From Pelosinus fermentans JBW45 (GTDB lineage Bacteria; Bacillota; Negativicutes; DSM-13327): 64,000 bases of DNA. Positions 1 through 64,000 of this stretch are shown piece by piece. The notes below the pieces were generated by a model. The model did not search any database. It was given only the letters and a program-made list of their open reading frames with translations, and was not told the origin of the DNA. The DNA lies in the NCBI RefSeq assembly GCF_000271665.2, contig NZ_CP010978.1, positions 5,228,501 through 5,292,500 on the forward strand, in the 5' to 3' direction. Positions within the stretch are counted from its first letter, which is position 1; each line of letters opens with the position of its first letter. The position numbers and the translations under genes are program-made.

Positions 1-3000
1 AACAAACATACCCACAATATTTTCTAAATTCGCATGGGGCCTGCCTGTAATCGGTGTCCCTACTATAATATCTTCCTGATCCGTATATTTTGACAATAAA
101 ATATTGTATGCTGCCATCAATACCATATATAAGGTTGTACCGGTTTCCATGGCAAGTTTATTTAACTCTCTTGTCAGTTCTTCTCCTAAAGTAAACTTTA
201 GCCAGTCTCCCTCAAAGCTTTTAACTGGTGGTCTTGGATAATCACTCGGCATATTGAGTACCGGAAGTTCGCCTCCTAAGGTCTGTAACCAATATGCCTC
301 CCGATGTTTAAATATTTCACTTGCCTGCAAGTTTTTTTGCCAAGCCGAAAAATCTTTGTACTGAACCTGCAGCTCCGGCAATTCCATACCTTCATACAAG
401 CTTGCCAACTCTTTTGCCAAAATCCCCATAGATACGCCATCAGAGATAATATGATGCATATCAAATAACATAACATGGCTGTTTTCATCCAATTCAACCA
501 GCCCCACTCTAAGCAACGGAGCCTTGCTTAAATCAAAGGGACGTACAAAATTCTGAAAAATATTTCCTATATCCTCTTTTTCCCCGTAGAAACACTCAAT
601 GGTAAAAGCAGTTTCTTTGTGTACTCGTTGTACCGGTTCCCCATTAATTAATTCAAAGGAGGTCCGTAAGGTTTCATGTCTTTGGATTAGTTTTGTCCAC
701 ACCTCTTCAAACCGCTGTTTGCTTAAAACACCCTCCACCTTAAATGCTGCGGACATATTATAGGCAGTACCATTTACGCCAAATTGATTTAAGATAAACA
801 TTCTCTTTTGCGCTGAGGATACGGGATAATATTCTTGTTCAGCTGCTGCTTCAATAGCCGCATAGTTATTTTCTGCCGCACCATTGATAATTTTGATTAA
901 TTCTTTGATGGTTTGGGCTTTAAATATTTGCTGCAGGGGCACCTCTGCCCCAAATTCCTTATGTACCTTGGCTACAAGGCTTATTGCCTTTAACGAATGA
1001 CCACCCAGTTCAAAAAAATTATCTTCGATTCCGACCTTTTCCACGCCTAAAACACTCTGCCAGATTTGTGCCAGCTTTTCTTCCCCTTCATTCCTCGGTG
1101 CTACATATTTCGTTCCAATCCTTCCCTCTGGTTCCGGTAAAACTTTTCTATCGATTTTACCATTGGATGTTAACGGCATCTTCTCAAGCTGGACAAAGAT
1201 TGACGGTATCATGTACTCAGGCAATGTTTTACTTAAATGTTCCCTAAGCTCCCTAGTAGTAAGTTCCTGTTCGGCTACAATGAAAGCACATAAATATTTC
1301 TGATCATTTGTATCCTCTTTATCAATCACCACTGCTTCTTTTATGGACGGATAGTTTATTATTTCGGTTTCGATCTCACCTAGTTCGATTCGGAATCCTC
1401 GGATTTTGACTTGATAATCAATCCGGCCCAAAAATTCAATATTGCCGTCCGGCAGCCATCTAGCTAGATCCCCTGACCGATACATCCGCTTACCCGGTAC
1501 GAAAGGATTTTCTACAAATTTTTCGGCTGTCAATTCCGGTCTGTTCAAATAACCTTTTGCCAAACCATCACCGGATATGCAAAGTTCCCCAGCTATACCA
1601 ATCGGCTGCAAATTATTATTTCTGTCCACGATATAGATTTGTGTATTATCCACAGGGCGACCTATCGGAGGCAGGACATCATTGGGCTCATCCCGGCTGA
1701 CAGAAGCCCAGGTTGTAACGACAGTGTTCTCAGTTGGACCGTAATGATTTACCAACGTAAAGGGGATCTCTTTTGAAGGTCTGCGGTGCAGCTTATCCCC
1801 ACCTGTTAATAATGCCCTAAGCTGAATTTCACCTGACCACTCCTCAGCCAATAATGCCTCGGCCATTGGTGTCGGCATAAAACTTACAGTAATCAGGTTG
1901 TCCTTGAGCCACTGAATCAGCCCTGTTGTTGATGCTCTGGTTTCATTATTAGGTATCCATAACTCTGCACCGGACGTCAAATAGGGCCAAATCTCCCAAA
2001 CCGAAGCGTCAAAGGCCTGTCCTGCCAATTGACTTGCCCTGTCTAGAAAAGTGATGTTATATACACGCTGATGCCAGGATACCAGATTCACAAGACTAGT
2101 GTGCTCAATTTCAACCCCTTTCGGTTTGCCGGACGACCCTGAGGTATAAATCACATACGCTATATCTCGCGAATTACGCTCCATGCGTAAATTAGAATTA
2201 TCTCCAGAGTACAAGTTAGGGTCATCTAAAAGAATTGTTTCCCGGGAGAAGACTTCTTGGTCAACTAAGTGCTGCTGCGTTAATAAGATATCTGTTCCGC
2301 TGTCTTCTAGCATATAGCGGATTCTATCCTCAGGATACTCCGGATCAATCGGCAGATATGCCCCTCCAGCCTTCAAGATTCCCATAAGTCCAATAATCAT
2401 TTCCGGAGAGCGTTCCGTCATTATGCTTACAATGCTATTTCTTTTTACTCCCTTATGAGAGAGGACTCGCGCCAATTGATTGGCCTTATTATTCAGCTCT
2501 TTATATGTAAGTACTTCTTGTTCAAAGTTCACAGCAATACAATCAGGATTCTTTTCAGCCTGTTCTTCGAATAGCTCATGGATCACTTTGTATTTGGGGT
2601 ATTCCACCTGGGTATTGTTAAACGCTGAAAGTCCTTGCCGTTCTTCTTCTGTAAGTATATCGATATCTCTTACCAGAACATGAGGATTTTCAATTATTCT
2701 CTCGATAATTCCTTGAAAATGTCCTTTTATTCTTTTCATAAAAGCTGGATCATATGCCAGTGCATTATAGTTAAACGTAACGGTTAATTCCTTACCAAGA
2801 ACGACAATCATGTTAAAGTTATAATTCGTTTGTTCATAAGACTCACTATCGCCTACAGTAAAACCAATCTCATTAGCGTCCAAACCTTCTTCAACAGGAT
2901 AATTCTCAAAAACGACAATGTGATCAACTAAACTGCCTTTTAAGTCCGTATTTGCCTGTATTTCAGCCAAAGGATAGTAACTGAACCGCTCAGATTCTAC

Positions 3001-3987
3001 TGCAAATTGCTGTACCCTATTTACTAATCCCCCAAAGGTTTCGGATTCATCGCATTTTATCCTGACAGGCAAAGTATTTATAAATAATCCTACCATATTC
3101 TCAATACCTTTTATTTCGTGGGGTCTTCCTGATACGACTGCACCGAACACAACATCATTGGTATTATTATACCTCTGCAATAAGATTCCCCACGCCGACT
3201 GAACAATGGTATTTAGGGTTACATTATTTGTCTTTACGATATCCTCTAGACCTTTTCTTGTGCTTTCGTTTATCCGGAAAGTCATTTCTGCTAATTCATA
3301 TTTCCCATCTGTTACAATCCCCTTATTTTTGGGAAGCACGGCCCGTTCTTCGTAATCTCTCAAATACCTTTTCCAGTATAATGCAGCCTCTTCCCGGTCT
3401 TGCTGAGTAAGCCAATTAATGTAGTCACTGTAAGGATATACAACCCCTAAGTTCAACTGCCGATTCTCTTTTAAAGAATGATACATTGCCAGAAATTCCT
3501 TACGAATGATCCCCATGCACCATCCGTCCATAATGATATGGTGAAAACTCCATAGTAACTTGTATGATTCATTTCCCGCTTTAACTACACTGATACGCAT
3601 GGGAAGATCTTTTCTTAAATCAAACCCTCTGAGTCTGTCCGCCTTTTTAAATTCTTCAATAAATGCTTTCTTTTCCAATTCTGACAAATGGGTGATATCC
3701 TCAAAATGAATATGCGCCTTGCGTGTTTTCATAACAACCTGAACTGGTTTTTCCACGTTTTCATAGACAAAAACAGTCCGCAATATGTCGTACCTTTCAA
3801 TAAGCATATTCAAGCTTTCTTCAAGATATTTGACTTCCAGACTGCCTTCTATGGATAAGAAACTCTGTTCAAAATACGCATTGGATCCACTATATAGCAG
3901 CGAATGATATAACATGCCTTCCTGCATAGGAGATAACATATATATATCCTTTATTTTTTTATGATTTTTTTTCTTTCCATTACTCAT
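1..3987 (-). CDS. Non-ribosomal peptide synthetase, C-A-PCP-C..., partial (3' end beyond window)
   Basis: Third synthetase of the lipopeptide assembly line. The frame stays open from an ATG at 3987 to base 1, so at least 1329 codons are present and the C-terminus lies outside the window. The ATG has GGGAGGG six bases upstream. Domains in order: condensation (about residues 15-440, motif HHIIMDGW), adenylation (about 470-960, core YTSGSSGKPKG), carrier protein (DNFFELGGHSLKA near 1000) and most of a second condensation domain (HHIISDGVS). The HHxxxDGW form and its place after an epimerization module suit a D-donor/L-acceptor C domain. The A-domain residues I align to the Stachelhaus positions read D-A-W-F-L-G-H-V-V, one change from a known leucine code (DAWFLGNVVK), so leucine is inferred. 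The second C domain implies at least one more residue downstream. It starts 48 bp after the previous synthetase gene. Confidence 0.95.
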   Translation of the reverse strand, partial: MSNGKKKNHKKIKDIYMLSPMQEGMLYHSLLYSGSNAYFEQSFLSIEGSLEVKYLEESLNMLIERYDILRTVFVYENVEKPVQVVMKTRKAHIHFEDITHLSELEKKAFIEEFKKADRLRGFDLRKDLPMRISVVKAGNESYKLLWSFHHIIMDGWCMGIIRKEFLAMYHSLKENRQLNLGVVYPYSDYINWLTQQDREEAALYWKRYLRDYEERAVLPKNKGIVTDGKYELAEMTFRINESTRKGLEDIVKTNNVTLNTIVQSAWGILLQRYNNTNDVVFGAVVSGRPHEIKGIENMVGLFINTLPVRIKCDESETFGGLVNRVQQFAVESERFSYYPLAEIQANTDLKGSLVDHIVVFENYPVEEGLDANEIGFTVGDSESYEQTNYNFNMIVVLGKELTVTFNYNALAYDPAFMKRIKGHFQGIIERIIENPHVLVRDIDILTEEERQGLSAFNNTQVEYPKYKVIHELFEEQAEKNPDCIAVNFEQEVLTYKELNNKANQLARVLSHKGVKRNSIVSIMTERSPEMIIGLMGILKAGGAYLPIDPEYPEDRIRYMLEDSGTDILLTQQHLVDQEVFSRETILLDDPNLYSGDNSNLRMERNSRDIAYVIYTSGSSGKPKGVEIEHTSLVNLVSWHQRVYNITFLDRASQLAGQAFDASVWEIWPYLTSGAELWIPNNETRASTTGLIQWLKDNLITVSFMPTPMAEALLAEEWSGEIQLRALLTGGDKLHRRPSKEIPFTLVNHYGPTENTVVTTWASVSRDEPNDVLPPIGRPVDNTQIYIVDRNNNLQPIGIAGELCISGDGLAKGYLNRPELTAEKFVENPFVPGKRMYRSGDLARWLPDGNIEFLGRIDYQVKIRGFRIELGEIETEIINYPSIKEAVVIDKEDTNDQKYLCAFIVAEQELTTRELREHLSKTLPEYMIPSIFVQLEKMPLTSNGKIDRKVLPEPEGRIGTKYVAPRNEGEEKLAQIWQSVLGVEKVGIEDNFFELGGHSLKAISLVAKVHKEFGAEVPLQQIFKAQTIKELIKIINGAAENNYAAIEAAAEQEYYPVSSAQKRMFILNQFGVNGTAYNMSAAFKVEGVLSKQRFEEVWTKLIQRHETLRTSFELINGEPVQRVHKETAFTIECFYGEKEDIGNIFQNFVRPFDLSKAPLLRVGLVELDENSHVMLFDMHHIISDGVSMGILAKELASLYEGMELPELQVQYKDFSAWQKNLQASEIFKHREAYWLQTLGGELPVLNMPSDYPRPPVKSFEGDWLKFTLGEELTRELNKLAMETGTTLYMVLMAAYNILLSKYTDQEDIIVGTPITGRPHANLENIVGMFV

Positions 3988-4035
3988 TGAATACCCTCCC
4001 AAGCCCGCTTTTATAAAATCAATATGATTATACTT

Positions 4036-7000
4036 TTATTCAACATCACTACATACATCTTCAAGATCTTCAAGGTCTTCAAAGGTGATACTCTTTAAAG
4101 TAAAATCACTTGGTGTCATTTCGGTGGAGTCGAGCTCTGCGCAATGATCAATAACGTGAAGCAGCTTTTTCTTAAAAAGCTCTGCAATTTTCATAACGGT
4201 GTCGTTTTCATACTCACCTTTATGATACGTGAAGTTTAATAGTAATCTTCCTTTGGTAACCATCCCGTTTATATCCATCGCATACAGATTTTCCATGTAT
4301 GGAGATATCGATTTTCCCGCAGGAATACCGGAAATCGTAAATAGTTCCGTATTCACATCCCCGTCAAATTGTCCAAGATAATTGAAATTGATTTCTGGCT
4401 TCAGGTTAAACATTAGTGATTCCTTTTTTTCAGGTAAGGTTTGATATTTAAGAATCCCGTATCCGATCCCTTTATTGGGTATCTGCCGCATGCTTTCTTT
4501 TACTGCTTTTATCTTATATGCAAGATTCTGATCACCGCTCATATCCAAGATTACAGGGTATTGGGCCGTAAACCATCCGACAGTCCTTGATATATCAATA
4601 TCCTTTATTATTCTTTCTCTACCGTGTCCCTCCAGATTAACTAATACCCTGCCTTCCCTTGTCCATTCTTTAATCGTAAGACCCAGAGCGGTAAGCAAAA
4701 TATCATTTACCTCCGTGTTATAAGCTGAATTAACCTTTTTTAGCAAGGTTTCCGTTTCTCTTTCGGTTAAATTAATTTGGATATAGCCATTATCTCCGCT
4801 TCTTCTTTCCTGAACGGCTTTATCCTTGGGAAGCGGTTTTACATTCGTTTCTTCAAGCTTTATCCAATATTCTATCTCGTTTAATAGTTCCCGGCTGTTC
4901 GCATAAACAGCTAATCCAGCCGACCAATCTTTAAAGGAGTTGGTCTTATTCGCAAATTTTATTTCTTCATCATGCAACACCTGAATATACCCATTAAAAA
5001 GATCCTGAAGTATAATCCTCCAGGATACTCCATCAATTATCAAATGATGAATAACAATTAAAAGGTGATCCCCTGCATTGGTCTTAAACAGCCCTAATTT
5101 AACCAAAGGACCATGGTATAGATCAATACTATTTTGAATTCGATCCGCTTCTTTCGCAATTATTTCCCGACAATTATTGTAATCCCTAACATCTACAGTT
5201 TCTAATGAATAAAGTTCGCCTTCAAGACCTCTATTAAACTGGACAAGCTTGCCTGCATCAGTCTTAATAATCATTCGTAAAACGTCATGATGGTCTACCA
5301 ATTTTGAAAAAACTTTTCTAATAATACTTTCTACAAATCCGTTCTTTCCATATAGCATAACGGCCTGATTAAAGTGATGTTTCTCTGTAAAGCTTTGCTC
5401 AAATAACCAACTCTGCATAGGTGTAAAACCGACTTCACCTTCAACCATCCCTTGATCAACCCCCCTGCTCGTCAAGGTTATATGGCTGCTCAATCCTTCA
5501 ATCATGGGATACGTAAACAAATCTCGCATTTCTAAGTTTAGTCCGCACTGGCTCAGGCGAGACATTACTTGTATAGCCTTAATTGAGTCTCCTCCTAAGC
5601 TGAAGAAATTATCCTTTATTCCCACTTTCTTTACTTTTAATACCTCTTGCCATATCTTGGTCAATAATTCTTCTCTTTCATTCCGGGGAGCAACATACTC
5701 AATTCCAGTATTCATATTGCTATTTGGTTCAGGTAAGGCCTTCCTATCCGCTTTGCCATTTGAACTAAGCGGCATCTTTTCAAGCTGTACAAAATAAGAT
5801 GGTATCATGTAATCAGGTAATTCCCGGGAGAGATGACCCCGTAATTCTGATATAGTAACTTCCCGCTCTGCCACAATATAAGCGCAGAGATATTTATCAC
5901 TGTCTTTGCCTTCTTTAGCGACAACAACGCTTTCTTTTATAGAGGGATGTTTTAATAATTGAGTTTCAATCTCCCCCAATTCGATCCTAAAACCTCTAAT
6001 TTTTACTTGATGATCGATTCGACCCAAGAATTCAATGTTTCCATCGGGGAGCCATCTTGCAAGATCGCCGGTTCGGTACATCCGTGCTCCGGGAAAGAAA
6101 GGATTTTTTACAAATTTCTCTGCCGTCAGTTCCGGTTTGTTTAAGTATCCTCTAGCTAAGCCCTCTCCTGCAATACAAAGCTCGCCAGCCATACCGATGG
6201 GTTGGAGTTTATTATTTTTATTGACTATAAATAACTTTATATTATCAATCGGCTTACCAATTGGAACAATTTCAAGTTCCTTCCCCGTTGAACAATCAAA
6301 ATAAGATACGTCCACGGTAGCTTCTGTTGGACCATATAAATTGATCAATTTAACAGGCTGCCCTTTTAATAGTGTATTAAATTTATTTGCATGTTCCGGA
6401 TTCAGTGCTTCTCCGCTGGCAAATACCTGCTCTAGGCTTTCGAGTTTATTTACATTGATTTGATTCTCCATATAAGTTAAAAAAACGGCTAACATAGAAG
6501 GTACAAAATGCATGGTAGTTACTTTATTTTTCTCGATCGATCTTACTATTTCTTCAGGCTCTTTTTCGCCGCCTGGTCTTAACATACAAACCCTTGCTCC
6601 TACGAAGAACCACCATAAAATCTCCCATACCGATACATCAAAAGTAAAGGGAGTTTTTTGCATGATAACGTCTTTGGATTCAAGTCTATAGTAATCTTGC
6701 ATCCAATTGATTCTATTGATAACAGAGTGATGTTCGATCATTACCCCTTTCGGTTTTCCGGTGGAGCCAGAAGTATAGATTACATAGGCCAAATCATGAG
6801 AATTGTTTTCTAATGGCAGGTTGGAGTCTTCGCCACAATATAAACTTACATCATCTAAATCAATTACATGACCCTTATATGACACTCTATTAAGGAAACG
6901 ACTCTGGGTTAGTAGAATTCTTGTCCCACTGTCTTCCAACATGTAGCTGATTCTTTCCTCTGGGTAATCCGGAGCTATAGGCAAATAGGCTCCCCCTGCT

Positions 7001-8031
7001 TTCAATATCCCGATAATTCCAATAATCATTCCAAAGGAACGTTCCACCATGATACCTACTAAACGATTTGCTTTTACCCCTTTATTTCGTAATACTCTTG
7101 CCAATTGGTTCGTCTTGTTATTTAATTCTCGATAGGTAAGCCACTGGTCCTCAAAGATCACGGCAATGTTATCCGGATTTTTTTCAACCTGTTCTTCAAA
7201 TACTCTCTGAATTGTCTGTTCTCTTGGATAAGCAACGTCTGTATTATTAAAATCAAATAATATGTTTCTTTTTTCATCCTCAGATAAAATTTCTATTTCA
7301 GATAGTTTGATTTGAGGATTTTGGGTTACTTCCTGGAAGTAATGAAACAGGTGATCAATCACCTGTTTCATTACTTGTTCCGTATAAAGATTTTCATTAT
7401 ATTCCAATGTAACCTCTATAGAATCTTCCAGCAGTAAAAAAGAAAATAGTGTATCAATTTTAAAATCATCAATGATTGTCTTCTCGTGAATGTTTTCCAG
7501 TAAAACGACGGTCTTATAAACTAAGCCTTCATCACTTGCAGAGCACAATTTCAACTTTTCATAAATAGTATCAAGAGGGTAATTTTGATAACTATCAGCC
7601 TCAATGACAATGTTTTTTATTTTACCCAAGAAATCGCTAAAGCTCTCCCCTACATCAATGTTGCTTCTGAGCGGTAAAATACTATTTAAATATATGCTAT
7701 CTATATCTACGCCTTGTTTAAACACAGGCATACCTACTAAAAGATCGCAATTAGCGGTATATCTGTACAGCAGATATTTTATACCAGATAACAGAATTAC
7801 ATAGGTAGCATATTCAGAGTGATTGCTTAAATGAACTATTTTCTGAAAAACTTTGTTTGACAGTTTGCGTTTAAATATCGCTTTTGTATATCCAATTTGA
7901 TTTTGATCATTATTGGCAGAAAAACCATTACTATTTATCTCACCGTCTAATTTCTTCATCCAATACATTTTTTCTTCTTCATAATCCCCGCTTGATACGA
8001 TAATATTTCGAGAATGTTTATCCAACAACAT
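4036..8031 (-). CDS. Non-ribosomal peptide synthetase, half C-A-PCP-E (D-Ser module)
   Basis: A one-module synthetase of 1331 residues. Residues 1-240 match only the C-terminal lobe of a condensation domain: they begin at the EYW-like segment (KMYWMKKL) and have no HHxxxDG motif. Then come an adenylation domain (about 265-760), a carrier protein of the pre-epimerization type (DNFFSLGGDSIKA, about 830) and an epimerization domain (HHLIIDGVSWRIL, about 880-1310). Stachelhaus positions read D-V-W-H-F-S-L-V-D, a serine-type code, so the expected product residue is D-Ser. The preceding synthetase ends in a full C domain with no A domain, so the pair is probably one module split between two proteins, with the half C domain as a remnant or contact surface. 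The start has AGGAGGA seven bases upstream and lies 31 bp after the upstream stop. A 40-bp palindrome lies inside the coding sequence at 7337-7376. Confidence 0.96.
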   Translation of the reverse strand: MLLDKHSRNIIVSSGDYEEEKMYWMKKLDGEINSNGFSANNDQNQIGYTKAIFKRKLSNKVFQKIVHLSNHSEYATYVILLSGIKYLLYRYTANCDLLVGMPVFKQGVDIDSIYLNSILPLRSNIDVGESFSDFLGKIKNIVIEADSYQNYPLDTIYEKLKLCSASDEGLVYKTVVLLENIHEKTIIDDFKIDTLFSFLLLEDSIEVTLEYNENLYTEQVMKQVIDHLFHYFQEVTQNPQIKLSEIEILSEDEKRNILFDFNNTDVAYPREQTIQRVFEEQVEKNPDNIAVIFEDQWLTYRELNNKTNQLARVLRNKGVKANRLVGIMVERSFGMIIGIIGILKAGGAYLPIAPDYPEERISYMLEDSGTRILLTQSRFLNRVSYKGHVIDLDDVSLYCGEDSNLPLENNSHDLAYVIYTSGSTGKPKGVMIEHHSVINRINWMQDYYRLESKDVIMQKTPFTFDVSVWEILWWFFVGARVCMLRPGGEKEPEEIVRSIEKNKVTTMHFVPSMLAVFLTYMENQINVNKLESLEQVFASGEALNPEHANKFNTLLKGQPVKLINLYGPTEATVDVSYFDCSTGKELEIVPIGKPIDNIKLFIVNKNNKLQPIGMAGELCIAGEGLARGYLNKPELTAEKFVKNPFFPGARMYRTGDLARWLPDGNIEFLGRIDHQVKIRGFRIELGEIETQLLKHPSIKESVVVAKEGKDSDKYLCAYIVAEREVTISELRGHLSRELPDYMIPSYFVQLEKMPLSSNGKADRKALPEPNSNMNTGIEYVAPRNEREELLTKIWQEVLKVKKVGIKDNFFSLGGDSIKAIQVMSRLSQCGLNLEMRDLFTYPMIEGLSSHITLTSRGVDQGMVEGEVGFTPMQSWLFEQSFTEKHHFNQAVMLYGKNGFVESIIRKVFSKLVDHHDVLRMIIKTDAGKLVQFNRGLEGELYSLETVDVRDYNNCREIIAKEADRIQNSIDLYHGPLVKLGLFKTNAGDHLLIVIHHLIIDGVSWRIILQDLFNGYIQVLHDEEIKFANKTNSFKDWSAGLAVYANSRELLNEIEYWIKLEETNVKPLPKDKAVQERRSGDNGYIQINLTERETETLLKKVNSAYNTEVNDILLTALGLTIKEWTREGRVLVNLEGHGRERIIKDIDISRTVGWFTAQYPVILDMSGDQNLAYKIKAVKESMRQIPNKGIGYGILKYQTLPEKKESLMFNLKPEINFNYLGQFDGDVNTELFTISGIPAGKSISPYMENLYAMDINGMVTKGRLLLNFTYHKGEYENDTVMKIAELFKKKLLHVIDHCAELDSTEMTPSDFTLKSITFEDLEDLEDVCSDVE
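7337..7376. repeat. 40-bp perfect palindrome inside the D-Ser NRPS gene
   Basis: Two 19-base arms (7337-7355 and 7358-7376) are exact reverse complements with a 2-base spacer. The reading frame runs straight through (QVMKQVIDHLFHYF) at the joint between the half C domain and the adenylation domain. The chance occurrence of such a long perfect hairpin in coding DNA is low. Its role is unknown: a recombination scar or an mRNA structure are both possible. Confidence 0.9.
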
Positions 8032-8062
8032 GCAGCGCTCCTCCTACTCTTACTTACTTGTT

Positions 8063-11000
8063 TTAGAAATTAAAATCCAAATTCTGTTGAATCCTTTTGC
8101 GTTTCACATACTGTTCTTCTAAAGAAATCATTTTTATTATGATGTCTTTATTTTTCGTAACTTGCTGAAGAATTTTACAATAGTCATTTAAAATTCGTTT
8201 CGCGGTATCTTCGGTAAATAACTTAGTATAATACTCCAGCATCAGCTCCAACCTGCCATTTCCTTCTGCCGCATATAAGGTCAGATCAAATTTTGCTGTT
8301 TTATTATCCCATTCATAGGGAATAAATCGTAACGTTCCCATTTCCAGTGGGTTCATTTCAATGTTTTGTAGAGCAAACATAGTGTCAAATAACGGATTCC
8401 TATTTAGTTCCCTGGACATATCCAGTTTTTCCACCAGCTTTTCAAATTGATAGTCTTGATGCTCATAGGCACTGAGGGCATGTTCTTTGACCTCTTGTAA
8501 AAACTCCAAGAAACTTTTCTCTCCTGCCGGGTGATTCCTCATAGGCAGGGTATTAACAAACATACCCACCAGATTTTCTAAGTCTGCATGAGGTCTGCCG
8601 GCAATGGGCGTTCCCACAATTATATCTTCTTGACCAGCATGTTTCGCCAGTAAAACGTTATATGCCGCCAGCAATACCATATATAAGGTGGTGCCGGTTT
8701 GGCTGGCAAGTTTGCGTAACTCTCCCGTCAGTTCTTCTTCTAAACTAAAACTCAGTCGATCTCCCTCAAAGCTCCTGACGGCTGGTCGTGAGTAATCACT
8801 TGGCATATTCAATACGGGAATTTCTCCCGCAAAAGTCTGCATCCAGTATGCCTCCTGTCTCTTAAATCCTTCAGTCCGAAACATATTGTCCTGCCAAGAC
8901 GAAAAGTCTTTGTATTGGATTTTAATTTCCGGCAGTTCCTGCCTGTCATACAAGCTTGCCAGTTCTTTGATTAAAATCCCGATAGACACACCATCAGATA
9001 TAATATGGTGCATATCAAATAATACAATATGCTTATTTATTTCGGTCAATTCTACCAATCCCACTCTTAGTAACGGAGCTTTACTTAGATCAAAGGGACG
9101 TACAAAAGTTTGAATGATATCGTGTATATCTTTTTCAGCCCCTTGTATGCAGTCGATAGTAAAATCAATTTTTGGATGTACTCTTTGTACTGGTTCTCCA
9201 GCAATTACAACAAAGGAGGTTCGTAACGTTTCGTGCCTCTCTATCAGTTTTTTCCATACCTCTTCAAACCGATCCTTGTCTAAAGAACCTTCCACCTCAA
9301 GAGCAGCGGGCATGTTATAGGTCGTACCGCTATTTGCAAACTGACTTAGGATAAACATCCTCTTTTGCGCCGATGATACCGGATAGTATTCCTGCGGGGT
9401 TACCCTTTCGATGCCAGCATAGTCTTGTTGTACCGAGCCTTCAATCATTTTGCTCAGTTCCTTAATGGTTTGGGATTTAAACACATCCTGCAGAGATACT
9501 TCTACTCCAAATTCCTTATGAATTCGGGCTGCAAGATTTATTGTTTTTAGGGAATGTCCCCCTAGCTCAAAAAAGTTATCTTCGATCCCTACTTTTTCAA
9601 TTCCTAAAACATCCTGCCAAATTTGCGCCAGGGTTTCTTCCCTTTTGTTTCTCGGTGCTGCGTATTCCATTCCAGCTCCAAGCCTTTCTTCCGGCTCTGG
9701 CAGTGCTTTCCTGTCGATCTTCCCGTTGGGCGTTAACGGCATCGTCTCAAGTTGTATAAAAGTCAACGGAATCATGTAATCCGGCAAAATTCCACCTAAA
9801 TACTTTCTAAGCTCCGCAACACTAAGCTCCCTCTCGACTACAATATAAGCACACAGGTACTTCTGATCGTTTCCATCGTCCTTGGTCATAACAACCGTTT
9901 CTTTTATAGATGGATGGTTCAGCAGTCCAATTTCAATCTCGCCTAGTTCAATCCTAAAGCCTCTAATCTTCACTTGATGATCAATGCGGCCTAAGAATTC
10001 AATATTCCCGTCTGGCAGCCACCTAGCCAAATCGCCTGTCCGGTACATTTTTTTACCAGGTACAAAAGGATTTGCTACAAATTTCTCTGCCGTCAATTCC
10101 GGCCTATTTAAATAACCTCTGGCTAATCCATCCCCCGCTATGCATAGTTCTCCGGCTACCCCGATGGGCTGCAATTTGTTATTTCTATCCACAATATAGA
10201 TTTGGGCGTTATCCATAGGACTACCTATAGAAGGAAGCATATCCTCATGCCCATCAGGACTTACGCTGGTCCAAGTCGCCACCACTGTATTTTCCGTAGG
10301 CCCATAATGATTAAGCAAGGTAAAGGGCAATTCACGGCAAGGCCTGCGACGCAATTTATCCCCGCCAGTCAATAGCGCCCTTAAAGATATATCCAGAGGC
10401 CATTCCTCAGCCAAGAGTGCTTCTGCCATGGGTGTCGGCATAAAGCTTATTGTAATCTCGTTGTCTTTTAGCCACCTAATGAGTCCGTTTGTAGAGATTC
10501 TGGTTTCCTTATTAGGAATATACAGCCCCGCACCAGAGGCTAAATACGGCCATATTTCCCAAACAGCGGCATCAAAGGCTTGACCGGCCAATTGACTTGC
10601 CCTGTCCTCCTGGGTGATGTTGTATACCCGTCGATGCCAGGATATCAGATTAACAAGACTGGCATGCTCAATCTCAACGCCTTTGGGTTTTCCCGTCGAC
10701 CCCGAGGTATAAATCACATACGCTAAATCCTGTGAATCCGTTTTCAAATATAGATTATCATCATTTCCATAATACAAATTTTCATCGTCTAACAGGAGGG
10801 TTTCACCATGAAAAACTTCTTTATGAACCAAGTGTTTCTGGGTTAATAAGATATTGGCTCCGCTGTCTGCCAGCATATAACTGATTCTTTCCTCCGGATA
10901 ATCCGGATCAATAGGCAGATAGACTCCTCCAGCTTTTAAAATCCCAATCATCCCAACCATCATTTCCGGAGAGCGATCGGTTAAGATACCTACAATATTG

Positions 11001-14000
11001 TGTGGTTTTACGCCCTTATTTTCTAATATCCGTGCCAGTTGGTTCCCTTTGCGGTTCAAATCCTGATAGGTTAGGCGCTGTGTTCCAAACACGACTGCGG
11101 TTGTATCTCTCGGCAAGTTCTCTACCTGTTCTTCAAAGAGTTCTAAAGCAGTTTTATTTTTCGGATAAACCTTTTGAGTATTATTAAAATCAATTAATAT
11201 TTGTTGTTTTTCATCATCTGCCAGCATTTCAATTGCCGCTAATCGAATGTGCGGTTCATTGATAATAGCTTTAAGCGTGTTGATAAAGTGTTTTCCAAAG
11301 CGTTCCATCGTTTCTTTTCTAAAGAGCTTACTATAATATTCCACAGTAAACTCCAAGCGATTATTTCTTTCAAGAGCTTGGCAGGTTAAATCAAATTTAG
11401 CCGTCTTATTGCTAAGTTCATAGGGGGTAAACTGTAAATATCCCATTCTAAGTGCTGATATGTCTACATTTTGCAGAGTAAACATGGTATCAAATAACGG
11501 ATTTCGGTTTAAGCTTCTCGGTATATCCAGTTTGTTCACCAGTTCTTCAAATTGATAGTCCTGATGTTCATAACCAGCAAGTGCATTTTCCTTAACCTCC
11601 TGCAAAAATTCCAGGAAAGTTTTGTTTCCTTCTGGGTAATTCCGCATCGCCAGCGTATTGACAAATACACCGATTATATTCTCTAAATCCGCATGAGGCC
11701 TACCTGCAATCGGCGTCCCTACGATAATGTCTTCCTGACCGCTATACTTGGATAGTACAACATTGTATGCTGTGAGCAGTACCATATATAAAGTCGTACC
11801 AGTTCGCCCGGCAAGTTCGTTTAACTCCGCCATCAATTCTTCTCCCAAAACAAATTCCAGTCGTTCACCTTCAAAACTTCTAATCGGTGGTCTTGGATAA
11901 TCGCTTGGCAGATTGAGTACCGGAATTTCTCCCGTAAAGGTTTGCAGCCAGTACTCTTCCTGCTTTTTAAAATTCTCGCTTGTCAGAAGATTATTTTGCC
12001 AAGTCGAAAAGTCTTTGTACTGGATTCTTAAATTCGGTAATTCCTGACCATCATATAAGCTAGCCAATTCTTTTACCAAAATTCCCATGGATACACCGTC
12101 GGATATGATATGGTGCATATCAAACAGCACCATATACTTGTTCTCTGCCATTTCCATTAGGCCCACTCTGAATAATGGAGCCTTACTTAAATCAAAAGGG
12201 CGAATAAAATCGTTAACGATTTTAGCTGGATTTTCTTGTTTTCCTTGCAACCAGTCAATGGTAATAACAAGTTCTTGATGTACTCTTTGTACTGCCTCCC
12301 CACCAACTAGTTCAAAAGAGGTACGTAATGTTTCATGCCGCTCAGCAAGTTTTTGTATGGCTTGCTCAAAATGTTCCCTGTTTAAAGAACCTTCTGCCAC
12401 AAAGGCGGCGGGCATATTATAGGTTATATCCTTTGTTTCAAACTGATTCAGTACAAACATTCTCTTTTGTGCTGAGGATACCGGATAGTATTCTTGCTCA
12501 GTTACCGATTCAATAGCTACATAGTTATTTTCTACTGCACCTTCCATGATTTTGATGAGCTCTTTGATCGTTTGCGCTTTAAATACTTCCTGCAGCGGCA
12601 CTTCGACCCCAAACTCTTTATGAATTTTAGCAACGAGAGTTATCGCTTTTAACGAATGACCTCCAAGCTCAAAAAAGTTATCTTCAATCCCAACTTTTTC
12701 AACGCCTAAGACCTCCTGCCATACTTTAGCCAATTTTTCTTCCGCTGCGTTCCTGGGTGCTACGTATTCCGTGCCAGCATTGATACTACCATCAGGTTCA
12801 GGAAGCATTTTTCTGTCGATCTTCCCATTGGACGTCAACGGCATCTTGTCAAGTTGCACCAAGACCGATGGGATCATGTAATCAGGCAGTCTTCTCGCTA
12901 AATGCTCTCTAATCTCGGTATTGGCAAGTTCCTGCTCGCTTACGAGATAAGCACACAAGTACTTACTACCGCTTACATCATCTTTGGCAATCACTAATGC
13001 TTCCTTTATAAACGGATGTTTTATCAGTTCGGCTTCAATCTCACCCAATTCAATCCGGAAACCTCTTATTTTAACTTGATGATCAATTCGTCCTAAGAAT
13101 TCAATATTGCCATCGGTTAGCCATTTGGCAAGGTCACCCGTCCGGTACATTCTCTCACCTGGCGCAAATGGATTTTCTACAAACTTCTCAGCTGTCAATT
13201 CCGGCCTATTTAAATACCCTCTGGCCAAACCATCGCCAGAGATACACAGTTCTCCCGGAACACCGATAGGCTGTAGTTTTCCTGCCTGATCCAGTATATA
13301 AATAGAGGTATTAGCGATAGGTGCCCCTATCGGTATGTTCAGGTCACTATCTGCAAGATGATTTATTTCATAGTAAGTTGCATAAACTGTGGTTTCCGTC
13401 GGACCATAAACATGGACGATCCTGCCCCTTCCCAAATATTCATAGGCCTTGCGTACATGTCTTGCCGAACTTTGTTCCCCTCCAAACAGCACTTTTCTTA
13501 CCTTTTTCAAACATTCAATATTCACATCTACCAATGTATTGAACAGGGCAGTGGTAATGAAGAAGACTGTTACTCTTTCTCTTTCGATCACCTTGGCTAA
13601 CCGATTCATATCCAACACGCACGCCTTGTCAACAAGTACAAGCTTCCCTCCGTTTAGCAGTGCTCCATAAATATCAAACACCGAACCATCAAAGGCATAG
13701 TTGGATAATTGCAGCAAGACATCCTCGCTCGTTATCTCAATATAGTTTGTATTTTTGACAACGCGGGCTACATTGTAATGCATGGTCAGATTTCCTTTGG
13801 GTTTCCCTGTCGACCCTGAGGTATAGATCACATAGGCTAAATCCTGGGCTGTATTTTCTTTTACTACGTTCTCAATATCGCCCCGGTATAGTTGCTGATC
13901 GTCCACATGGATGATATCTCCGATAAACGCGACTTTTTTCCTCAGCGATTGCTGCGTAACCAGAATTCCTGTTTTGCTGTCTTCCAGCATATAATTGATT

Positions 14001-17000
14001 CTTTCCTCTGGATAGTCCGGATCAATGGGCATATAGGCTCCTCCGGCCTTTAGAATTCCCATGACTCCAATGATCATCTCCGGTGAACGTTCCACCATCA
14101 TTCCGATAATACGGTTATTTTTTACCCCCTTATTTCTTAGCACTCTTGCCAATTGATTGGCTTTATTATTCAATTCCTTATAGGTAAGCAGCTGCTCCTC
14201 AAAGATTACAGCGATATGATCCGGGGCTTTTTCAACCTGCTCCTCGAACAATTCTTGAATCGTCTTATCCTTTGGATAGACCGTTTTCGTATTGTTAAAG
14301 TCAACAAAGATCTGACGCTTTTCTTCCTCAGATACCAGTTCAATATCCCTCAGCTTAATTCCCGGCTGATCTACGACGCTGTTCAGTACGCTAACAAAGT
14401 GTCTTTTCATCCTTTGCGCCGTTTCTGGCTTAAATAATTTACTATCGTACTCCAGCGTAAACTCTAAACGGTTGTTTCTTTCTGCCGCTTCTAAAGTTAG
14501 ATCAAATTTTGCGATTTTATTGTCCAATTCATAAGGAGAAAATCTTAAATTTCCAATTGCTAGTACGGCATGATCTGTATTTTGAAGAGCGAACATCGTA
14601 TCAAACAGCGGATTTCTACTTAAATTCCTTGGTATATCCAGCTTATCCACCAGTTCTTCAAATTGATAATCCTGATGTTCATAGCCCATGAGGGCATTGA
14701 CTTTAACTTCTTGTAAAAATTCCAGGAAGCTTTTATTTTTTCCAGGATAATTTCGCATCGCCAGCGTGTTCACAAACATGCCCACCATGTTTTCTAAATC
14801 CGCATGGGGTCTGCCTGCAATAGGTGATCCTACAATAATATCTTCTTGCCCGGTATATTTTGATAATACAACATTATAGGCGGCCAGCAGTACCATATAC
14901 AGGGTCGTGCCGTTTTCCATGGCAAGTTGGTTCAACTCTCCTGTTAATTCTTCTCCTAATTCAAAGTTCAGTCGATCCCCTTCAAAGCTCCGAATGGCTG
15001 GTCTTGGATAATCACTTGACATATTAAGTACTGGAAGTTCTCCTGCAAAAGCCTGTAACCAGTATGCTTCCTGCTGTTTAAACCTTTCAGTAGTCAGCAG
15101 GTTATTTTGCCAAGCCGAAAAATCTTTATATTGAATCCTCAGTTCCGGCAATTCCTGACCTTCACAAAGCCTTGTCAGTTCTTTGACTAAAATTCTCATG
15201 GATACACCATCAGATACAATATGATGCATGTCAAATAACACGACATGCAGGTTTTCGGTTAGTTCTACCAAACCCACTCTAAGTAACGGAGCCTTGCTTA
15301 GATCAAAGGGACGCACAAAGGTTTGGATGATATTCGGTATATCCTCTTTTGTCCCTGGGATTAAGTCAATAGTAAACTTAATCTCTTCATGGACCCTTTG
15401 TACCGGTGCCCCGTCGATGACCTCAAAGGAAGTTCGCAATGTTTCGTGTCTCTGAACAAGCTTTTGCCATACTTTCTCTAATCGATCTTTGTCTAAAGCA
15501 CCTTCTACTTCAAATGCCGCTGGCATATTATACGTCGTGTCAGCTGTTTCAAACTGACTCAGGATAAACATTCTCTTTTGCGCTGAGGATACCGGGTAAT
15601 ATTGCTGCTTGGCAATTGGCTCGATAGCCGCATAGCTAGTATGCACAGCACCTTCAACAGCCTTGCTAAGTTCTTTGACAGTCTGTGCCTTGAATACTTC
15701 CGTGAGCGGCACTTCGACCCCAAATTCCTTATGCATTTTAGCTACCAGAGTTACCGCTTTTAATGAGTGACCTCCAAGCTCAAAGAAGTTATCTTCAATC
15801 CCGACTTTTTCAATACCTAAGACATTCTCCCAGATTTTAGCCAGTTTTTCTTCTGCTTCATTTCGCGGTGCTACATACTCTCTTCCCGTGTTGCCCCTTC
15901 CCTCTGGCTCCGGCAGTGCTTTCCTATCAATCTTCCCGTTTAGGGTTAGCGGCATCTTCTCAAGCTGGACAAAACTTGCTGGAATCATATAATCAGGCAC
16001 GACCTTAGCTAAATGTTCCCTGAGCTCTGCAATGGTCACCTCCTGCTCGGCTACGATATAGGCACACAGGTATTTTTGACCAGTTATATCCTCCTTGGCA
16101 ATGACAACTGTTTCTTTTATCCATTTATGATTTAGTAACTGGACTTCGATTTCGCCTAACTCGATTCTAAATCCTCGAATTTTGACTTGATGATCTATTC
16201 TACCAAAGAACTCTATGGTTCCATTGGACAGCCATCTGGCCAAATCCCCTGTCCTGTACATTCTCTCTCCTGGTATGAAAGGATTATCTATAAACTTTTC
16301 TGCCGTTAATTCAGGGTTGTTTAGATACCCCTTGCCGACTCCTTGTCCACCAATATAGACCTCTCCTATGGCATTTACCGGAAGAACCGATAAATCTTCT
16401 CCCAATATATAGACTTTTACGTTGGAGATGGGCTTGCCAATAGGAACGATATCTCCGGAATGATTTTCACCACAATCCACCTCATGAACAGTGGCGACAT
16501 CACAACACTCTGTGGGTCCGTAAACATTTGTGATCTTAATTGGGGAATTGTTAAAGTGATTGAGAAATTCTTGTACCACTGCATAGGAAAGTGCTTCTCC
16601 GCCTATCAGGAATTCTTTGACGCCTAAGTATTCGTCACTTTTAGAAATGGAATTGAACACACTAAGATGCGCTGGTGTTCCGTCAGAAATATCAATTTCA
16701 TTTTTGCGATAAAAATTGAGTAATCCCGCTCGCTCAAATCGTATATGTTCTGGCACGATGCACAAATGATGTCCTAATAAAAGTGCTGGGAAAATCTGTT
16801 TGACTGAAGCATCAAAAACATATGGCGATAATAACGCTACATTTAAAACAGAAGCATATTCACCATATACACGATCTCGTAGACCATAAACCAGATTTAT
16901 GACATTACGCTGTTCAATCATAACTCCTTTGGGCTTTCCGGTCGTACCTGACGTATATATCACATAGGCTAAATCATTAGGTTTGTTCAGGATACTGACA

Positions 17001-20000
17001 TTTGAAGATTCTTCGCAAGCTATATTTTCATCTTCAAGGTCAACTATCCCTATATCTGCGGGTGCCTGCCTGATAAAACGATTTTGTGTAATAAGGATTT
17101 TAGCTTGGCTATTTTCGAGCATATACGCTATTCTTTCTTTCCCATGCTCAGGATCAATGGGTAGATAGGCTCCTCCGGACTTCAAGATTCCTACTAGCCC
17201 AATCATCATTCCTAAAGACCGTTCCACCATGATGCCTACAATGCTATTTGGCTGTACCCCCTTATTTCTTAATACTTTCGCCAATTGGTTGGCTTTGTTA
17301 TTTAACTCTTCATAGGTTAAATGCTGCTCTGCAAAAGTTACAGCAATGTGATCGGGTGTTATTCTAACCTGTTCCTCAAACAACTCAGAAATTGTTTTAT
17401 CCGTCGGATAGACAGCTTCCTTGTTATTGAAATCAACCAATAGCTGTCTCTTTTCATTCTCTGCAAGCATATTGATTCTCGTCAGTTTGTTTTCTGGCTG
17501 AGCTACGATGCTGCTTAGTAGATTAACAAAATGTCTGCCAAATCGTTCAATCGTTTCTTGCTTAAAGAGTTTGTTATAGTACTCCAACGTAAACTCCAGA
17601 CGGTTATTTCTTTCGATCGCTCGTAAGGTTAGATCAAATTTCGCTGTCTTATTGTCAAGTTTATAGGCTAAAAATTGTAATTCTCCTATTTTAAGCTCTG
17701 TTATATCCACATTCTGGAGACTAAATAAAGTGCTAAACAGAGGATTTCTGCTTAAATCTCTCGGTATATCCAATTTTTCCACCAGTTCTTCAAATTGATA
17801 GTCCTGATGTTCATAGCCCGAGAGTGCATTTAATTTGACCTCTTGCAAAAATTCCAGAAAGCTTTTATTTCCTTCCGGATAGTTTCTCATTGCCAATGTA
17901 TTGACAAACATACCGACGATATTTTCCAAATCATCATGAGATCTACCTGCAATTGGCGATCCTACGATGATATCTTCCTGACCAGTATATTTCGATAGTG
18001 CTACATTATACGCTGCCAATAGCACCATATACAGGGTCGTTCCAGTTTGACCGGCAAGTTTGTTTAACGCTTCTGTCAATTCTTCTCCCAAGACAAATTC
18101 CAGCTCATCGCCTTCAAAGCTTCTGATGGACGGTCTTGTATAGTCACTTGGCATATTGAGTACCGGAATTTCTCCAGCAAAAGCCTGTAACCAGTATGCT
18201 TCCTGCTGTTTAAAACTTTCGGTGACCAGCAGATTATTTTGCCAAGCCGAAAAATCTTTGTACTGGATTTTTAACTCCGGTAGTTCCTGCCCTTCATACA
18301 AGCTTGCCAATTCCTTAACTAAAATTCCTACAGATACACCATCGGATATAATATGGTGCATATCAAATAATACAACGTAATTTTTCGTGGATAATTCTAC
18401 CAGATTTACTCTAAGCAATGGAGCTTTGCCTAAATCAAAGGGACGGATAAAGGTTTGAAAAATATTTAGTATATCTTGATTTGCCCCTTCACGGTAATTC
18501 ATCGTAAAATTACATTCTTCGTGAACTCTTTGTACAGGTTCTCCATTGATAAATTCGAAGGAGGTTCGTAAGGTCTCGTGCCGCTGAACAAGTTTTTGTA
18601 AAGCTTGCTCAAATCGTTCCTTATCTAAAGAACCTTCTACCTTAAATGCAGCTGGCATATTATAGGCAGTATCCTTAGCTTCGAATTGGTTCAGGATAAA
18701 CATTCTCTTTTGTGCCGAAGATACCGGATAGTATTCTTGCTTAGCTGCCAATTCAATAGCCGCATAGCTATTTTGTACCGCACCCTTGATTGTCTTAACC
18801 AGTTCTTTGACTGTTTGGGTTTTAAATACCTCCTGCAGCGGCACCTCTGCCCCGAATTCTTTGTGGATTTTGGCGACAAGGGTTATGGCTTTTAGGGAAT
18901 GTCCGCCTAATTCAAAAAAATTATCTTCAATCCCGACTTTTTCCACCCCTAAAACATCCTGCCAGATTGTAGCCAGCTTTTCTTCCATTTCATTTCGCGG
19001 CGCTACATACTCTGTCCCGGTACTCATTTTCCCTTCCGGTTCCGGTAATGCCTTTCTGTCGATCTTGCCATTTGGCGTTAGCGGCATTTTGTCAAGCTGT
19101 ACAAAGGTTGACGGGATCATGTACTCGGGCAGCGTTTTTATTAAATGTTCCTTAATTTCCGCTACCGTCAGCTCTTGCGTGACTACAATGTAGGCGCATA
19201 GATATTTATAGCCAGTTATCTCTTCCTTCGCGACAACTAATGCTTCTTTTATGGAAAGATGATTTAACAATTCGCCTTCAATCTCGCCCAATTCGATCCG
19301 GAAACCTCTAATCTTAACTTGATGATCAATTCGCCCTAAGAATTCAATATTGCCATCCGGTAACCATCTGGCAAGGTCGCCTGTCCGGTACATTCTCTCA
19401 CCCTGCACGAATGGGTCCGCTACAAACTTTTCAGCCGACAATTCCGGTCTGTTCAAATACCCTGTAGCTAAACCGTCCCCAGATATACACAGTTCTCCTG
19501 GAGCACCAATTGGCTGTAGATTTCCGCCTTGATCCAGTATATAAATGGAGGTATTGGCGATAGGAGCCCCAATAGGTATGCTCAATTCTCCATCATCGAT
19601 ATGTTTCACCTCATAATAGGTGGCAAAAACCGTGCTCTCTGTGGGACCATAAACATGTATAATTCTGCCTTTGCCCATATATTTGAAGGCTTTGCGTACA
19701 TGTCTTGCTGAGCTCATTTCTCCACCAAAGAGCACCTTTCTTACATTTTTCAAACATTCCATATTGACGTCCACCAACGTATTGAACAGAGCGGTAGTAA
19801 TAAAGAAGACTGTTACTTTTTCTTGTTCGATCACCTTGGCCAGCCTGTTCATATCCAGGATGCTCGCTTTGTCAACCAGTACAAGCTTTGCTCCGTTCAA
19901 CAACGCGCCATATATATCAAATACAGAACCGTCAAAGGCATAATTGGATAACTGCAGCAGTACATCTTTTTCGTTGATCTCAATGTAGTTCGTATTTTTG

Positions 20001-23000
20001 ACAACCCGGACAACATTGTGATGCATGGTCAGATTTCCTTTAGGTTTTCCCGTGGAACCTGAGGTATAGATCACGTAAGCTAAATCCTGTGAGGTATTTT
20101 CTTTTGTTAGGTTTGTTGCGTCCCCTTGGTATAATTCCGAGTCATCCACATCAATGATGTCCCCGTTAAAGGTGATTCCTGCCGCCAAGTATTTATGGGT
20201 TATTAAAATTCCTGTCCCGCTGTCTTCCAGTATATAGCTGACTCTTTCCTCCGGATATTCTGGATCAATAGGCAGGTACGCCCCTCCAGCCTTCAGGACT
20301 CCCATGATACCGATGATCATTTCCGGTGAACGTTCCACCATCATACCGACAATACGACTCTTTTCTACGCCTTTTTTTCTTAGCACTCTTGCCAGTTGAT
20401 TGGCTTTATTGTTCAGTTCTTGATAAGTGAGCTGCTGTTCTTCAAATACTACGGCAATATGGTGGGGATTCTTTTCTACCTGCTCTTCAAAGAGTTCCTG
20501 GATGGTCTTTTCCTTTGGATAGGCTGTTTTCGTATTATTAAAGTCAAGAAGAATTTGACATGTTTCCTCTTTCGATACAAGTTCAATGTCCGCTAACTTA
20601 ATTTGCGGCTGCTCTACGATACTGTTTAATACGTTTTCAACGTGCCTACTGAGTCTTTCCATTGTTTCTTTCTTAAATAGTTTGGTATCATACTCTAATG
20701 TAAAATCTAGCTGGCTGCTTCTTTCTATTGCCTCTAAGGTTAAATCAAATTTCGCGATCTTATTGTCGAATTCATAGCGGGAAAATCTCAAATTTCCAAT
20801 GCTCAGTTCCGCTATATCCACATTTTGGAGAGCAAACATCGTATCAAACAACGGATTTCTGCTTAAATTCCGTGGTATATCCAGCTTGTCCACCAATTCT
20901 TCGAATTGATAATCCTGATTTTCATAAGCCTTGAGTGCATTTTCTTTAACCGCTTGTAAAAATTCCAGGAAACTTTTATTTTTTTCCGGGTAATTTCGCA
21001 TCGCCAGCGTATTAACAAATACACCGATAATATTATGCAAATCTGCATACTGTCTTCCTGCAATGGGTGATCCTACGATAATATCTTCCTGCCCGGTATA
21101 TTTGGACAGTACAACATTATAGGCCGCCAGCAGCACCATATATAACGTCGTACCCGTTTCCATGGCGAGTTTATTCAATTCTCCCGTCACTTCTTCTCCC
21201 AGAGTAAATCGTAATACCTCTCCTTCAAAGCTTCTAACAAGTGGTCTTGGATAATCCCTTGGCATATTGATTACTGGAAGTTCTCCGGCAAAAGCTTTTA
21301 ACCAATATGCTTCCTGCTGTTTTAACGCCTCCCTTTGGAATGCACTGTTCTGCCAAAGGGCAAAATCCTTGTACTGGACTCTTAGTTCCGGTAATTCCTG
21401 ACCTTCATATAAACTCGCCAGCTCTTTTATAAAAATCTCTGCTGTCACACCATCCGATATGATATGGTGCATATCGAATAATACGACATGCTCATTTTCA
21501 GCCATTTCTACCAGCCCCACCCTAAAAAGCGGTGCTTTATTTAGATCAAAGGGACGTGCAAAATCTTGAATGATGCCCGATATATCTTCCTTTTGCCCTT
21601 GAATAAATTCGATAGCAAACTCCATCTCTTGATGAATCCTTTGGACAGGCTCCCCGTCAATGATCTCAAAAGAAGTCCGTAATGTCTCGTGTCTTTGAAT
21701 AAGTCTGTTGAGCACATTCTCAAATTGGTGCTTGTTCAGGGCGCCTTCAACCTTAAAGGCCACAAAATTATTATAGACAGTCTCCTTCGTTTCGAACTGA
21801 TTCAAGATAAACATTCGCTTTTGTGCCGATGATACCGGATAATATTCCTGCTCTGGAGCTATAGGAATCCCAGAAATTCCAGCGTCTACTATCAATAGTT
21901 CCTGGATTTTTGCAATCATTTCCGCAATGCTGGGTCCCTGTAAAAAATATACCATTGGAACCATTACGTCTAGCGCTTTTTCAATTCTGTTTTTTAACTC
22001 AACAGCCATGATCGAGTCAAGTCCTAAACTATTTAAAGAGGTATGGACATCCAGCTTTGCTTTGGACATCCCCAATACCTGACTCACCTGCTCACAAAGA
22101 TAACTCTCTAACAAGTTGTAGTGCTCACCCTCATTTGCCTCTATAAGCTCTTTACGAATGCTGCTTTCCTGGTTGATAGCATTACTGACCGTTCCCGCAG
22201 CTTCGCTTTCCTCTAACAGCAAATCGGCAACCAGCTCAGATTTTCCAATCTGCTGGTATATGATACGCCAGCGTTCCCAATCCACATCCATGACCACAAT
22301 CTGAGTCATATCTGTATTTATCAAATTATCCAATATCTGTAATCCGCACGCAGGTGTTAGCGCATTTATCCCCATACTGGTCGTAGATGACAGGATGTTA
22401 AAGCGCGCTGCCATACCGATTTCCGCCCAAGGCCCCCAGTTAATGCTCAATGCTGGTAAATTTAGATTACGCCGATAGTGCATCAAAGCATCCAAGAAAG
22501 CATTTGCCGCCGCATAGCTCCCTAAGCGCGGAGAACTAACTACAGTGGAAATTGATGAAAATACGATGAAAAAGTCCAGCGGGACATCTTTTAACAGCTG
22601 GTGAAGCTGCCAAGCCCCCTGCACCTTTGGTCGTAAAACTTTGTTAAAGGAGCCCGAATCACACTCTGTCAGTAATTGATCAGCCACTGTCCCTGCCGCA
22701 TGAACGACACCCCTTATCGGTGGCCAGCCTTCTTCACGGAAACTTACAAGGAAATTCTTAAGCTGCTCTTCATCCGCCACATCGACCGCTGCCAAATGAA
22801 CGCTGGCTCCCATAGACTCTAGTTCTTTAATGGTTCCGATTTGATGGGACAGCCGATCTTCGCTTTCAAGAACGCTATCCCATGCGGTGCGAGGCGGCAG
22901 CTCCGTTCTCCCCATCAGAATCAGCCTTCTGGCTCCTTGTTCCACCATCCAGCGTGCAACCTGCATGCCCAAATCTCCAAGTCCACCAGTTATCAAATAT

Positions 23001-26000
23001 GTGCCGTTTCTCTGCCAATAGAAAGGATTATTTCGATCATAGGACAAGCTATGGCGTTTCAGCCGAGCTACATAACGCGTTTTTTGCCGGTAAGCAACCT
23101 GATCTTCTCCTCCCTGAACAAAAATATCTTCTAATAACATGTCTGCAGCCTGTTCACCTTGGTCCTCAGGATCTAAATCTATCAAACCACCCCACAATTC
23201 CTTTTGTTCGATGGCAATTGTCCGTCCCAACCCCCATAAAGGCGCCTGGATAAAATCCACAGGCTCCCCTTCCTCCAAAACCGCTTGACTGCCCCTTGTA
23301 ATGAGCCATAACCGAGGCAATGCTCTATTACCATTTATTTTTAACTCCTGGATAATTTGAATTAGCTGGAGAACATGCAAACATCCCAGATTTTGAGCCT
23401 TTTCCAGGTCAACTGTGGTTATATTATTTTTGTCATTTGAACCGATACTCCAAGTATGTATAATTCCATGACAAACATCCAGAGCAGGATTCAGAACCGT
23501 ATGCAAAAGCTGCTTCAAGTCCTCCTGTGATGAATTTATACTAAATGTATCTTCTGATAAACATTGGAAAGATTGTCCCGGGTAGATCAATACTGTTCTT
23601 TCCCCTCGTTCGGTCAAGCCCTTAGCTACCAAATCGCCAATGCCTTCCTGCTGGGCAAAAATCAACCAGGTTTTTTTCCCTTTCTTATCAGACACCACCC
23701 GATCCTCTCTGCTTAACTCCTTAGGCTGCCACTCTAGCTTATACAGCCAACGATCCAATTCGTCAGAAACAGTATGCTGAGGAATTGGATACATGAGAGT
23801 ATTCTTTTTCATTTCAAACCAGTATTGCTCCCGCTGCCAAGGATAAGTCGGCAGGGAAACGCACCGTGCACCTTCCTGATAAAGCTGCTCCCAGTTCACT
23901 GAAAACCCAAGGGTGTATAGATGCCCTAGAGAATTGAGCATTGCAGCGCCCTCGGGTTCCTGCCTGCGCAAGCTAGGCAACACAATTCCGTTTCTATCCT
24001 GCCGGCTTATGCTTTGCTTAACAGTATTAGAAAGCACCGGATGAGGGCTTATCTCTAAAAACACATTATACTCATCTGCAACTAAGCAATCCACAGCAGC
24101 AGCAAACAGTACCGATTCTCTGAGGTTCCTTACCCAATAATCAACGCTAAGTTCCTGTCCCCCAATTAACTGTCCTGTAACTGTTGAGTAAATAGGAATC
24201 GTCGCTGCTTGTGACTGCAGCCCTTGAAGAGATTCCGCCAATTCACTCATCAACGGTTCCATCTGATAGCTGTGAAAAGCATAATTTACCGGTAAAGCCT
24301 TACAAAATATGTTCCCTTGTTCCAGGGTCGTCATAATTTCTTCAATACTTGCAGGTTCGCCGGACAAAACCAACGAGGTTGGACCGTTATAACATGCGAT
24401 AGAAACCTTATTTTCATAGTTAACAAGCAGCGATTTGGCTTCTTCCCATGCAAGCTCGACTGCCACCGTTTTCCCTTGACCAGTCGTTCTCTGCATAAGC
24501 CTGCTGCGATGAAAAATAACCCGCACGGCGTCAGAAAGGCTCAAGGCTCCCGCAATGTATGCCGCTGCCACCTCACCCATACTATGACCAACGACGGCTT
24601 CTGGCTGAATACCCCATACTATCCACAACCTGGCTAACGCTACTTGAACAGCAAAGAGAGCCGGTTGGACAAATTTCGTTTGATCCAAGCGACTCATAGA
24701 TTCTATTGCTGTTAATTCGGTAACCAATGACCAGTCTGCGTGCTGACTAAATAACACATCACACTCTTCTATTGTCTCCCGAAACACTGGTTCCTCTTGA
24801 AAAAGTTCCCGTCCCATCGCCCACCATTGAGGTCCCTGTCCGGAAAAAACGAAAACCAATTTAGATGAAGCTCCAGAGGATCTTTGACCAGATTGAAGAC
24901 TAGGGAAAGCCTCTCCTTTAAGATACATCTCAAGATGATCTACCACATCTTCCTTTGAGCCGACAACCAAGGACAAGCGATGATCATGCTGACCGCGACG
25001 GGCTCCGGCTGTATAGCATATATCCTTCAAAGAAAAATTCTTGCCTTCCCCGCTTATATAGTCTCGATAAGACCGTGCCAAATCACACAAAGCTTCCTGG
25101 TTAGACGCTGAAATAGGAAGCAGCTGCTTTTCCTTTGGTAAATAATTCATCATATTATGTTTTTTTAAAGAGGTAGATTGAAAACTTTCCAGAACCACAT
25201 GAGCATTCGTTCCACCAAAACCAAAAGAACTCACTCCAGCGAGGAGGGAAGAAGACATGTCTGGCCATGGCCCCAGTTCTGTTTGTACACGTAGAGGTAA
25301 TTCTTCAAATGGAATATAGGGATTTGGATTGTCAAAATGAAGGCTGGCCGGAATTTGCCGATGTTTCATTGCCAGAGCAACTTTAATTAACCCTGCTATA
25401 CCTGCCGCCGCTTCCATATGCCCAATATTGGTCTTGGCTGAACCAATTAAACAAGGATTTTGGGGCGAACGTTCTGCCGCAAGCACTTTTCCTAGTGCTT
25501 TAGCCTCAATGGGATCCCCCAAAGAAGTTCCTGTCCCATGGGCTTCAATATATTGAATTTTCCCAGGAGAAATGCCAGTCCGTCTATACGCTTCCCGCAG
25601 TACCTCTTCCTGGGCCGGACCGTTAGGCGCTGTCAACCCATTACTGCGTCCATCCTGGTTGACAGCACTCCCTGGAATCAATGCATAAATTGGATCATTA
25701 TCCTGAAGAGCCTTGGATAATGATTTTAGTACTACAATTCCCGCACCTTCGCCTCGAACATAGCCGTTTGCCTCTGCGGAGAAGGTCTTGCAGCGACCAT
25801 CAGGTGCTAGCATGCCTGCTTTGGCAAAAGCTTCTGTCACCTCCGGTGACAACAAAAGATTGACGCCACCCGCTAAAGCAAGAGTTGATTCACCATTTTG
25901 CAAACTTTTACAAGCCAAATGTACCGCTACTAACGAAGATGAACATGCCGTATCAATTGACAAACTGGCGCCCTGAAAATTCAACAAATAAGAAATACGA

Positions 26001-26791
26001 TTGGCAGCTACGCTCCAAGCGTTGCCAGTGGCAGCATAAATATCCATTTCCGAGAAAGTTCTTAACATGGTACCATAATCGCAGCCGGAAATGCCTACAA
26101 AGACCCCTACGGATTGTCCGCTTAAGCGCTCAGGTACCTGCCCAGCATCTTCTAATGCCTCCCAGGCTACTTCCAACAATAACCGTTGCTGCGGATCCAT
26201 ACTGGCAGCTTCCCGCGGTGAAATACCGAAAAATTGAGCATCAAATTCATCAATGTTATTAAGATATCCGCCCCAGCTCATTTTCTCTCCTGTGATGCAA
26301 GGCTGCTCCGAATATCCTTGATTTCTCCTATAATCTGACGGTCGCTCACTTATCGCGTCTACACCATCTTTGAGCAAATCCCAGAAAGCTCTAGGTCCAT
26401 TAGCTCCGGGAAAACGGCATCCAATACCAATGATCGCAATTGATTCTGCGATATGATCTTGCTTACCTGTATCCTTGGCAGCAGAATCGTTAGGCGTGTT
26501 AGTCAAAAATCGCGTAATACCATCAATCGTAGGGTAATCCCATACTAAAGTTGGTGAGATATCTCTGCCTAACCATTCTCCCATTTCCCCTGTAATGGTT
26601 ACTGCTTCAGCTGAATCTAACCCGTAAGCAGATAACGGCTCACGAATGTCTATTTTAGACTTTGCCATTTTCAACCGTTCCGCCATTTGAGAAACCAGCC
26701 AGCTTTGAATTTCTTGACTTGTTTTTGTAATTCCAGTACTTGCTGCTTTCATATTGGTTTCTCCTGATACCCCGAAGTGCTCCTTATCCAT
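8063..26791 (-). CDS. Hybrid PKS-NRPS megasynthase, ACP-KS-AT-KR-ACP-(C-A-PCP)x4-C
   Basis: A 6242-residue protein that extends a fatty acid by one malonyl unit and adds four amino acids. Domains: ACP (phosphopantetheine Ser60, GLDSAEAV); KS (117-540; DTACSSS near 282, EAHGTGT, KTNIGH); AT (about 640-940; GHSMGE near 735 and an AFHS motif typical of malonyl); KR (TGGLGDLG near 1267, SYAAAN near 1423); ACP (GLDSIMAVEL near 1592); four C-A-PCP modules from about 1650; and a last C domain (5800-6210). There is no DH or ER, so a 3-hydroxyacyl chain is expected. Aligned Stachelhaus positions read DGFFLGVVF (Ile), DAKDLGVDV (Glu-like, 330/331 swapped), DGFFLGVVY (Ile code) and DAWFLGHVV (Leu-like). 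C domains show HHIISDGVS/T (LCL type). Two starts are possible: ATG 26791 (AAAGGGG upstream, overlapping FAAL by 8 bp) or ATG 26752 (AGGAG eight bases upstream). Confidence 0.97.
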   Translation of the reverse strand: MDKEHFGVSGETNMKAASTGITKTSQEIQSWLVSQMAERLKMAKSKIDIREPLSAYGLDSAEAVTITGEMGEWLGRDISPTLVWDYPTIDGITRFLTNTPNDSAAKDTGKQDHIAESIAIIGIGCRFPGANGPRAFWDLLKDGVDAISERPSDYRRNQGYSEQPCITGEKMSWGGYLNNIDEFDAQFFGISPREAASMDPQQRLLLEVAWEALEDAGQVPERLSGQSVGVFVGISGCDYGTMLRTFSEMDIYAATGNAWSVAANRISYLLNFQGASLSIDTACSSSLVAVHLACKSLQNGESTLALAGGVNLLLSPEVTEAFAKAGMLAPDGRCKTFSAEANGYVRGEGAGIVVLKSLSKALQDNDPIYALIPGSAVNQDGRSNGLTAPNGPAQEEVLREAYRRTGISPGKIQYIEAHGTGTSLGDPIEAKALGKVLAAERSPQNPCLIGSAKTNIGHMEAAAGIAGLIKVALAMKHRQIPASLHFDNPNPYIPFEELPLRVQTELGPWPDMSSSLLAGVSSFGFGGTNAHVVLESFQSTSLKKHNMMNYLPKEKQLLPISASNQEALCDLARSYRDYISGEGKNFSLKDICYTAGARRGQHDHRLSLVVGSKEDVVDHLEMYLKGEAFPSLQSGQRSSGASSKLVFVFSGQGPQWWAMGRELFQEEPVFRETIEECDVLFSQHADWSLVTELTAIESMSRLDQTKFVQPALFAVQVALARLWIVWGIQPEAVVGHSMGEVAAAYIAGALSLSDAVRVIFHRSRLMQRTTGQGKTVAVELAWEEAKSLLVNYENKVSIACYNGPTSLVLSGEPASIEEIMTTLEQGNIFCKALPVNYAFHSYQMEPLMSELAESLQGLQSQAATIPIYSTVTGQLIGGQELSVDYWVRNLRESVLFAAAVDCLVADEYNVFLEISPHPVLSNTVKQSISRQDRNGIVLPSLRRQEPEGAAMLNSLGHLYTLGFSVNWEQLYQEGARCVSLPTYPWQREQYWFEMKKNTLMYPIPQHTVSDELDRWLYKLEWQPKELSREDRVVSDKKGKKTWLIFAQQEGIGDLVAKGLTERGERTVLIYPGQSFQCLSEDTFSINSSQEDLKQLLHTVLNPALDVCHGIIHTWSIGSNDKNNITTVDLEKAQNLGCLHVLQLIQIIQELKINGNRALPRLWLITRGSQAVLEEGEPVDFIQAPLWGLGRTIAIEQKELWGGLIDLDPEDQGEQAADMLLEDIFVQGGEDQVAYRQKTRYVARLKRHSLSYDRNNPFYWQRNGTYLITGGLGDLGMQVARWMVEQGARRLILMGRTELPPRTAWDSVLESEDRLSHQIGTIKELESMGASVHLAAVDVADEEQLKNFLVSFREEGWPPIRGVVHAAGTVADQLLTECDSGSFNKVLRPKVQGAWQLHQLLKDVPLDFFIVFSSISTVVSSPRLGSYAAANAFLDALMHYRRNLNLPALSINWGPWAEIGMAARFNILSSTTSMGINALTPACGLQILDNLINTDMTQIVVMDVDWERWRIIYQQIGKSELVADLLLEESEAAGTVSNAINQESSIRKELIEANEGEHYNLLESYLCEQVSQVLGMSKAKLDVHTSLNSLGLDSIMAVELKNRIEKALDVMVPMVYFLQGPSIAEMIAKIQELLIVDAGISGIPIAPEQEYYPVSSAQKRMFILNQFETKETVYNNFVAFKVEGALNKHQFENVLNRLIQRHETLRTSFEIIDGEPVQRIHQEMEFAIEFIQGQKEDISGIIQDFARPFDLNKAPLFRVGLVEMAENEHVVLFDMHHIISDGVTAEIFIKELASLYEGQELPELRVQYKDFALWQNSAFQREALKQQEAYWLKAFAGELPVINMPRDYPRPLVRSFEGEVLRFTLGEEVTGELNKLAMETGTTLYMVLLAAYNVVLSKYTGQEDIIVGSPIAGRQYADLHNIIGVFVNTLAMRNYPEKNKSFLEFLQAVKENALKAYENQDYQFEELVDKLDIPRNLSRNPLFDTMFALQNVDIAELSIGNLRFSRYEFDNKIAKFDLTLEAIERSSQLDFTLEYDTKLFKKETMERLSRHVENVLNSIVEQPQIKLADIELVSKEETCQILLDFNNTKTAYPKEKTIQELFEEQVEKNPHHIAVVFEEQQLTYQELNNKANQLARVLRKKGVEKSRIVGMMVERSPEMIIGIMGVLKAGGAYLPIDPEYPEERVSYILEDSGTGILITHKYLAAGITFNGDIIDVDDSELYQGDATNLTKENTSQDLAYVIYTSGSTGKPKGNLTMHHNVVRVVKNTNYIEINEKDVLLQLSNYAFDGSVFDIYGALLNGAKLVLVDKASILDMNRLAKVIEQEKVTVFFITTALFNTLVDVNMECLKNVRKVLFGGEMSSARHVRKAFKYMGKGRIIHVYGPTESTVFATYYEVKHIDDGELSIPIGAPIANTSIYILDQGGNLQPIGAPGELCISGDGLATGYLNRPELSAEKFVADPFVQGERMYRTGDLARWLPDGNIEFLGRIDHQVKIRGFRIELGEIEGELLNHLSIKEALVVAKEEITGYKYLCAYIVVTQELTVAEIKEHLIKTLPEYMIPSTFVQLDKMPLTPNGKIDRKALPEPEGKMSTGTEYVAPRNEMEEKLATIWQDVLGVEKVGIEDNFFELGGHSLKAITLVAKIHKEFGAEVPLQEVFKTQTVKELVKTIKGAVQNSYAAIELAAKQEYYPVSSAQKRMFILNQFEAKDTAYNMPAAFKVEGSLDKERFEQALQKLVQRHETLRTSFEFINGEPVQRVHEECNFTMNYREGANQDILNIFQTFIRPFDLGKAPLLRVNLVELSTKNYVVLFDMHHIISDGVSVGILVKELASLYEGQELPELKIQYKDFSAWQNNLLVTESFKQQEAYWLQAFAGEIPVLNMPSDYTRPSIRSFEGDELEFVLGEELTEALNKLAGQTGTTLYMVLLAAYNVALSKYTGQEDIIVGSPIAGRSHDDLENIVGMFVNTLAMRNYPEGNKSFLEFLQEVKLNALSGYEHQDYQFEELVEKLDIPRDLSRNPLFSTLFSLQNVDITELKIGELQFLAYKLDNKTAKFDLTLRAIERNNRLEFTLEYYNKLFKQETIERFGRHFVNLLSSIVAQPENKLTRINMLAENEKRQLLVDFNNKEAVYPTDKTISELFEEQVRITPDHIAVTFAEQHLTYEELNNKANQLAKVLRNKGVQPNSIVGIMVERSLGMMIGLVGILKSGGAYLPIDPEHGKERIAYMLENSQAKILITQNRFIRQAPADIGIVDLEDENIACEESSNVSILNKPNDLAYVIYTSGTTGKPKGVMIEQRNVINLVYGLRDRVYGEYASVLNVALLSPYVFDASVKQIFPALLLGHHLCIVPEHIRFERAGLLNFYRKNEIDISDGTPAHLSVFNSISKSDEYLGVKEFLIGGEALSYAVVQEFLNHFNNSPIKITNVYGPTECCDVATVHEVDCGENHSGDIVPIGKPISNVKVYILGEDLSVLPVNAIGEVYIGGQGVGKGYLNNPELTAEKFIDNPFIPGERMYRTGDLARWLSNGTIEFFGRIDHQVKIRGFRIELGEIEVQLLNHKWIKETVVIAKEDITGQKYLCAYIVAEQEVTIAELREHLAKVVPDYMIPASFVQLEKMPLTLNGKIDRKALPEPEGRGNTGREYVAPRNEAEEKLAKIWENVLGIEKVGIEDNFFELGGHSLKAVTLVAKMHKEFGVEVPLTEVFKAQTVKELSKAVEGAVHTSYAAIEPIAKQQYYPVSSAQKRMFILSQFETADTTYNMPAAFEVEGALDKDRLEKVWQKLVQRHETLRTSFEVIDGAPVQRVHEEIKFTIDLIPGTKEDIPNIIQTFVRPFDLSKAPLLRVGLVELTENLHVVLFDMHHIVSDGVSMRILVKELTRLCEGQELPELRIQYKDFSAWQNNLLTTERFKQQEAYWLQAFAGELPVLNMSSDYPRPAIRSFEGDRLNFELGEELTGELNQLAMENGTTLYMVLLAAYNVVLSKYTGQEDIIVGSPIAGRPHADLENMVGMFVNTLAMRNYPGKNKSFLEFLQEVKVNALMGYEHQDYQFEELVDKLDIPRNLSRNPLFDTMFALQNTDHAVLAIGNLRFSPYELDNKIAKFDLTLEAAERNNRLEFTLEYDSKLFKPETAQRMKRHFVSVLNSVVDQPGIKLRDIELVSEEEKRQIFVDFNNTKTVYPKDKTIQELFEEQVEKAPDHIAVIFEEQLLTYKELNNKANQLARVLRNKGVKNNRIIGMMVERSPEMIIGVMGILKAGGAYMPIDPDYPEERINYMLEDSKTGILVTQQSLRKKVAFIGDIIHVDDQQLYRGDIENVVKENTAQDLAYVIYTSGSTGKPKGNLTMHYNVARVVKNTNYIEITSEDVLLQLSNYAFDGSVFDIYGALLNGGKLVLVDKACVLDMNRLAKVIERERVTVFFITTALFNTLVDVNIECLKKVRKVLFGGEQSSARHVRKAYEYLGRGRIVHVYGPTETTVYATYYEINHLADSDLNIPIGAPIANTSIYILDQAGKLQPIGVPGELCISGDGLARGYLNRPELTAEKFVENPFAPGERMYRTGDLAKWLTDGNIEFLGRIDHQVKIRGFRIELGEIEAELIKHPFIKEALVIAKDDVSGSKYLCAYLVSEQELANTEIREHLARRLPDYMIPSVLVQLDKMPLTSNGKIDRKMLPEPDGSINAGTEYVAPRNAAEEKLAKVWQEVLGVEKVGIEDNFFELGGHSLKAITLVAKIHKEFGVEVPLQEVFKAQTIKELIKIMEGAVENNYVAIESVTEQEYYPVSSAQKRMFVLNQFETKDITYNMPAAFVAEGSLNREHFEQAIQKLAERHETLRTSFELVGGEAVQRVHQELVITIDWLQGKQENPAKIVNDFIRPFDLSKAPLFRVGLMEMAENKYMVLFDMHHIISDGVSMGILVKELASLYDGQELPNLRIQYKDFSTWQNNLLTSENFKKQEEYWLQTFTGEIPVLNLPSDYPRPPIRSFEGERLEFVLGEELMAELNELAGRTGTTLYMVLLTAYNVVLSKYSGQEDIIVGTPIAGRPHADLENIIGVFVNTLAMRNYPEGNKTFLEFLQEVKENALAGYEHQDYQFEELVNKLDIPRSLNRNPLFDTMFTLQNVDISALRMGYLQFTPYELSNKTAKFDLTCQALERNNRLEFTVEYYSKLFRKETMERFGKHFINTLKAIINEPHIRLAAIEMLADDEKQQILIDFNNTQKVYPKNKTALELFEEQVENLPRDTTAVVFGTQRLTYQDLNRKGNQLARILENKGVKPHNIVGILTDRSPEMMVGMIGILKAGGVYLPIDPDYPEERISYMLADSGANILLTQKHLVHKEVFHGETLLLDDENLYYGNDDNLYLKTDSQDLAYVIYTSGSTGKPKGVEIEHASLVNLISWHRRVYNITQEDRASQLAGQAFDAAVWEIWPYLASGAGLYIPNKETRISTNGLIRWLKDNEITISFMPTPMAEALLAEEWPLDISLRALLTGGDKLRRRPCRELPFTLLNHYGPTENTVVATWTSVSPDGHEDMLPSIGSPMDNAQIYIVDRNNKLQPIGVAGELCIAGDGLARGYLNRPELTAEKFVANPFVPGKKMYRTGDLARWLPDGNIEFLGRIDHQVKIRGFRIELGEIEIGLLNHPSIKETVVMTKDDGNDQKYLCAYIVVERELSVAELRKYLGGILPDYMIPLTFIQLETMPLTPNGKIDRKALPEPEERLGAGMEYAAPRNKREETLAQIWQDVLGIEKVGIEDNFFELGGHSLKTINLAARIHKEFGVEVSLQDVFKSQTIKELSKMIEGSVQQDYAGIERVTPQEYYPVSSAQKRMFILSQFANSGTTYNMPAALEVEGSLDKDRFEEVWKKLIERHETLRTSFVVIAGEPVQRVHPKIDFTIDCIQGAEKDIHDIIQTFVRPFDLSKAPLLRVGLVELTEINKHIVLFDMHHIISDGVSIGILIKELASLYDRQELPEIKIQYKDFSSWQDNMFRTEGFKRQEAYWMQTFAGEIPVLNMPSDYSRPAVRSFEGDRLSFSLEEELTGELRKLASQTGTTLYMVLLAAYNVLLAKHAGQEDIIVGTPIAGRPHADLENLVGMFVNTLPMRNHPAGEKSFLEFLQEVKEHALSAYEHQDYQFEKLVEKLDMSRELNRNPLFDTMFALQNIEMNPLEMGTLRFIPYEWDNKTAKFDLTLYAAEGNGRLELMLEYYTKLFTEDTAKRILNDYCKILQQVTKNKDIIIKMISLEEQYVKRKRIQQNLDFNF

Positions 26792-28577
26792 TCACGATTC
26801 CCCTTTCAGCGCGCAGCGTTCCGTCCAATAAGCCCCTACGGCAGGCATGCCGTTGAATTTTTCCGCTTGAAGTCTTCGGAACACTGCCTGGTTTAAGCAG
26901 CAATATTTCATGAATCTGAAGCTCGTGACTGTCAAATACGCTATTCTTAATCGCCGTATAAATTTCTTCTAGGATTTTATTTGGACCGTTTTCCCGTCGC
27001 TCACCATCGACCTGATTTTTATTTACGCGAGGTCGGTATTGCCGTTCAATCTCAGCGACAATACCCAAACGTTCTTCACCGTCAATGTCAATAGAAAAGG
27101 CTGCACAACATCCAGGACGGATTGCTTCATGACATTGGTCAACTGTTAGCTCTATATCTTGTGGGTAATGATTGGTACCCCTTATGATGATGAGATCTTT
27201 AAGGCGTCCCGTAACAAAGAGCTCACCCTTATGAATAAAACCTAGATCCCCAGTTCTTAAAAAAGGTCCTTCACCGCTGTCAGCTAGATATGCTTGGAAA
27301 ACATTTTTGGTAATCTCAGGGTTATTCCAATAACCCTGAGCGACGCTGGGACCAGAAACCCATATTTCCCCTACTTTATCAGGTGAGCATCGAACGAATG
27401 TCTCAGGATCAGTAATGACAAGCTTATGGTCCAGCCAAGTATGTCCGCAGCCTACCAAAACATGATCCTTACCATTCTTATCACCAGTAGAGATAATATT
27501 TCTTTCCAGGTCCTGTGCACTAAACATCTTATATACAAAAGGTTCGCTTACTGCGCCTCCAGAAATCATTAACGTAGTTTCGGCCATACCGTAACATGGA
27601 TAAATAGCTTTCCGACTGAATCCAACTGACTCAAAAGCCGCCCCAAATTTTTCAATGGTATCATAGCGGACAGGTTCAGCTCCATTGAAAGCCGTTTTCC
27701 ATGAAGATAGATCCAGCGTTTTCTTTTGCTCCTCGGTAATTTTATTTATACATAACTCATAAGCAAAATTCGGACCTCCGCAAAATGTACCCTTATAGTC
27801 AGAAATTGCCTTTAGCCAGCGATATGGCTTTTGAAGAAAATCAACGGGCGACATAAAAATATAGGAACTACCAGAATAAATAGTTTGAAGCACATTGGCC
27901 ATCAATCCCATGTCATGATAAATGGGCAGCCATCCAACACTAACGCTTTCCTCATGAAGCTCAAAAGCTGTTTGAATCATCTTTTCATTATTAAGAACGT
28001 TCCCGTGACTTACCATAACGCCCTTTGGTGCTCCTACTGAACCGGAGGTATACTGGAGGAAAGCCAACGTATCTTTCGTTATTGACGGTTCCTGCCATCG
28101 ACTCGCAATTGCAGTGTTGATCTTGTCTGTTATTAACCATTGCACTTCGGATAAACCCTGTGTCTGGGCAATCACAGGTTCAAACTTTGATATAATAGAT
28201 GAAGTAGATAGTACTGCCTGTGCTTTTGAATCCTGTACAATATTCTGGAGCCTTAGTAAATTGCGATTAAGCCTTGGTGGATAAGCAGGTACCGCGATAA
28301 CACCAGCATACAGGCATCCCATAAAAGCAACGATATAATCCAGTCCCGCGGGATAAAGCAGCAAAGCACGTTCACCCCGCAAATCAAGACTTTGCAAAAA
28401 AGCCCCCATGGCTCTGGCCCGCAGGTCTAATTCCCTATAAGTTAAATAGCTTTCTACCGTCTCTCCATTGGTCAAAAAAGTATATATCCGCTTTTCTGGA
28501 TTCCCAAGAGTTCGATACTGGAGAAGTTCTATCAATGAAGAAACTTTTCCCACCGAATCAGCAATTGTGTTTTTCAT
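26784..28577 (-). CDS. Fatty-acyl-AMP ligase (FAAL)
   Basis: A 597-residue stand-alone FAAL that activates a fatty acid as acyl-AMP and loads it on the N-terminal ACP of the megasynthase, starting lipopeptide synthesis. Visible features are the ANL core motif YTSGSVGAPKGVMVSH near residue 178, the PAYPPR signature of this group near 98, GGPNFAYELC, the YGMAETT motif near 328, GEIWVSGPSVAQGYW, and a C-terminal domain ending with the catalytic lysine segment (PKTSSGKIQR). The length matches the family. The ATG has GGAGG seven bases upstream. The stop overlaps the megasynthase start by 8 bp, which suggests translational coupling. The FAAL, ACP and KS are on separate polypeptides, unlike mycosubtilin-type starters where the ligase is fused. 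Confidence 0.95.
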   Translation of the reverse strand: MKNTIADSVGKVSSLIELLQYRTLGNPEKRIYTFLTNGETVESYLTYRELDLRARAMGAFLQSLDLRGERALLLYPAGLDYIVAFMGCLYAGVIAVPAYPPRLNRNLLRLQNIVQDSKAQAVLSTSSIISKFEPVIAQTQGLSEVQWLITDKINTAIASRWQEPSITKDTLAFLQYTSGSVGAPKGVMVSHGNVLNNEKMIQTAFELHEESVSVGWLPIYHDMGLMANVLQTIYSGSSYIFMSPVDFLQKPYRWLKAISDYKGTFCGGPNFAYELCINKITEEQKKTLDLSSWKTAFNGAEPVRYDTIEKFGAAFESVGFSRKAIYPCYGMAETTLMISGGAVSEPFVYKMFSAQDLERNIISTGDKNGKDHVLVGCGHTWLDHKLVITDPETFVRCSPDKVGEIWVSGPSVAQGYWNNPEITKNVFQAYLADSGEGPFLRTGDLGFIHKGELFVTGRLKDLIIIRGTNHYPQDIELTVDQCHEAIRPGCCAAFSIDIDGEERLGIVAEIERQYRPRVNKNQVDGERRENGPNKILEEIYTAIKNSVFDSHELQIHEILLLKPGSVPKTSSGKIQRHACRRGLLDGTLRAERGIVNG

Positions 28578-28621
28578 AAACCAACCTCCAAATTCCTATT
28601 TCTCCCAGTCCACATAAATAA

Positions 28622-28650
28622 AGAAAACGCCTTAAGGCGCTTTCTATCTA
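28622..28650 (-). terminator. Intra-operon hairpin with U-rich tail, copy 2 (MCP-FAAL gap)
   Basis: Read on the minus strand, an 8-bp stem (AAAGCGCC / GGCGTTTT, one G-U) closes a TTAA loop and is followed by CTTTATTT. It begins after ATAGATAG, as does the hairpin at 31279. It lies just after the chemotaxis receptor stop and before FAAL, so it would end or reduce transcription into the synthetase genes unless read through. Confidence 0.6.
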
Positions 28651-28668
28651 TGTTTTATATTCTCCGGT

Positions 28669-30369
28669 TTAAAGTTTAAATCTGCTCACGTTTTCATTCA
28701 TTTTAATGGCCATATTAGCCAGTTCTGCAATATTACTAGCCACTTTTGCCATACTGGCTGTTTGCTCTTCTGTAGCTGCTGCTACAGTTTGCGTCCTACC
28801 GGAAGTAGACGCAGTAGTTTCACTAACTGTTTGAATACTTCCAGCAGTATCCTGTGTCCCCTGAGCAATTTCTTCAGATGCTTGAGACATCTCCTTAATG
28901 TTACTACTAACTCTTTCCAGTTGTTCAATGATCTTTTGAAAACCTGTTTTTGTATTAAATGCAACTTCTTTACCTTTTTCTGTTTCGATCGATGCAATGT
29001 TTGATATCTCTGTCATATTGTTTATTTCATCACTAATATTCTGGATAATAGAAGAAATCTCGCGCGTTGAATTCTCTGATTGCTCAGCAAGCTTTCTAAC
29101 CTCTTCAGCAACCACAGCAAAACCTTTTCCTGCTTCACCGGCTCGTGCGGCCTCAATTGCAGCATTTAATGCAAGTAAGTTGGTCTGACCCGCAATATTG
29201 GAAATCACATCAATAATCGTTTTGATCTGTTTTGATGATTTATTTAAAGCAAGTGTAGCGCTCCCTATACTCTCCATAGAACTGGAAATAGTTTCGTTTT
29301 GGTTTACTACTTCTTCTAGTAATTTCATACCTTTTTGTGATTCTACTACTGCATCTTGGGTATTCTTGTCTATTTGCAATGTTCCTGCACTTAGCTCTTC
29401 CGCGCTAGCTGAAACCTCTTCTATCGTTGTTGAAATATCAGTAATACTCGATGCTGATTCACTGGCACTTATGGCAATATCAGTTACGTTTATGGAAATT
29501 GATTCAGCCGACCGTGAGAATGCATCAGTTGTAGCTGTTAATTCTTCACAAGAAGCCGCTAACGTGGATGATGATTCTTGAATCAGAATGACGGTCTCAC
29601 GAACATGTGCCTTCGTCGCCTCAAGGCGAATTAGCATATCACCAATTTCATCATTGATTGATCTTTTGTAATGACTCGATGTCAAATTTAATTCTCCTAT
29701 CTGGACTACAACGTCATTTAATATAGAAATACGCTTTAATAATCGTTTGGTATAAAAAAGTGCTATTATTATGCATAAAATGGAAATTATTACCGAAGCA
29801 ATTTGTATTGTTACGATTGCTTCATCGATATGCTTGTCCATTGCATTTGATTTAGTATTAAAGTATTCCCCTTGAATTTCAGATAGTATAGAAAAATCAG
29901 CATTAATCCGATCTACTAAATCCCTTCCTTGAGTAGTTAATTCAGCAAGATTCGAAGCATTTATTTTTTTAGCATGAATTACTTTTTCACCTAGAACTTG
30001 ATATTCTTGCAGTTCTTGAAGTAATTTTGCACTTTGTTCTTGGGTATCTTTTTCTTTTGAAGTTTCTCTATAGGCTTGCACTTCTTTTGTCGCTTTACTT
30101 ATATCCTTTCGGTAATTAGTTTCGTAAACTGCTCCATCAGCGTACAGTATAAAGCCTCTCATATTTAATAACGCATTCGTAAATAAATTCTGAGCTTCTT
30201 TCGTCTGTAGCATTCGCGGCACCGTATGAGCTGAAACTCCGTTTACCTCATCCGCTACGAATTTAAAGTTATAAACTGAAAGAATCGCCAATGAGATAAA
30301 CAAAGTAATAATTAAAGCATATATACTGATGACTTGCACTAATAATGAAATCCTTTTTCCCTTAAACAT
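28669..30369 (-). CDS. Methyl-accepting chemotaxis protein
   Basis: A 566-residue membrane chemoreceptor. Residues 10-35 form a first membrane helix, about 40-180 a helical periplasmic/extracellular sensor of the four-helix-bundle (4HB_MCP) type, and about 183-205 a second membrane helix, then a HAMP linker and a long cytoplasmic coiled coil. The signalling hairpin is clear: [20 protein letters not shown] and [10 protein letters not shown] near residues 395-425. It would pass ligand signals to CheA/CheW, which are not in this window. It sits on the same strand between the thioesterase (80 bp upstream) and FAAL (91 bp downstream), so it is probably co-transcribed with the lipopeptide genes. 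That link could let cells sense the product or its targets, but this is inference. The assignment itself is secure. Confidence 0.93.
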
Positions 30370-30449
30370 ATTAAATTCTCCTCGTGATATTTTAAGTTAT
30401 TTGTAATACCTGTAGCATCGTTGCATATAAACGTTTATTGGGTAAATAT

Positions 30450-31241
30450 TTAGCTGCTTTTACATTCTCGATTCATAAAATATCTTCGATAACCAATCGC
30501 TAAGTCTTTGATTATCGAATTCTCTAATTCTCTACCAGCGTTATGTATATAAAAATGATCTCCTTGAAACATTCGTGTTTTAAAGTTACCTATAGTCTGT
30601 TCTTTCCATAATTTCAAATCGTTATAGTTGACTTCGGAATCTTTTATTCCGCCAAAAGCAGAAATAGAACAATCCAGCGGAATACCAGATGAGTATACGT
30701 ATGTCTCATGAAGTGCGAAATCCGCTCTGAGTGAAGGTAATAATACCTTCATTAATTCACTATTTTGTAATACTGCATCCGGAGTACCGTTATATTCACG
30801 TAATCTCTCGATAAACTCGGCATCTGGCAGTAAATGCATGGGTGCTTTTCTTTTTACAATTGTAGGGGCGCGATAACTAGATACAAACAAATGAACAGGA
30901 CTAATCCTTTTCTTTTGCAGTCGCCGAGTCAACTCAAAGCTAATTAAAGCACCTAAACTATGTCCAAAAAAGGCAAATGGAATATTTAATTCTGGTAATA
31001 GTACACTGACTAAAGAATCAATTAAAGGTTCCATTGATGTAAATTGCGATTCTAAAATCCTTTTTTCCCTTCCGGGGTATTGTATGGGACAAATTTCTAT
31101 TTCCTGGGGAAACGAATTAATCCAATCACGAAAAACTGAAGCACTGCCTCCTGCATAAGGAAAGCAAAAAAGACGTAAATGAGGGTAGATATTTGGTCTT
31201 CTGTACGGAATCCACGTATTTGACATGTGCATTTTACTCAT
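30450..31241 (-). CDS. Type II thioesterase of the lipopeptide cluster
   Basis: A 263-residue alpha/beta hydrolase of the GrsT/SrfAD group, which removes wrong or stalled acyl groups from carrier proteins. Motifs: LFCFPYAGGSASVF near residues 24-37, the oxyanion segment, the nucleophile elbow FFGHSLGAL with Ser95, and the C-terminal histidine in GDHFYIHN near 232. Length is normal for the family. The start has AAGGAG upstream. It is a free-standing protein, not the product-releasing domain, which is probably in the synthetase part outside the window. It follows the loaP-like gene by 63 bp with a hairpin in between. Confidence 0.94.
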   Translation of the reverse strand: MSKMHMSNTWIPYRRPNIYPHLRLFCFPYAGGSASVFRDWINSFPQEIEICPIQYPGREKRILESQFTSMEPLIDSLVSVLLPELNIPFAFFGHSLGALISFELTRRLQKKRISPVHLFVSSYRAPTIVKRKAPMHLLPDAEFIERLREYNGTPDAVLQNSELMKVLLPSLRADFALHETYVYSSGIPLDCSISAFGGIKDSEVNYNDLKLWKEQTIGNFKTRMFQGDHFYIHNAGRELENSIIKDLAIGYRRYFMNRECKSS

Positions 31242-31278
31242 AATAATCTCCTTTTTTAATATTTAATTAACAAAAAAA

Positions 31279-31303
31279 AGAAACGCCGTAAAGCGTCCTA
31301 TCT
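31279..31303 (-). terminator. Intra-operon hairpin with T-tract, copy 1 (loaP-thioesterase gap)
   Basis: On the minus strand, directly after the loaP-like stop, ATAGATAGG leads into a short stem (ACGC / GCGT, loop TTTACG) followed by TTTCTTTTTTTT. It looks like a weak intrinsic terminator. The ATAGATAG lead and the GGCGTTT-CTTT end are shared with the hairpin at 28622. A LoaP-type antiterminator is encoded just upstream, so these may be the stops it overrides. Confidence 0.5.
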
Positions 31304-31304
31304 A

Positions 31305-31805
31305 TTATATTAAAATCCCTTCTAGCTCTATCTTTCTTTTCTCGTCTAACATAGATACTTCTACTGTAATGCGTCGGTTTCTATGGGAAACCTTTTTAAC
31401 TATATGTTCTAATCCGACTAAAGGTCCGTTCAGTATCTGTAATTGTTCATCATGTTTTACGACTGTACTCACTTCGACAATTCCGTCACTCCCCATTAGT
31501 CTCTGAATTAATTCTTTTTCTTCATTCAGTATCGGGACTAGAGCTTCGCCGCTATATACTAACCAAGCAATATTCAATTTGCGTATCCGCAATAATTGGT
31601 CAAATCCTCGTATCTTTTCTCTAGGGCATGAAATAAACAAATAGCCATCAAACAACGGTCTTACTAACCCGATAACGGCTCCTTGCTTGCGCCAGCTGAT
31701 CCTCCTCTTAGGATAAATAAGCTCAACTTCAGGAAACAGTTTTCGTAACATAGTTAAAGCTGCATCCTCCTTACCACAAACCGTGCGCAATACATACCAT
31801 TCAAT
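31305..31805 (-). CDS. loaP: LoaP-like NusG-family transcription antiterminator (AUU start)
   Basis: A 166-residue specialized NusG paralog. The N-terminal NGN domain opens EWYVLRTVCGKED and includes PLFDGYLFI near residue 60. A KOW-type C-terminal domain follows (VKHDEQLQILNGPLVGLEH near 120). Known LoaP proteins in Bacillota make RNA polymerase read through terminators in long polyketide or peptide operons, and this gene heads such an operon. The open frame extends to a GTG at 31814, but that GTG lies inside the Shine-Dalgarno sequence AGGAGGTGAT. The codon at proper distance (GGAGG plus 8) is ATT at 31805, which gives the NusG-like start M-E-W-Y-V. AUU starts are rare and best known in infC, so this may be an autoregulatory or low-rate start. 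A housekeeping NusG is unlikely given the context. Confidence 0.88.
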   Translation of the reverse strand: MEWYVLRTVCGKEDAALTMLRKLFPEVELIYPKRRISWRKQGAVIGLVRPLFDGYLFISCPREKIRGFDQLLRIRKLNIAWLVYSGEALVPILNEEKELIQRLMGSDGIVEVSTVVKHDEQLQILNGPLVGLEHIVKKVSHRNRRITVEVSMLDEKRKIELEGILI

Positions 31806-31807
31806 AA

Positions 31808-31818
31808 CTATCACCTCC
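31808..31818 (-). promoter_or_regulatory. Near-perfect ribosome binding site that places the loaP start at ATT
   Basis: The minus strand reads AGGAGGTGAT, almost the full complement of the 16S rRNA 3' end, followed by AGTT and ATT GAA TGG. The only conventional start in frame nearby (GTG, 31814) overlaps this site, and ATG in GAATGG is in another frame. Confidence 0.75.
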
Positions 31819-31870
31819 TAAAAAATAGTATGAAAGACCATTGAGGAGTTGAAAAACTACCTCATGCAAT

Positions 31871-31938
31871 GCAAATTATAACTTTCCCCTGATCTTTTTC
31901 ACGCGCCTCCGCAGTGAAAATTCAGGAGAATTTTTTGC
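31871..31938 (-). ncRNA. Structured 5' leader upstream of loaP
   Basis: On the minus strand the leader can fold into one long interrupted hairpin: outer GCAAA/TTTGC, then CTCCTGA/TCAGGGG, then TTTTCAC/GTGAAAA, with GCG/CGC at the tip. It ends about 65 bases before the loaP start, and a CTATTTTTT tract follows before the Shine-Dalgarno site. LoaP proteins are known to act with structured leader RNA, so this is a candidate LoaP-responsive or autoregulatory element. I could not match it to a published consensus. Confidence 0.45.
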
Positions 31939-32055
31939 TTTCCTTTATTAAATATACATAACAACAATCCATCCATTAGTTTCCTATTTCTACTTATTTC
32001 TACCAGAATTCCCACTTCATTTCTATAGATATTGTCAGAAGAAACATTTTTAGCG

Positions 32056-32084
32056 ATTATAATGTCGCTTAGCTTGAATGAAAA
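32056..32084 (-). promoter_or_regulatory. Candidate promoter for the loaP-lipopeptide operon
   Basis: On the minus strand TTTTCA (32084-32079), a 17-base spacer and TATAAT (32061-32056) lie between the regulator's downstream hairpin and the structured leader. The -10 is perfect and the -35 is weak, which fits a promoter needing an activator such as the adjacent LytTR regulator. I saw no clear LytTR repeat. Confidence 0.4.
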
Positions 32085-32114
32085 TATTTGTTTTATCGAA
32101 AGGAACAACAAGAA

Positions 32115-32160
32115 TCCCCCCTTAATGAACATTGCATCCTGCTTGTTCATTAAGGGGGGA
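32115..32160 (-). terminator. Strong hairpin after the agr regulator gene
   Basis: A perfect 17-bp stem (32115-32131 with 32144-32160, starting TCCCCCCTTAATGAACA) and a 12-base loop lie 27 bp after the LytTR regulator stop. On the minus strand the tail is T-rich (TTCTTGTTGTT) but not a clean T run, so termination may be incomplete. It separates agr from the loaP operon. Confidence 0.65.
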
Positions 32161-32186
32161 TTCGCCTAGTGATAAAGATTTTTGGG

Positions 32187-32936
32187 CTATATACAATAGC
32201 GGCTCTGAAACTCTTTGGCGTGTTCCAAGGTCATTAATGCTGTTTCTTTTGTATTGGCCAACTTAACCAAATAGGTTTTATTACCCCAGGGGGAAAGCTC
32301 CATCACCATATCTGGATTAATGATAAAGCCCTTATGACAGCGGAAAAAGCGGTGCTTTTCTAAGCATTCTTCAAATCTTAGAAGAGGCTCATAGGTTTGG
32401 ACAACCATATCTCCTACAACATGAATCATGGTTTTACGCTCATTGCGCGTAATAAATATAATATCGGGAACGTTGATAAACGTACTTTTATCATTGGATA
32501 GAACTTTAAGTTTGAGATTTTCGTCTCTACTCAACGTTCTCTCCCGCTTCAAAACAGCAACCTGTTCTCTTTCTATTTTCAATTCTTTAATTCGTTTCAC
32601 CGTTTGCCGAATCCGTTCTAAGTCAAAAGGCTTAACTAGATAATCAAATGCGTAAACTTCAAAAGCCTCACGAGCATAGCAATTAAAACCAGTCGCAAAG
32701 ATGAGAAAAATGTTGGGATTAATATCGAAGATTTCTTTCGAAGCCTCAATGCCGCTTACTTCTGGCATATCAATATCTAAAAATATAACTTCCGGCTCCA
32801 GTTCCTCCACCATCTCAACGAGCTGACGCCCGTTTCCCGCTTCGCCAACAATACTAATCCCTGGCAGCTTCTCAATGACGTTTTTTAACACCCGCCGCAT
32901 TAAAGGATCATCGTCGGCGATAATGATTTTTAGCAT
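32187..32936 (-). CDS. AgrA/LytTR-type response regulator
   Basis: A 249-residue response regulator with a receiver domain (acidic pocket DDD near 8-10, phospho-acceptor Asp54 in FLDIDMP, lysine in LVKPFD near 102) and a C-terminal LytTR DNA-binding domain (about 140-245; FITRNERKTMIHV, RFFRCHKGFIINP). It is the likely partner of the AgrC-like kinase upstream and the final output of the peptide quorum sensor. The start ATG 32936 has AAAGGG upstream and lies 27 bp after agrD. It is a little longer than S. aureus AgrA, with a linker of about 25 residues. The lipopeptide operon begins about 100 bp downstream, making it the best candidate target. Confidence 0.92.
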   Translation of the reverse strand: MLKIIIADDDPLMRRVLKNVIEKLPGISIVGEAGNGRQLVEMVEELEPEVIFLDIDMPEVSGIEASKEIFDINPNIFLIFATGFNCYAREAFEVYAFDYLVKPFDLERIRQTVKRIKELKIEREQVAVLKRERTLSRDENLKLKVLSNDKSTFINVPDIIFITRNERKTMIHVVGDMVVQTYEPLLRFEECLEKHRFFRCHKGFIINPDMVMELSPWGNKTYLVKLANTKETALMTLEHAKEFQSRYCI

Positions 32937-32963
32937 ATGAAAATTACCCTTTCATTCCTTGAG

Positions 32964-33107
32964 CTATTCTTCACGTTCTAGCATATGTTCCGGTACTACC
33001 GGCTGATAATCTGCACCACCACACATGATGAAAAAACCGGCAAGCGCCACAGACATCATTAAAGAAGCCGAATAATTAAGTAATTTCATTTTAAGATTCT
33101 GCACCAT
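32964..33107 (-). CDS. agrD: AgrD-like cyclic autoinducing peptide precursor (47 aa)
   Basis: A 47-residue gene with ATG at 33107 and AAAGGAGG six bases upstream. It has a basic, amphipathic N-terminal part (MVQNLKMKLLNYSA), a hydrophobic stretch, then the core with a single cysteine (FIMCGGADY) and an acidic tail QPVVPEHMLEREE. The order leader helix, Cys core, YQPxxPE, acidic tail is the AgrD pattern of many Clostridia-type peptides. Cys29 would form the thiolactone. The ring partner and mature ends cannot be fixed from sequence; the core C-G-G-A-D-Y is unusually glycine-rich and polar. It sits between agrB and the LytTR regulator, as agrD genes do. Confidence 0.88.
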   Translation of the reverse strand: MVQNLKMKLLNYSASLMMSVALAGFFIMCGGADYQPVVPEHMLEREE

Positions 33108-33146
33108 ACATCCCCTCCTTTCTTAATACAAATTAATACTATTTCC

Positions 33147-33175
33147 AGTATAGAATTACGACACATTAATCACAA
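33147..33175 (-). promoter_or_regulatory. Candidate internal promoter for agrD and the LytTR regulator
   Basis: On the minus strand TTGTGA (33175-33170), exactly 17 bases, then TATACT (33152-33147), about 40 bases before the agrD start and just after agrB. It would allow extra signal peptide and regulator independent of agrC-agrB. Confidence 0.5.
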
Positions 33176-33220
33176 GCATCCTTGTTCAATCGCTCTGCAC
33201 GCTTGTCCAAAAAGGTTGTT

Positions 33221-33874
33221 TTATTGTCTAAAGGGGAATGCACACTTATCAAACACTATTTCTACAGCGGCGATAAATCGGTAACCGGCGGGAGTGATGC
33301 TGAAAATTTGCCGCAAGAACCCCCCAATGCTTGCCATAACAAGAGAAAAAATTATCGGAGACCCTCCCCAGAAGATCAATACACTCATTCCAACGACCCA
33401 AACAGAAGTGAAAATATAAGAAAACCTTCTAAAGCGCGCTCTTTTCACAGCCGAAACAACAGGCTTTGCCGGCGTATCGGCAGGTGACCACTTGTATATG
33501 ACATAGACGCCTACAATCATAGAAAAAGCCACTAAGGATAACAGCAGTTCCTGTGATGCCAACGCTCCAAAGCGAAAAGCCAGCTCACCAATCCCCGTCA
33601 AAATGACAGTGCCTATTATCGTACAGCGAAATAGACTTGATGCATGGGCTCCCCCGGAAATAATTCGTAGACCGTTAAGCGTAAACCAGGCAGTGAGTAC
33701 GTAAGGTAAAATTCCAAGCCCCCACGCAACACCAATAAGGACCCCAAAGCCGACAAGAAAAGCTAAGAAAAGCTCCACCCCAAACCGTACCATATCCGTA
33801 TTTTTAACGTCAAGCTGTAATTCCTTCCCTAAATAGTGCGCTATACCCGCGGCAACGTCTCTTACTTCAACCAT
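33221..33874 (-). CDS. agrB: AgrB-like autoinducer-processing membrane protease
   Basis: A 217-residue integral membrane cysteine peptidase that cleaves AgrD and closes its thiolactone. The signature GGAHASSLFRC holds His77 and Cys84, the same numbers as the catalytic pair of S. aureus AgrB. Hydrophobic segments lie near 34-55, 85-105, 110-127, 155-175 and 180-200. Length is normal (about 190-220). The start has GGAGG eight bases upstream, and the first 8 bases overlap the end of agrC, so the two are translationally coupled. GGAH instead of the common GGYH is a minor variant. Confidence 0.94.
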   Translation of the reverse strand: MVEVRDVAAGIAHYLGKELQLDVKNTDMVRFGVELFLAFLVGFGVLIGVAWGLGILPYVLTAWFTLNGLRIISGGAHASSLFRCTIIGTVILTGIGELAFRFGALASQELLLSLVAFSMIVGVYVIYKWSPADTPAKPVVSAVKRARFRRFSYIFTSVWVVGMSVLIFWGGSPIIFSLVMASIGGFLRQIFSITPAGYRFIAAVEIVFDKCAFPFRQ

Positions 33875-35258
33875 TTTTTACTCCTCCCCCCAAAAACCAA
33901 AAACTCCGTTTTACCCTCTGCGGCTTGCCTAATGGCTGATCTCCTGAAATCACAACCTGAAAACACGTACCCTCGCTATCACTCCTCACCCTGATCTTGC
34001 CATTGTATTTATGTACCAGCTTTTGAATGCTGTAAAGCCCCATACCTCTTCCTTCCCCTTTGGTTGAAAAACCCGGTGCAAATATTTTGTCAATCGCATC
34101 CTGCAAGATCGGCGGTCCGTAATTTTTCACTTCCAATACATAGCCTGCCAAGTCCTGTCCGATAGTAACCTCTACCTTTCTTTCCGGTATCGGCAGTTCA
34201 GTCACCGCATCCAGAGCATTATCAATCAAATTTCCCAGAATTAGATTAATATCTCGTGCTTCCAGGGGAAACTGTTGCAGGCTAGTTTCCACTGCAATAC
34301 GCAAGTCAATTTTGCGCGCTTCCGCCAAACCAGTCTTGACATATAGCAACGCAGTCACACCTAGGTTATCGGTTTTCACCAATTGAGAAGTAGCAACGAC
34401 TTCGCTCACACTCTTTCTCAAATAGTTCCGGGCCTCTTGAAACTCCTCTACCTCCAGCAAACCATAGATCACCTGCAGTTCGTGAGTAAAATCGTGACGC
34501 TGTATACGCATCGTATGTAGCAAGCCTTCCACATAATGAAGGTTATCCAACTGTACTTTGAACTCAACTTCACTTTTAGTAAGTGTAACAAATTGTTTAA
34601 CAACAATTATTGTAATAATTGGTAACACTATATTTATAATAGCAAAATAAAAATAGAAATAAAAGGGAGGAAGAAGTCCCATGTATTGAAGCAGATATTT
34701 CCAACAAAAAAGGTCAATTAATATACTTTGGGTAAATAGCAATCCCGCGATCCATAGAAATTGTTTGTTTCCTATTTTTTCCCATATATTTGCCAACCGA
34801 ATACTAACCCCGCGAATCAGGAGAATGAGCAATAAGTTAATCATTAGTTTTGAGGCAAAATACGGAAGCCGAGACCACCAGTTGCTTTCACTTAAAATAG
34901 CAATGGGCTGACCCGTTATAAAAATGTATGAAGATACCGTCAAGACTTCAATGCAGGTAAAGACACTCCATCCCAAAAAAACAGCCAGCATGCTCTTTTT
35001 ATATGAAATTGGCATGGTACTGTATATTATTCCCATAAGAGATGCCATTTGTATTATCGTGTGAACGCCAAAGGGAATGGAAATCAATTTGCCGACAACC
35101 AAAAACAGAAAGGCAGCAAAAATTGCCTGCAAAGATCCGATCTGTAAGATTTGACGAAACGTTGGTCTGATGCCAAGAAGTGACAAACATAGCCACCCTA
35201 ATATCAGTGCTTCTGGAAAAGAATAAACGAGAATAACAATAAAGTTAAGCTTTGGCAT
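33867..35258 (-). CDS. agrC: AgrC-like sensor histidine kinase
   Basis: A 463-residue receptor kinase. The N-terminal half (about 1-210) has six or seven hydrophobic helices, as in peptide-sensing AgrC proteins. The dimerization helix carries the phospho-acceptor histidine in RIQRHDFTHELQVIYGLLE (near 254), typical of the HPK10/SpoB-like class, followed by the ATPase domain with NLIDNALDAV (N box, near 345) and GEGRGMGLYSIQKL (G box, near 410). ATG 35258 has GGAGGG five bases upstream. It would sense the AgrD peptide and phosphorylate the LytTR regulator. No strong promoter is seen directly upstream; transcription may come from the riboswitch promoter at 35829. Confidence 0.92.
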   Translation of the reverse strand: MPKLNFIVILVYSFPEALILGWLCLSLLGIRPTFRQILQIGSLQAIFAAFLFLVVGKLISIPFGVHTIIQMASLMGIIYSTMPISYKKSMLAVFLGWSVFTCIEVLTVSSYIFITGQPIAILSESNWWSRLPYFASKLMINLLLILLIRGVSIRLANIWEKIGNKQFLWIAGLLFTQSILIDLFCWKYLLQYMGLLPPFYFYFYFAIINIVLPIITIIVVKQFVTLTKSEVEFKVQLDNLHYVEGLLHTMRIQRHDFTHELQVIYGLLEVEEFQEARNYLRKSVSEVVATSQLVKTDNLGVTALLYVKTGLAEARKIDLRIAVETSLQQFPLEARDINLILGNLIDNALDAVTELPIPERKVEVTIGQDLAGYVLEVKNYGPPILQDAIDKIFAPGFSTKGEGRGMGLYSIQKLVHKYNGKIRVRSDSEGTCFQVVISGDQPLGKPQRVKRSFWFLGGGVKNG

Positions 35259-35366
35259 TTCTGCCCTCCTTCAAAACAGTAGACTTCTTTATTGGTCCAT
35301 ATATAAATATTTTCACTATGGAATACGTCATTTGATGTTTCTATAAAAATATTTCTTGGGATGCTT

Positions 35367-35600
35367 TCAAAGATAGGAAACCATAACTTCCCCCACAATA
35401 ATCAGGGTAACAATCGGCAAAATCGTATTTACCGTGATAAAAGCTGCTTCGGCCGCCTCCCCATGCTCCTGATAAGAATAGTACTGATAACAACTAACGA
35501 TGACAAAAAACTTTGAATAAGCAGCAAGCACCTAACCACAAAAGACAAATAGTAACATAACGATTCAATGGAAATATAGACCGTAAAGCCAAGACCATAG
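35367..35600 (-). pseudogene. Remnant of a second AgrC-like sensor kinase
   Basis: Minus-strand translation gives hydrophobic pieces in two frames. One has CLLLIQSFLSSLVVISTILI, resembling the intact AgrC segment LLFTQSILIDLF. Another has ITVNTILPIVTLIIVGEVMV, close to AIINIVLPIITIIVVKQFV of the intact kinase, and ends at a stop (35367-35369). They occur in the same order as in AgrC, so a frameshifted, truncated copy of the membrane sensor part is the likely origin. No kinase domain remains. It lies between the c-di-GMP riboswitch and the intact agrC. Confidence 0.5.
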
Positions 35601-35665
35601 CTAAACAACTGCTTTTATTTCAACCTTCCTTTTAAGAAAAGACATCGTTCATGCTTTTCAGACAA

Positions 35666-35698
35666 CAAAAATAGAAAGCAAGACATCCAGTCTCACTT
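35666..35698 (-). terminator. Intrinsic terminator of the c-di-GMP riboswitch
   Basis: On the minus strand a 9-bp stem (AAGTGAGAC / GTCTTGCTT, two G-U pairs) with loop TGGAT is followed by TCTATTTTTGTT. It begins 9 bases after the aptamer, so it is the likely expression platform. Confidence 0.75.
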
Positions 35699-35707
35699 TT
35701 TTTCAAG

Positions 35708-35784
35708 TTGCAACCTGGCAATCATAGGTTTAGAACCCTCTAGATCCATGGCTTTGCGTCCTCACCTTTCGATGAGTTTGCTCA
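35708..35784 (-). ncRNA. c-di-GMP-I (GEMM) riboswitch
   Basis: On the minus strand the conserved aptamer blocks are present in order: GCAAACTCATCGAAAGG, where CUCAUC/GGUGAG closes a GAAA tetraloop; GGACGCAAAGCC; then CTAAACCTATG; then GATTGCCAGGTTGC. These match the GEMM-I aptamer, including the tetraloop and its receptor side. It senses the second messenger cyclic di-GMP. It lies about 10 bases past the expected transcription start of a consensus promoter and just before a terminator. The genes downstream are an agrC fragment and then agrCBDA, so c-di-GMP probably controls quorum sensing. Whether it is an ON or OFF switch cannot be told without folding. Confidence 0.88.
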
Positions 35785-35800
35785 TTATTTTATTGTACAA

Positions 35801-35829
35801 ATTATACATTTTTTAGCAAATTATGTCAA
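35801..35829 (-). promoter_or_regulatory. Consensus sigma-A promoter driving the riboswitch
   Basis: On the minus strand TTGACA (35829-35824), exactly 17 bases, then TATAAT (35806-35801). Both hexamers are perfect. The expected start is close to 35794, a few bases before the aptamer. Confidence 0.85.
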
Positions 35830-36061
35830 TATTTATTTAGGAATTACGTCCTGCGACATTTACAAACAAAAGGACTTATGCCCCTGTGGTCTATTTTGAT
35901 AAAAGATTACCTAATATTGATGTTTCCTAGCTGTACGGCAAATTGCTCCGAGTTTTAATTTGGAAACTTATACTATCCTCTTATATAGTGACGACTATTC
36001 ATTTGTATGATAAAATATTTATTATGTAAACTAGATGATACGATAGAAAGGATTTGGGATT

Positions 36062-36259
36062 ATGCGTCCATTATGTAAGATTCTGATGCTCCTGGCGGTT
36101 CCTGCAAGGTTAATGAAATCTCTCTATTCCAGGGATATTAGTGTTCGTCATAGCATTGAGGTTAAATCTGATGAAGCCGTGAATACATTTCAGGTATCAC
36201 AGGTTTATAATGATGCTATCGAAGATATGAGAATTGAAACGACTATATTGGACTCATAA
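36062..36259 (+). CDS. Small protein of unknown function (65 aa)
   Basis: I do not recognise this protein. The N-terminus is basic and partly hydrophobic (MRPLCKILMLLAVPARLMK); the rest is polar and acidic (IEVKSDEAVNTFQVSQ, DAIEDMRIE). GAAAGGA lies nine bases before the ATG, and a strong terminator begins 6 bases after the stop, so gene-like signals exist on both sides. It is divergent from the riboswitch. The hydrophobic segment is too short and charged to be a clear signal peptide. Confidence 0.5.
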   Translation: MRPLCKILMLLAVPARLMKSLYSRDISVRHSIEVKSDEAVNTFQVSQVYNDAIEDMRIETTILDS

Positions 36260-36264
36260 TAAAA

Positions 36265-36302
36265 GACAAGGAGTACCATCATCAGTACTCCTTGTCCTTT
36301 TC
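36265..36302. terminator. Intrinsic terminator between convergent genes
   Basis: A perfect 12-bp stem (GACAAGGAGTAC with GTACTCCTTGTC) and an 8-base loop are followed by CTTTT on the plus strand and TTTTATTATG on the minus strand. It can serve the small ORF and the SGNH hydrolase. Confidence 0.85.
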
Positions 36303-36315
36303 ATTCCTTCAAAAT

Positions 36316-36891
36316 CTATCTGCCAATCAGAAGTATTTTCATTTCCGTAAAAAATTCAACAGCCACACCAGCCATCACTTTGTATCCAGTTTCATTTGGA
36401 TGTATACCGTCAGAATGTAACCCTTCTTTTATCTTGCCGCTGCCCTCATCTACCATTGCCCCATAAAAATCAATGATTGCAATATTATTCTCAGCAGCAT
36501 ATTTACATATTTGCTCTCGATACTGCCCAAGCAGGCTTTCTGCAGCCACATCGTTACAAGGAATGGGCAGACCAAAGATTGGAATTATCGTATTATCTAC
36601 CGCCAGTTCTGCCATGGTTTGAAGATTGTTTATCACTTCGTCAACAGCTATCCCAGCATAAGCATCGTTTGTGCCTCCCATAATGATAACATGGGACAGC
36701 TTTTGACGTAAAACATCCTTATAAAAACGCTCCAGCATGCCATCGGTGGTATCACCATTGATTCCTTTATTCATATGCTCTATGTTTAGCTGCTTTACCG
36801 CCAGGTTAAACCAGGAACCTTTCGATGTGTAGGGGAAACCATAGGTTATGGAGTCACCGATGGCAACTATTTTACTCTCTATATGTTCCAT
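36316..36891 (-). CDS. SGNH/GDSL-family hydrolase
   Basis: A 191-residue serine esterase. Block I AIGDSITYG (near 11-19) holds the nucleophile Ser, block III is MGGTNDAY (near 71), and block V DGIHPNETGY (near 160) holds the catalytic Asp and His. No signal peptide is seen, so it is probably cytoplasmic. The fold covers lipases, thioesterases and acetylesterases of sugars, and the substrate cannot be told from sequence. Length matches the small TesA-like members. It stands 127 bp downstream of the HAD remnant on the same strand and ends at the shared terminator. Confidence 0.9.
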   Translation of the reverse strand: MEHIESKIVAIGDSITYGFPYTSKGSWFNLAVKQLNIEHMNKGINGDTTDGMLERFYKDVLRQKLSHVIIMGGTNDAYAGIAVDEVINNLQTMAELAVDNTIIPIFGLPIPCNDVAAESLLGQYREQICKYAAENNIAIIDFYGAMVDEGSGKIKEGLHSDGIHPNETGYKVMAGVAVEFFTEMKILLIGR

Positions 36892-37018
36892 GTGATTTCA
36901 TCCCATCCTATCTATGTTCGTTCATACTACTATATTTAACGAAACAAGATAATGTTCCTCTTTATCCGGCTAAGTAATTCACTATTTCTCACCACTCTGC
37001 CCAGTCTCTTAAAAATCT

Positions 37019-37412
37019 TTACAACAGTGTTGGCATAATACGATAAATAATATCATGGATTACATCATCATCATTACTTACAGAAACCCTATCTGCAATC
37101 TTTTTTACATCTTCTTGGGCGTTGGCGGGTGCAACTCCACAATCAGCAAGCTGCAGCATTTCAATATCATTTTCAAAATCACCCACAGCAATCACTTTTT
37201 TTAAGCGGTATGCTTCCATATTCAGCAATTCACCAAGCATATTTCCTTTTGAAACATGCTTACCAACAATCTCTAAATAAGTAACTGCAGAAAAAAACTG
37301 ATTTGTTTAAATAGGCAATGGCGTTCTTATTTTTTTCTGAAACCTTGTGCTCACTGCTGGCAAGGGTTCCATCCAAATCTGAAATAAGAATAAAATCCCG
37401 ATATGGTTTCAA
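37019..37412 (-). pseudogene. Broken HAD-family (Cof-type) phosphatase
   Basis: The 5' end (TTG 37412, AAGGAG upstream) encodes DFILISDLDGTLASSEHKVS, the HAD motif I region with DxDGT. After about 30 codons the frame is lost near a TTTTTTT run, and the rest continues in another frame as VTYLEIVGKHVSKGN, then motif IV VIAVGDFENDIEMLQLADCG. The central cap domain of roughly 130-150 residues is missing compared with the usual 260-280 residues. So an internal deletion plus a frameshift inactivated the gene. It follows the YesN-type regulator by 18 bp, and may once have been part of the ABC importer operon as a sugar-phosphate phosphatase. Confidence 0.8.
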
Positions 37413-37429
37413 ATTTTCAGCTCCTTCCA

Positions 37430-38236
37430 CTATTTATGAATAATACAGCCACTATGCTTAACAAATTCTGTAGGAGTGGTTTTTGTATATTTCTTAAATA
37501 CCGCACAAAAATGCTTATAATCACTAAAGCCTGTCAAATTAGAAACTTCATATACCCGATGAGTCCCTTTTTTTAATAGACCAATCGCCTTTTGAATACG
37601 AAATCGTGTCAATAATTCTAAAAAAGTCTGTGATGTTGCTTCTTTAAACTTACGACTTAGATAACTGGCACTTACGTCTAATTCATCGGAAATCGAATCA
37701 ATACTGATCTTCTCATGATAATGATCACGAATTTTATAAAGCGCCTGTGCAACATAACTATTTTTTAGGGTATCCCCATTTAGATATACATCCCAATCTA
37801 CAAGTTTACCAATATCTCGTTTTTTGGTAAGTGCAATAATATTAGAATAAACCTTGGCTTCTTCCATACTTTCCTTGATTCTCTTGATTGTATTTTTAAG
37901 TTCATCTTCATCTACAGGTTTAAGCAAATAATCTGATACCTGCAGATATACCGACTTTCGCGCATAATCAAAATTGGCATAGCTTGTCAAAATGATACTT
38001 TTAAATGGTTTAATCTCCATACTTTTGGCCTTTTCCAACATTTCAATGCCATTCATGTGGGGCATAATGATATCTGCAATAACCAGATCGATTTCATATT
38101 GCTCTAACATAGCAAGTCCTTCTTTACCATTCTCTGCTGCGCCCACCACCATACAATCCATGCTCAGCCAGTCAATTGTGTAAACAAGTCCTCTGCGTAT
38201 AATTTCTTCATCTTCGACAATCAATACCTTGAGCAT
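37430..38236 (-). CDS. YesN-type response regulator with AraC DNA-binding domain
   Basis: A 268-residue regulator with an N-terminal receiver (acidic EDEE at 8-11, phospho-acceptor Asp55 in LVIADIIMPH, lysine in LLKPVDE near 106) and a C-terminal pair of AraC-type helix-turn-helices (about 170-262; ISDELDVSASYLSRKFKE and VSNLTGFSDYKHFCAVFKKY). ATG 38236 has GGAGG nine bases upstream. It pairs with the YesM-type kinase 47 bp upstream and probably controls the adjacent ABC importer genes. It is shorter than many YesN proteins because the linker is short. Confidence 0.93.
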   Translation of the reverse strand: MLKVLIVEDEEIIRRGLVYTIDWLSMDCMVVGAAENGKEGLAMLEQYEIDLVIADIIMPHMNGIEMLEKAKSMEIKPFKSIILTSYANFDYARKSVYLQVSDYLLKPVDEDELKNTIKRIKESMEEAKVYSNIIALTKKRDIGKLVDWDVYLNGDTLKNSYVAQALYKIRDHYHEKISIDSISDELDVSASYLSRKFKEATSQTFLELLTRFRIQKAIGLLKKGTHRVYEVSNLTGFSDYKHFCAVFKKYTKTTPTEFVKHSGCIIHK

Positions 38237-38283
38237 ATGAGTTTACCTCCTTTTATTTCAGCCAAAAAAGCGGTAACCGTCAT

Positions 38284-39984
38284 TTATTGTTTTTTATGAA
38301 TGGGCAAAACAATTTTTACAATCGTTCCTTCACAATAACTGCTGACAATTTCCAACCCATAAGAATCACCATACATCAACTGAATCCGCCGATTGACATT
38401 ATATAATCCTGAATGCTGCGAAACATTTGCAGGTGATATCAGCATCGCTCGAATCTCATTAAGTGACTGTTCATCAATTGCAGTACCATTATTAGTAATC
38501 GTAAGTATAAGCGCGCTCTCAATCATCTTTATTTCAATTTCCACCAGCATATGCTGACAATCGTGAAAACCATATTTTATTGCATTTTCGATAATAGGTT
38601 GAATCAGCAATTTAGGAACACTGCAATGATTCAGTTCTTCTGGTATATGAAGAATATAATTCAGCCGATTACCAAATCGATATTTCTGAATATCGAGATA
38701 ACTTTGGGTATATTCCATATCTTCCTGAATGGTTACCTCACTGCTGCTGGTACTAATGCTGTAGCGCAATATATTTGACAAGGCAATAATCATTTTACTG
38801 GCGGCAGCAGGGTCTAATTTAATCATAAATTTGATATTTTCTAATGAATTAAATAAAAAATGAGGATTAAATTGTGACTCAAGCTGTTTAATTTCAGAAA
38901 TAATCGTCGCTCGTGCCTTTTCATGGTTGGTTTGCATAAGCTCTTTGAGGCTGAAAAGCATTCGATTATAGGCTTCACCGATAATTTCAAATTCATTATT
39001 GGTATTGATATGAAGACGCATATCCAAATTCCCCTGTTTCACAGCCGAAAATGCTTCCACAAGCTGATCTATCATTTTCGTCTTTTCTTCCACTTGCTTT
39101 TTTACACTGATAACGATGGACACGGATAATATTATTAATACTCCAATGAGAATCATCACTGTGTTTACCAACTGACTGACGATACCACCGATAGAAGTAA
39201 ACGCATACACCATTAATTCTCCGTCTAGAATTGCTTTTTTGCTGCTATAATACTTTGTATCTGCAAAAGAAAAATATCCATTCGCATGCTGAAATTCAGG
39301 TTTCATTTTGTTCATAGCAGCACCAAAAAAATCATCTGTACAAATTGGCATATAGTCATAACGATCCTTTACAACAATATGCACATCAGGATTAATCATC
39401 GCACTTAGAATTTGTGCGGCCGGCACAACAAAAAGAACATAGCCAGTGATCTGGCCCTCTTCCAGTATTGCTTTACCAATTATAAGATCCATCTGGGAGT
39501 CAAAGCGGTGAATTGAATTCGTAAAAGTAAAGATTGGTGCCATTGGTTCTCTCTTGATTTGCCCTATAATACCCCAGTCTGCAATCCTTGCCAACTCGGC
39601 GAATTCCGGATCTTCTATTTGATTTGAAATTAGCCGATTCATCTGAGCATCAAAAATATAAAAATCAGTGTGTACACCTATCATACTGGTATATTGATAT
39701 AATTTTTCATACATTTTTGTCTTTGCAGTTTTGTTATCACGCAGCACGTTCATATCACAAAGACCAGCAATGTCATTGGCGTTATCTAAATAATTAGAAA
39801 TCATTGTACTCATCATATCACAACTAGCATTCAATCGATTGTGATTGCGTTCCAGCACATTGGTATTCCAATACGCAAAAGCAAGTATAAATACGATAAT
39901 TGAAATAATAAAAATCGGGATTAGTGCATAAATGGTAAAAGTTCGCCGTAATTCATCCTTCAAGTGGTTCACTTTTCTACTCAT
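38284..39984 (-). CDS. YesM-type sensor histidine kinase
   Basis: A 566-residue membrane kinase. A first membrane helix lies at about 16-38, an extracellular sensor (dCache/PAS-like) at about 40-250 and a second helix near 262-284, followed by a HAMP domain, a His_kinase domain with QLESQFNPHFLFNSLENIKF (phospho-acceptor His near 370) and an ATPase domain with IENAIKYGF. The sensor faces outside, so the ligand is probably extracellular. The gene follows the permease by 54 bp on the same strand; importer plus YesMN pair is a common set for sugar or phosphosugar uptake. Confidence 0.93.
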   Translation of the reverse strand: MSRKVNHLKDELRRTFTIYALIPIFIISIIVFILAFAYWNTNVLERNHNRLNASCDMMSTMISNYLDNANDIAGLCDMNVLRDNKTAKTKMYEKLYQYTSMIGVHTDFYIFDAQMNRLISNQIEDPEFAELARIADWGIIGQIKREPMAPIFTFTNSIHRFDSQMDLIIGKAILEEGQITGYVLFVVPAAQILSAMINPDVHIVVKDRYDYMPICTDDFFGAAMNKMKPEFQHANGYFSFADTKYYSSKKAILDGELMVYAFTSIGGIVSQLVNTVMILIGVLIILSVSIVISVKKQVEEKTKMIDQLVEAFSAVKQGNLDMRLHINTNNEFEIIGEAYNRMLFSLKELMQTNHEKARATIISEIKQLESQFNPHFLFNSLENIKFMIKLDPAAASKMIIALSNILRYSISTSSSEVTIQEDMEYTQSYLDIQKYRFGNRLNYILHIPEELNHCSVPKLLIQPIIENAIKYGFHDCQHMLVEIEIKMIESALILTITNNGTAIDEQSLNEIRAMLISPANVSQHSGLYNVNRRIQLMYGDSYGLEIVSSYCEGTIVKIVLPIHKKQ

Positions 39985-40038
39985 GTTTCACCCCGATTCT
40001 CTATATCAACTACGCTCATACAAGTGTTTACATTTCTA

Positions 40039-41694
40039 TTATAAACTAATATCTTTGCTGCCGGAAACTTTAAAGAATAGAAGCAGTCCAATGACTGTAG
40101 TCAGCGTTAGTATGGTAGACAGTGCTGCTGCCGTACCGTAACTTGCACGAATCACTTCTGTATAAATAGCCACGGACATTGTCTTCGTTCCGCCGGTATA
40201 CAAGATGACTGATGAACTTAATTCATTAATACAGGTAATCCAACTTAAAATCGCCCCGGATAACACCCCTGGTATCATCATTACCGCAGTAATTTTGAAG
40301 AAAGTCTTTAATGGTGATGCACCAAGACTAATGGATGCTTCCTCCACACTTGGACTGATTTGATACAAAATGGCTGAGCTTGAACGCAAGGTATAAGGCA
40401 GGCGCCTAATGACCAAAGAAACAATGATAATCGTTGCTGTTCCCGATAAGATGAGGGGGTCTTCATTAAATGCCAGGAGCAAAGTGATGCCAAGAACTGA
40501 TCCAGGAATAATATAAGGAAACATGGTAAGAGTATCAATAATATCAGTAAGCCAGCTCTTTCGTCGTGTCGTAATGTAAGCAACAAGCATACCGAAGAAA
40601 ACAATCAGCAAAATGGCAACAAAGGAATAAACATAGGTATTAGTAATTGCTAAAGCCAGATTGTCAAAAACGATACGATAACTATCCATAGAAAATCCCG
40701 ATACAAATATTTGACCCTTTGTTTTTAGAAAAGAAGTGTATATCACTGTAACTTGTGGGATGACGGATACCAATACCAGCCCATAAATAGCGATATGCAT
40801 AACTGCATTCTTTAGTCCTGACAATCCTTTCGCCTGCATAGGCCTAAGGGAACTCATGGTAAAGGATTTCCTATTTACCACGTATTTTTGCAATAAGAAA
40901 ATCGTTGTTGTAAGAATAACCATTAAGGTTGCCATGGCTGCGGCAAAATTGGCTTGCCCACCCACTTCATTAATAAACTCGGAATAAATCATGACTGGCA
41001 TAACGTTAAAACCTTCCCCAATGAGCATGGGTGTGCCAAAATCAGCTAATGCATTCATAAAAACCATCAAAGCACCCGCAAGCAGTGTGGGCATCACCAA
41101 CGGCATAATCACTGTTACTATCTTTTTTATGCCGCTGCAGCCGAGGCTTTCTGCCGCCTCAATGAGAGATGCATCAATCTTTTTCAGGGCGCCGGATACA
41201 TACAAATAAATAAAGGGATACAGCTTTAACGTAAGTACTAAGAGTATGCCGCTAAAACCATAAATAGACGGCCATTCCATATGGAATAAGTCAGAAAGAA
41301 ACTGTGTCATTATACCGCTTCGCCCGCCTAACAATACCCAAGAGTAAGCGCCGATAAAGGGGGGTGATAACATGGAGATAATCACAAGTACTTCGACTGC
41401 CCCCTTGCCTTTTACCTTAAATGCCGTCATCAAATAGGCTAATGCCGTACCAATCATGATGGATAGAATGGTTACACAAGTAGTAACCCACATGCTATTG
41501 ATCAACGATTGATAGTAGTATTTTCTACTGAAAAACTTACTGAAATTTTCCATTGTAAAAACCCCTGTAGCCGGATCCAGGAAACTGCTGATAAACAATG
41601 AAAATAAGGGATACATCAAAAACAGTCCAAATACAACAACAGATGAGACAGTAACGAATGTCCAGAAATCCCAGGTAAGCAGCTTCTTATTCAT
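40039..41694 (-). CDS. ABC transporter permease, fused two-half FbpB/AfuB type
   Basis: A 551-residue protein with two sets of about six membrane helices, each with the inner-membrane EAA-like loop (EAAESLGCSGIKKIVTVIMP near 180 and EASISLGASPLKTFFKITAV near 455). Fused permeases of this kind occur in Fe3+ (FbpB), thiamine (ThiP) and hexose-phosphate (AfuB) importers. The ATG overlaps the ATPase gene end by 8 bp. Together with the ATPase and lipoprotein it makes a full importer. The substrate is not fixed by the permease sequence. Confidence 0.92.
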   Translation of the reverse strand: MNKKLLTWDFWTFVTVSSVVVFGLFLMYPLFSLFISSFLDPATGVFTMENFSKFFSRKYYYQSLINSMWVTTCVTILSIMIGTALAYLMTAFKVKGKGAVEVLVIISMLSPPFIGAYSWVLLGGRSGIMTQFLSDLFHMEWPSIYGFSGILLVLTLKLYPFIYLYVSGALKKIDASLIEAAESLGCSGIKKIVTVIMPLVMPTLLAGALMVFMNALADFGTPMLIGEGFNVMPVMIYSEFINEVGGQANFAAAMATLMVILTTTIFLLQKYVVNRKSFTMSSLRPMQAKGLSGLKNAVMHIAIYGLVLVSVIPQVTVIYTSFLKTKGQIFVSGFSMDSYRIVFDNLALAITNTYVYSFVAILLIVFFGMLVAYITTRRKSWLTDIIDTLTMFPYIIPGSVLGITLLLAFNEDPLILSGTATIIIVSLVIRRLPYTLRSSSAILYQISPSVEEASISLGASPLKTFFKITAVMMIPGVLSGAILSWITCINELSSSVILYTGGTKTMSVAIYTEVIRASYGTAAALSTILTLTTVIGLLLFFKVSGSKDISL

Positions 41695-42802
41695 ACTGCT
41701 TCACATCCCTAATTAAATTCACCCTTTGGTCCGCAGTAAAAATATTGATTTTGGCTTTGTTAGGCCGAAGAATAATTGTCTCACCAATTTCGAACACTTT
41801 TTCTGCATGGCCTAAGTCTTGTGAAAATTCAGTTGCAGATTGATTTTTCATCACCATACCAGAAGCAAAAGCAAGTGTATAATTTACATATTTACCAAGA
41901 AATACTCGGTTATGAATTGTGCATTCTATACCATCTTCTTGTACTGAGAATTCTTCTGGCCTAACAGAAATAATAATCTCTTGCCCATCTGTTACTGAGC
42001 TAAGATTATCCATTTTTAGCTGATAACCGTCCTGAAACAAAACAAAAGTCTTATGATCTTCGACTTTTATTTTGCCGACAAATAGATTAGAATGGCCGAT
42101 GAAAGTAGAAACAAATACATTATAAGGCCTTGTATAAATGGACTGCGGTTTTCCAATTTGCTCAATTACGCCTGTTTGCATAACTGCAATTCTATCGGAA
42201 ATAGCCAAAGCTTCCTCCTGGTCATGAGTTACATAAACAGTGGTAATTCCTACTTGATTTTGTACTTCACGAATGGCACTGCGCATTTCTACGCGAAGTT
42301 TTGCGTCTAAATTAGAAAGGGGTTCATCCATAAGGAGTACATTGGGATGGATCACAATGGCTCTTGCTAAAGCAACCCGCTGTTGCTGCCCCCCAGAAAG
42401 TCGTTCCGGTAAGCGATCTTGATATTCTTCAATCTTTACTGCTTTTAAAATAGCATCCACTTTGGTTTTAATCTCTGCCTTGTCGAATCGGCGCAGCTTT
42501 AGACCATATTCTATATTTTCCCGTACTGTTAAATGAGGAAATATGGCATAACTTTGAAATACCATACCAATATTACGTTTATGAGTCGGAATCTCATTGA
42601 TCACCAAATCATCAAATTTGATTTCTCCCCCCTCAATACTATTGAATCCTGCAATCATTCTTAGTAAAGTTGTTTTACCACAGCCTGAAGGTCCTAATAA
42701 CGTAAAAAACTCACCATTTTTAATATGGGCTGATAAATTGGGGATAATCGTTACTTGATCGTATCTTTTGATTACATGGTCAATATGAATTGCAACACTC
42801 AT
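41687..42802 (-). CDS. ABC transporter ATP-binding protein (FbpC/PotA type)
   Basis: A 371-residue ATPase. Walker A is GPSGCGKTTLLRM (near 38-50), the signature LSGGQQQRVALARA near 136, Walker B VLLMDEPLSNLD near 156 and the switch His in TVYVTHDQEEA near 190. A C-terminal TOBE-type extension (about 240-365) is present, as in the Fe3+/spermidine/maltose group. It powers uptake through the permease whose gene overlaps its 3' end by 8 bp. A stable hairpin precedes it, after the lipoprotein gene. Confidence 0.93.
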   Translation of the reverse strand: MSVAIHIDHVIKRYDQVTIIPNLSAHIKNGEFFTLLGPSGCGKTTLLRMIAGFNSIEGGEIKFDDLVINEIPTHKRNIGMVFQSYAIFPHLTVRENIEYGLKLRRFDKAEIKTKVDAILKAVKIEEYQDRLPERLSGGQQQRVALARAIVIHPNVLLMDEPLSNLDAKLRVEMRSAIREVQNQVGITTVYVTHDQEEALAISDRIAVMQTGVIEQIGKPQSIYTRPYNVFVSTFIGHSNLFVGKIKVEDHKTFVLFQDGYQLKMDNLSSVTDGQEIIISVRPEEFSVQEDGIECTIHNRVFLGKYVNYTLAFASGMVMKNQSATEFSQDLGHAEKVFEIGETIILRPNKAKINIFTADQRVNLIRDVKQYE

Positions 42803-42844
42803 AGATAAAACCTCCGTTTAAACTTCGGGCATTTTTATAGATTG

Positions 42845-42876
42845 ACAGCCCACAACAAATAATTTGTGTGGGCTGT
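42845..42876 (-). terminator. Hairpin between the binding-protein gene and the ATPase gene
   Basis: A perfect 10-bp stem (ACAGCCCACA / TGTGGGCTGT) with a 12-base AT-rich loop lies 18 bases after the lipoprotein stop. There is no T run on the minus strand. Such hairpins after binding-protein genes commonly protect the 5' mRNA or reduce downstream expression; a full stop is less likely. Confidence 0.6.
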
Positions 42877-42894
42877 ATAACAACCATGATCGGA

Positions 42895-43935
42895 TCAATT
42901 AACGCTGGTAAATATGTCTTTAAATTTATCTAGCCATTGCCTTTGATTGGCTACAACCACTTTTTCATCATCGTTGATAATATTGATTTTTGACTTTTCA
43001 ATCAAACCTTTTGGCGGTTCGACGTCATCACGGACAGAACGTCTGTGTAATTGTTGTACAATAATAGTCTGGGCATCTTTACTGGTGATAAAATCAATAA
43101 ATTTCTTTGCATTTGTCATGTTTTTCGCATTCTTTATGACGTAAACACCATCTGGCTTAGAAATAACTCCTTCTTTCATATAAACCAATTTTACGGGAGC
43201 GCCATCAGCAACGTATTTTGCACCGCCTTCTTCGAAAGTACAACCTACAGCGTATTCACCATCAGCCACTCCTTTATAAACAGCTGAAGAACCACTAAGC
43301 AGCTTACCATCTAGATTTGCACAGAGTGCTTTTACATAATCCCAGCCTTTTTCCGGATCACCTTTGCCCATCGCGTAGAGCATGTTGATTAAATGTTCAT
43401 AAGAAGAAGAAGATTTTGATGGATCAGAAAAGGCAATTTTGCCTTTTAATTTTGGATTTAATAAGTCTTCATAACCTTCCATTTTCATATCGCCAATTAA
43501 ATTTGTATTGACCATAATTACACTTGGAATATCGGTAAATCGAGTCAAAGAACCTTCTGTATTCTTAAACGCCTGCTGAATCTTATCTTCATTCGCTGAA
43601 GTATAATTTTCAAATAAATTGGCTTTCGGCTTCATCGTACCAAGTGATCCGCCCCAGAAAATATCACCCAGCGGATTTGCTTTTTCGGATTCCACCCGCT
43701 TTAGCAATTCACCGCTGCCAGCCGCGACAACCTCTACTTTTATACCACTTTGTTTTTCAAATTCACTTACTAATGGATTGATAAAAGTCAACGGATGAGG
43801 ACAATAAATAACTAATTTGTCTGTTTTTTCTGCTCCAGATTTTTCTGTCGTGGCTTTCGTATTTCCACCATTGCAGCCGACAAGGATTAAAGAGGGAAAA
43901 AGTAAAATGAGCATCAAAGACATAAGCTTTTTCAT
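42895..43935 (-). CDS. Substrate-binding lipoprotein of the ABC importer (Fe3+/phosphosugar family)
   Basis: A 346-residue lipoprotein with a signal peptide (MKKLMSLMLILLF...) and lipobox LVGC. The ATG at 43935 has GGAGG seven bases upstream; the open frame extends further but without a start signal. The mature part follows the AfuA/FbpA-like pattern: LVIYCPHP, VEVVAAGSGELLKRVESEK, GDIFWGGSLG, then IAFSDPSKSSSS. This family was first called Fe3+-binding, and AfuA members bind hexose phosphates. The YesMN pair and a decayed HAD phosphatase nearby favour a phosphorylated sugar, by inference. It is the first gene of the importer operon. Confidence 0.9.
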   Translation of the reverse strand: MKKLMSLMLILLFPSLILVGCNGGNTKATTEKSGAEKTDKLVIYCPHPLTFINPLVSEFEKQSGIKVEVVAAGSGELLKRVESEKANPLGDIFWGGSLGTMKPKANLFENYTSANEDKIQQAFKNTEGSLTRFTDIPSVIMVNTNLIGDMKMEGYEDLLNPKLKGKIAFSDPSKSSSSYEHLINMLYAMGKGDPEKGWDYVKALCANLDGKLLSGSSAVYKGVADGEYAVGCTFEEGGAKYVADGAPVKLVYMKEGVISKPDGVYVIKNAKNMTNAKKFIDFITSKDAQTIIVQQLHRRSVRDDVEPPKGLIEKSKINIINDDEKVVVANQRQWLDKFKDIFTSVN

Positions 43936-43971
43936 TAATTTTCCTCCATTCAAGTGGTTCTCTCTACCCAA

Positions 43972-44000
43972 ATTATATATAAACCATTTCTGCTGAACAA
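43972..44000 (-). promoter_or_regulatory. Promoter of the ABC importer operon
   Basis: On the minus strand TTGTTC (44000-43995), 17 bases, then TATAAT (43977-43972), about 36 bases before the lipoprotein start. This also argues against the longer upstream start for the lipoprotein. Confidence 0.65.
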
Positions 44001-44075
44001 TCCCAGAATTATCTATAACTATCAGAAATAATGAACTTTTATTATATTTATCTAAATATTTCAATTATTCAAAAC

Positions 44076-44114
44076 ATAATCTTAGAAGCGAAGAGACGCT
44101 CCTTCTAAGATTAT
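44076..44114 (-). terminator. Terminator of the MocR-type gene
   Basis: A perfect 13-bp stem (ATAATCTTAGAAG / CTTCTAAGATTAT) with a 13-base loop. It lies 56 bp after the MocR-type stop and ends transcription before the importer promoter. The T tract is weak (TGTTTTGAA). Confidence 0.65.
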
Positions 44115-44169
44115 ACTTCCGATGCATGCCTGTAATTCTGACTATAAACCCATTCGCAGTAATTTTCTA

Positions 44170-45588
44170 TTATATTTTCGATACACCATCTTGCAAGCAC
44201 CAAACCTGACATAATAGCTTAATTCCCTGATCAATTTCATTGCTATTCATACTACCAAATCCAAGCATGACTTGAGAGTTTGCAGCACTATGATGCAGAT
44301 ACGTACTAGAGAGGGGGAACAGTCTCACCTCTCTTTCCTGAGCACGCTGAATCAGTTCCTCTTCACTAAGGGAATTACCAAATAGCTCTAAAATAACATG
44401 AAGCCCCGCCCCCTGTCCAATTATATGAGCTTGAGAGGCGAAATGCTGCTGGATCGATTGAATGAGTGCATCATGCTTCTTTTTATATACATTTCGCATT
44501 TTGCGCAAGTGCCGTTCCCAATACCCTTGTTCCATAAACTTATAAAGTGTTCTCTGATCTAATAAAGAAACACTCGCAGCATAATCCCTAAACAGCTCAC
44601 GATAAACATCGAGTAATCGATAAGGCAATACCATATAACTGACCCGAAGAGCTGGCGATAATACCTTAGAAAACGTACCTACATAAACGATATTTCCTTG
44701 GGGATGCAATCCCTGCAGGGCAGGAATGGGTTTGCCCTGGTATCGCAGTTCACTGTCATAGTCATCTTCAATAATGACGCCTCCGACAGTTTCCGCCCAA
44801 TCAATTAATCGTAGTCTATTTGCCACAGGCATAACATGACCTAAAGGAAACTGATGGGAAGGTGTGACATACACAATGGTGCTGTCGGTCTTTTGTAAAC
44901 ACCCTAAATCGAGACCCTCGGAATTGACTGGTATCGGGTTAAAAGAGAAGGAATGATTCCGAAAAACAGCTTTTGGAATAAAGTGTCCGGGATCTTCCAT
45001 GGCAAAGATAGAATGATTTTTTCTCAATATGGGTGCCAGAATCGAAAGACTGTCTTGAAGCCCAGAGCAAACGATGATTTGCTCTGGATCACAAGAAATC
45101 CCCCGTGAGCGAGACATATATCGTTGTATCTCATAGCGCAATGCAAAATCCCCCTGCTGATTGCTATAAAAAGCAAGCTGCTTCGGCTCTTCCTTTAAAC
45201 ACTCCACATACAATTTGCGCCATAGGTTGACAGGGAAACTCTCTGGCGAAAGACACGCAGGATGAAAATCAAAGGAATATGTTTTTCTATCTTTAGAGAC
45301 TTTTCTCACTGATGCATCGATATTGCCCTGAGAGGCTGGAAAGACGTCTGGTTCTATAAAGGAAACATAGTATCCACTTCTTGGCTTGCTGTGTATATAC
45401 CCTTCAGCACATAACTGCTGATAGGCATACTCTACCGTATTGCGGCTGACAGATAATTCAATAGACAAATTCTTAACCGATAGAAGTTTTGCAGCCGGGA
45501 GCAATTCCCCTGATAATATTTGTTTTTTAATTTGGTTGTAGATTTTTTTGTGCAACGGCTGACGGTCCTTATTGTCCAATATAAACAT
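44170..45588 (-). CDS. MocR/PdxR-type regulator (GntR HTH plus aminotransferase-like domain)
   Basis: A 472-residue fusion regulator. Residues 10-75 form a GntR winged helix (LSVKNLSIELSVSRNTVEYAYQQL), followed by a fold-type I aminotransferase-like domain (about 110-465) with EDDYDSELRY and the PLP lysine segment YVGTFSKVLSPALRVSY. Members such as PdxR bind PLP and control vitamin B6 or amine genes. It is divergent from a PPOX/FMN-binding gene, the classic PdxR-type layout, which hints at B6-related control. Its own promoter contains a direct repeat between -35 and -10, so autorepression is likely. Confidence 0.92.
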   Translation of the reverse strand: MFILDNKDRQPLHKKIYNQIKKQILSGELLPAAKLLSVKNLSIELSVSRNTVEYAYQQLCAEGYIHSKPRSGYYVSFIEPDVFPASQGNIDASVRKVSKDRKTYSFDFHPACLSPESFPVNLWRKLYVECLKEEPKQLAFYSNQQGDFALRYEIQRYMSRSRGISCDPEQIIVCSGLQDSLSILAPILRKNHSIFAMEDPGHFIPKAVFRNHSFSFNPIPVNSEGLDLGCLQKTDSTIVYVTPSHQFPLGHVMPVANRLRLIDWAETVGGVIIEDDYDSELRYQGKPIPALQGLHPQGNIVYVGTFSKVLSPALRVSYMVLPYRLLDVYRELFRDYAASVSLLDQRTLYKFMEQGYWERHLRKMRNVYKKKHDALIQSIQQHFASQAHIIGQGAGLHVILELFGNSLSEEELIQRAQEREVRLFPLSSTYLHHSAANSQVMLGFGSMNSNEIDQGIKLLCQVWCLQDGVSKI

Positions 45589-45635
45589 GACTCTTCACCC
45601 TAATTCCTTTATTTTCAAGGCTCTTAACTATCGCC

Positions 45636-45664
45636 ATTATATCTAGGGTGATCTAGAGTGTCAA
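45636..45664 (-). promoter_or_regulatory. MocR-gene promoter with operator repeats in the spacer
   Basis: On the minus strand TTGACA (45664-45659), exactly 17 bases, then TATAAT (45641-45636). The spacer is filled by a tandem 10-bp direct repeat (plus strand ATCTAGGGTG, ATCTAGAGTG at 45641-45660), a one-turn period matching the direct repeats used by MocR-type regulators. Confidence 0.75.
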
Positions 45665-45837
45665 GGCGCTGGAGATCCTTCCTCAGAAAAAACTGACCCC
45701 ATATTTTATTTGAGAATTGCCCCTGTAATTGGGGGTAGTTTTATTTTATACTATGAATATCGAATCGAGGGCACAATAATGCGGATAATCTTATCCGCTA
45801 ACAAACTTCTTACTTTAAACAGAAAGGATGTATTTTT

Positions 45838-46215
45838 ATGCTTAACGAAAAATTATTGGACGTACTTTCTCATCCCGCAGATGGAGCAATCTCAATTGTT
45901 ACCAGTGGCGACGATGGTCCTCATGTAGTGAATACCTGGAATAGCTATATAACGGTTACACCGGATGATAAACTATTGATTCCCGCTTCCGGTTTTGTTA
46001 AAACAGAGAGAAACCTTAGTGCTCATAACGATGCGACTCTTTCTATCGCCAGCAGGGAAATCGAAGGTTACAGAGGAAAAGGAACTGGTTTCATTGTGAA
46101 AGGAACCACCCGTTTTATAAAATCCGGTGAGGATTTCGAGTTCATGAAAGAAAAATTTTCATGGATTCGTGCAGTATTAGAAATCACAGTAACTTCTGCA
46201 AAACAAATGCTTTAA
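45838..46215 (+). CDS. Pyridoxamine 5'-phosphate oxidase-like FMN-binding protein
   Basis: A 125-residue split-barrel flavoprotein of the PPOX superfamily. Visible features are the N-terminal helix, the strand pair GAISIVTSGDDGPHVVNTWNSY, LLIPASGFVKTERNL, and GKGTGFIVKGTTRFI. True PNPOx enzymes are longer (about 200 residues), so this is a small relative that may bind FMN or another flavin; the reaction is unknown. AAAGGATG lies upstream of the ATG. It is divergent from the MocR-type gene and presumably controlled by it. A long hairpin follows the stop. Confidence 0.85.
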   Translation: MLNEKLLDVLSHPADGAISIVTSGDDGPHVVNTWNSYITVTPDDKLLIPASGFVKTERNLSAHNDATLSIASREIEGYRGKGTGFIVKGTTRFIKSGEDFEFMKEKFSWIRAVLEITVTSAKQML

Positions 46216-46285
46216 AATCTCAAGTCACCGATTAAACATCATAAAAGGTGCTTGCCATCATCAAGTAATACTGCGTTCACTAAAA

Positions 46286-46352
46286 AAACAGCCTGCTATA
46301 GATTAGGCCTTAGTCAGCGATTGACTAAGGCCTAATCTATAGCAGGCTGTTT
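46286..46352. terminator. 31-bp perfect hairpin terminator between convergent genes
   Basis: Arms 46286-46316 and 46322-46352 are perfectly complementary (AAACAGCCTGCTATAGATTA...) around a 5-base loop, with T-rich flanks on both strands. It can end transcription of the PPOX gene and of eutC. Confidence 0.85.
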
Positions 46353-46368
46353 AATATTGCCTTTTTAT

Positions 46369-47136
46369 TTATATTTTCAACTCCACACCGCTTTTCTTCT
46401 CACGAATTAACACTTCTACTAGATTTACAAGCTGTGCGCCGGCTTCTACCGGCGGTACACCTTTACGGTGAATGTTGGAAATCACGGTTCTTTGTGATTC
46501 CGGCTTTAAGGTGCTAGATTCATAAGCCATATAGGAACTCATGCTTTCATCCGTTGCCAAACCTGGTCTTTCACCTACCAGCAAAATCGTCACTTTCGCC
46601 TGTATTGCTTCACTAATTTGATCCATGGTCGCGACTCTGCCGTATTTCACAAAGATAGGCGTACCGATTGTATACCCCTTTGCCGTTAGCCCATCAATTA
46701 GAATCGGATAAATATCTGCTAAATTGGCATTAATAGCACAGGCACTTAATCCATCAGTTGCTATGATTTGCACATCAGGACTCTCAATACAATTACCCTT
46801 AATCCCATCGAGAGTTTCCTGTGAAAATACTCTTCCTAAATCGGGTCTTTTGATATACTGCTCTTTATCTTCTACCAGAGTCTGTACTTTGAAAAATCCC
46901 AGCTGATCAACAATCGTTTCATCGACTTCCGACCAAACTGCATCCATTGCTACCCCATGATCCGCTCTAAACTTCAGTAAGGTCTCGGTTTTACATCGAT
47001 CCCCTGCTCTGCCTAAACAAATTCTTGCATTGGTTGTCTTTTTTAGCCTGATACAACTTTCCGTATCCCGAGGATTATCGATGGTCACCCGCTCATAATA
47101 ATCGACCACGGATATATCTTTTATCATTTCATTCAT
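46369..47136 (-). CDS. eutC: Ethanolamine ammonia-lyase small subunit EutC
   Basis: About 255 residues. EutC pairs with EutB in the adenosylcobalamin-dependent enzyme that converts ethanolamine to acetaldehyde and ammonia. Family signatures are RICLGRAGDRCKTETLLKFR, FRADHGVAMDAVW, VQIIATDGLSACAIN, the cobalamin-contact segment VTILLVGERPGLATDESMSSYM and YESSTLKPESQRTVISNIH. The start ATG 47136 (MNEMIKD) has AGGAG upstream; an earlier GTG (47148) lies too close to that site. It is the last gene of the operon, 14 bp after eutB. Confidence 0.96.
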   Translation of the reverse strand: MNEMIKDISVVDYYERVTIDNPRDTESCIRLKKTTNARICLGRAGDRCKTETLLKFRADHGVAMDAVWSEVDETIVDQLGFFKVQTLVEDKEQYIKRPDLGRVFSQETLDGIKGNCIESPDVQIIATDGLSACAINANLADIYPILIDGLTAKGYTIGTPIFVKYGRVATMDQISEAIQAKVTILLVGERPGLATDESMSSYMAYESSTLKPESQRTVISNIHRKGVPPVEAGAQLVNLVEVLIREKKSGVELKI

Positions 47137-47150
47137 AATGCGCCCCACTC

Positions 47151-48509
47151 CTAAGCTGTAAAGATGGAAGGATCTCCAGCCTTTTTAGTTAATTTCCCAT
47201 CTTCTAATATGCCAAGCTCTTCCATCCTTTGATTAAATTCTTGAATCGGTTTCTTACCCGTAATGTCTCGCAGGCTGGCAATATCGTGATAGCTGGTCGT
47301 TTGGTACATTAACATCACATCATCGCCTCCAGGAATACCCATGAAATAGGTACAATCACATGCTGCAAGCAGCAAGGCTAAATTTTCTACATCGTTCTGG
47401 TCGGCTTTCATGTGGTTGGTATAGCACACATCCACTCCCATGGGCAAACCCGTTAATTTCCCCATAAAATGATCTTCCAGTCCTGCTCGAATCATTTGCC
47501 GGCCATCATATAAATATTCTGGACCGATAAAGCCAACTACTGTATTTACTAAAAAAGGATGATATCGTTTCGCTAGACCATAGCATCTTGCTTCCATTGT
47601 CAACTGATCGGCACCATGATGTCCTTCTGAAGACAGCTCTGAGCCTTGCCCTGTTTCAAAATACATAAAATTTGGACCTCGGGAACTCTTCTTTTCCCTC
47701 ATGACTTCATAGGCTTCATCCATGAGTTTTACCGTTATACCAAAGGCTTTATTGGATTTTTGTGAGCCCGCCAGGCTCTGAAACATCAGATCCATCGGAA
47801 CGCCTTTCTGCAAAGCAGCCATTTGGCTCGTAACATGAGCTAATACACAATTTTGCGTAGGAATATCCCATTTCACCATAAAATCTTTAAAACTATGTAA
47901 AACAGCTGATATGCTGCTTATCGTGTCCACTACAGGATTTAAACCTATAACCGCATCACCAATACCGTAACTAATCCCTTCCATAGTAGAAGCCATAATG
48001 CCGGCTAAACCATCCGTAGGATGATTAGGCTGCAATCGTGAAGACAACGTACCCCGTTCACCAATTGTCGTATTGCAAGTAGCAAGTTTATGTATCTTCT
48101 TAGCAGTATATACTAAGTCCATATTACTCATTAACTTCGTAACGCCAGCAATCATCTCCGAAGTTAAGCCATCATGGATATTTTCGATCTCATCCTCACT
48201 TGATTTTAGTAAAAATTCTCTAAAGGCTCCCACTGTCATTGATTTGATCATGCTGAAAGCGTTTGGATCAACTCCATCTTGAATGGCTCTTGTAACATCA
48301 TCATTTTCATAAGGAACTACAGGATTATTTCGCAGATCCTCAAGGGTCATTTCCGATAAAACAACCTTCGCTGCCACTCTCTCTGCTGTATCCCGGGCTG
48401 CAATACCTGCCAGAATATCACCCGATTTTTCCTCATTGGATTTAGCAAGTACTTCCTTTATATCTTTGAACTCATAACTTTTCCCAAACAGCCTTGTCTT
48501 TAGTATCAT
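47151..48509 (-). CDS. eutB: Ethanolamine ammonia-lyase large subunit EutB
   Basis: About 452 residues, the normal size. It is the catalytic TIM-barrel subunit of B12-dependent ethanolamine ammonia-lyase. Conserved stretches include NPVVPYENDDVTRAIQD, SRLQPNHPTDGLAGIMAS, GIGDAVIGLNPVVDT, ETGQGSELSSEGHHGADQ and TGLPMGVDVCYTNHMKADQ. The family normally begins MILKTKLFG, which fits ATG 48509 with AGGTGA six bases upstream rather than GTG 48518. It lies 27 bp after eutA. No fault is visible in the catalytic regions. Confidence 0.97.
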   Translation of the reverse strand: MILKTRLFGKSYEFKDIKEVLAKSNEEKSGDILAGIAARDTAERVAAKVVLSEMTLEDLRNNPVVPYENDDVTRAIQDGVDPNAFSMIKSMTVGAFREFLLKSSEDEIENIHDGLTSEMIAGVTKLMSNMDLVYTAKKIHKLATCNTTIGERGTLSSRLQPNHPTDGLAGIMASTMEGISYGIGDAVIGLNPVVDTISSISAVLHSFKDFMVKWDIPTQNCVLAHVTSQMAALQKGVPMDLMFQSLAGSQKSNKAFGITVKLMDEAYEVMREKKSSRGPNFMYFETGQGSELSSEGHHGADQLTMEARCYGLAKRYHPFLVNTVVGFIGPEYLYDGRQMIRAGLEDHFMGKLTGLPMGVDVCYTNHMKADQNDVENLALLLAACDCTYFMGIPGGDDVMLMYQTTSYHDIASLRDITGKKPIQEFNQRMEELGILEDGKLTKKAGDPSIFTA

Positions 48510-48536
48510 TTTCTTCACCTATTCTTTTTCATTTCT

Positions 48537-49952
48537 TCACTGCTTAAAAATTAACGTTTTTACAATAGTAGGTACTACATTGGCAATGGATTTGCCGATA
48601 TCAATATAATCACCATTATCAACCTTAATTTGATCAATACAGATTACCCTCGTCCCTGCATTCAGCATATTCATTACCGTTTGCCCCAATGCTTTGGCAA
48701 AATCATTCTCAACAATTACAATCACAGGATGGGAACCCACCGCATTGGCGGCAATGGCTTTTGCCATCTCTTTTATTTGCCCATAGGATGGTGACTTCGG
48801 GCCTTTGAACGCAAGGGCTACGGGAATATCGCCATATCTTTTGATTTTCTCACCAATTCCGTTGAACATATGCTCTATATCCTCATTTTCTGCAAGCTTA
48901 ATAATAGGAATATTTTTAAGAGGAAGCAGGTCCTCATCAAACAAAATCGTGCTGCCGCTGATTTTTATAGAATGACTACCTGCCCCTATGACAGTAGCCC
49001 GTATCTTCTCTCTAGCTTCTACAAGACGATGTTGATCTTTTTCAAAGATTTTTCGAATGGAGTATCCTAATAAAGGACCGATATCTCCGAATAGGGTAAC
49101 GTCTTTCATACTGCCTATTTCATAATCGCTGTAGATAAATTCAGCAACGCCACCCGAAAACATGATCTTTTCTGCTTTCAGCCCCTTATGACTGTGACCA
49201 ATAAACAATTTCACAGCCTCTTCTTCGATGTCTTCGCTGCTGCTTATTTGTACAAATATCTTAGCAAAAGCATCCGTAAGAGCTTTTATTTCTTCCAGCT
49301 TAGCCTTTAGCCCAACAACCAATTCCAGCTGCAAATAGTGAATAAGCGGGGTTATCTTTTCGGAAACATAGCAAATTACACCTTGCTGATCAATCTGTAT
49401 CAGCCTTCCACCGATATCCAAGGCAAAAGAGTCAATCACTTCCCCTTCCCAAAAGATTGCACCATTGGTGGTACCTCCGCCAATATCAAAATTAACGACT
49501 CTTGCGGTAAAATGATTTGATGCTTCAGCAGCTCCCGCCCCATAACCCGCCAAAATGGACTCTAAATCCGGTCCTGCCGTTGCAACAACAAAATCGCCAG
49601 CAAAGTCAGACAAAATACGGAGTACTTCCTCGGCATTGTTTTTGCGAGCAGTTTCACCCGTAATAATAATGGCTCCTGTCACGATTTCATCTTTTTGAAT
49701 ACCGGCTTTATCATATTCAGATTCAATGATTGCTTTCAATTCCGGTAGATGAATCTTGTCTCTTGCCAATAATGGGGTGAAATGAATCTCACTTTTATAA
49801 AGGATCTTCTTATCGGTAATTTTCATTTCAGGAATCAGAAAAGAAGTCGCTGTATTTTCTACCTTTATTCGGCTGAAGATAACCTGTGTCGTTGTTGTGC
49901 CAATATCAATGCCTACACTCAAAAATTCTCTTTCCATTCCATGTCTACCCAC
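48537..49952 (-). CDS. eutA: Ethanolamine ammonia-lyase reactivating factor EutA
   Basis: A 471-residue chaperone-like ATPase of the actin/Hsp70 fold that swaps damaged cobalamin out of EutBC. The N-terminal phosphate loop is VGIDIGTTTTQVIFSR and a second is VNFDIGGGTTNGAIF. FSGGVAEFIY and GDIGPLLGYSIR are typical EutA blocks. Two starts are possible: GTG 49952 and ATG 49937 (MEREFLSVGID); the latter resembles the family start but its ribosome site is distant. It lies 68 bp after the permease gene. Confidence 0.95.
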   Translation of the reverse strand: MGRHGMEREFLSVGIDIGTTTTQVIFSRIKVENTATSFLIPEMKITDKKILYKSEIHFTPLLARDKIHLPELKAIIESEYDKAGIQKDEIVTGAIIITGETARKNNAEEVLRILSDFAGDFVVATAGPDLESILAGYGAGAAEASNHFTARVVNFDIGGGTTNGAIFWEGEVIDSFALDIGGRLIQIDQQGVICYVSEKITPLIHYLQLELVVGLKAKLEEIKALTDAFAKIFVQISSSEDIEEEAVKLFIGHSHKGLKAEKIMFSGGVAEFIYSDYEIGSMKDVTLFGDIGPLLGYSIRKIFEKDQHRLVEAREKIRATVIGAGSHSIKISGSTILFDEDLLPLKNIPIIKLAENEDIEHMFNGIGEKIKRYGDIPVALAFKGPKSPSYGQIKEMAKAIAANAVGSHPVIVIVENDFAKALGQTVMNMLNAGTRVICIDQIKVDNGDYIDIGKSIANVVPTIVKTLIFKQ

Positions 49953-50020
49953 ACCTTCTATAATGGATACATTTAATTGAAATCCTGGGACATCTCATGA
50001 AACCCATGCCCCAGTCTCAC

Positions 50021-51409
50021 CTATTTATCTAACTCATCAAGAACACCAAACTCTTCCTCAAAGGGACGAATATTCTTATTTCCCCAAATATAATAATATA
50101 CAATGGCTAACCCATAAACAGCTAACACCCATGGTACTACTTCACTAGAGGCATAGAACAAACTAACAAGACAAAAGATCGCAATCAGAAAACTAATCAA
50201 CGGCACCACTGGATAGGAAACCTTAAAAGGTCTTTTAAGCTCTGGCTCTTTCACCCTTAAAACGAACAAACTTACTAAACTGATTAAATACATCGCAACG
50301 GAGCCAAACACAGCAATGATAATAACCACATTTGTAAGCCCTGTCAATGCGGCTCCCAAGCCTATAATGCCAGGAATGATAAGTGCCCATACCGGTGTAT
50401 GATGCTTAGGATCAACATATGCTAAAAATTTTGGCAGATACCCAGTACGCGCCATGGCATAGGTCTGACGGGAATAACCCACAATGATACCATGCAGAGA
50501 AGCAATCAGACCAAATAATCCAATGAAGTTCATCAGCATGGCACTAAAGGATCCCTCACCATAAACAGAACTTAACGCTAAAGGCAGCGGAAAATCAACA
50601 GAATCAATTAACTTTACATCCGTAATCCCCGCAGTAAGGAATAAGGTGAGAAATGCCATAACCATCAAGGTTACCATACCACTTAGAAAGCCAATGGAAA
50701 TGTCTTTTTGCGGATTGACCATTTCTTCTGCACTCATAGCACCGCCCTCAATCGCTAAGTAGAACCAAATAGCAAAAGGTACAGCAGCCATGACACCACT
50801 AAAACCATTCGGCAAAAGAGGTTCAGCCATAACCCGGGACAATTCAAAATGAGGTAATGCCAAACCCCAATAGATCACCAGACCAATCAAAGCAACAATC
50901 GTTACAATCAGTTCAAAGGTAGCAGATACCTTCATCCCCCAATAATTAATAAAAATGAATAATAAGAAGGCGACTACAGTTGCTGTCATAATCTCAATGC
51001 CTGGAAACATGTTGTGAATATAGCCGCCTACTGCCAAAGCAATGGCAGGTGGAGCAAATACAAATTCAATCAAGCAGCTCACACCATTCATATATCCCCA
51101 AAACTTTCCTAAAGCACGCCGGGCATAAGCAGAAGGTCCGCCGGCATGAGGAATCGCTGTCGCCAGCTCCGAGTACGATAAGATAAATGTTACATAAAAG
51201 ATTGTCACTGGTATTAACGCCAAAGCAAGACCCATGACCCCGCCTACAGCAAAACCATAACTCCAACCAAAATAATTACCCGATATAACAAGTCCAACCG
51301 CTAATGCCCATAAATGAATTGGCTTTAATACGCGAGAAAGGTTCGCGCGCTCACCATCTTTCTTATGTTGAATAACCCCATTGACCGTTTCTACCCTACT
51401 GCTCTCCAT
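50021..51409 (-). CDS. eat: Ethanolamine permease (APC family)
   Basis: A 462-residue transporter with about 12 membrane helices. The first helix motif SGNYFGWSYGFAVGG and SYSELATAIPHAGGPSAYARRAL are typical of APC-family ethanolamine permeases; HGIIVGYSRQTYAMARTGYLP near 310 also fits. It replaces the EutH-type transporter used in other eut loci. GAGGAGG precedes the ATG. It is the first gene after an ANTAR-controlled leader and heads the eutABC transcript. Confidence 0.93.
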   Translation of the reverse strand: MESSRVETVNGVIQHKKDGERANLSRVLKPIHLWALAVGLVISGNYFGWSYGFAVGGVMGLALALIPVTIFYVTFILSYSELATAIPHAGGPSAYARRALGKFWGYMNGVSCLIEFVFAPPAIALAVGGYIHNMFPGIEIMTATVVAFLLFIFINYWGMKVSATFELIVTIVALIGLVIYWGLALPHFELSRVMAEPLLPNGFSGVMAAVPFAIWFYLAIEGGAMSAEEMVNPQKDISIGFLSGMVTLMVMAFLTLFLTAGITDVKLIDSVDFPLPLALSSVYGEGSFSAMLMNFIGLFGLIASLHGIIVGYSRQTYAMARTGYLPKFLAYVDPKHHTPVWALIIPGIIGLGAALTGLTNVVIIIAVFGSVAMYLISLVSLFVLRVKEPELKRPFKVSYPVVPLISFLIAIFCLVSLFYASSEVVPWVLAVYGLAIVYYYIWGNKNIRPFEEEFGVLDELDK

Positions 51410-51449
51410 ACCTATTTCCTCCTCCGTAATGTGTCAGGCCAAAATAAAA

Positions 51450-51500
51450 GCCTAATACAACCTTCTTTTCTAAGAAGAATCATATTAGGCGACGTTGCCT
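51450..51500 (-). promoter_or_regulatory. ANTAR antiterminator/terminator leader before the eat-eutABC operon
   Basis: On the minus strand AGGC-AACGTC-GCCT (51500-51487) forms a hairpin with a hexaloop that has A at position 1 and G at position 4, the ANTAR target features known for EutV. Its 3' arm GCCT is also the first part of a terminator stem (GCCTAATA / TATTAGGC, 51490-51450) followed by TTTTATTTT. The two folds exclude each other, so EutV binding would block the terminator. The first of the two hairpins normally expected is uncertain; 51537-51552 is a candidate with an imperfect loop (AGATTA). Confidence 0.8.
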
Positions 51501-51584
51501 GATATTAAGTTAATAAGACTACTATGACTAGTGAGATCCGTTAATCTACGAAGGCTATCCCCTCCTCACTGTAACAAAAAAACA

Positions 51585-51632
51585 AGCGCTTAATAAAAAT
51601 GTTAAATGATTTTAACATTTTTATTAAGCGCT
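51585..51632 (-). terminator. Terminator after eutV
   Basis: A perfect 22-bp stem (AGCGCTTAATAAAAATGTT...) with a 4-base loop, followed on the minus strand by TGTTTTTTTG. It ends the eutWV transcript about 100 bp after eutV. I see no clear promoter between it and the eat leader. Confidence 0.9.
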
Positions 51633-51730
51633 ATTGCTACAATATTCCTTTTTGAAGAAAAAATTTCTTTTGATCTTTGGTTTTATATTATTCGCCCTAA
51701 TCAGAAATAGTCCTGCAAATGCGAAGGTTT

Positions 51731-52303
51731 TTATTTTTTAATTTTTTCAATAATCATTTGGGCGATTTGGGCAGGAGTCGTCTGCCGCTGCATGGCTTCC
51801 TGCAATAAGCGTTTATGAGCCTCTCCAGCAGAAATACCCAGACGATCTTGAATGATCGACCGCGCTTGGCTGATTAATTTTTGTTTTTTTAAGTTTTCTT
51901 TCGTTTTATCCAATTCTTGATGCGTACTATACATGTCTTTCCAACGAGCATATGCAATCTGCACCGTGGCAATGAGATTCTTCTCTGAGACGGGTTTAAC
52001 CACATAACCATATACATGTACGCTTTCTGCTCGTTGCAGCATCTGGGGCTGACTATGAGCCGTTACCATGACGACTGGTATATTGAGACTATACATACAT
52101 TGTGCAACTTCCAAACCGCTTATTCCAGGCATCATAATATCCATAATTACTAAATCCGGTGCATTCTCTTTGACTAACCTTACTGCCTGCTCTCCATTAC
52201 CGCATTCTGCACACACCATGTGACCAGCCTTCTCCAGCATTTCTCTCATATCAGCCCGTATTAATACTTCATCCTCTACCAATAGAATTGATAAGGGTTT
52301 CAT
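51731..52303 (-). CDS. eutV: ANTAR-domain response regulator EutV
   Basis: A 190-residue RNA-binding response regulator. The receiver has EDE (10-12) and phospho-acceptor Asp55 (LVIMDIMMPG), a lysine in YVVKPVS near 103, then a coiled-coil linker and a C-terminal ANTAR domain (about 130-188; AEHKRLL-like AGEAHKRLLQEAMQR). Phosphorylated EutV binds dual hexaloop hairpins and prevents terminators from forming in eut leaders. Two such leaders are visible here, before eat and before eutW. Its start overlaps the end of eutW by 4 bp. Confidence 0.96.
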   Translation of the reverse strand: MKPLSILLVEDEVLIRADMREMLEKAGHMVCAECGNGEQAVRLVKENAPDLVIMDIMMPGISGLEVAQCMYSLNIPVVMVTAHSQPQMLQRAESVHVYGYVVKPVSEKNLIATVQIAYARWKDMYSTHQELDKTKENLKKQKLISQARSIIQDRLGISAGEAHKRLLQEAMQRQTTPAQIAQMIIEKIKK

Positions 52304-53742
52304 CCTGTTTCCTCCTTTTTATGCACTGGGAATGAAATGTTAGCAACTACGGATTGATCACAATTCTCGAATTGAAAGGTGCCTCCCAATTGTTCAAAGA
52401 TAAGCAGCTTCACGATGTATAAACCAAGCGTACCACTCTTGCTTGTCGCAGCATGATTCCATAGGCCGCAGCCACTATCTCTCACCTCAACATTGATAGT
52501 GGCTCCAGACTCTTTCACGATTATACTGATTTCACCGTGAGGATCCGTTTTAATACCATGCTCCAAACTATTTGCAACTAGTTCATTCAGCACTAATGCT
52601 ACTGGCACCGCCTGGCTGGCATGAATCAGCACAGCCTGCCCTTGCACCATTGTTTTTACCTTCTGGTCCGGTAAAATGTAACTTTGGACAACCTGCTCTA
52701 CGATATACTCTGCCAAGTCATGCAAATTGACAAGATCACGATATTGATAGGTAAAAATCTCATACACTTTGGCAATGGATAATATCCGATTAATAGTCGC
52801 GGTAAACTCCCGCCGCACAGCTTTCCATTTTGAGCGACGCATTTGCAGGCGCAATAAGGAAATTACATTTTGCAGTGTGTTTTTGACCCGATGGTTAATT
52901 TCCTGGATAATAATACTTTGCATTCCCAGCTGACGTTCTTTTTGACGTAACTCTGTCACGTCTTGAAAGGATAGTACACAGCCGTTAAACTCTCCCCCTG
53001 TCAACAACGGATGGGCTTGAAAAAGATAGCTTGCATTGTCAAACTCGTAATTCCTGGGATTCTTTAAACCCTCCACCATTTCTGGAAGAGACGCAAAAGA
53101 TAACAATAGCATTAGATTGCCATCCAGTGTATCTCCTTCATATAAGCTCGTGGAAATGCACATTGCCTGCTTATTGGCGTATACAATCTTTCCCTTATCA
53201 TTCAAGATGAAAACACCATTACCAAGCCACTCTTCCCAACCATATCCCGTAACTCGTAAAGACATTAACGTATGGCTTAAGTGCTCTGCTGTTTGGCTCA
53301 ATAATTGAACCTGCTGTTCCTGGCGAATTTCCTTGGAAATATCCTTTTCCATGATTAAAACACCAATAACTTGACCATTATCATTCGTTAGAGGAACTAC
53401 GGTTTGAGCAATAGGTACCCCCTCTTGGCTCACACCGCGGATATTGTAAAAACTTTGCCCCGTTGAAAAAGCTTGATAGACAGCTGGCTCACACGCGGCA
53501 TAGGCCAATTCACCTACTACGCTATTACGATACAAAGATGGCGAATTCGGCGAGCTCGCCCATGCCAAAACAATTGCATCTTCTTGATTCACTGTCAAAG
53601 CATCAATAAAAATATCCGTGCCCGTTAATGTGGCAATCACAGGAAGCTGATTTACCATATTCTCTAGAATTATAATATCGGGCATCATTAGATCCGTATG
53701 TGCTAAGCACAAATCCCGGATGGAATGCTCTATTTCTACCAT
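52300..53742 (-). CDS. eutW: Ethanolamine-sensing histidine kinase EutW
   Basis: A 480-residue soluble kinase without membrane helices. The N-terminal domain (about 1-145) is the EutW-type sensor, then comes a PAS domain (about 165-270) and a HisKA_2 domain with EINHRVKNTLQNVISLLRLQ (phospho-acceptor His near 287), ending with an ATPase domain (ALVLNELVANSLEHG, GTLGLYIVKLL). It senses ethanolamine inside the cell and phosphorylates EutV. An ANTAR leader precedes it, which suggests positive feedback. Confidence 0.95.
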   Translation of the reverse strand: MVEIEHSIRDLCLAHTDLMMPDIIILENMVNQLPVIATLTGTDIFIDALTVNQEDAIVLAWASSPNSPSLYRNSVVGELAYAACEPAVYQAFSTGQSFYNIRGVSQEGVPIAQTVVPLTNDNGQVIGVLIMEKDISKEIRQEQQVQLLSQTAEHLSHTLMSLRVTGYGWEEWLGNGVFILNDKGKIVYANKQAMCISTSLYEGDTLDGNLMLLLSFASLPEMVEGLKNPRNYEFDNASYLFQAHPLLTGGEFNGCVLSFQDVTELRQKERQLGMQSIIIQEINHRVKNTLQNVISLLRLQMRRSKWKAVRREFTATINRILSIAKVYEIFTYQYRDLVNLHDLAEYIVEQVVQSYILPDQKVKTMVQGQAVLIHASQAVPVALVLNELVANSLEHGIKTDPHGEISIIVKESGATINVEVRDSGCGLWNHAATSKSGTLGLYIVKLLIFEQLGGTFQFENCDQSVVANISFPVHKKEETG

Positions 53743-53789
53743 AAAAAGACCTCCGGCTTAAATTGCAATAGCCAAAATAATATAAAAAA

Positions 53790-53841
53790 GCCTATTATAA
53801 TCATTAGTTCTTACCAATGATTATAATAGGCTCCATTGCCT
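53790..53841 (-). promoter_or_regulatory. ANTAR antiterminator/terminator leader before eutWV
   Basis: On the minus strand AGGC-AATGGA-GCCT (53841-53828) gives a hexaloop with A1 and G4. Its 3' arm overlaps a 16-bp terminator stem (GCCTATTATAATCATT and its complement, 53831-53790) followed by TTTTTTATATT. The design is the same as in front of eat, with the same AGGC/GCCT stem. Confidence 0.82.
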
Positions 53842-54218
53842 TATTGCGTCGCTCACTTTGATTTGATTTCCTTTTTTACTATCCTCTCATTTATTTACCA
53901 TCCGATTATAAAATTCCTGCAAAGTCATAGACTTTGTTTATTTTTTATACGATCAGAAACAAGAAAATGAATGCCATGCAGAAAACATGATGCGGATTGC
54001 CAGCGATATTCCATTCTTGGTTAGATAAGAATATAGTAGTCCACGCAAGACCAGCCGTCGATCTTTAATTAGATAGACGGCTGGTCTTATGTAAGATCTA
54101 TTAAAAGTTATGCATTAGACTTGTTAGCGATCGTAAGATATATCAGCTTGCTTATTGACGTATATTTATCGTGAAACAGACCAAGACTTAAAAATAAACT
54201 AATCTTAGGGGGATTCAT
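53842..54218. other. Intergenic region upstream of eutW
   Basis: No credible gene. It should contain the eutWV promoter (minus strand, TATAAT in ATTTTATAATCGG near 53909, weak -35) and the plus-strand promoter of the next gene. A 13-bp hairpin lies at 54047-54088. Nothing else is recognised. Confidence 0.5.
54047..54088. terminator. Orphan hairpin, possibly a terminator
   Basis: A 13-bp stem (AAGACCAGCCGTC / GACGGCTGGTCTT) with a further inner ATCT/AGAT pairing. There is no T run and no gene pointing into it, so its use is unclear. It could shield the two divergent units. Confidence 0.45.
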
Positions 54219-54752
54219 ATGAGTAATCAAACATTACTGTGGGCAAGTTTCATAATTTCTTGGCTATCTGTCATTTTTCTAAAGAAAGAAGACCTTAAAC
54301 GCTATATGCCTGTTGCATTATTGGGCGCACTAGTATCAACCATTGTAATAGAGGCAGGAATTACTTTACATTGGTGGTCAACTAAGGAAACTGTCTTTCC
54401 ATTTGTAAATATGCCGATATTTATTTATGGCTCTTTCCTTGTTGGTATTCTTTGGATCTTCAAATTTAGTTATAAACGCTTTTGGCTGTTTCTTGCCACA
54501 AATGCATGTATTGATCTCATTCTCATCATCCCATTAGATAATTGGTTTGTCAGGCGGGGTATTTTAGAATTGTATAATATAACTCCCCTCCAAATGTTTC
54601 TTATGTCGCTTGGACACGCCACCCTTTTATATTGCTATCAGCTTTGGCAAGAAGGTGAAGCAAGCCCGTTCAAAAGGTTGAATGTAAATCAATCATCTAA
54701 TGTACAGCCTGCTGCCAGCAAGCCTCTTAGAGATGATAACGAAGAAGAATAA
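54219..54752 (+). CDS. Small multi-pass membrane protein of unknown function (CBO0543-like)
   Basis: A 177-residue protein with about four or five hydrophobic segments (near 5-20, 30-48, 64-80, 87-105, 120-140) and a polar tail ending DDNEEE. The pattern WWSTKETVFPFVNMPIFIYGSF and the tryptophan-rich loops resemble the CBO0543 family common in spore-forming Bacillota, whose role is unknown. AGGGGG lies seven bases before the ATG. It is alone on the plus strand, convergent with the MFS gene. Confidence 0.8.
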   Translation: MSNQTLLWASFIISWLSVIFLKKEDLKRYMPVALLGALVSTIVIEAGITLHWWSTKETVFPFVNMPIFIYGSFLVGILWIFKFSYKRFWLFLATNACIDLILIIPLDNWFVRRGILELYNITPLQMFLMSLGHATLLYCYQLWQEGEASPFKRLNVNQSSNVQPAASKPLRDDNEEE

Positions 54753-54795
54753 ATTTCCACCTCACATATGAAGCACAACTACAATGTCATATTCA

Positions 54796-56022
54796 TCATG
54801 CAAGTTTTTCACTATATTCATTTTTTCCTAAATTTTCCTGTTTAGTTCTAATGAGGTGATATCCATATATTACTGCAAACGCTACTAAGAATAAAATAGA
54901 GATTCGATACATAGCAGCATAATTCGTATGGGTGGCAATCAGGCCTAATAGTACGGCACCAACTGAATATCCCAAATCCAAAGAAGATAAAAATGTGCCG
55001 TTGGCAGCTCCTTTACGTTCCACAGGTGATCGCGCAATCGCCCAGGCTTGCAGTGAAGGATGAGCCGCCCCATATCCTAACCCATAGAATAGCGAAGATG
55101 CAATTAACATGTAAGTCGTAGTTGAATAAGACAGCATCAAGAGGCCAGCGATCATAAGCACTATTCCTGGCACTATTACGAAGGCATGACCTTTTCGGTC
55201 AAATAATTTCCCGGCGAATGGGCGGCTGATTAAAATCATTGAAACATGTCCAACAAAATAGATTCCGACATTCTGGATGCCGGTTTCCTGACCAAACAGC
55301 ATAATGAAGCTCATAATTCCACCAAAGGTTATTGAATGCAAGAAACATAGAAAAGCAGGCAGCAATGCACTTTTCTCAAATAAATCACTCCAACGGATTC
55401 CTTTTTTAATACGTTTCGGCTTAAGCCTTTTTTTTGCAGAATCCATTGATATACCTTGCGTTAATAACATTCCACCCCCAACTAAAATGGTAGAGATCAG
55501 TAAAATGACATCAAAATTATAACGCTTCATCACCTCTATTCCAAGCACTGTTGCAAAAGAGGTACCCAGAATAATCGATAAAGCGAAATATCCTGTACCT
55601 TCTCCCCGCTGCTTAGGAGATACAATATCCGACATAATCGTTGCCAGCACTGTTGATGTCATCCCCCAACCGATTCCTTGACAAAATCGTAACACCAGTA
55701 TGATGCCAATTCCTGAAGCTACAAAAAAAGAGCAGTTAAAGACAATAAGGATGCACATACCGACTATCAGCAGTGGTCTTCTTCCAAATGTATCTGCTGC
55801 AGTACCGCTAATGGAACGAACAATTAGAGCAGAAATCGAGATGACGGCAAAAGGCAGACTAGCTTCCAAATCATTTCCGCCAATTTGTTTAATATATAAC
55901 GGAAAGGTTGGGATTAGCATTAAAATGCCTTGATAAATGAATAAGTTTCCAAATAGGAGTAGCAGAAAATTTTTAGACCATAGTGTTGTAGTACTATGAC
56001 TTTTGACTTTTTTTATTTCCAT
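54796..56022 (-). CDS. MFS transporter
   Basis: A 408-residue major facilitator with about 12 membrane helices. The loop 2-3 motif is GTAADTFGRRPLLIVG (near 75) and the second-half equivalent is GKLFDRKGHAFVIVPG. FCQGIGWGMTSTVLATIMSDI matches the drug-efflux type. It is 15 bp after a MarR-type gene and probably under its control, so it may export a toxic compound. The substrate is unknown. Confidence 0.92.
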   Translation of the reverse strand: MEIKKVKSHSTTTLWSKNFLLLLFGNLFIYQGILMLIPTFPLYIKQIGGNDLEASLPFAVISISALIVRSISGTAADTFGRRPLLIVGMCILIVFNCSFFVASGIGIILVLRFCQGIGWGMTSTVLATIMSDIVSPKQRGEGTGYFALSIILGTSFATVLGIEVMKRYNFDVILLISTILVGGGMLLTQGISMDSAKKRLKPKRIKKGIRWSDLFEKSALLPAFLCFLHSITFGGIMSFIMLFGQETGIQNVGIYFVGHVSMILISRPFAGKLFDRKGHAFVIVPGIVLMIAGLLMLSYSTTTYMLIASSLFYGLGYGAAHPSLQAWAIARSPVERKGAANGTFLSSLDLGYSVGAVLLGLIATHTNYAAMYRISILFLVAFAVIYGYHLIRTKQENLGKNEYSEKLA

Positions 56023-56037
56023 CGTATGGCCTCCATA

Positions 56038-56511
56038 TCAATCGTGTTTTTCCTTGGTTAATTTTTTGGATTCACATGTAATTTTATTCTCATATTGTTG
56101 TGCATTTTGAAAAATAGTCTTTAGCAGCATTGTTAATTCTCTCTGCTTTTCCTCAGATAGATTATTTAAAATGGCATTTCTATGATGCCCTACGATTTCT
56201 CTCCAGAAAAGGCATTGATCCAATGCTTCTTGACTTAACGTAACTTTTTTTTCCCTTTTATCAGCGCCTGGTATCCTCATGATTAACCCCTTTTGCTCTA
56301 ATTTGACCAAACTTTTAGACACTGCAGGCGGTTCAATATTTAAGTAGTTTGCTAACGCTCCCTGGGTCATTGATCCCTTTTCATTTAGCGTTGTAATAAT
56401 CGACCATTCGGAACCATAGATCCCGTGAGGCTCTAAGCTTTTATTTAGACCCTTGGCAATAATACGAACCGTTTGAAAGAGTTGATGTAATAGTAATTCA
56501 GAGTTTTCCAT
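56038..56511 (-). CDS. MarR-family transcriptional regulator
   Basis: A 157-residue winged-helix regulator. The DNA-binding part is GSMTQGALANYLNIEPPAVSKSLVKLE (about 50-75), with the wing RIPGADKREKKVTLS. The start ATG 56511 (MENSELL) has AAGGGTGAG upstream; the frame extends to a TTG at 56538, less likely. A perfect palindrome at 56540-56557 overlaps the promoter, so it probably represses itself and the MFS gene that follows. Confidence 0.92.
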   Translation of the reverse strand: MENSELLLHQLFQTVRIIAKGLNKSLEPHGIYGSEWSIITTLNEKGSMTQGALANYLNIEPPAVSKSLVKLEQKGLIMRIPGADKREKKVTLSQEALDQCLFWREIVGHHRNAILNNLSEEKQRELTMLLKTIFQNAQQYENKITCESKKLTKEKHD

Positions 56512-56539
56512 CTTTCTCACCCTTTTTATTATACTCAAT

Positions 56540-56557
56540 TAGTTAACTGGTTAACTA
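56540..56557. promoter_or_regulatory. MarR-type operator
   Basis: TAGTTAAC-TG-GTTAACTA is a perfect 8+8 inverted repeat with a 2-bp centre, 29 bp before the MarR start and just upstream of a TATAAT on the minus strand. The form fits MarR-family operators. Confidence 0.8.
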
Positions 56558-56821
56558 TTTTTCAATTATATATTTCGCTGATTCATTTGTCAATTAGATC
56601 AGCAATGAAATAATAGCGATTTTCTATTTTTACTGAAGAACTATTTTCAACTGCACACGATGAGGAAAACCGAGCAGCTGTTAAAATGTCAAATAGCAGT
56701 AATCTCATACTGCGTTCAAAGATGTCCTCCGGTTGAGAGATTCCAAGCGCTCTATTAAAACATAACCCAACCGCGATTATTAAAATAAAAAAACCACCTA
56801 CCCGGAAGATAGACGGTTCTT

Positions 56822-56929
56822 TTACTTATTAGATATTTGCACTTTAACTTTTTTGCCGCAATTGGGGCATTTCCCCCTGCCTTGAGGGCTAAGAATAATA
56901 CTACATCCACATTGGGTATGAACCAGCAA
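56822..56929 (-). CDS. 35-residue zinc-ribbon-like peptide
   Basis: TTG at 56929 has AAGGAGG eight bases upstream and the frame encodes 35 residues: an N-terminal LVHTQCGCSIILS, then KCPNCGKKVKVQIS. The CxC and CxxC pairs would bind one zinc ion. Tiny rubredoxin/zinc-ribbon peptides like this occur in many Bacillota and usually lack a known role. It is alone on the minus strand. The strong ribosome site and the cysteine pattern support a real gene. Confidence 0.65.
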   Translation of the reverse strand: MLVHTQCGCSIILSPQGRGKCPNCGKKVKVQISNK

Positions 56930-57518
56930 GTTCAACACCTCCTTATTTAAAGATTACTAAAATAGCATCTGCTATTGGATTTATTATACTACACAATCAT
57001 CAATAATATTGTTAGCATCTTGTTAATTTTATAAACGACAAAACAGAGCGATATAGACATGGATGCTAGCGGTAGTGGATTTATCTGCCGCTTCTATACC
57101 GATCTGCCGCTTTACATTTTAAAATAAATATGTGACAAAATTGTGACGAAAATAGAGCAACACCTGGACCATTTCACTTAATTACTTACATCTGTATCAT
57201 TTGGTAAATCATTGTTGCAAAACAAATTTACTTTTATCAGTTTTTTTGAAGGAAAAACAAGAACTCCGACGAATTTTTACAATAAAACCCTTTAATTACA
57301 TTTTTATACTCAATATCTACTTTATAATAGCTTTATTTTTTTGGGGAAGATTATCAGAAACTCGATTTCCCTACAGCTTATGAAAATGATAATCTTTCTT
57401 ATTCTGCCTGTGAGCTTGCATGCCCCTCTCTCTGAGAAAGTATACCGTAATACCAAGCGGCAGGCGTTGGTCAATTTATTGGCGACAAACTGGTAAAATT
57501 TACTGGGAGGGATGATTT
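56930..57518. other. AT-rich intergenic region before the carbamoyltransferase fusion
   Basis: No convincing gene; a 60-codon plus-strand frame at 57201-57383 lacks a ribosome site. A TATAAT (57323-57328) and a GATAAT overlapping a Fur-like box suggest promoters for the downstream gene. Confidence 0.45.
57382..57400 (+). promoter_or_regulatory. Fur-box-like site upstream of the carbamoyltransferase fusion
   Basis: GAAAATGATAATCTTTCTT matches 15 of 19 bases of the consensus Fur box and includes the ATGATAAT core. It overlaps a possible -10 (GATAAT) and lies about 120 bp before the gene. AT-rich surroundings raise the chance of a random match. Confidence 0.35.
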
Positions 57519-60500
57519 ATGGCGACTTCAAATGAGCCAATGTATCATTTAGGAATTAACCTCGGACATGACCGTTCAGCAGCACTCGTAAGAAATGGGA
57601 AAATCGAAATCGCAATACAGCAAGAACGATTGGATAGGACAAAAAACAGTATAGGTTTTTTGCACCAAACATTGGGAGATTGTAAAAGCATTCAGATTCC
57701 TCATGAAGCGATTCAATATTGTCTACGAAAATACAATATTGGAATAAATGATCTTTCCAGTATTACGGCAAATATGCCGGGGATAGACTACTCAGAAGAT
57801 ATCTTACAAAGAATCTTCCCAAGGGAATTATCGGATAAAATTTGTACGATTCCAAGCCATCATTTATCTCATGCGTATACAGCTTACTGGCCATCGGGCT
57901 TTGATGAAGCAATTATTCTTGTTGTCGATGCTTCAGGCAGTACAGACAAAGAGGGGCTTACAGAATCATACAGCTTGTACATTGCAAAAGGAACCGAGAT
58001 ACAATTGTTGCATAGTGAAAAGGTAAAAGCTTATTTGGCATCACTTTCCACTCTCGGATTTATTTATGAATTCATTACAAAATTGGCTGGTTTTTCAACT
58101 ACCATTGGGAAAAACCTGGCAATACCAGAAGCAGGAAAACTTATGGGATTGGCTCCCTATGGAACTTATTGTGATCAATGGCGTGAGTGGCTGCATACTA
58201 AACCGGAAAGTTACAGTATCGATATTTCTGCCTATGACTTGTTTCTGGAGGTGGAAGCACTAAAAAAATTATATGATGATGGTAAAGGAAAAGCTTACCT
58301 TAGACCATATATTGTAGATTTGGCATATAAAATTCAATCAGAATTGGAAAAGGCATTGTTACATATCGTTGAACTTGCAATTGAGCAAACGAACTGCAAA
58401 AAGCTTTGCTGCGCAGGAGGAGTGGCTTTAAATTCAGTTGTCAATTATAAACTTTTAACGCAACTTAATCTGGAAGATATCTTTGTTTTCCCTGCAGCTG
58501 GAGACGCAGGTATCGCTGCTGGGAATGCGCTTTGGGCATATCATAACATTGAAAGGGGTAACCTTCGCCCCAAACTAGAGAAAGCAGACCTTGGTAGAGA
58601 TTATACTGAAGATGAAATTGAATCAGCTCTTCATAAGTTCGCAAATGAAATCATTATAGAAAAGCTTTCTTATCAAGAAATGGTTTCAACCTGCGCTGCT
58701 CATATGTCAAAAGGAAATATCATTGCAAGGTTTGAAGGCGGATCAGAATTTGGCCCCAGAGCTTTAGGCCATCGATCTATCATTGCTGATCCAACTTTTA
58801 AAAAAATGAAAGACATCGTAAATTATAGAGTCAAATTCAGAGAAGCCTTTAGACCATTTGCACCAGTCATACCTTTGGAAGAAATATCTACAATATTTGA
58901 ACAAGCTATAGCATGCCCATTCATGCTTTTAGTTTCTAATATCAAAAAAGAATACCATGATCAAATTCCTTCTGTTACTCATTATGATGGTACAGGGAGA
59001 GTTCAAACAGTTACGTCGGAGCAGAACACCTTTTTTTATGATTTGTGTTACAACATGGTTAAAGAAAGAGAAGGATGTCCTGTTATTTTAAATACAAGCT
59101 TCAATATAGCCGGTCAGCCAATTATTGAAACACCAGAAGAAGCCATCAGCACATTCCTTTCAACTGACATCGATTTTCTTAGTCTTGAAGATTATTGGAT
59201 AAGGAAAAGACATTCACCTGTATTAAGTTATGAAGAGCACTTGCTCCAATTGCAGGAACCTGATTATCCTCATGGTTTAGCAGAAAAAAGAATCGATGTT
59301 ACTGACTTAATGAAGAAGTTAGATGAAGCTATTTTTTATGGCAATACGGAGAACTCATTTTGGACAACAAATGAATTAAAAAAGATTTCTTCCCAAGGCG
59401 CAATGTATAAAGAAACATCTGTTCTTTTTGCTAAGAATCCACTTGGCAACCATTTTTCAGCACAATTAGGTAAAGATCTGATACTTTTATTGGATCCACT
59501 GGGAATGTCAGAAATAAGAGATTTAACTGACCTAATTCCTTCAAAATATTATACATATGAAGAAGTACGCCTAATAATGCTTTGCTATAAAGGCACAGAA
59601 GCCGAGCTTGAGGAATTGAGATTAGAGTTAAACTTATCTGAAAAGGCGTTTTGGGAAAAATTAGAGTGGGCTTCAAAACAGCTCAAAAGATACAATTTGC
59701 CCTATAAGATGCTTAGAAAAGAAAGCGACAGTACCAATAGTAAGCTTTCAGATAGTACTCTGGGACAGTTTACCGATGAGTCCTTCCGTTTATACAATAC
59801 GCTTAAACAGTTTAATGATAACCTTACAAAGCATGGCTATTCAGAAAGTAACATTTGTAAATTGCTTGATATTGAAACCCTTCAAAGTATCGAGCCAACT
59901 TATATCCATTACTATAACAATCATAAACTTGGTCAAGGAGAGCTAGAAGACCTGCTCAGATTATTTTTACTGCGCGATTCTTTAAAAAAAGAAAGAATTA
60001 CAGAGATACTTGGAGAGTGTTGTTTCCAGAATCTTTGCAACTTGGGAATCATTATTCCAAGGGGCAATCTATTTGCCTCAAGAGTTGATATCTACTGTGT
60101 TAATAAGTTTTTGATTGCTACCGACCATCGATATATGATTTATGAAGAAGACAATATCCAAGAAAATCCGGTTATGTATATTGGGATGGACAGTTTAGGT
60201 TTGGTACATACGGTACCGAAGTATTTATCCAAAAATACACTTGATCTATGTACAGGTTCCGGCATCCAGGCAATTACAGCCAGCTGCTACTCAAAGAAAG
60301 TCGTTGGGATAGACATCAATCCGCGGGCTATACGTTTTGCCAGATTTAATGCACAACTAAATGGAATATCAAATATAAAATTTGTTGAGGGTAATCTTTA
60401 CGTACCTATCGGTAATGAAAAGTTTGATACTATTTTAGCTAATCCACCTTTTGTTCCAAGTCCCGATAATAACTTAGACTTTAGAGATGGAGGCAATAAT

Positions 60501-61328
60501 GGCGAAAAGTTATTAGAAGTAATTATCAAAAATGCTGATTTACACCTGAGCGATGCAGGAAGTCTTTTTATTGTTACTGATTTAGTGAATGTTCACCAAT
60601 ATGAGGAGAAATTGAACCAATGGTGGGGAGAAACAAAGGCAGATAAGCTAATACTGACTACCGCTGACAGAAATGATGTTTTATTTTCCATACCCCATTG
60701 CCATTACCCTTTTGAACAGACAATTGAGCAATACAATGCTGAACTGGATATGTGGATACAGAATTTTAATTGCTCAAGTATATCGTCAGTAAACTTTGGA
60801 TACATTTTAATCAAAAAAGGAGGCAATAGTTTTTATTCAAAATCCATTTATAATCCTACCCAAGGGATTAATAAGAAGGTAGCCGAATATTTCGAACAAA
60901 TTAATATGCTGCACTCAGTGGAGTGGGAAAATTTATATCTATTTCTATCTGATGAACTACATGTAAAAATTGACTACTCGTTTAGTAATAATAATGATAA
61001 GAAGTTCTATTTATATTCCAAAAATCAATTTTATAGTGAATATTTAATAGATGAAAAGGTATATAAAGTTTTGGAAAGGATCGCCGAAGAAGAACTAGTG
61101 CTAGAAGAACTTGCTTTTAAAGATTATGTTGTTGACCTAATCTATAAGGGTCTAGTTAAAGTTAAATTTAAACAGCAGCACCAGAAATATTTCGATTCCT
61201 ATGAGTGCAACGAAGTTGCCGCTACTTTAAGTCATTCTATGAGTTCAGAAACATGTGGAGACATCCACATTACGGAGTTTCAAACAAAAACAACGCCAAC
61301 ATGTCTTACATCCTATATAAGACAATAA
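57519..61328 (+). CDS. Carbamoyltransferase-methyltransferase fusion protein
   Basis: A 1269-residue protein that joins two tailoring enzymes. Residues 8-570 are a NodU/CmcH/TobZ-type O-carbamoyltransferase: HHLSHAYTAYWPSGF (metal-binding histidines near 115-119), GGVALNSVVNYKL, the carbamoyl-phosphate-binding FEGGSEFGPRALGHRS near 410 and VILNTSFNIAGQPIIE near 525. Residues 575-750 are not recognised. About 760-1110 is a class I SAM methyltransferase of the PrmC-like type with a helical lead domain (GYSESNICKLLDIETL, LLRLFLLRDSL), motif I LDLCTGSGIQAITA near 908 and NPPFVPSP near 974. Residues 1110-1269 are unknown, with a Cys/Thr-rich end (SSETCGDI, TKTTPTC). GGGAGGG precedes the ATG. It stands alone, not in a biosynthetic cluster, and its substrate is unknown. 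Confidence 0.9.
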   Translation: MATSNEPMYHLGINLGHDRSAALVRNGKIEIAIQQERLDRTKNSIGFLHQTLGDCKSIQIPHEAIQYCLRKYNIGINDLSSITANMPGIDYSEDILQRIFPRELSDKICTIPSHHLSHAYTAYWPSGFDEAIILVVDASGSTDKEGLTESYSLYIAKGTEIQLLHSEKVKAYLASLSTLGFIYEFITKLAGFSTTIGKNLAIPEAGKLMGLAPYGTYCDQWREWLHTKPESYSIDISAYDLFLEVEALKKLYDDGKGKAYLRPYIVDLAYKIQSELEKALLHIVELAIEQTNCKKLCCAGGVALNSVVNYKLLTQLNLEDIFVFPAAGDAGIAAGNALWAYHNIERGNLRPKLEKADLGRDYTEDEIESALHKFANEIIIEKLSYQEMVSTCAAHMSKGNIIARFEGGSEFGPRALGHRSIIADPTFKKMKDIVNYRVKFREAFRPFAPVIPLEEISTIFEQAIACPFMLLVSNIKKEYHDQIPSVTHYDGTGRVQTVTSEQNTFFYDLCYNMVKEREGCPVILNTSFNIAGQPIIETPEEAISTFLSTDIDFLSLEDYWIRKRHSPVLSYEEHLLQLQEPDYPHGLAEKRIDVTDLMKKLDEAIFYGNTENSFWTTNELKKISSQGAMYKETSVLFAKNPLGNHFSAQLGKDLILLLDPLGMSEIRDLTDLIPSKYYTYEEVRLIMLCYKGTEAELEELRLELNLSEKAFWEKLEWASKQLKRYNLPYKMLRKESDSTNSKLSDSTLGQFTDESFRLYNTLKQFNDNLTKHGYSESNICKLLDIETLQSIEPTYIHYYNNHKLGQGELEDLLRLFLLRDSLKKERITEILGECCFQNLCNLGIIIPRGNLFASRVDIYCVNKFLIATDHRYMIYEEDNIQENPVMYIGMDSLGLVHTVPKYLSKNTLDLCTGSGIQAITASCYSKKVVGIDINPRAIRFARFNAQLNGISNIKFVEGNLYVPIGNEKFDTILANPPFVPSPDNNLDFRDGGNNGEKLLEVIIKNADLHLSDAGSLFIVTDLVNVHQYEEKLNQWWGETKADKLILTTADRNDVLFSIPHCHYPFEQTIEQYNAELDMWIQNFNCSSISSVNFGYILIKKGGNSFYSKSIYNPTQGINKKVAEYFEQINMLHSVEWENLYLFLSDELHVKIDYSFSNNNDKKFYLYSKNQFYSEYLIDEKVYKVLERIAEEELVLEELAFKDYVVDLIYKGLVKVKFKQQHQKYFDSYECNEVAATLSHSMSSETCGDIHITEFQTKTTPTCLTSYIRQ

Positions 61329-61679
61329 AATAGAATATCGTAATATCTCATAGAAAAAATGCAGGATTGATGTAAAGTGAACAACCTTCTATCAATCGGT
61401 GTATTATCGGTAAATTTCTCCAATAATGTTAGAATGAGTTTTTCCAAGTATATTTCGAAAGCAGAATAATCACGAAACTTTGTAACATACAGACACCGCT
61501 TAGAAAGCTACATGCTTTGTTTTGGAGGCATTTTTTAATCATAGCCCTGTGCTTATCAAATGAAGCGCTTAATTAATATTTGTTTCAATTAATTGCTTCT
61601 AACAATGGATTGTATTGTTGGTCGAGATTTTTTTGTTACTTATATAATTTTGCATTAGTATAATATTTGGAGGTTTCTT
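61329..61679. other. Intergenic region between the fusion gene and the PAS kinase
   Basis: No gene found. No clear terminator follows the fusion gene. Before the kinase there is TATAAT (near 61662) with a poor -35 and an AATTAAT/ATTAATT inverted repeat near 61572-61597. Confidence 0.4.
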
Positions 61680-63458
61680 ATGTTACTACAACTTATTAAA
61701 AAATTAACCATGACTGATGAACAATTTAAACTTCAACCGCAACTTAAATTTATCACTATTATAAGTAAAGACCTAAAGTTTCTTTATGTGAGTGAAATGG
61801 GGGCAAAATACTTAGGTCTAAAGCCAATTGATATGATAGGTAAAAGTTGGAGGGACCTTAATACTAATTTACCACCGGAAGATTTTGAGCGATTGGATGA
61901 GAAAATAATAGAGGTATTCGATACAGGAGCCGCTGTATATGATAATTATATAGGCGTTTCTAATGCAGAAGGACAGCACCACTCTTTTGAATATTTGATA
62001 AATCCAATTATTACACCTAGCGGAGACATTGAAGCGGTTATGTGCAATGTTACGGATACTACAGAGAGCAATTTATCAGAAATCTCCCTCCCTAATCAAG
62101 TTACAACAATCAGCGAGTTAATTGAGTCATGCCCAATGGCTATTTTTATAGTTGATAAACAAGGGAGAATACTTACTGTAAATAAAGAATTTATAAAAGA
62201 TATTTCCTCTAACCAATCTGACCTTATTGATAAACAAGATAGATTTATCAATGAATACTCTGGGATTGAACACGCTGAATCTGCGATTGCCAAAGCGCTG
62301 ATTGGAGTTGAAACCAGCCAAGAATTTTTATCTACATTAGAAAGAAAGTATCAAATAAGTGAGCAAGAGGATTTTAGGGAAAAAATCCAGGAAAAACAGC
62401 AACAGCTCTTAAACCAATATTTAACCGAAAATAAGAAGCTAAACCAATTAATTGAGTTATGCCCTTTGGGAATTGTTTTGTATGATAACAAAGGTAATGT
62501 TATCGCATTAAACAAAGCCCATCGTGAACGTATATCAAATTTCAAAAAAGAAGAATTTCTAGGTAAGTCAGGGCGATATCTTTTAGAAGCACTAGGATTA
62601 GATTGGGAGCACTCACCTTGTAATCAAGCGTTAAAAGGAATAGAAACTTTGGATTATTATCTAAAGAACACATATGGAACTTGTTATTTACTGAATGCAA
62701 TTCCGCTTCGTAATTACGAGAATACCATTATTGGTGCCATGACAATCATCCATGATATTACCGAATATGAAAAACTCAAGGAAGACATGACAAAACTTGA
62801 CCGCTTAAATCTGGTAGGAGAAATGGCGGCTGGAGTAGCCCATGAAATCAGAAATCCTATGACAGTTATTAAAGGCTATCTGCAATTCCTTAGTAAAAAT
62901 GTTTCAGACAGTATGGTCGAGCAGTTTTGTCTTGTTTTATGCGAATTAGAACGAATTGAGCAAATTATTACTGATTTCCTCTCTTTGGCAAAAAATAAGC
63001 TGGTAGAGAACAAAAAGCAAGACTTAAATGCTATCATAAAAGGAATTATTCCACTTATAGCAACTAACGCAACGGAGCGAGATATTGAGTTGAAAGTAAA
63101 TCTAGCAGAAGGATTACCTCACCTCTTATTGAATGAAAAAGAAATTAAACAGTTGCTCTTAAATCTTGTAAGAAACGGCATCGAAGCTATGGGCCAGCAG
63201 GGAACGCTAATTATTGAAAGTATCCTTGAAGGTGATACGGTTTCCTTATGTGTTGCAGATTGCGGATGCGGGATTTGTAAAGAGAATCAGGAAAAAATAT
63301 TTGATCCATTCTTCACAACAAAGGAAAGCGGTACTGGGCTAGGGCTTTCTGTTTGTGCAGGAATTGTACGACGCCACAGCGGAATTATAGAGGTACAATC
63401 GGAAGAAGGTAAGGGAACCCGATTCATAATTACTTTTAATGCATTAGACGCAAGGTAA
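61680..63458 (+). CDS. Cytoplasmic PAS-domain sensor histidine kinase
   Basis: A 592-residue kinase without membrane helices. Three PAS-like domains lie near 20-130, 135-240 and 250-360 (for example LIELCPLGIVLYDNKGNVIALN), then a HisKA domain with MAAGVAHEIRNPMTVIKGYLQF (phospho-acceptor His near 388) and an ATPase domain with LLNLVRNGIEAM, DCGCGICKENQEKIFDPFFT and GTGLGLSVCAGIV. This layout resembles the sporulation-type KinA/KinE kinases of Bacillota. GGAGG lies six bases before the ATG. No response regulator is adjacent, so it is an orphan, possibly feeding Spo0F/Spo0A. Confidence 0.92.
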   Translation: MLLQLIKKLTMTDEQFKLQPQLKFITIISKDLKFLYVSEMGAKYLGLKPIDMIGKSWRDLNTNLPPEDFERLDEKIIEVFDTGAAVYDNYIGVSNAEGQHHSFEYLINPIITPSGDIEAVMCNVTDTTESNLSEISLPNQVTTISELIESCPMAIFIVDKQGRILTVNKEFIKDISSNQSDLIDKQDRFINEYSGIEHAESAIAKALIGVETSQEFLSTLERKYQISEQEDFREKIQEKQQQLLNQYLTENKKLNQLIELCPLGIVLYDNKGNVIALNKAHRERISNFKKEEFLGKSGRYLLEALGLDWEHSPCNQALKGIETLDYYLKNTYGTCYLLNAIPLRNYENTIIGAMTIIHDITEYEKLKEDMTKLDRLNLVGEMAAGVAHEIRNPMTVIKGYLQFLSKNVSDSMVEQFCLVLCELERIEQIITDFLSLAKNKLVENKKQDLNAIIKGIIPLIATNATERDIELKVNLAEGLPHLLLNEKEIKQLLLNLVRNGIEAMGQQGTLIIESILEGDTVSLCVADCGCGICKENQEKIFDPFFTTKESGTGLGLSVCAGIVRRHSGIIEVQSEEGKGTRFIITFNALDAR

Positions 63459-63554
63459 AACAACTTTTGTTCGGATAACTATATTGGATTGTTAACTATA
63501 TCTTTTCGAGATGATTCTTGACTTTAATATTAAAGCGATTCTCTTTGTTTAATC

Positions 63555-63590
63555 CAAAAAAAAAAGGTCCCTTATTGGGGCCTTTTTTTA
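63555..63590. terminator. Bidirectional terminator
   Basis: AAAAAGGTCCC-TTATT-GGGGCCTTTTTTT: an 11-bp stem with one G-U pair and T runs on both strands, between the PAS kinase (plus) and the MFS gene (minus). Confidence 0.9.
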
Positions 63591-63595
63591 TTGGA

Positions 63596-64000
63596 TTAAC
63601 AAACATTAAACTTTTCTTTGTATATCGTATAATAAACCCAAAATCCGTTCACTAGCAACAATGCCCCCGTAAAGAAAAACACATAACGAATACCAAACGT
63701 ACCTGCCATTTGTCCACCTAGTACCGAACCTAGAAATACACCAAAAAATTGCGCGGATTGATTATAGCCCAAAGCTCGGCCTGTGATGAACTGTGGTGTA
63801 CTTTGCGCAATAAGACTGTTAATGGAAGGTAATAGACCTGCCGTAGCCAGCCCCAGCAAAAAGCGAAGTACTCCCAGCTCCCAAGGATGTTCCACAAAGG
63901 CCTGAGGAACGAACAACACCCCCGCTACAACCAATGCTGCTAATAGCACTTTTTGCGGTCCAATTCGATCTGAAATTTTCCCAAGCCGAGGAGCCGAGAT
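63596..64000 (-). CDS. MFS transporter, C-terminal part (5' end beyond window)
   Basis: The last 134 residues of a major facilitator; the frame is open to base 64000, so the start is outside. Visible are the mid-protein loop motif GKISDRIGPQKVLL, LGLATAGLLPSINSLIAQ, GRALGYNQSAQFFGVFLGSVLGG and a final membrane helix before a short tail ending YKEKFNVC. The pattern fits multidrug-efflux MFS proteins. It ends at the shared terminator. Confidence 0.88.
   Translation of the reverse strand: MSAPRLGKISDRIGPQKVLLAALVVAGVLFVPQAFVEHPWELGVLRFLLGLATAGLLPSINSLIAQSTPQFITGRALGYNQSAQFFGVFLGSVLGGQMAGTFGIRYVFFFTGALLLVNGFWVYYTIYKEKFNVC

Follow-up and report, generated by a model that had tools for sequence, protein, structure and literature searches.

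Riboswitches that sense c-di-GMP are known mainly from positions before motility, adhesion and surface genes. Two class I examples frame the locus described here. In C. difficile, Cd1 (Cdi-1-3) occupies the 5' leader of the flgB operon, where an intrinsic terminator comes after a GEMM-I aptamer and control is OFF, and every one of the seven class I switches that function in this species is of the OFF type (PMC6366702). Bc2 of Bacillus thuringiensis belongs to the same aptamer class and is an ON switch, which acts on a collagen adhesion gene by transcription read-through (PMC6366702). The agr systems of S. aureus and C. difficile (agr2, agrACDB) are composed of AgrB, AgrD, AgrC and a LytTR-type AgrA. 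The link between agr and c-di-GMP in C. difficile runs in reverse, in that an agrA mutant has lower expression of c-di-GMP enzyme genes (PMC8428550). LoaP of Bacillus velezensis, a paralogue of NusG, favours transcriptional read-through in antibiotic operons of great length (PMC12691694).

The leader analysed here shares with Cd1 an aptamer followed by an intrinsic terminator, but its target is a quorum-sensing operon rather than a flagellar one, with a predicted direction of control; relative to Bc2, the predicted sign is opposite. The operon has the four components of the S. aureus and C. difficile systems, and differs from both in its C-B-D-A order, in the c-di-GMP riboswitch at its head and in the NRPS/PKS cluster behind it. 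A NusG paralogue is encoded here as well; it falls just under the LoaP cut-off, it resembles the B. velezensis factor at the level of the protein, and, unlike in that system, the cluster follows an agr operon. We found no published report of a c-di-GMP riboswitch before agr (or NRPS) genes in a search of the main text of freely accessible papers. The most far-reaching interpretation, to which we assign a probability of roughly 0.45, is that control of agr by c-di-GMP riboswitches arose several times independently in the phylum, as an OFF gate that would allow signalling and listening only at low c-di-GMP, and that here it stands at the top of a regulatory chain in which c-di-GMP acts on lipopeptide synthesis by way of agr and a LoaP-like antiterminator.

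Anatomy of the leader and the operon

The features are collected in Table 1, with positions given in the window, by which we mean the whole 64-kb stretch of DNA analysed.

Table 1. Leader, agr operon and downstream genes of the window (G005 is the other AgrB-bearing genome among eight of the genus)
Feature	Position	Strand	Basis
Sigma-70 promoter, TTGACA-17-TATAAT	35801..35829	-	12/12 consensus positions; kept in the G005 agr leader
c-di-GMP-I (GEMM-I) aptamer	35706..35792	-	RF01051, 76.1 bits, E 3.7e-13
Intrinsic terminator, stem of 10 bp (35699-35675) with U-rich tail	35666..35699	-	Folding; stem kept in G005
Decayed agrC-like relic in the terminator-agrC interval	35360..35660	-	tblastn E 1e-4 and 6e-6; stops and frameshifts
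agrC, sensor histidine kinase	33867..35258	-	PF14689 (SPOB_a) and PF14501 (GHKL)
agrB, peptide-processing membrane protease	33221..33874	-	PF04647, 108.5 bits (cut-off 23)
Three direct repeats, 21-bp period, AgrA/LytTR-type box before agrD	33181..33233	-	Weight matrix
agrD, peptide precursor, 47 aa	32964..33107	-	Alignment to five AgrD-like ORFs from other agr loci
agrA, LytTR response regulator	32187..32936	-	PF00072 and PF04397
LoaP-like NusG paralogue	31305..31814	-	NF033641, 118.7 bits (cut-off 125)
Thioesterase, chemotaxis receptor, acyl-AMP ligase, two NRPS/PKS proteins	4036..31241	-	ORFs and families

Between 31000 and 36300 of the window, only one site matches TTGACA-17-TATAAT perfectly, and it is the promoter that the first-pass annotation had placed there, correct in coordinates and strand. 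A covariance search with RF01051 bears out the GEMM-I aptamer with a GAAA tetraloop proposed behind it. The match spans model positions 1-87, the full length of the model, and scores 76.1 bits against a gathering score of 35; cmscan returned it as the sole gathering-level Rfam match in the 64 kb. Its P2 helix is capped by the GAAA loop (GNRA-type), the alignments place the invariant core GCAAA and GACGCAAAG within the aptamer, and every residue invariant across a 24-sequence GEMM-I alignment is retained; P1 is short. The aptamer itself is an ordinary RF01051 member, and the new part is the recurrent target.

The expression platform downstream of the aptamer is the adjacent intrinsic terminator of the earlier annotation, which folding supports. 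Its stem of 10 pairs (-10.7 kcal/mol, z -5.0 versus shuffles) starts 7 nt past the 3' end of the aptamer, and thus outside it, with CUAUUUUUG directly 3' of the stem. No further terminator is predicted on the same strand from 35675 to agrC. From this anatomy the parts appear to form the complete transcriptional switch that had been claimed, with a predicted response to ligand and, in the window copy, a weak antiterminator.

The first intact minus-strand gene downstream is indeed agrC, about 410 nt from the terminator (about 400 bp in the earlier estimate), and a relic of about 300 nt sits within that spacing. A full agr operon follows on the minus strand, in the order agrC, agrB, agrD, agrA. 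AgrD, a short protein, returned no family match. The AgrD-like ORFs of the five other loci share a common pattern of Cys or Ser, four residues and YQPxxP, and on the strength of this alignment we predict CGGAD as the peptide core, ahead of YQPVVPEH. The predicted role of the system is to make and sense a cyclic peptide.

Recurrence before agr and probable direction of the switch

AgrB loci were sampled from 398 genomes of the phylum, and 100 stretches were fetched and searched with a covariance model derived from an alignment of 24 GEMM-I sequences. In this sample, which favoured AgrC similar to that of the window, agrC adjoins agrB on one strand in 41 stretches, and six of these carry a coding-strand GEMM-I aptamer 58-201 nt before agrC. 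The six loci (L105, L110, L113, L114, L119 and L182) belong to six genomes and are distinct from the window locus. In each, a terminator-like hairpin with a T run follows the aptamer; in L182, the agrC-like ORF starts at 3252, 58 nt past the aptamer. The count leaves out L183, nearly identical to L114 and on a second contig of that genome, and the matches in L143 and a second match in L113, which lie ahead of other genes. About 0.16 such loci would be expected by chance, a value that assumes one leader per 2 kb over which each genome's aptamers are spread and that is somewhat low, with aptamer counts limited to at most 10 per genome; the probability is about 2e-8 when six loci are counted and 6e-4 when they are reduced to three independent origins. 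Well-supported branches of the AgrC tree force at least four changes of aptamer state, gains or losses alike. Among 13 loci without GEMM-I, no other riboswitch class in Rfam was found directly before agrC.

The arrangement had been called unusual, which is fair: it is the minority state among the sampled agrC-agrB loci. It recurs, however, in several lineages. This recurrence suggests repeated coupling, within the phylum, of the choice between a motile and a sessile life to quorum sensing. Five of the six loci with such a leader (L105, L110, L113, L114 and L182) have a split AgrC, whose membrane and kinase parts are encoded by separate ORFs.

With 14 GEMM-I aptamers and 20 GGDEF matches in the window genome, c-di-GMP signalling appears well developed. 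Outside the window, GEMM-I aptamers lie less than 1 kb from GGDEF genes at two places (G000 5321421-5321508 with GGDEF 5320126-5320602, and 1145647 with GGDEF 1146416), possibly reflecting feedback of c-di-GMP on its own synthesis. The GEMM-I leaders of this genome come in two layouts, with the terminator either overlapping the 3' strand of the aptamer (ON-like) or standing outside it (OFF-like), and the window copy has the latter. Among the agr leaders of other lineages, L105, L110, L113 and L119 have an aptamer 3' end complementary to the terminator over 6-7 bp (CCAGGU:ACCUGG, CGCCGGG:UCCGGCG, AAGGAG:CUCCUU). In these four, a folded aptamer would leave the terminator free, which argues that they are OFF switches. 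The corresponding antiterminator of the window copy has 4 bp (CCAG:CUGG) and does not outperform shuffled terminators (121 of 300). When the aptamer was forced in equilibrium folding, the outer terminator pairs rose from about 0.26 to 0.98, and the inner pairs formed in both cases.

Our data point to a c-di-GMP-I riboswitch, with ligand binding predicted, that likely controls transcription of the agr operon. Given its layout, the other agr leaders and the class I precedent in C. difficile, the window copy is probably an OFF switch, in which c-di-GMP brings about termination before agrCB. RNA polymerase would start near 35794, transcribe the aptamer and reach the terminator ahead of agrC. Bound c-di-GMP would stabilise the aptamer and keep its 3' strand off the terminator loop; the terminator would then form, and no agrCB would be made. 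At low c-di-GMP, read-through would supply AgrC as receptor and AgrB as processor of the peptide. Points that weigh against this reading are the weak antiterminator and short P1 of the window copy, the relic that separates the terminator from agrC, and the loss or lack of the aptamer in related agr loci.

Alternatively, the same wiring could carry the opposite sign, with c-di-GMP preventing termination and agr made in the sessile state. Class I switches of the ON type have a precedent in Bc2, the ON-like overlapping terminator is seen in five paralogues of this genome (L001, L004, L007, L011 and L014), and the antiterminator of the window copy is weak. Yet we consider an ON switch unlikely, as the window terminator, with its 7-nt offset, can form alongside the aptamer and the other agr leaders carry OFF-type antiterminators.

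The leader in same-genus relatives

AgrB is present in two of eight genomes of the genus, that of the window and G005, whose agrC orthologue is 60-61% identical. Upstream of the G005 orthologue there is no Rfam match. Its leader nonetheless aligns with that of the window in three parts, namely promoter, second aptamer half and terminator, and the alignment without the promoter reaches a local score of 60, a value that none of 1000 shuffles approached beyond 35. G005 has lost the GACGCAAAG core as well as P2 and its tetraloop, and the full model leaves a 7-bit residue in that exact place. As the agrC of G005 is itself immediately preceded by the homologous promoter and terminator, the leader belongs to agr; most likely it was part of an ancestral agr unit and has eroded in one lineage. 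An eroded GEMM-I leader at L016 1196-1360 (L064 9174-9338) keeps the promoter, the P3 half and the terminator and lacks P2 and the ligand-binding core; it is a natural negative control. We reject strict conservation of the association between aptamer and agr, with a 7-bit aptamer residue in G005 and none in G026. The closest AgrC relatives outside the genus are without a GEMM-I aptamer; given this and the loss in G005, riboswitch control of agr would seem dispensable.

Erosion in the sister locus raises the question of whether the window aptamer, intact by sequence, is itself idle and heading the same way, with agr driven by other promoters. The short P1 and the weak antiterminator would fit such an idle element, and in C. 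difficile only 11 of 16 c-di-GMP riboswitches are functional (PMC6366702). Against this, the aptamer scores within the range of its 13 paralogues (70.7-80.3 bits), the invariant residues are kept, and promoter and terminator are intact. An idle aptamer is thus doubtful, and in our judgement even less probable than an ON switch.

Three relatives without agr (G002, G004 and G007) are collinear with the window along the upstream flank as far as the -10 box, past which G004 and G007 have a different gene, DUF362-like by visual assignment. The agr/NRPS block therefore seems to sit at a junction marked by the -10 box. A Cof/HAD-type phosphatase-like gene at 37019-37430 (minus strand) is split into two ORFs, apparently a pseudogene, and is also fragmented in the relative L059. 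The collinear flank and the stop-ridden relic would allow that the riboswitch served another, now decayed gene with agrC merely behind it, but we reject such a chance neighbourhood as very improbable, given the homologous leader directly before agrC in G005 and a recurrence far above expectation, and the relic itself is agrC-like.

Possible feedback, downstream genes and significance

The terminator-agrC interval of L105, L110, L113 and L119 holds TTTCAGACAAG-like direct repeats with a period of 21 bp. A weight matrix trained on these repeats and those of G005, with the sites of the window excluded, gave its highest-scoring pair in the window at 33233-33202 (24.1, versus at most 15.1 in six shuffled windows), with a third, weaker repeat just before agrD (33191-33181). 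This array is the top match genome-wide, and the remaining matches are at the level of a reversed-pattern control. G005 has repeats at the corresponding place before agrD. The core TTTnAGACAA recurs at the sites in L105, L110, L113 and L119, in the window array and at L064 11456-11508; the repeats are positioned below the riboswitch terminator in other genera and before agrD in this genus. A spacing of 21 bp is known for AgrA/LytTR sites, and the repeats are probably such boxes. Because the array precedes agrD, the riboswitch may gate agrCB while AgrA drives agrDA, which would give peptide-dependent feedback on agrDA.

Behind agrA, the LoaP-like protein scores below the NF033641 cut-off, with the NusG and RfaH models far behind, hence our designation of it as LoaP-like only. 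The NRPS/PKS run that follows continues with another NRPS just outside the window. A chemotaxis receptor gene (MCPsignal, CHASE3; 28669-30369, minus strand) lies inside this biosynthetic run, between the thioesterase and the acyl-AMP ligase. The LoaP-like gene is a probable downstream target of the agr circuit, and the lipopeptide-type NRPS/PKS genes are its probable output. The weight matrix found no AgrA-type boxes clearly above the shuffled level before the LoaP-like or NRPS genes of the window. In the interval between agrA and the LoaP-like gene, 32163-32110 (minus strand) folds into a very stable hairpin (-37.3 kcal/mol), perfectly paired over about 20 bp and followed by a U-rich tail; it may be a terminator, an attenuator or the remnant of a mobile element. 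Since this hairpin intervenes, read-through from agr into the biosynthetic genes is possible rather than certain.

If the recurrence before agr is true, an intracellular signal for the motile or sessile state would gate cell-to-cell signalling directly at the RNA level, without a protein regulator. The circuit is simple and testable: the riboswitch would gate receptor and processor, and the AgrA-type repeats would give feedback. Other lineages provide natural replicates and the sister species a natural loss. The riboswitch-agr circuit also offers a lead on the conditions under which a large NRPS/PKS cluster may be expressed.
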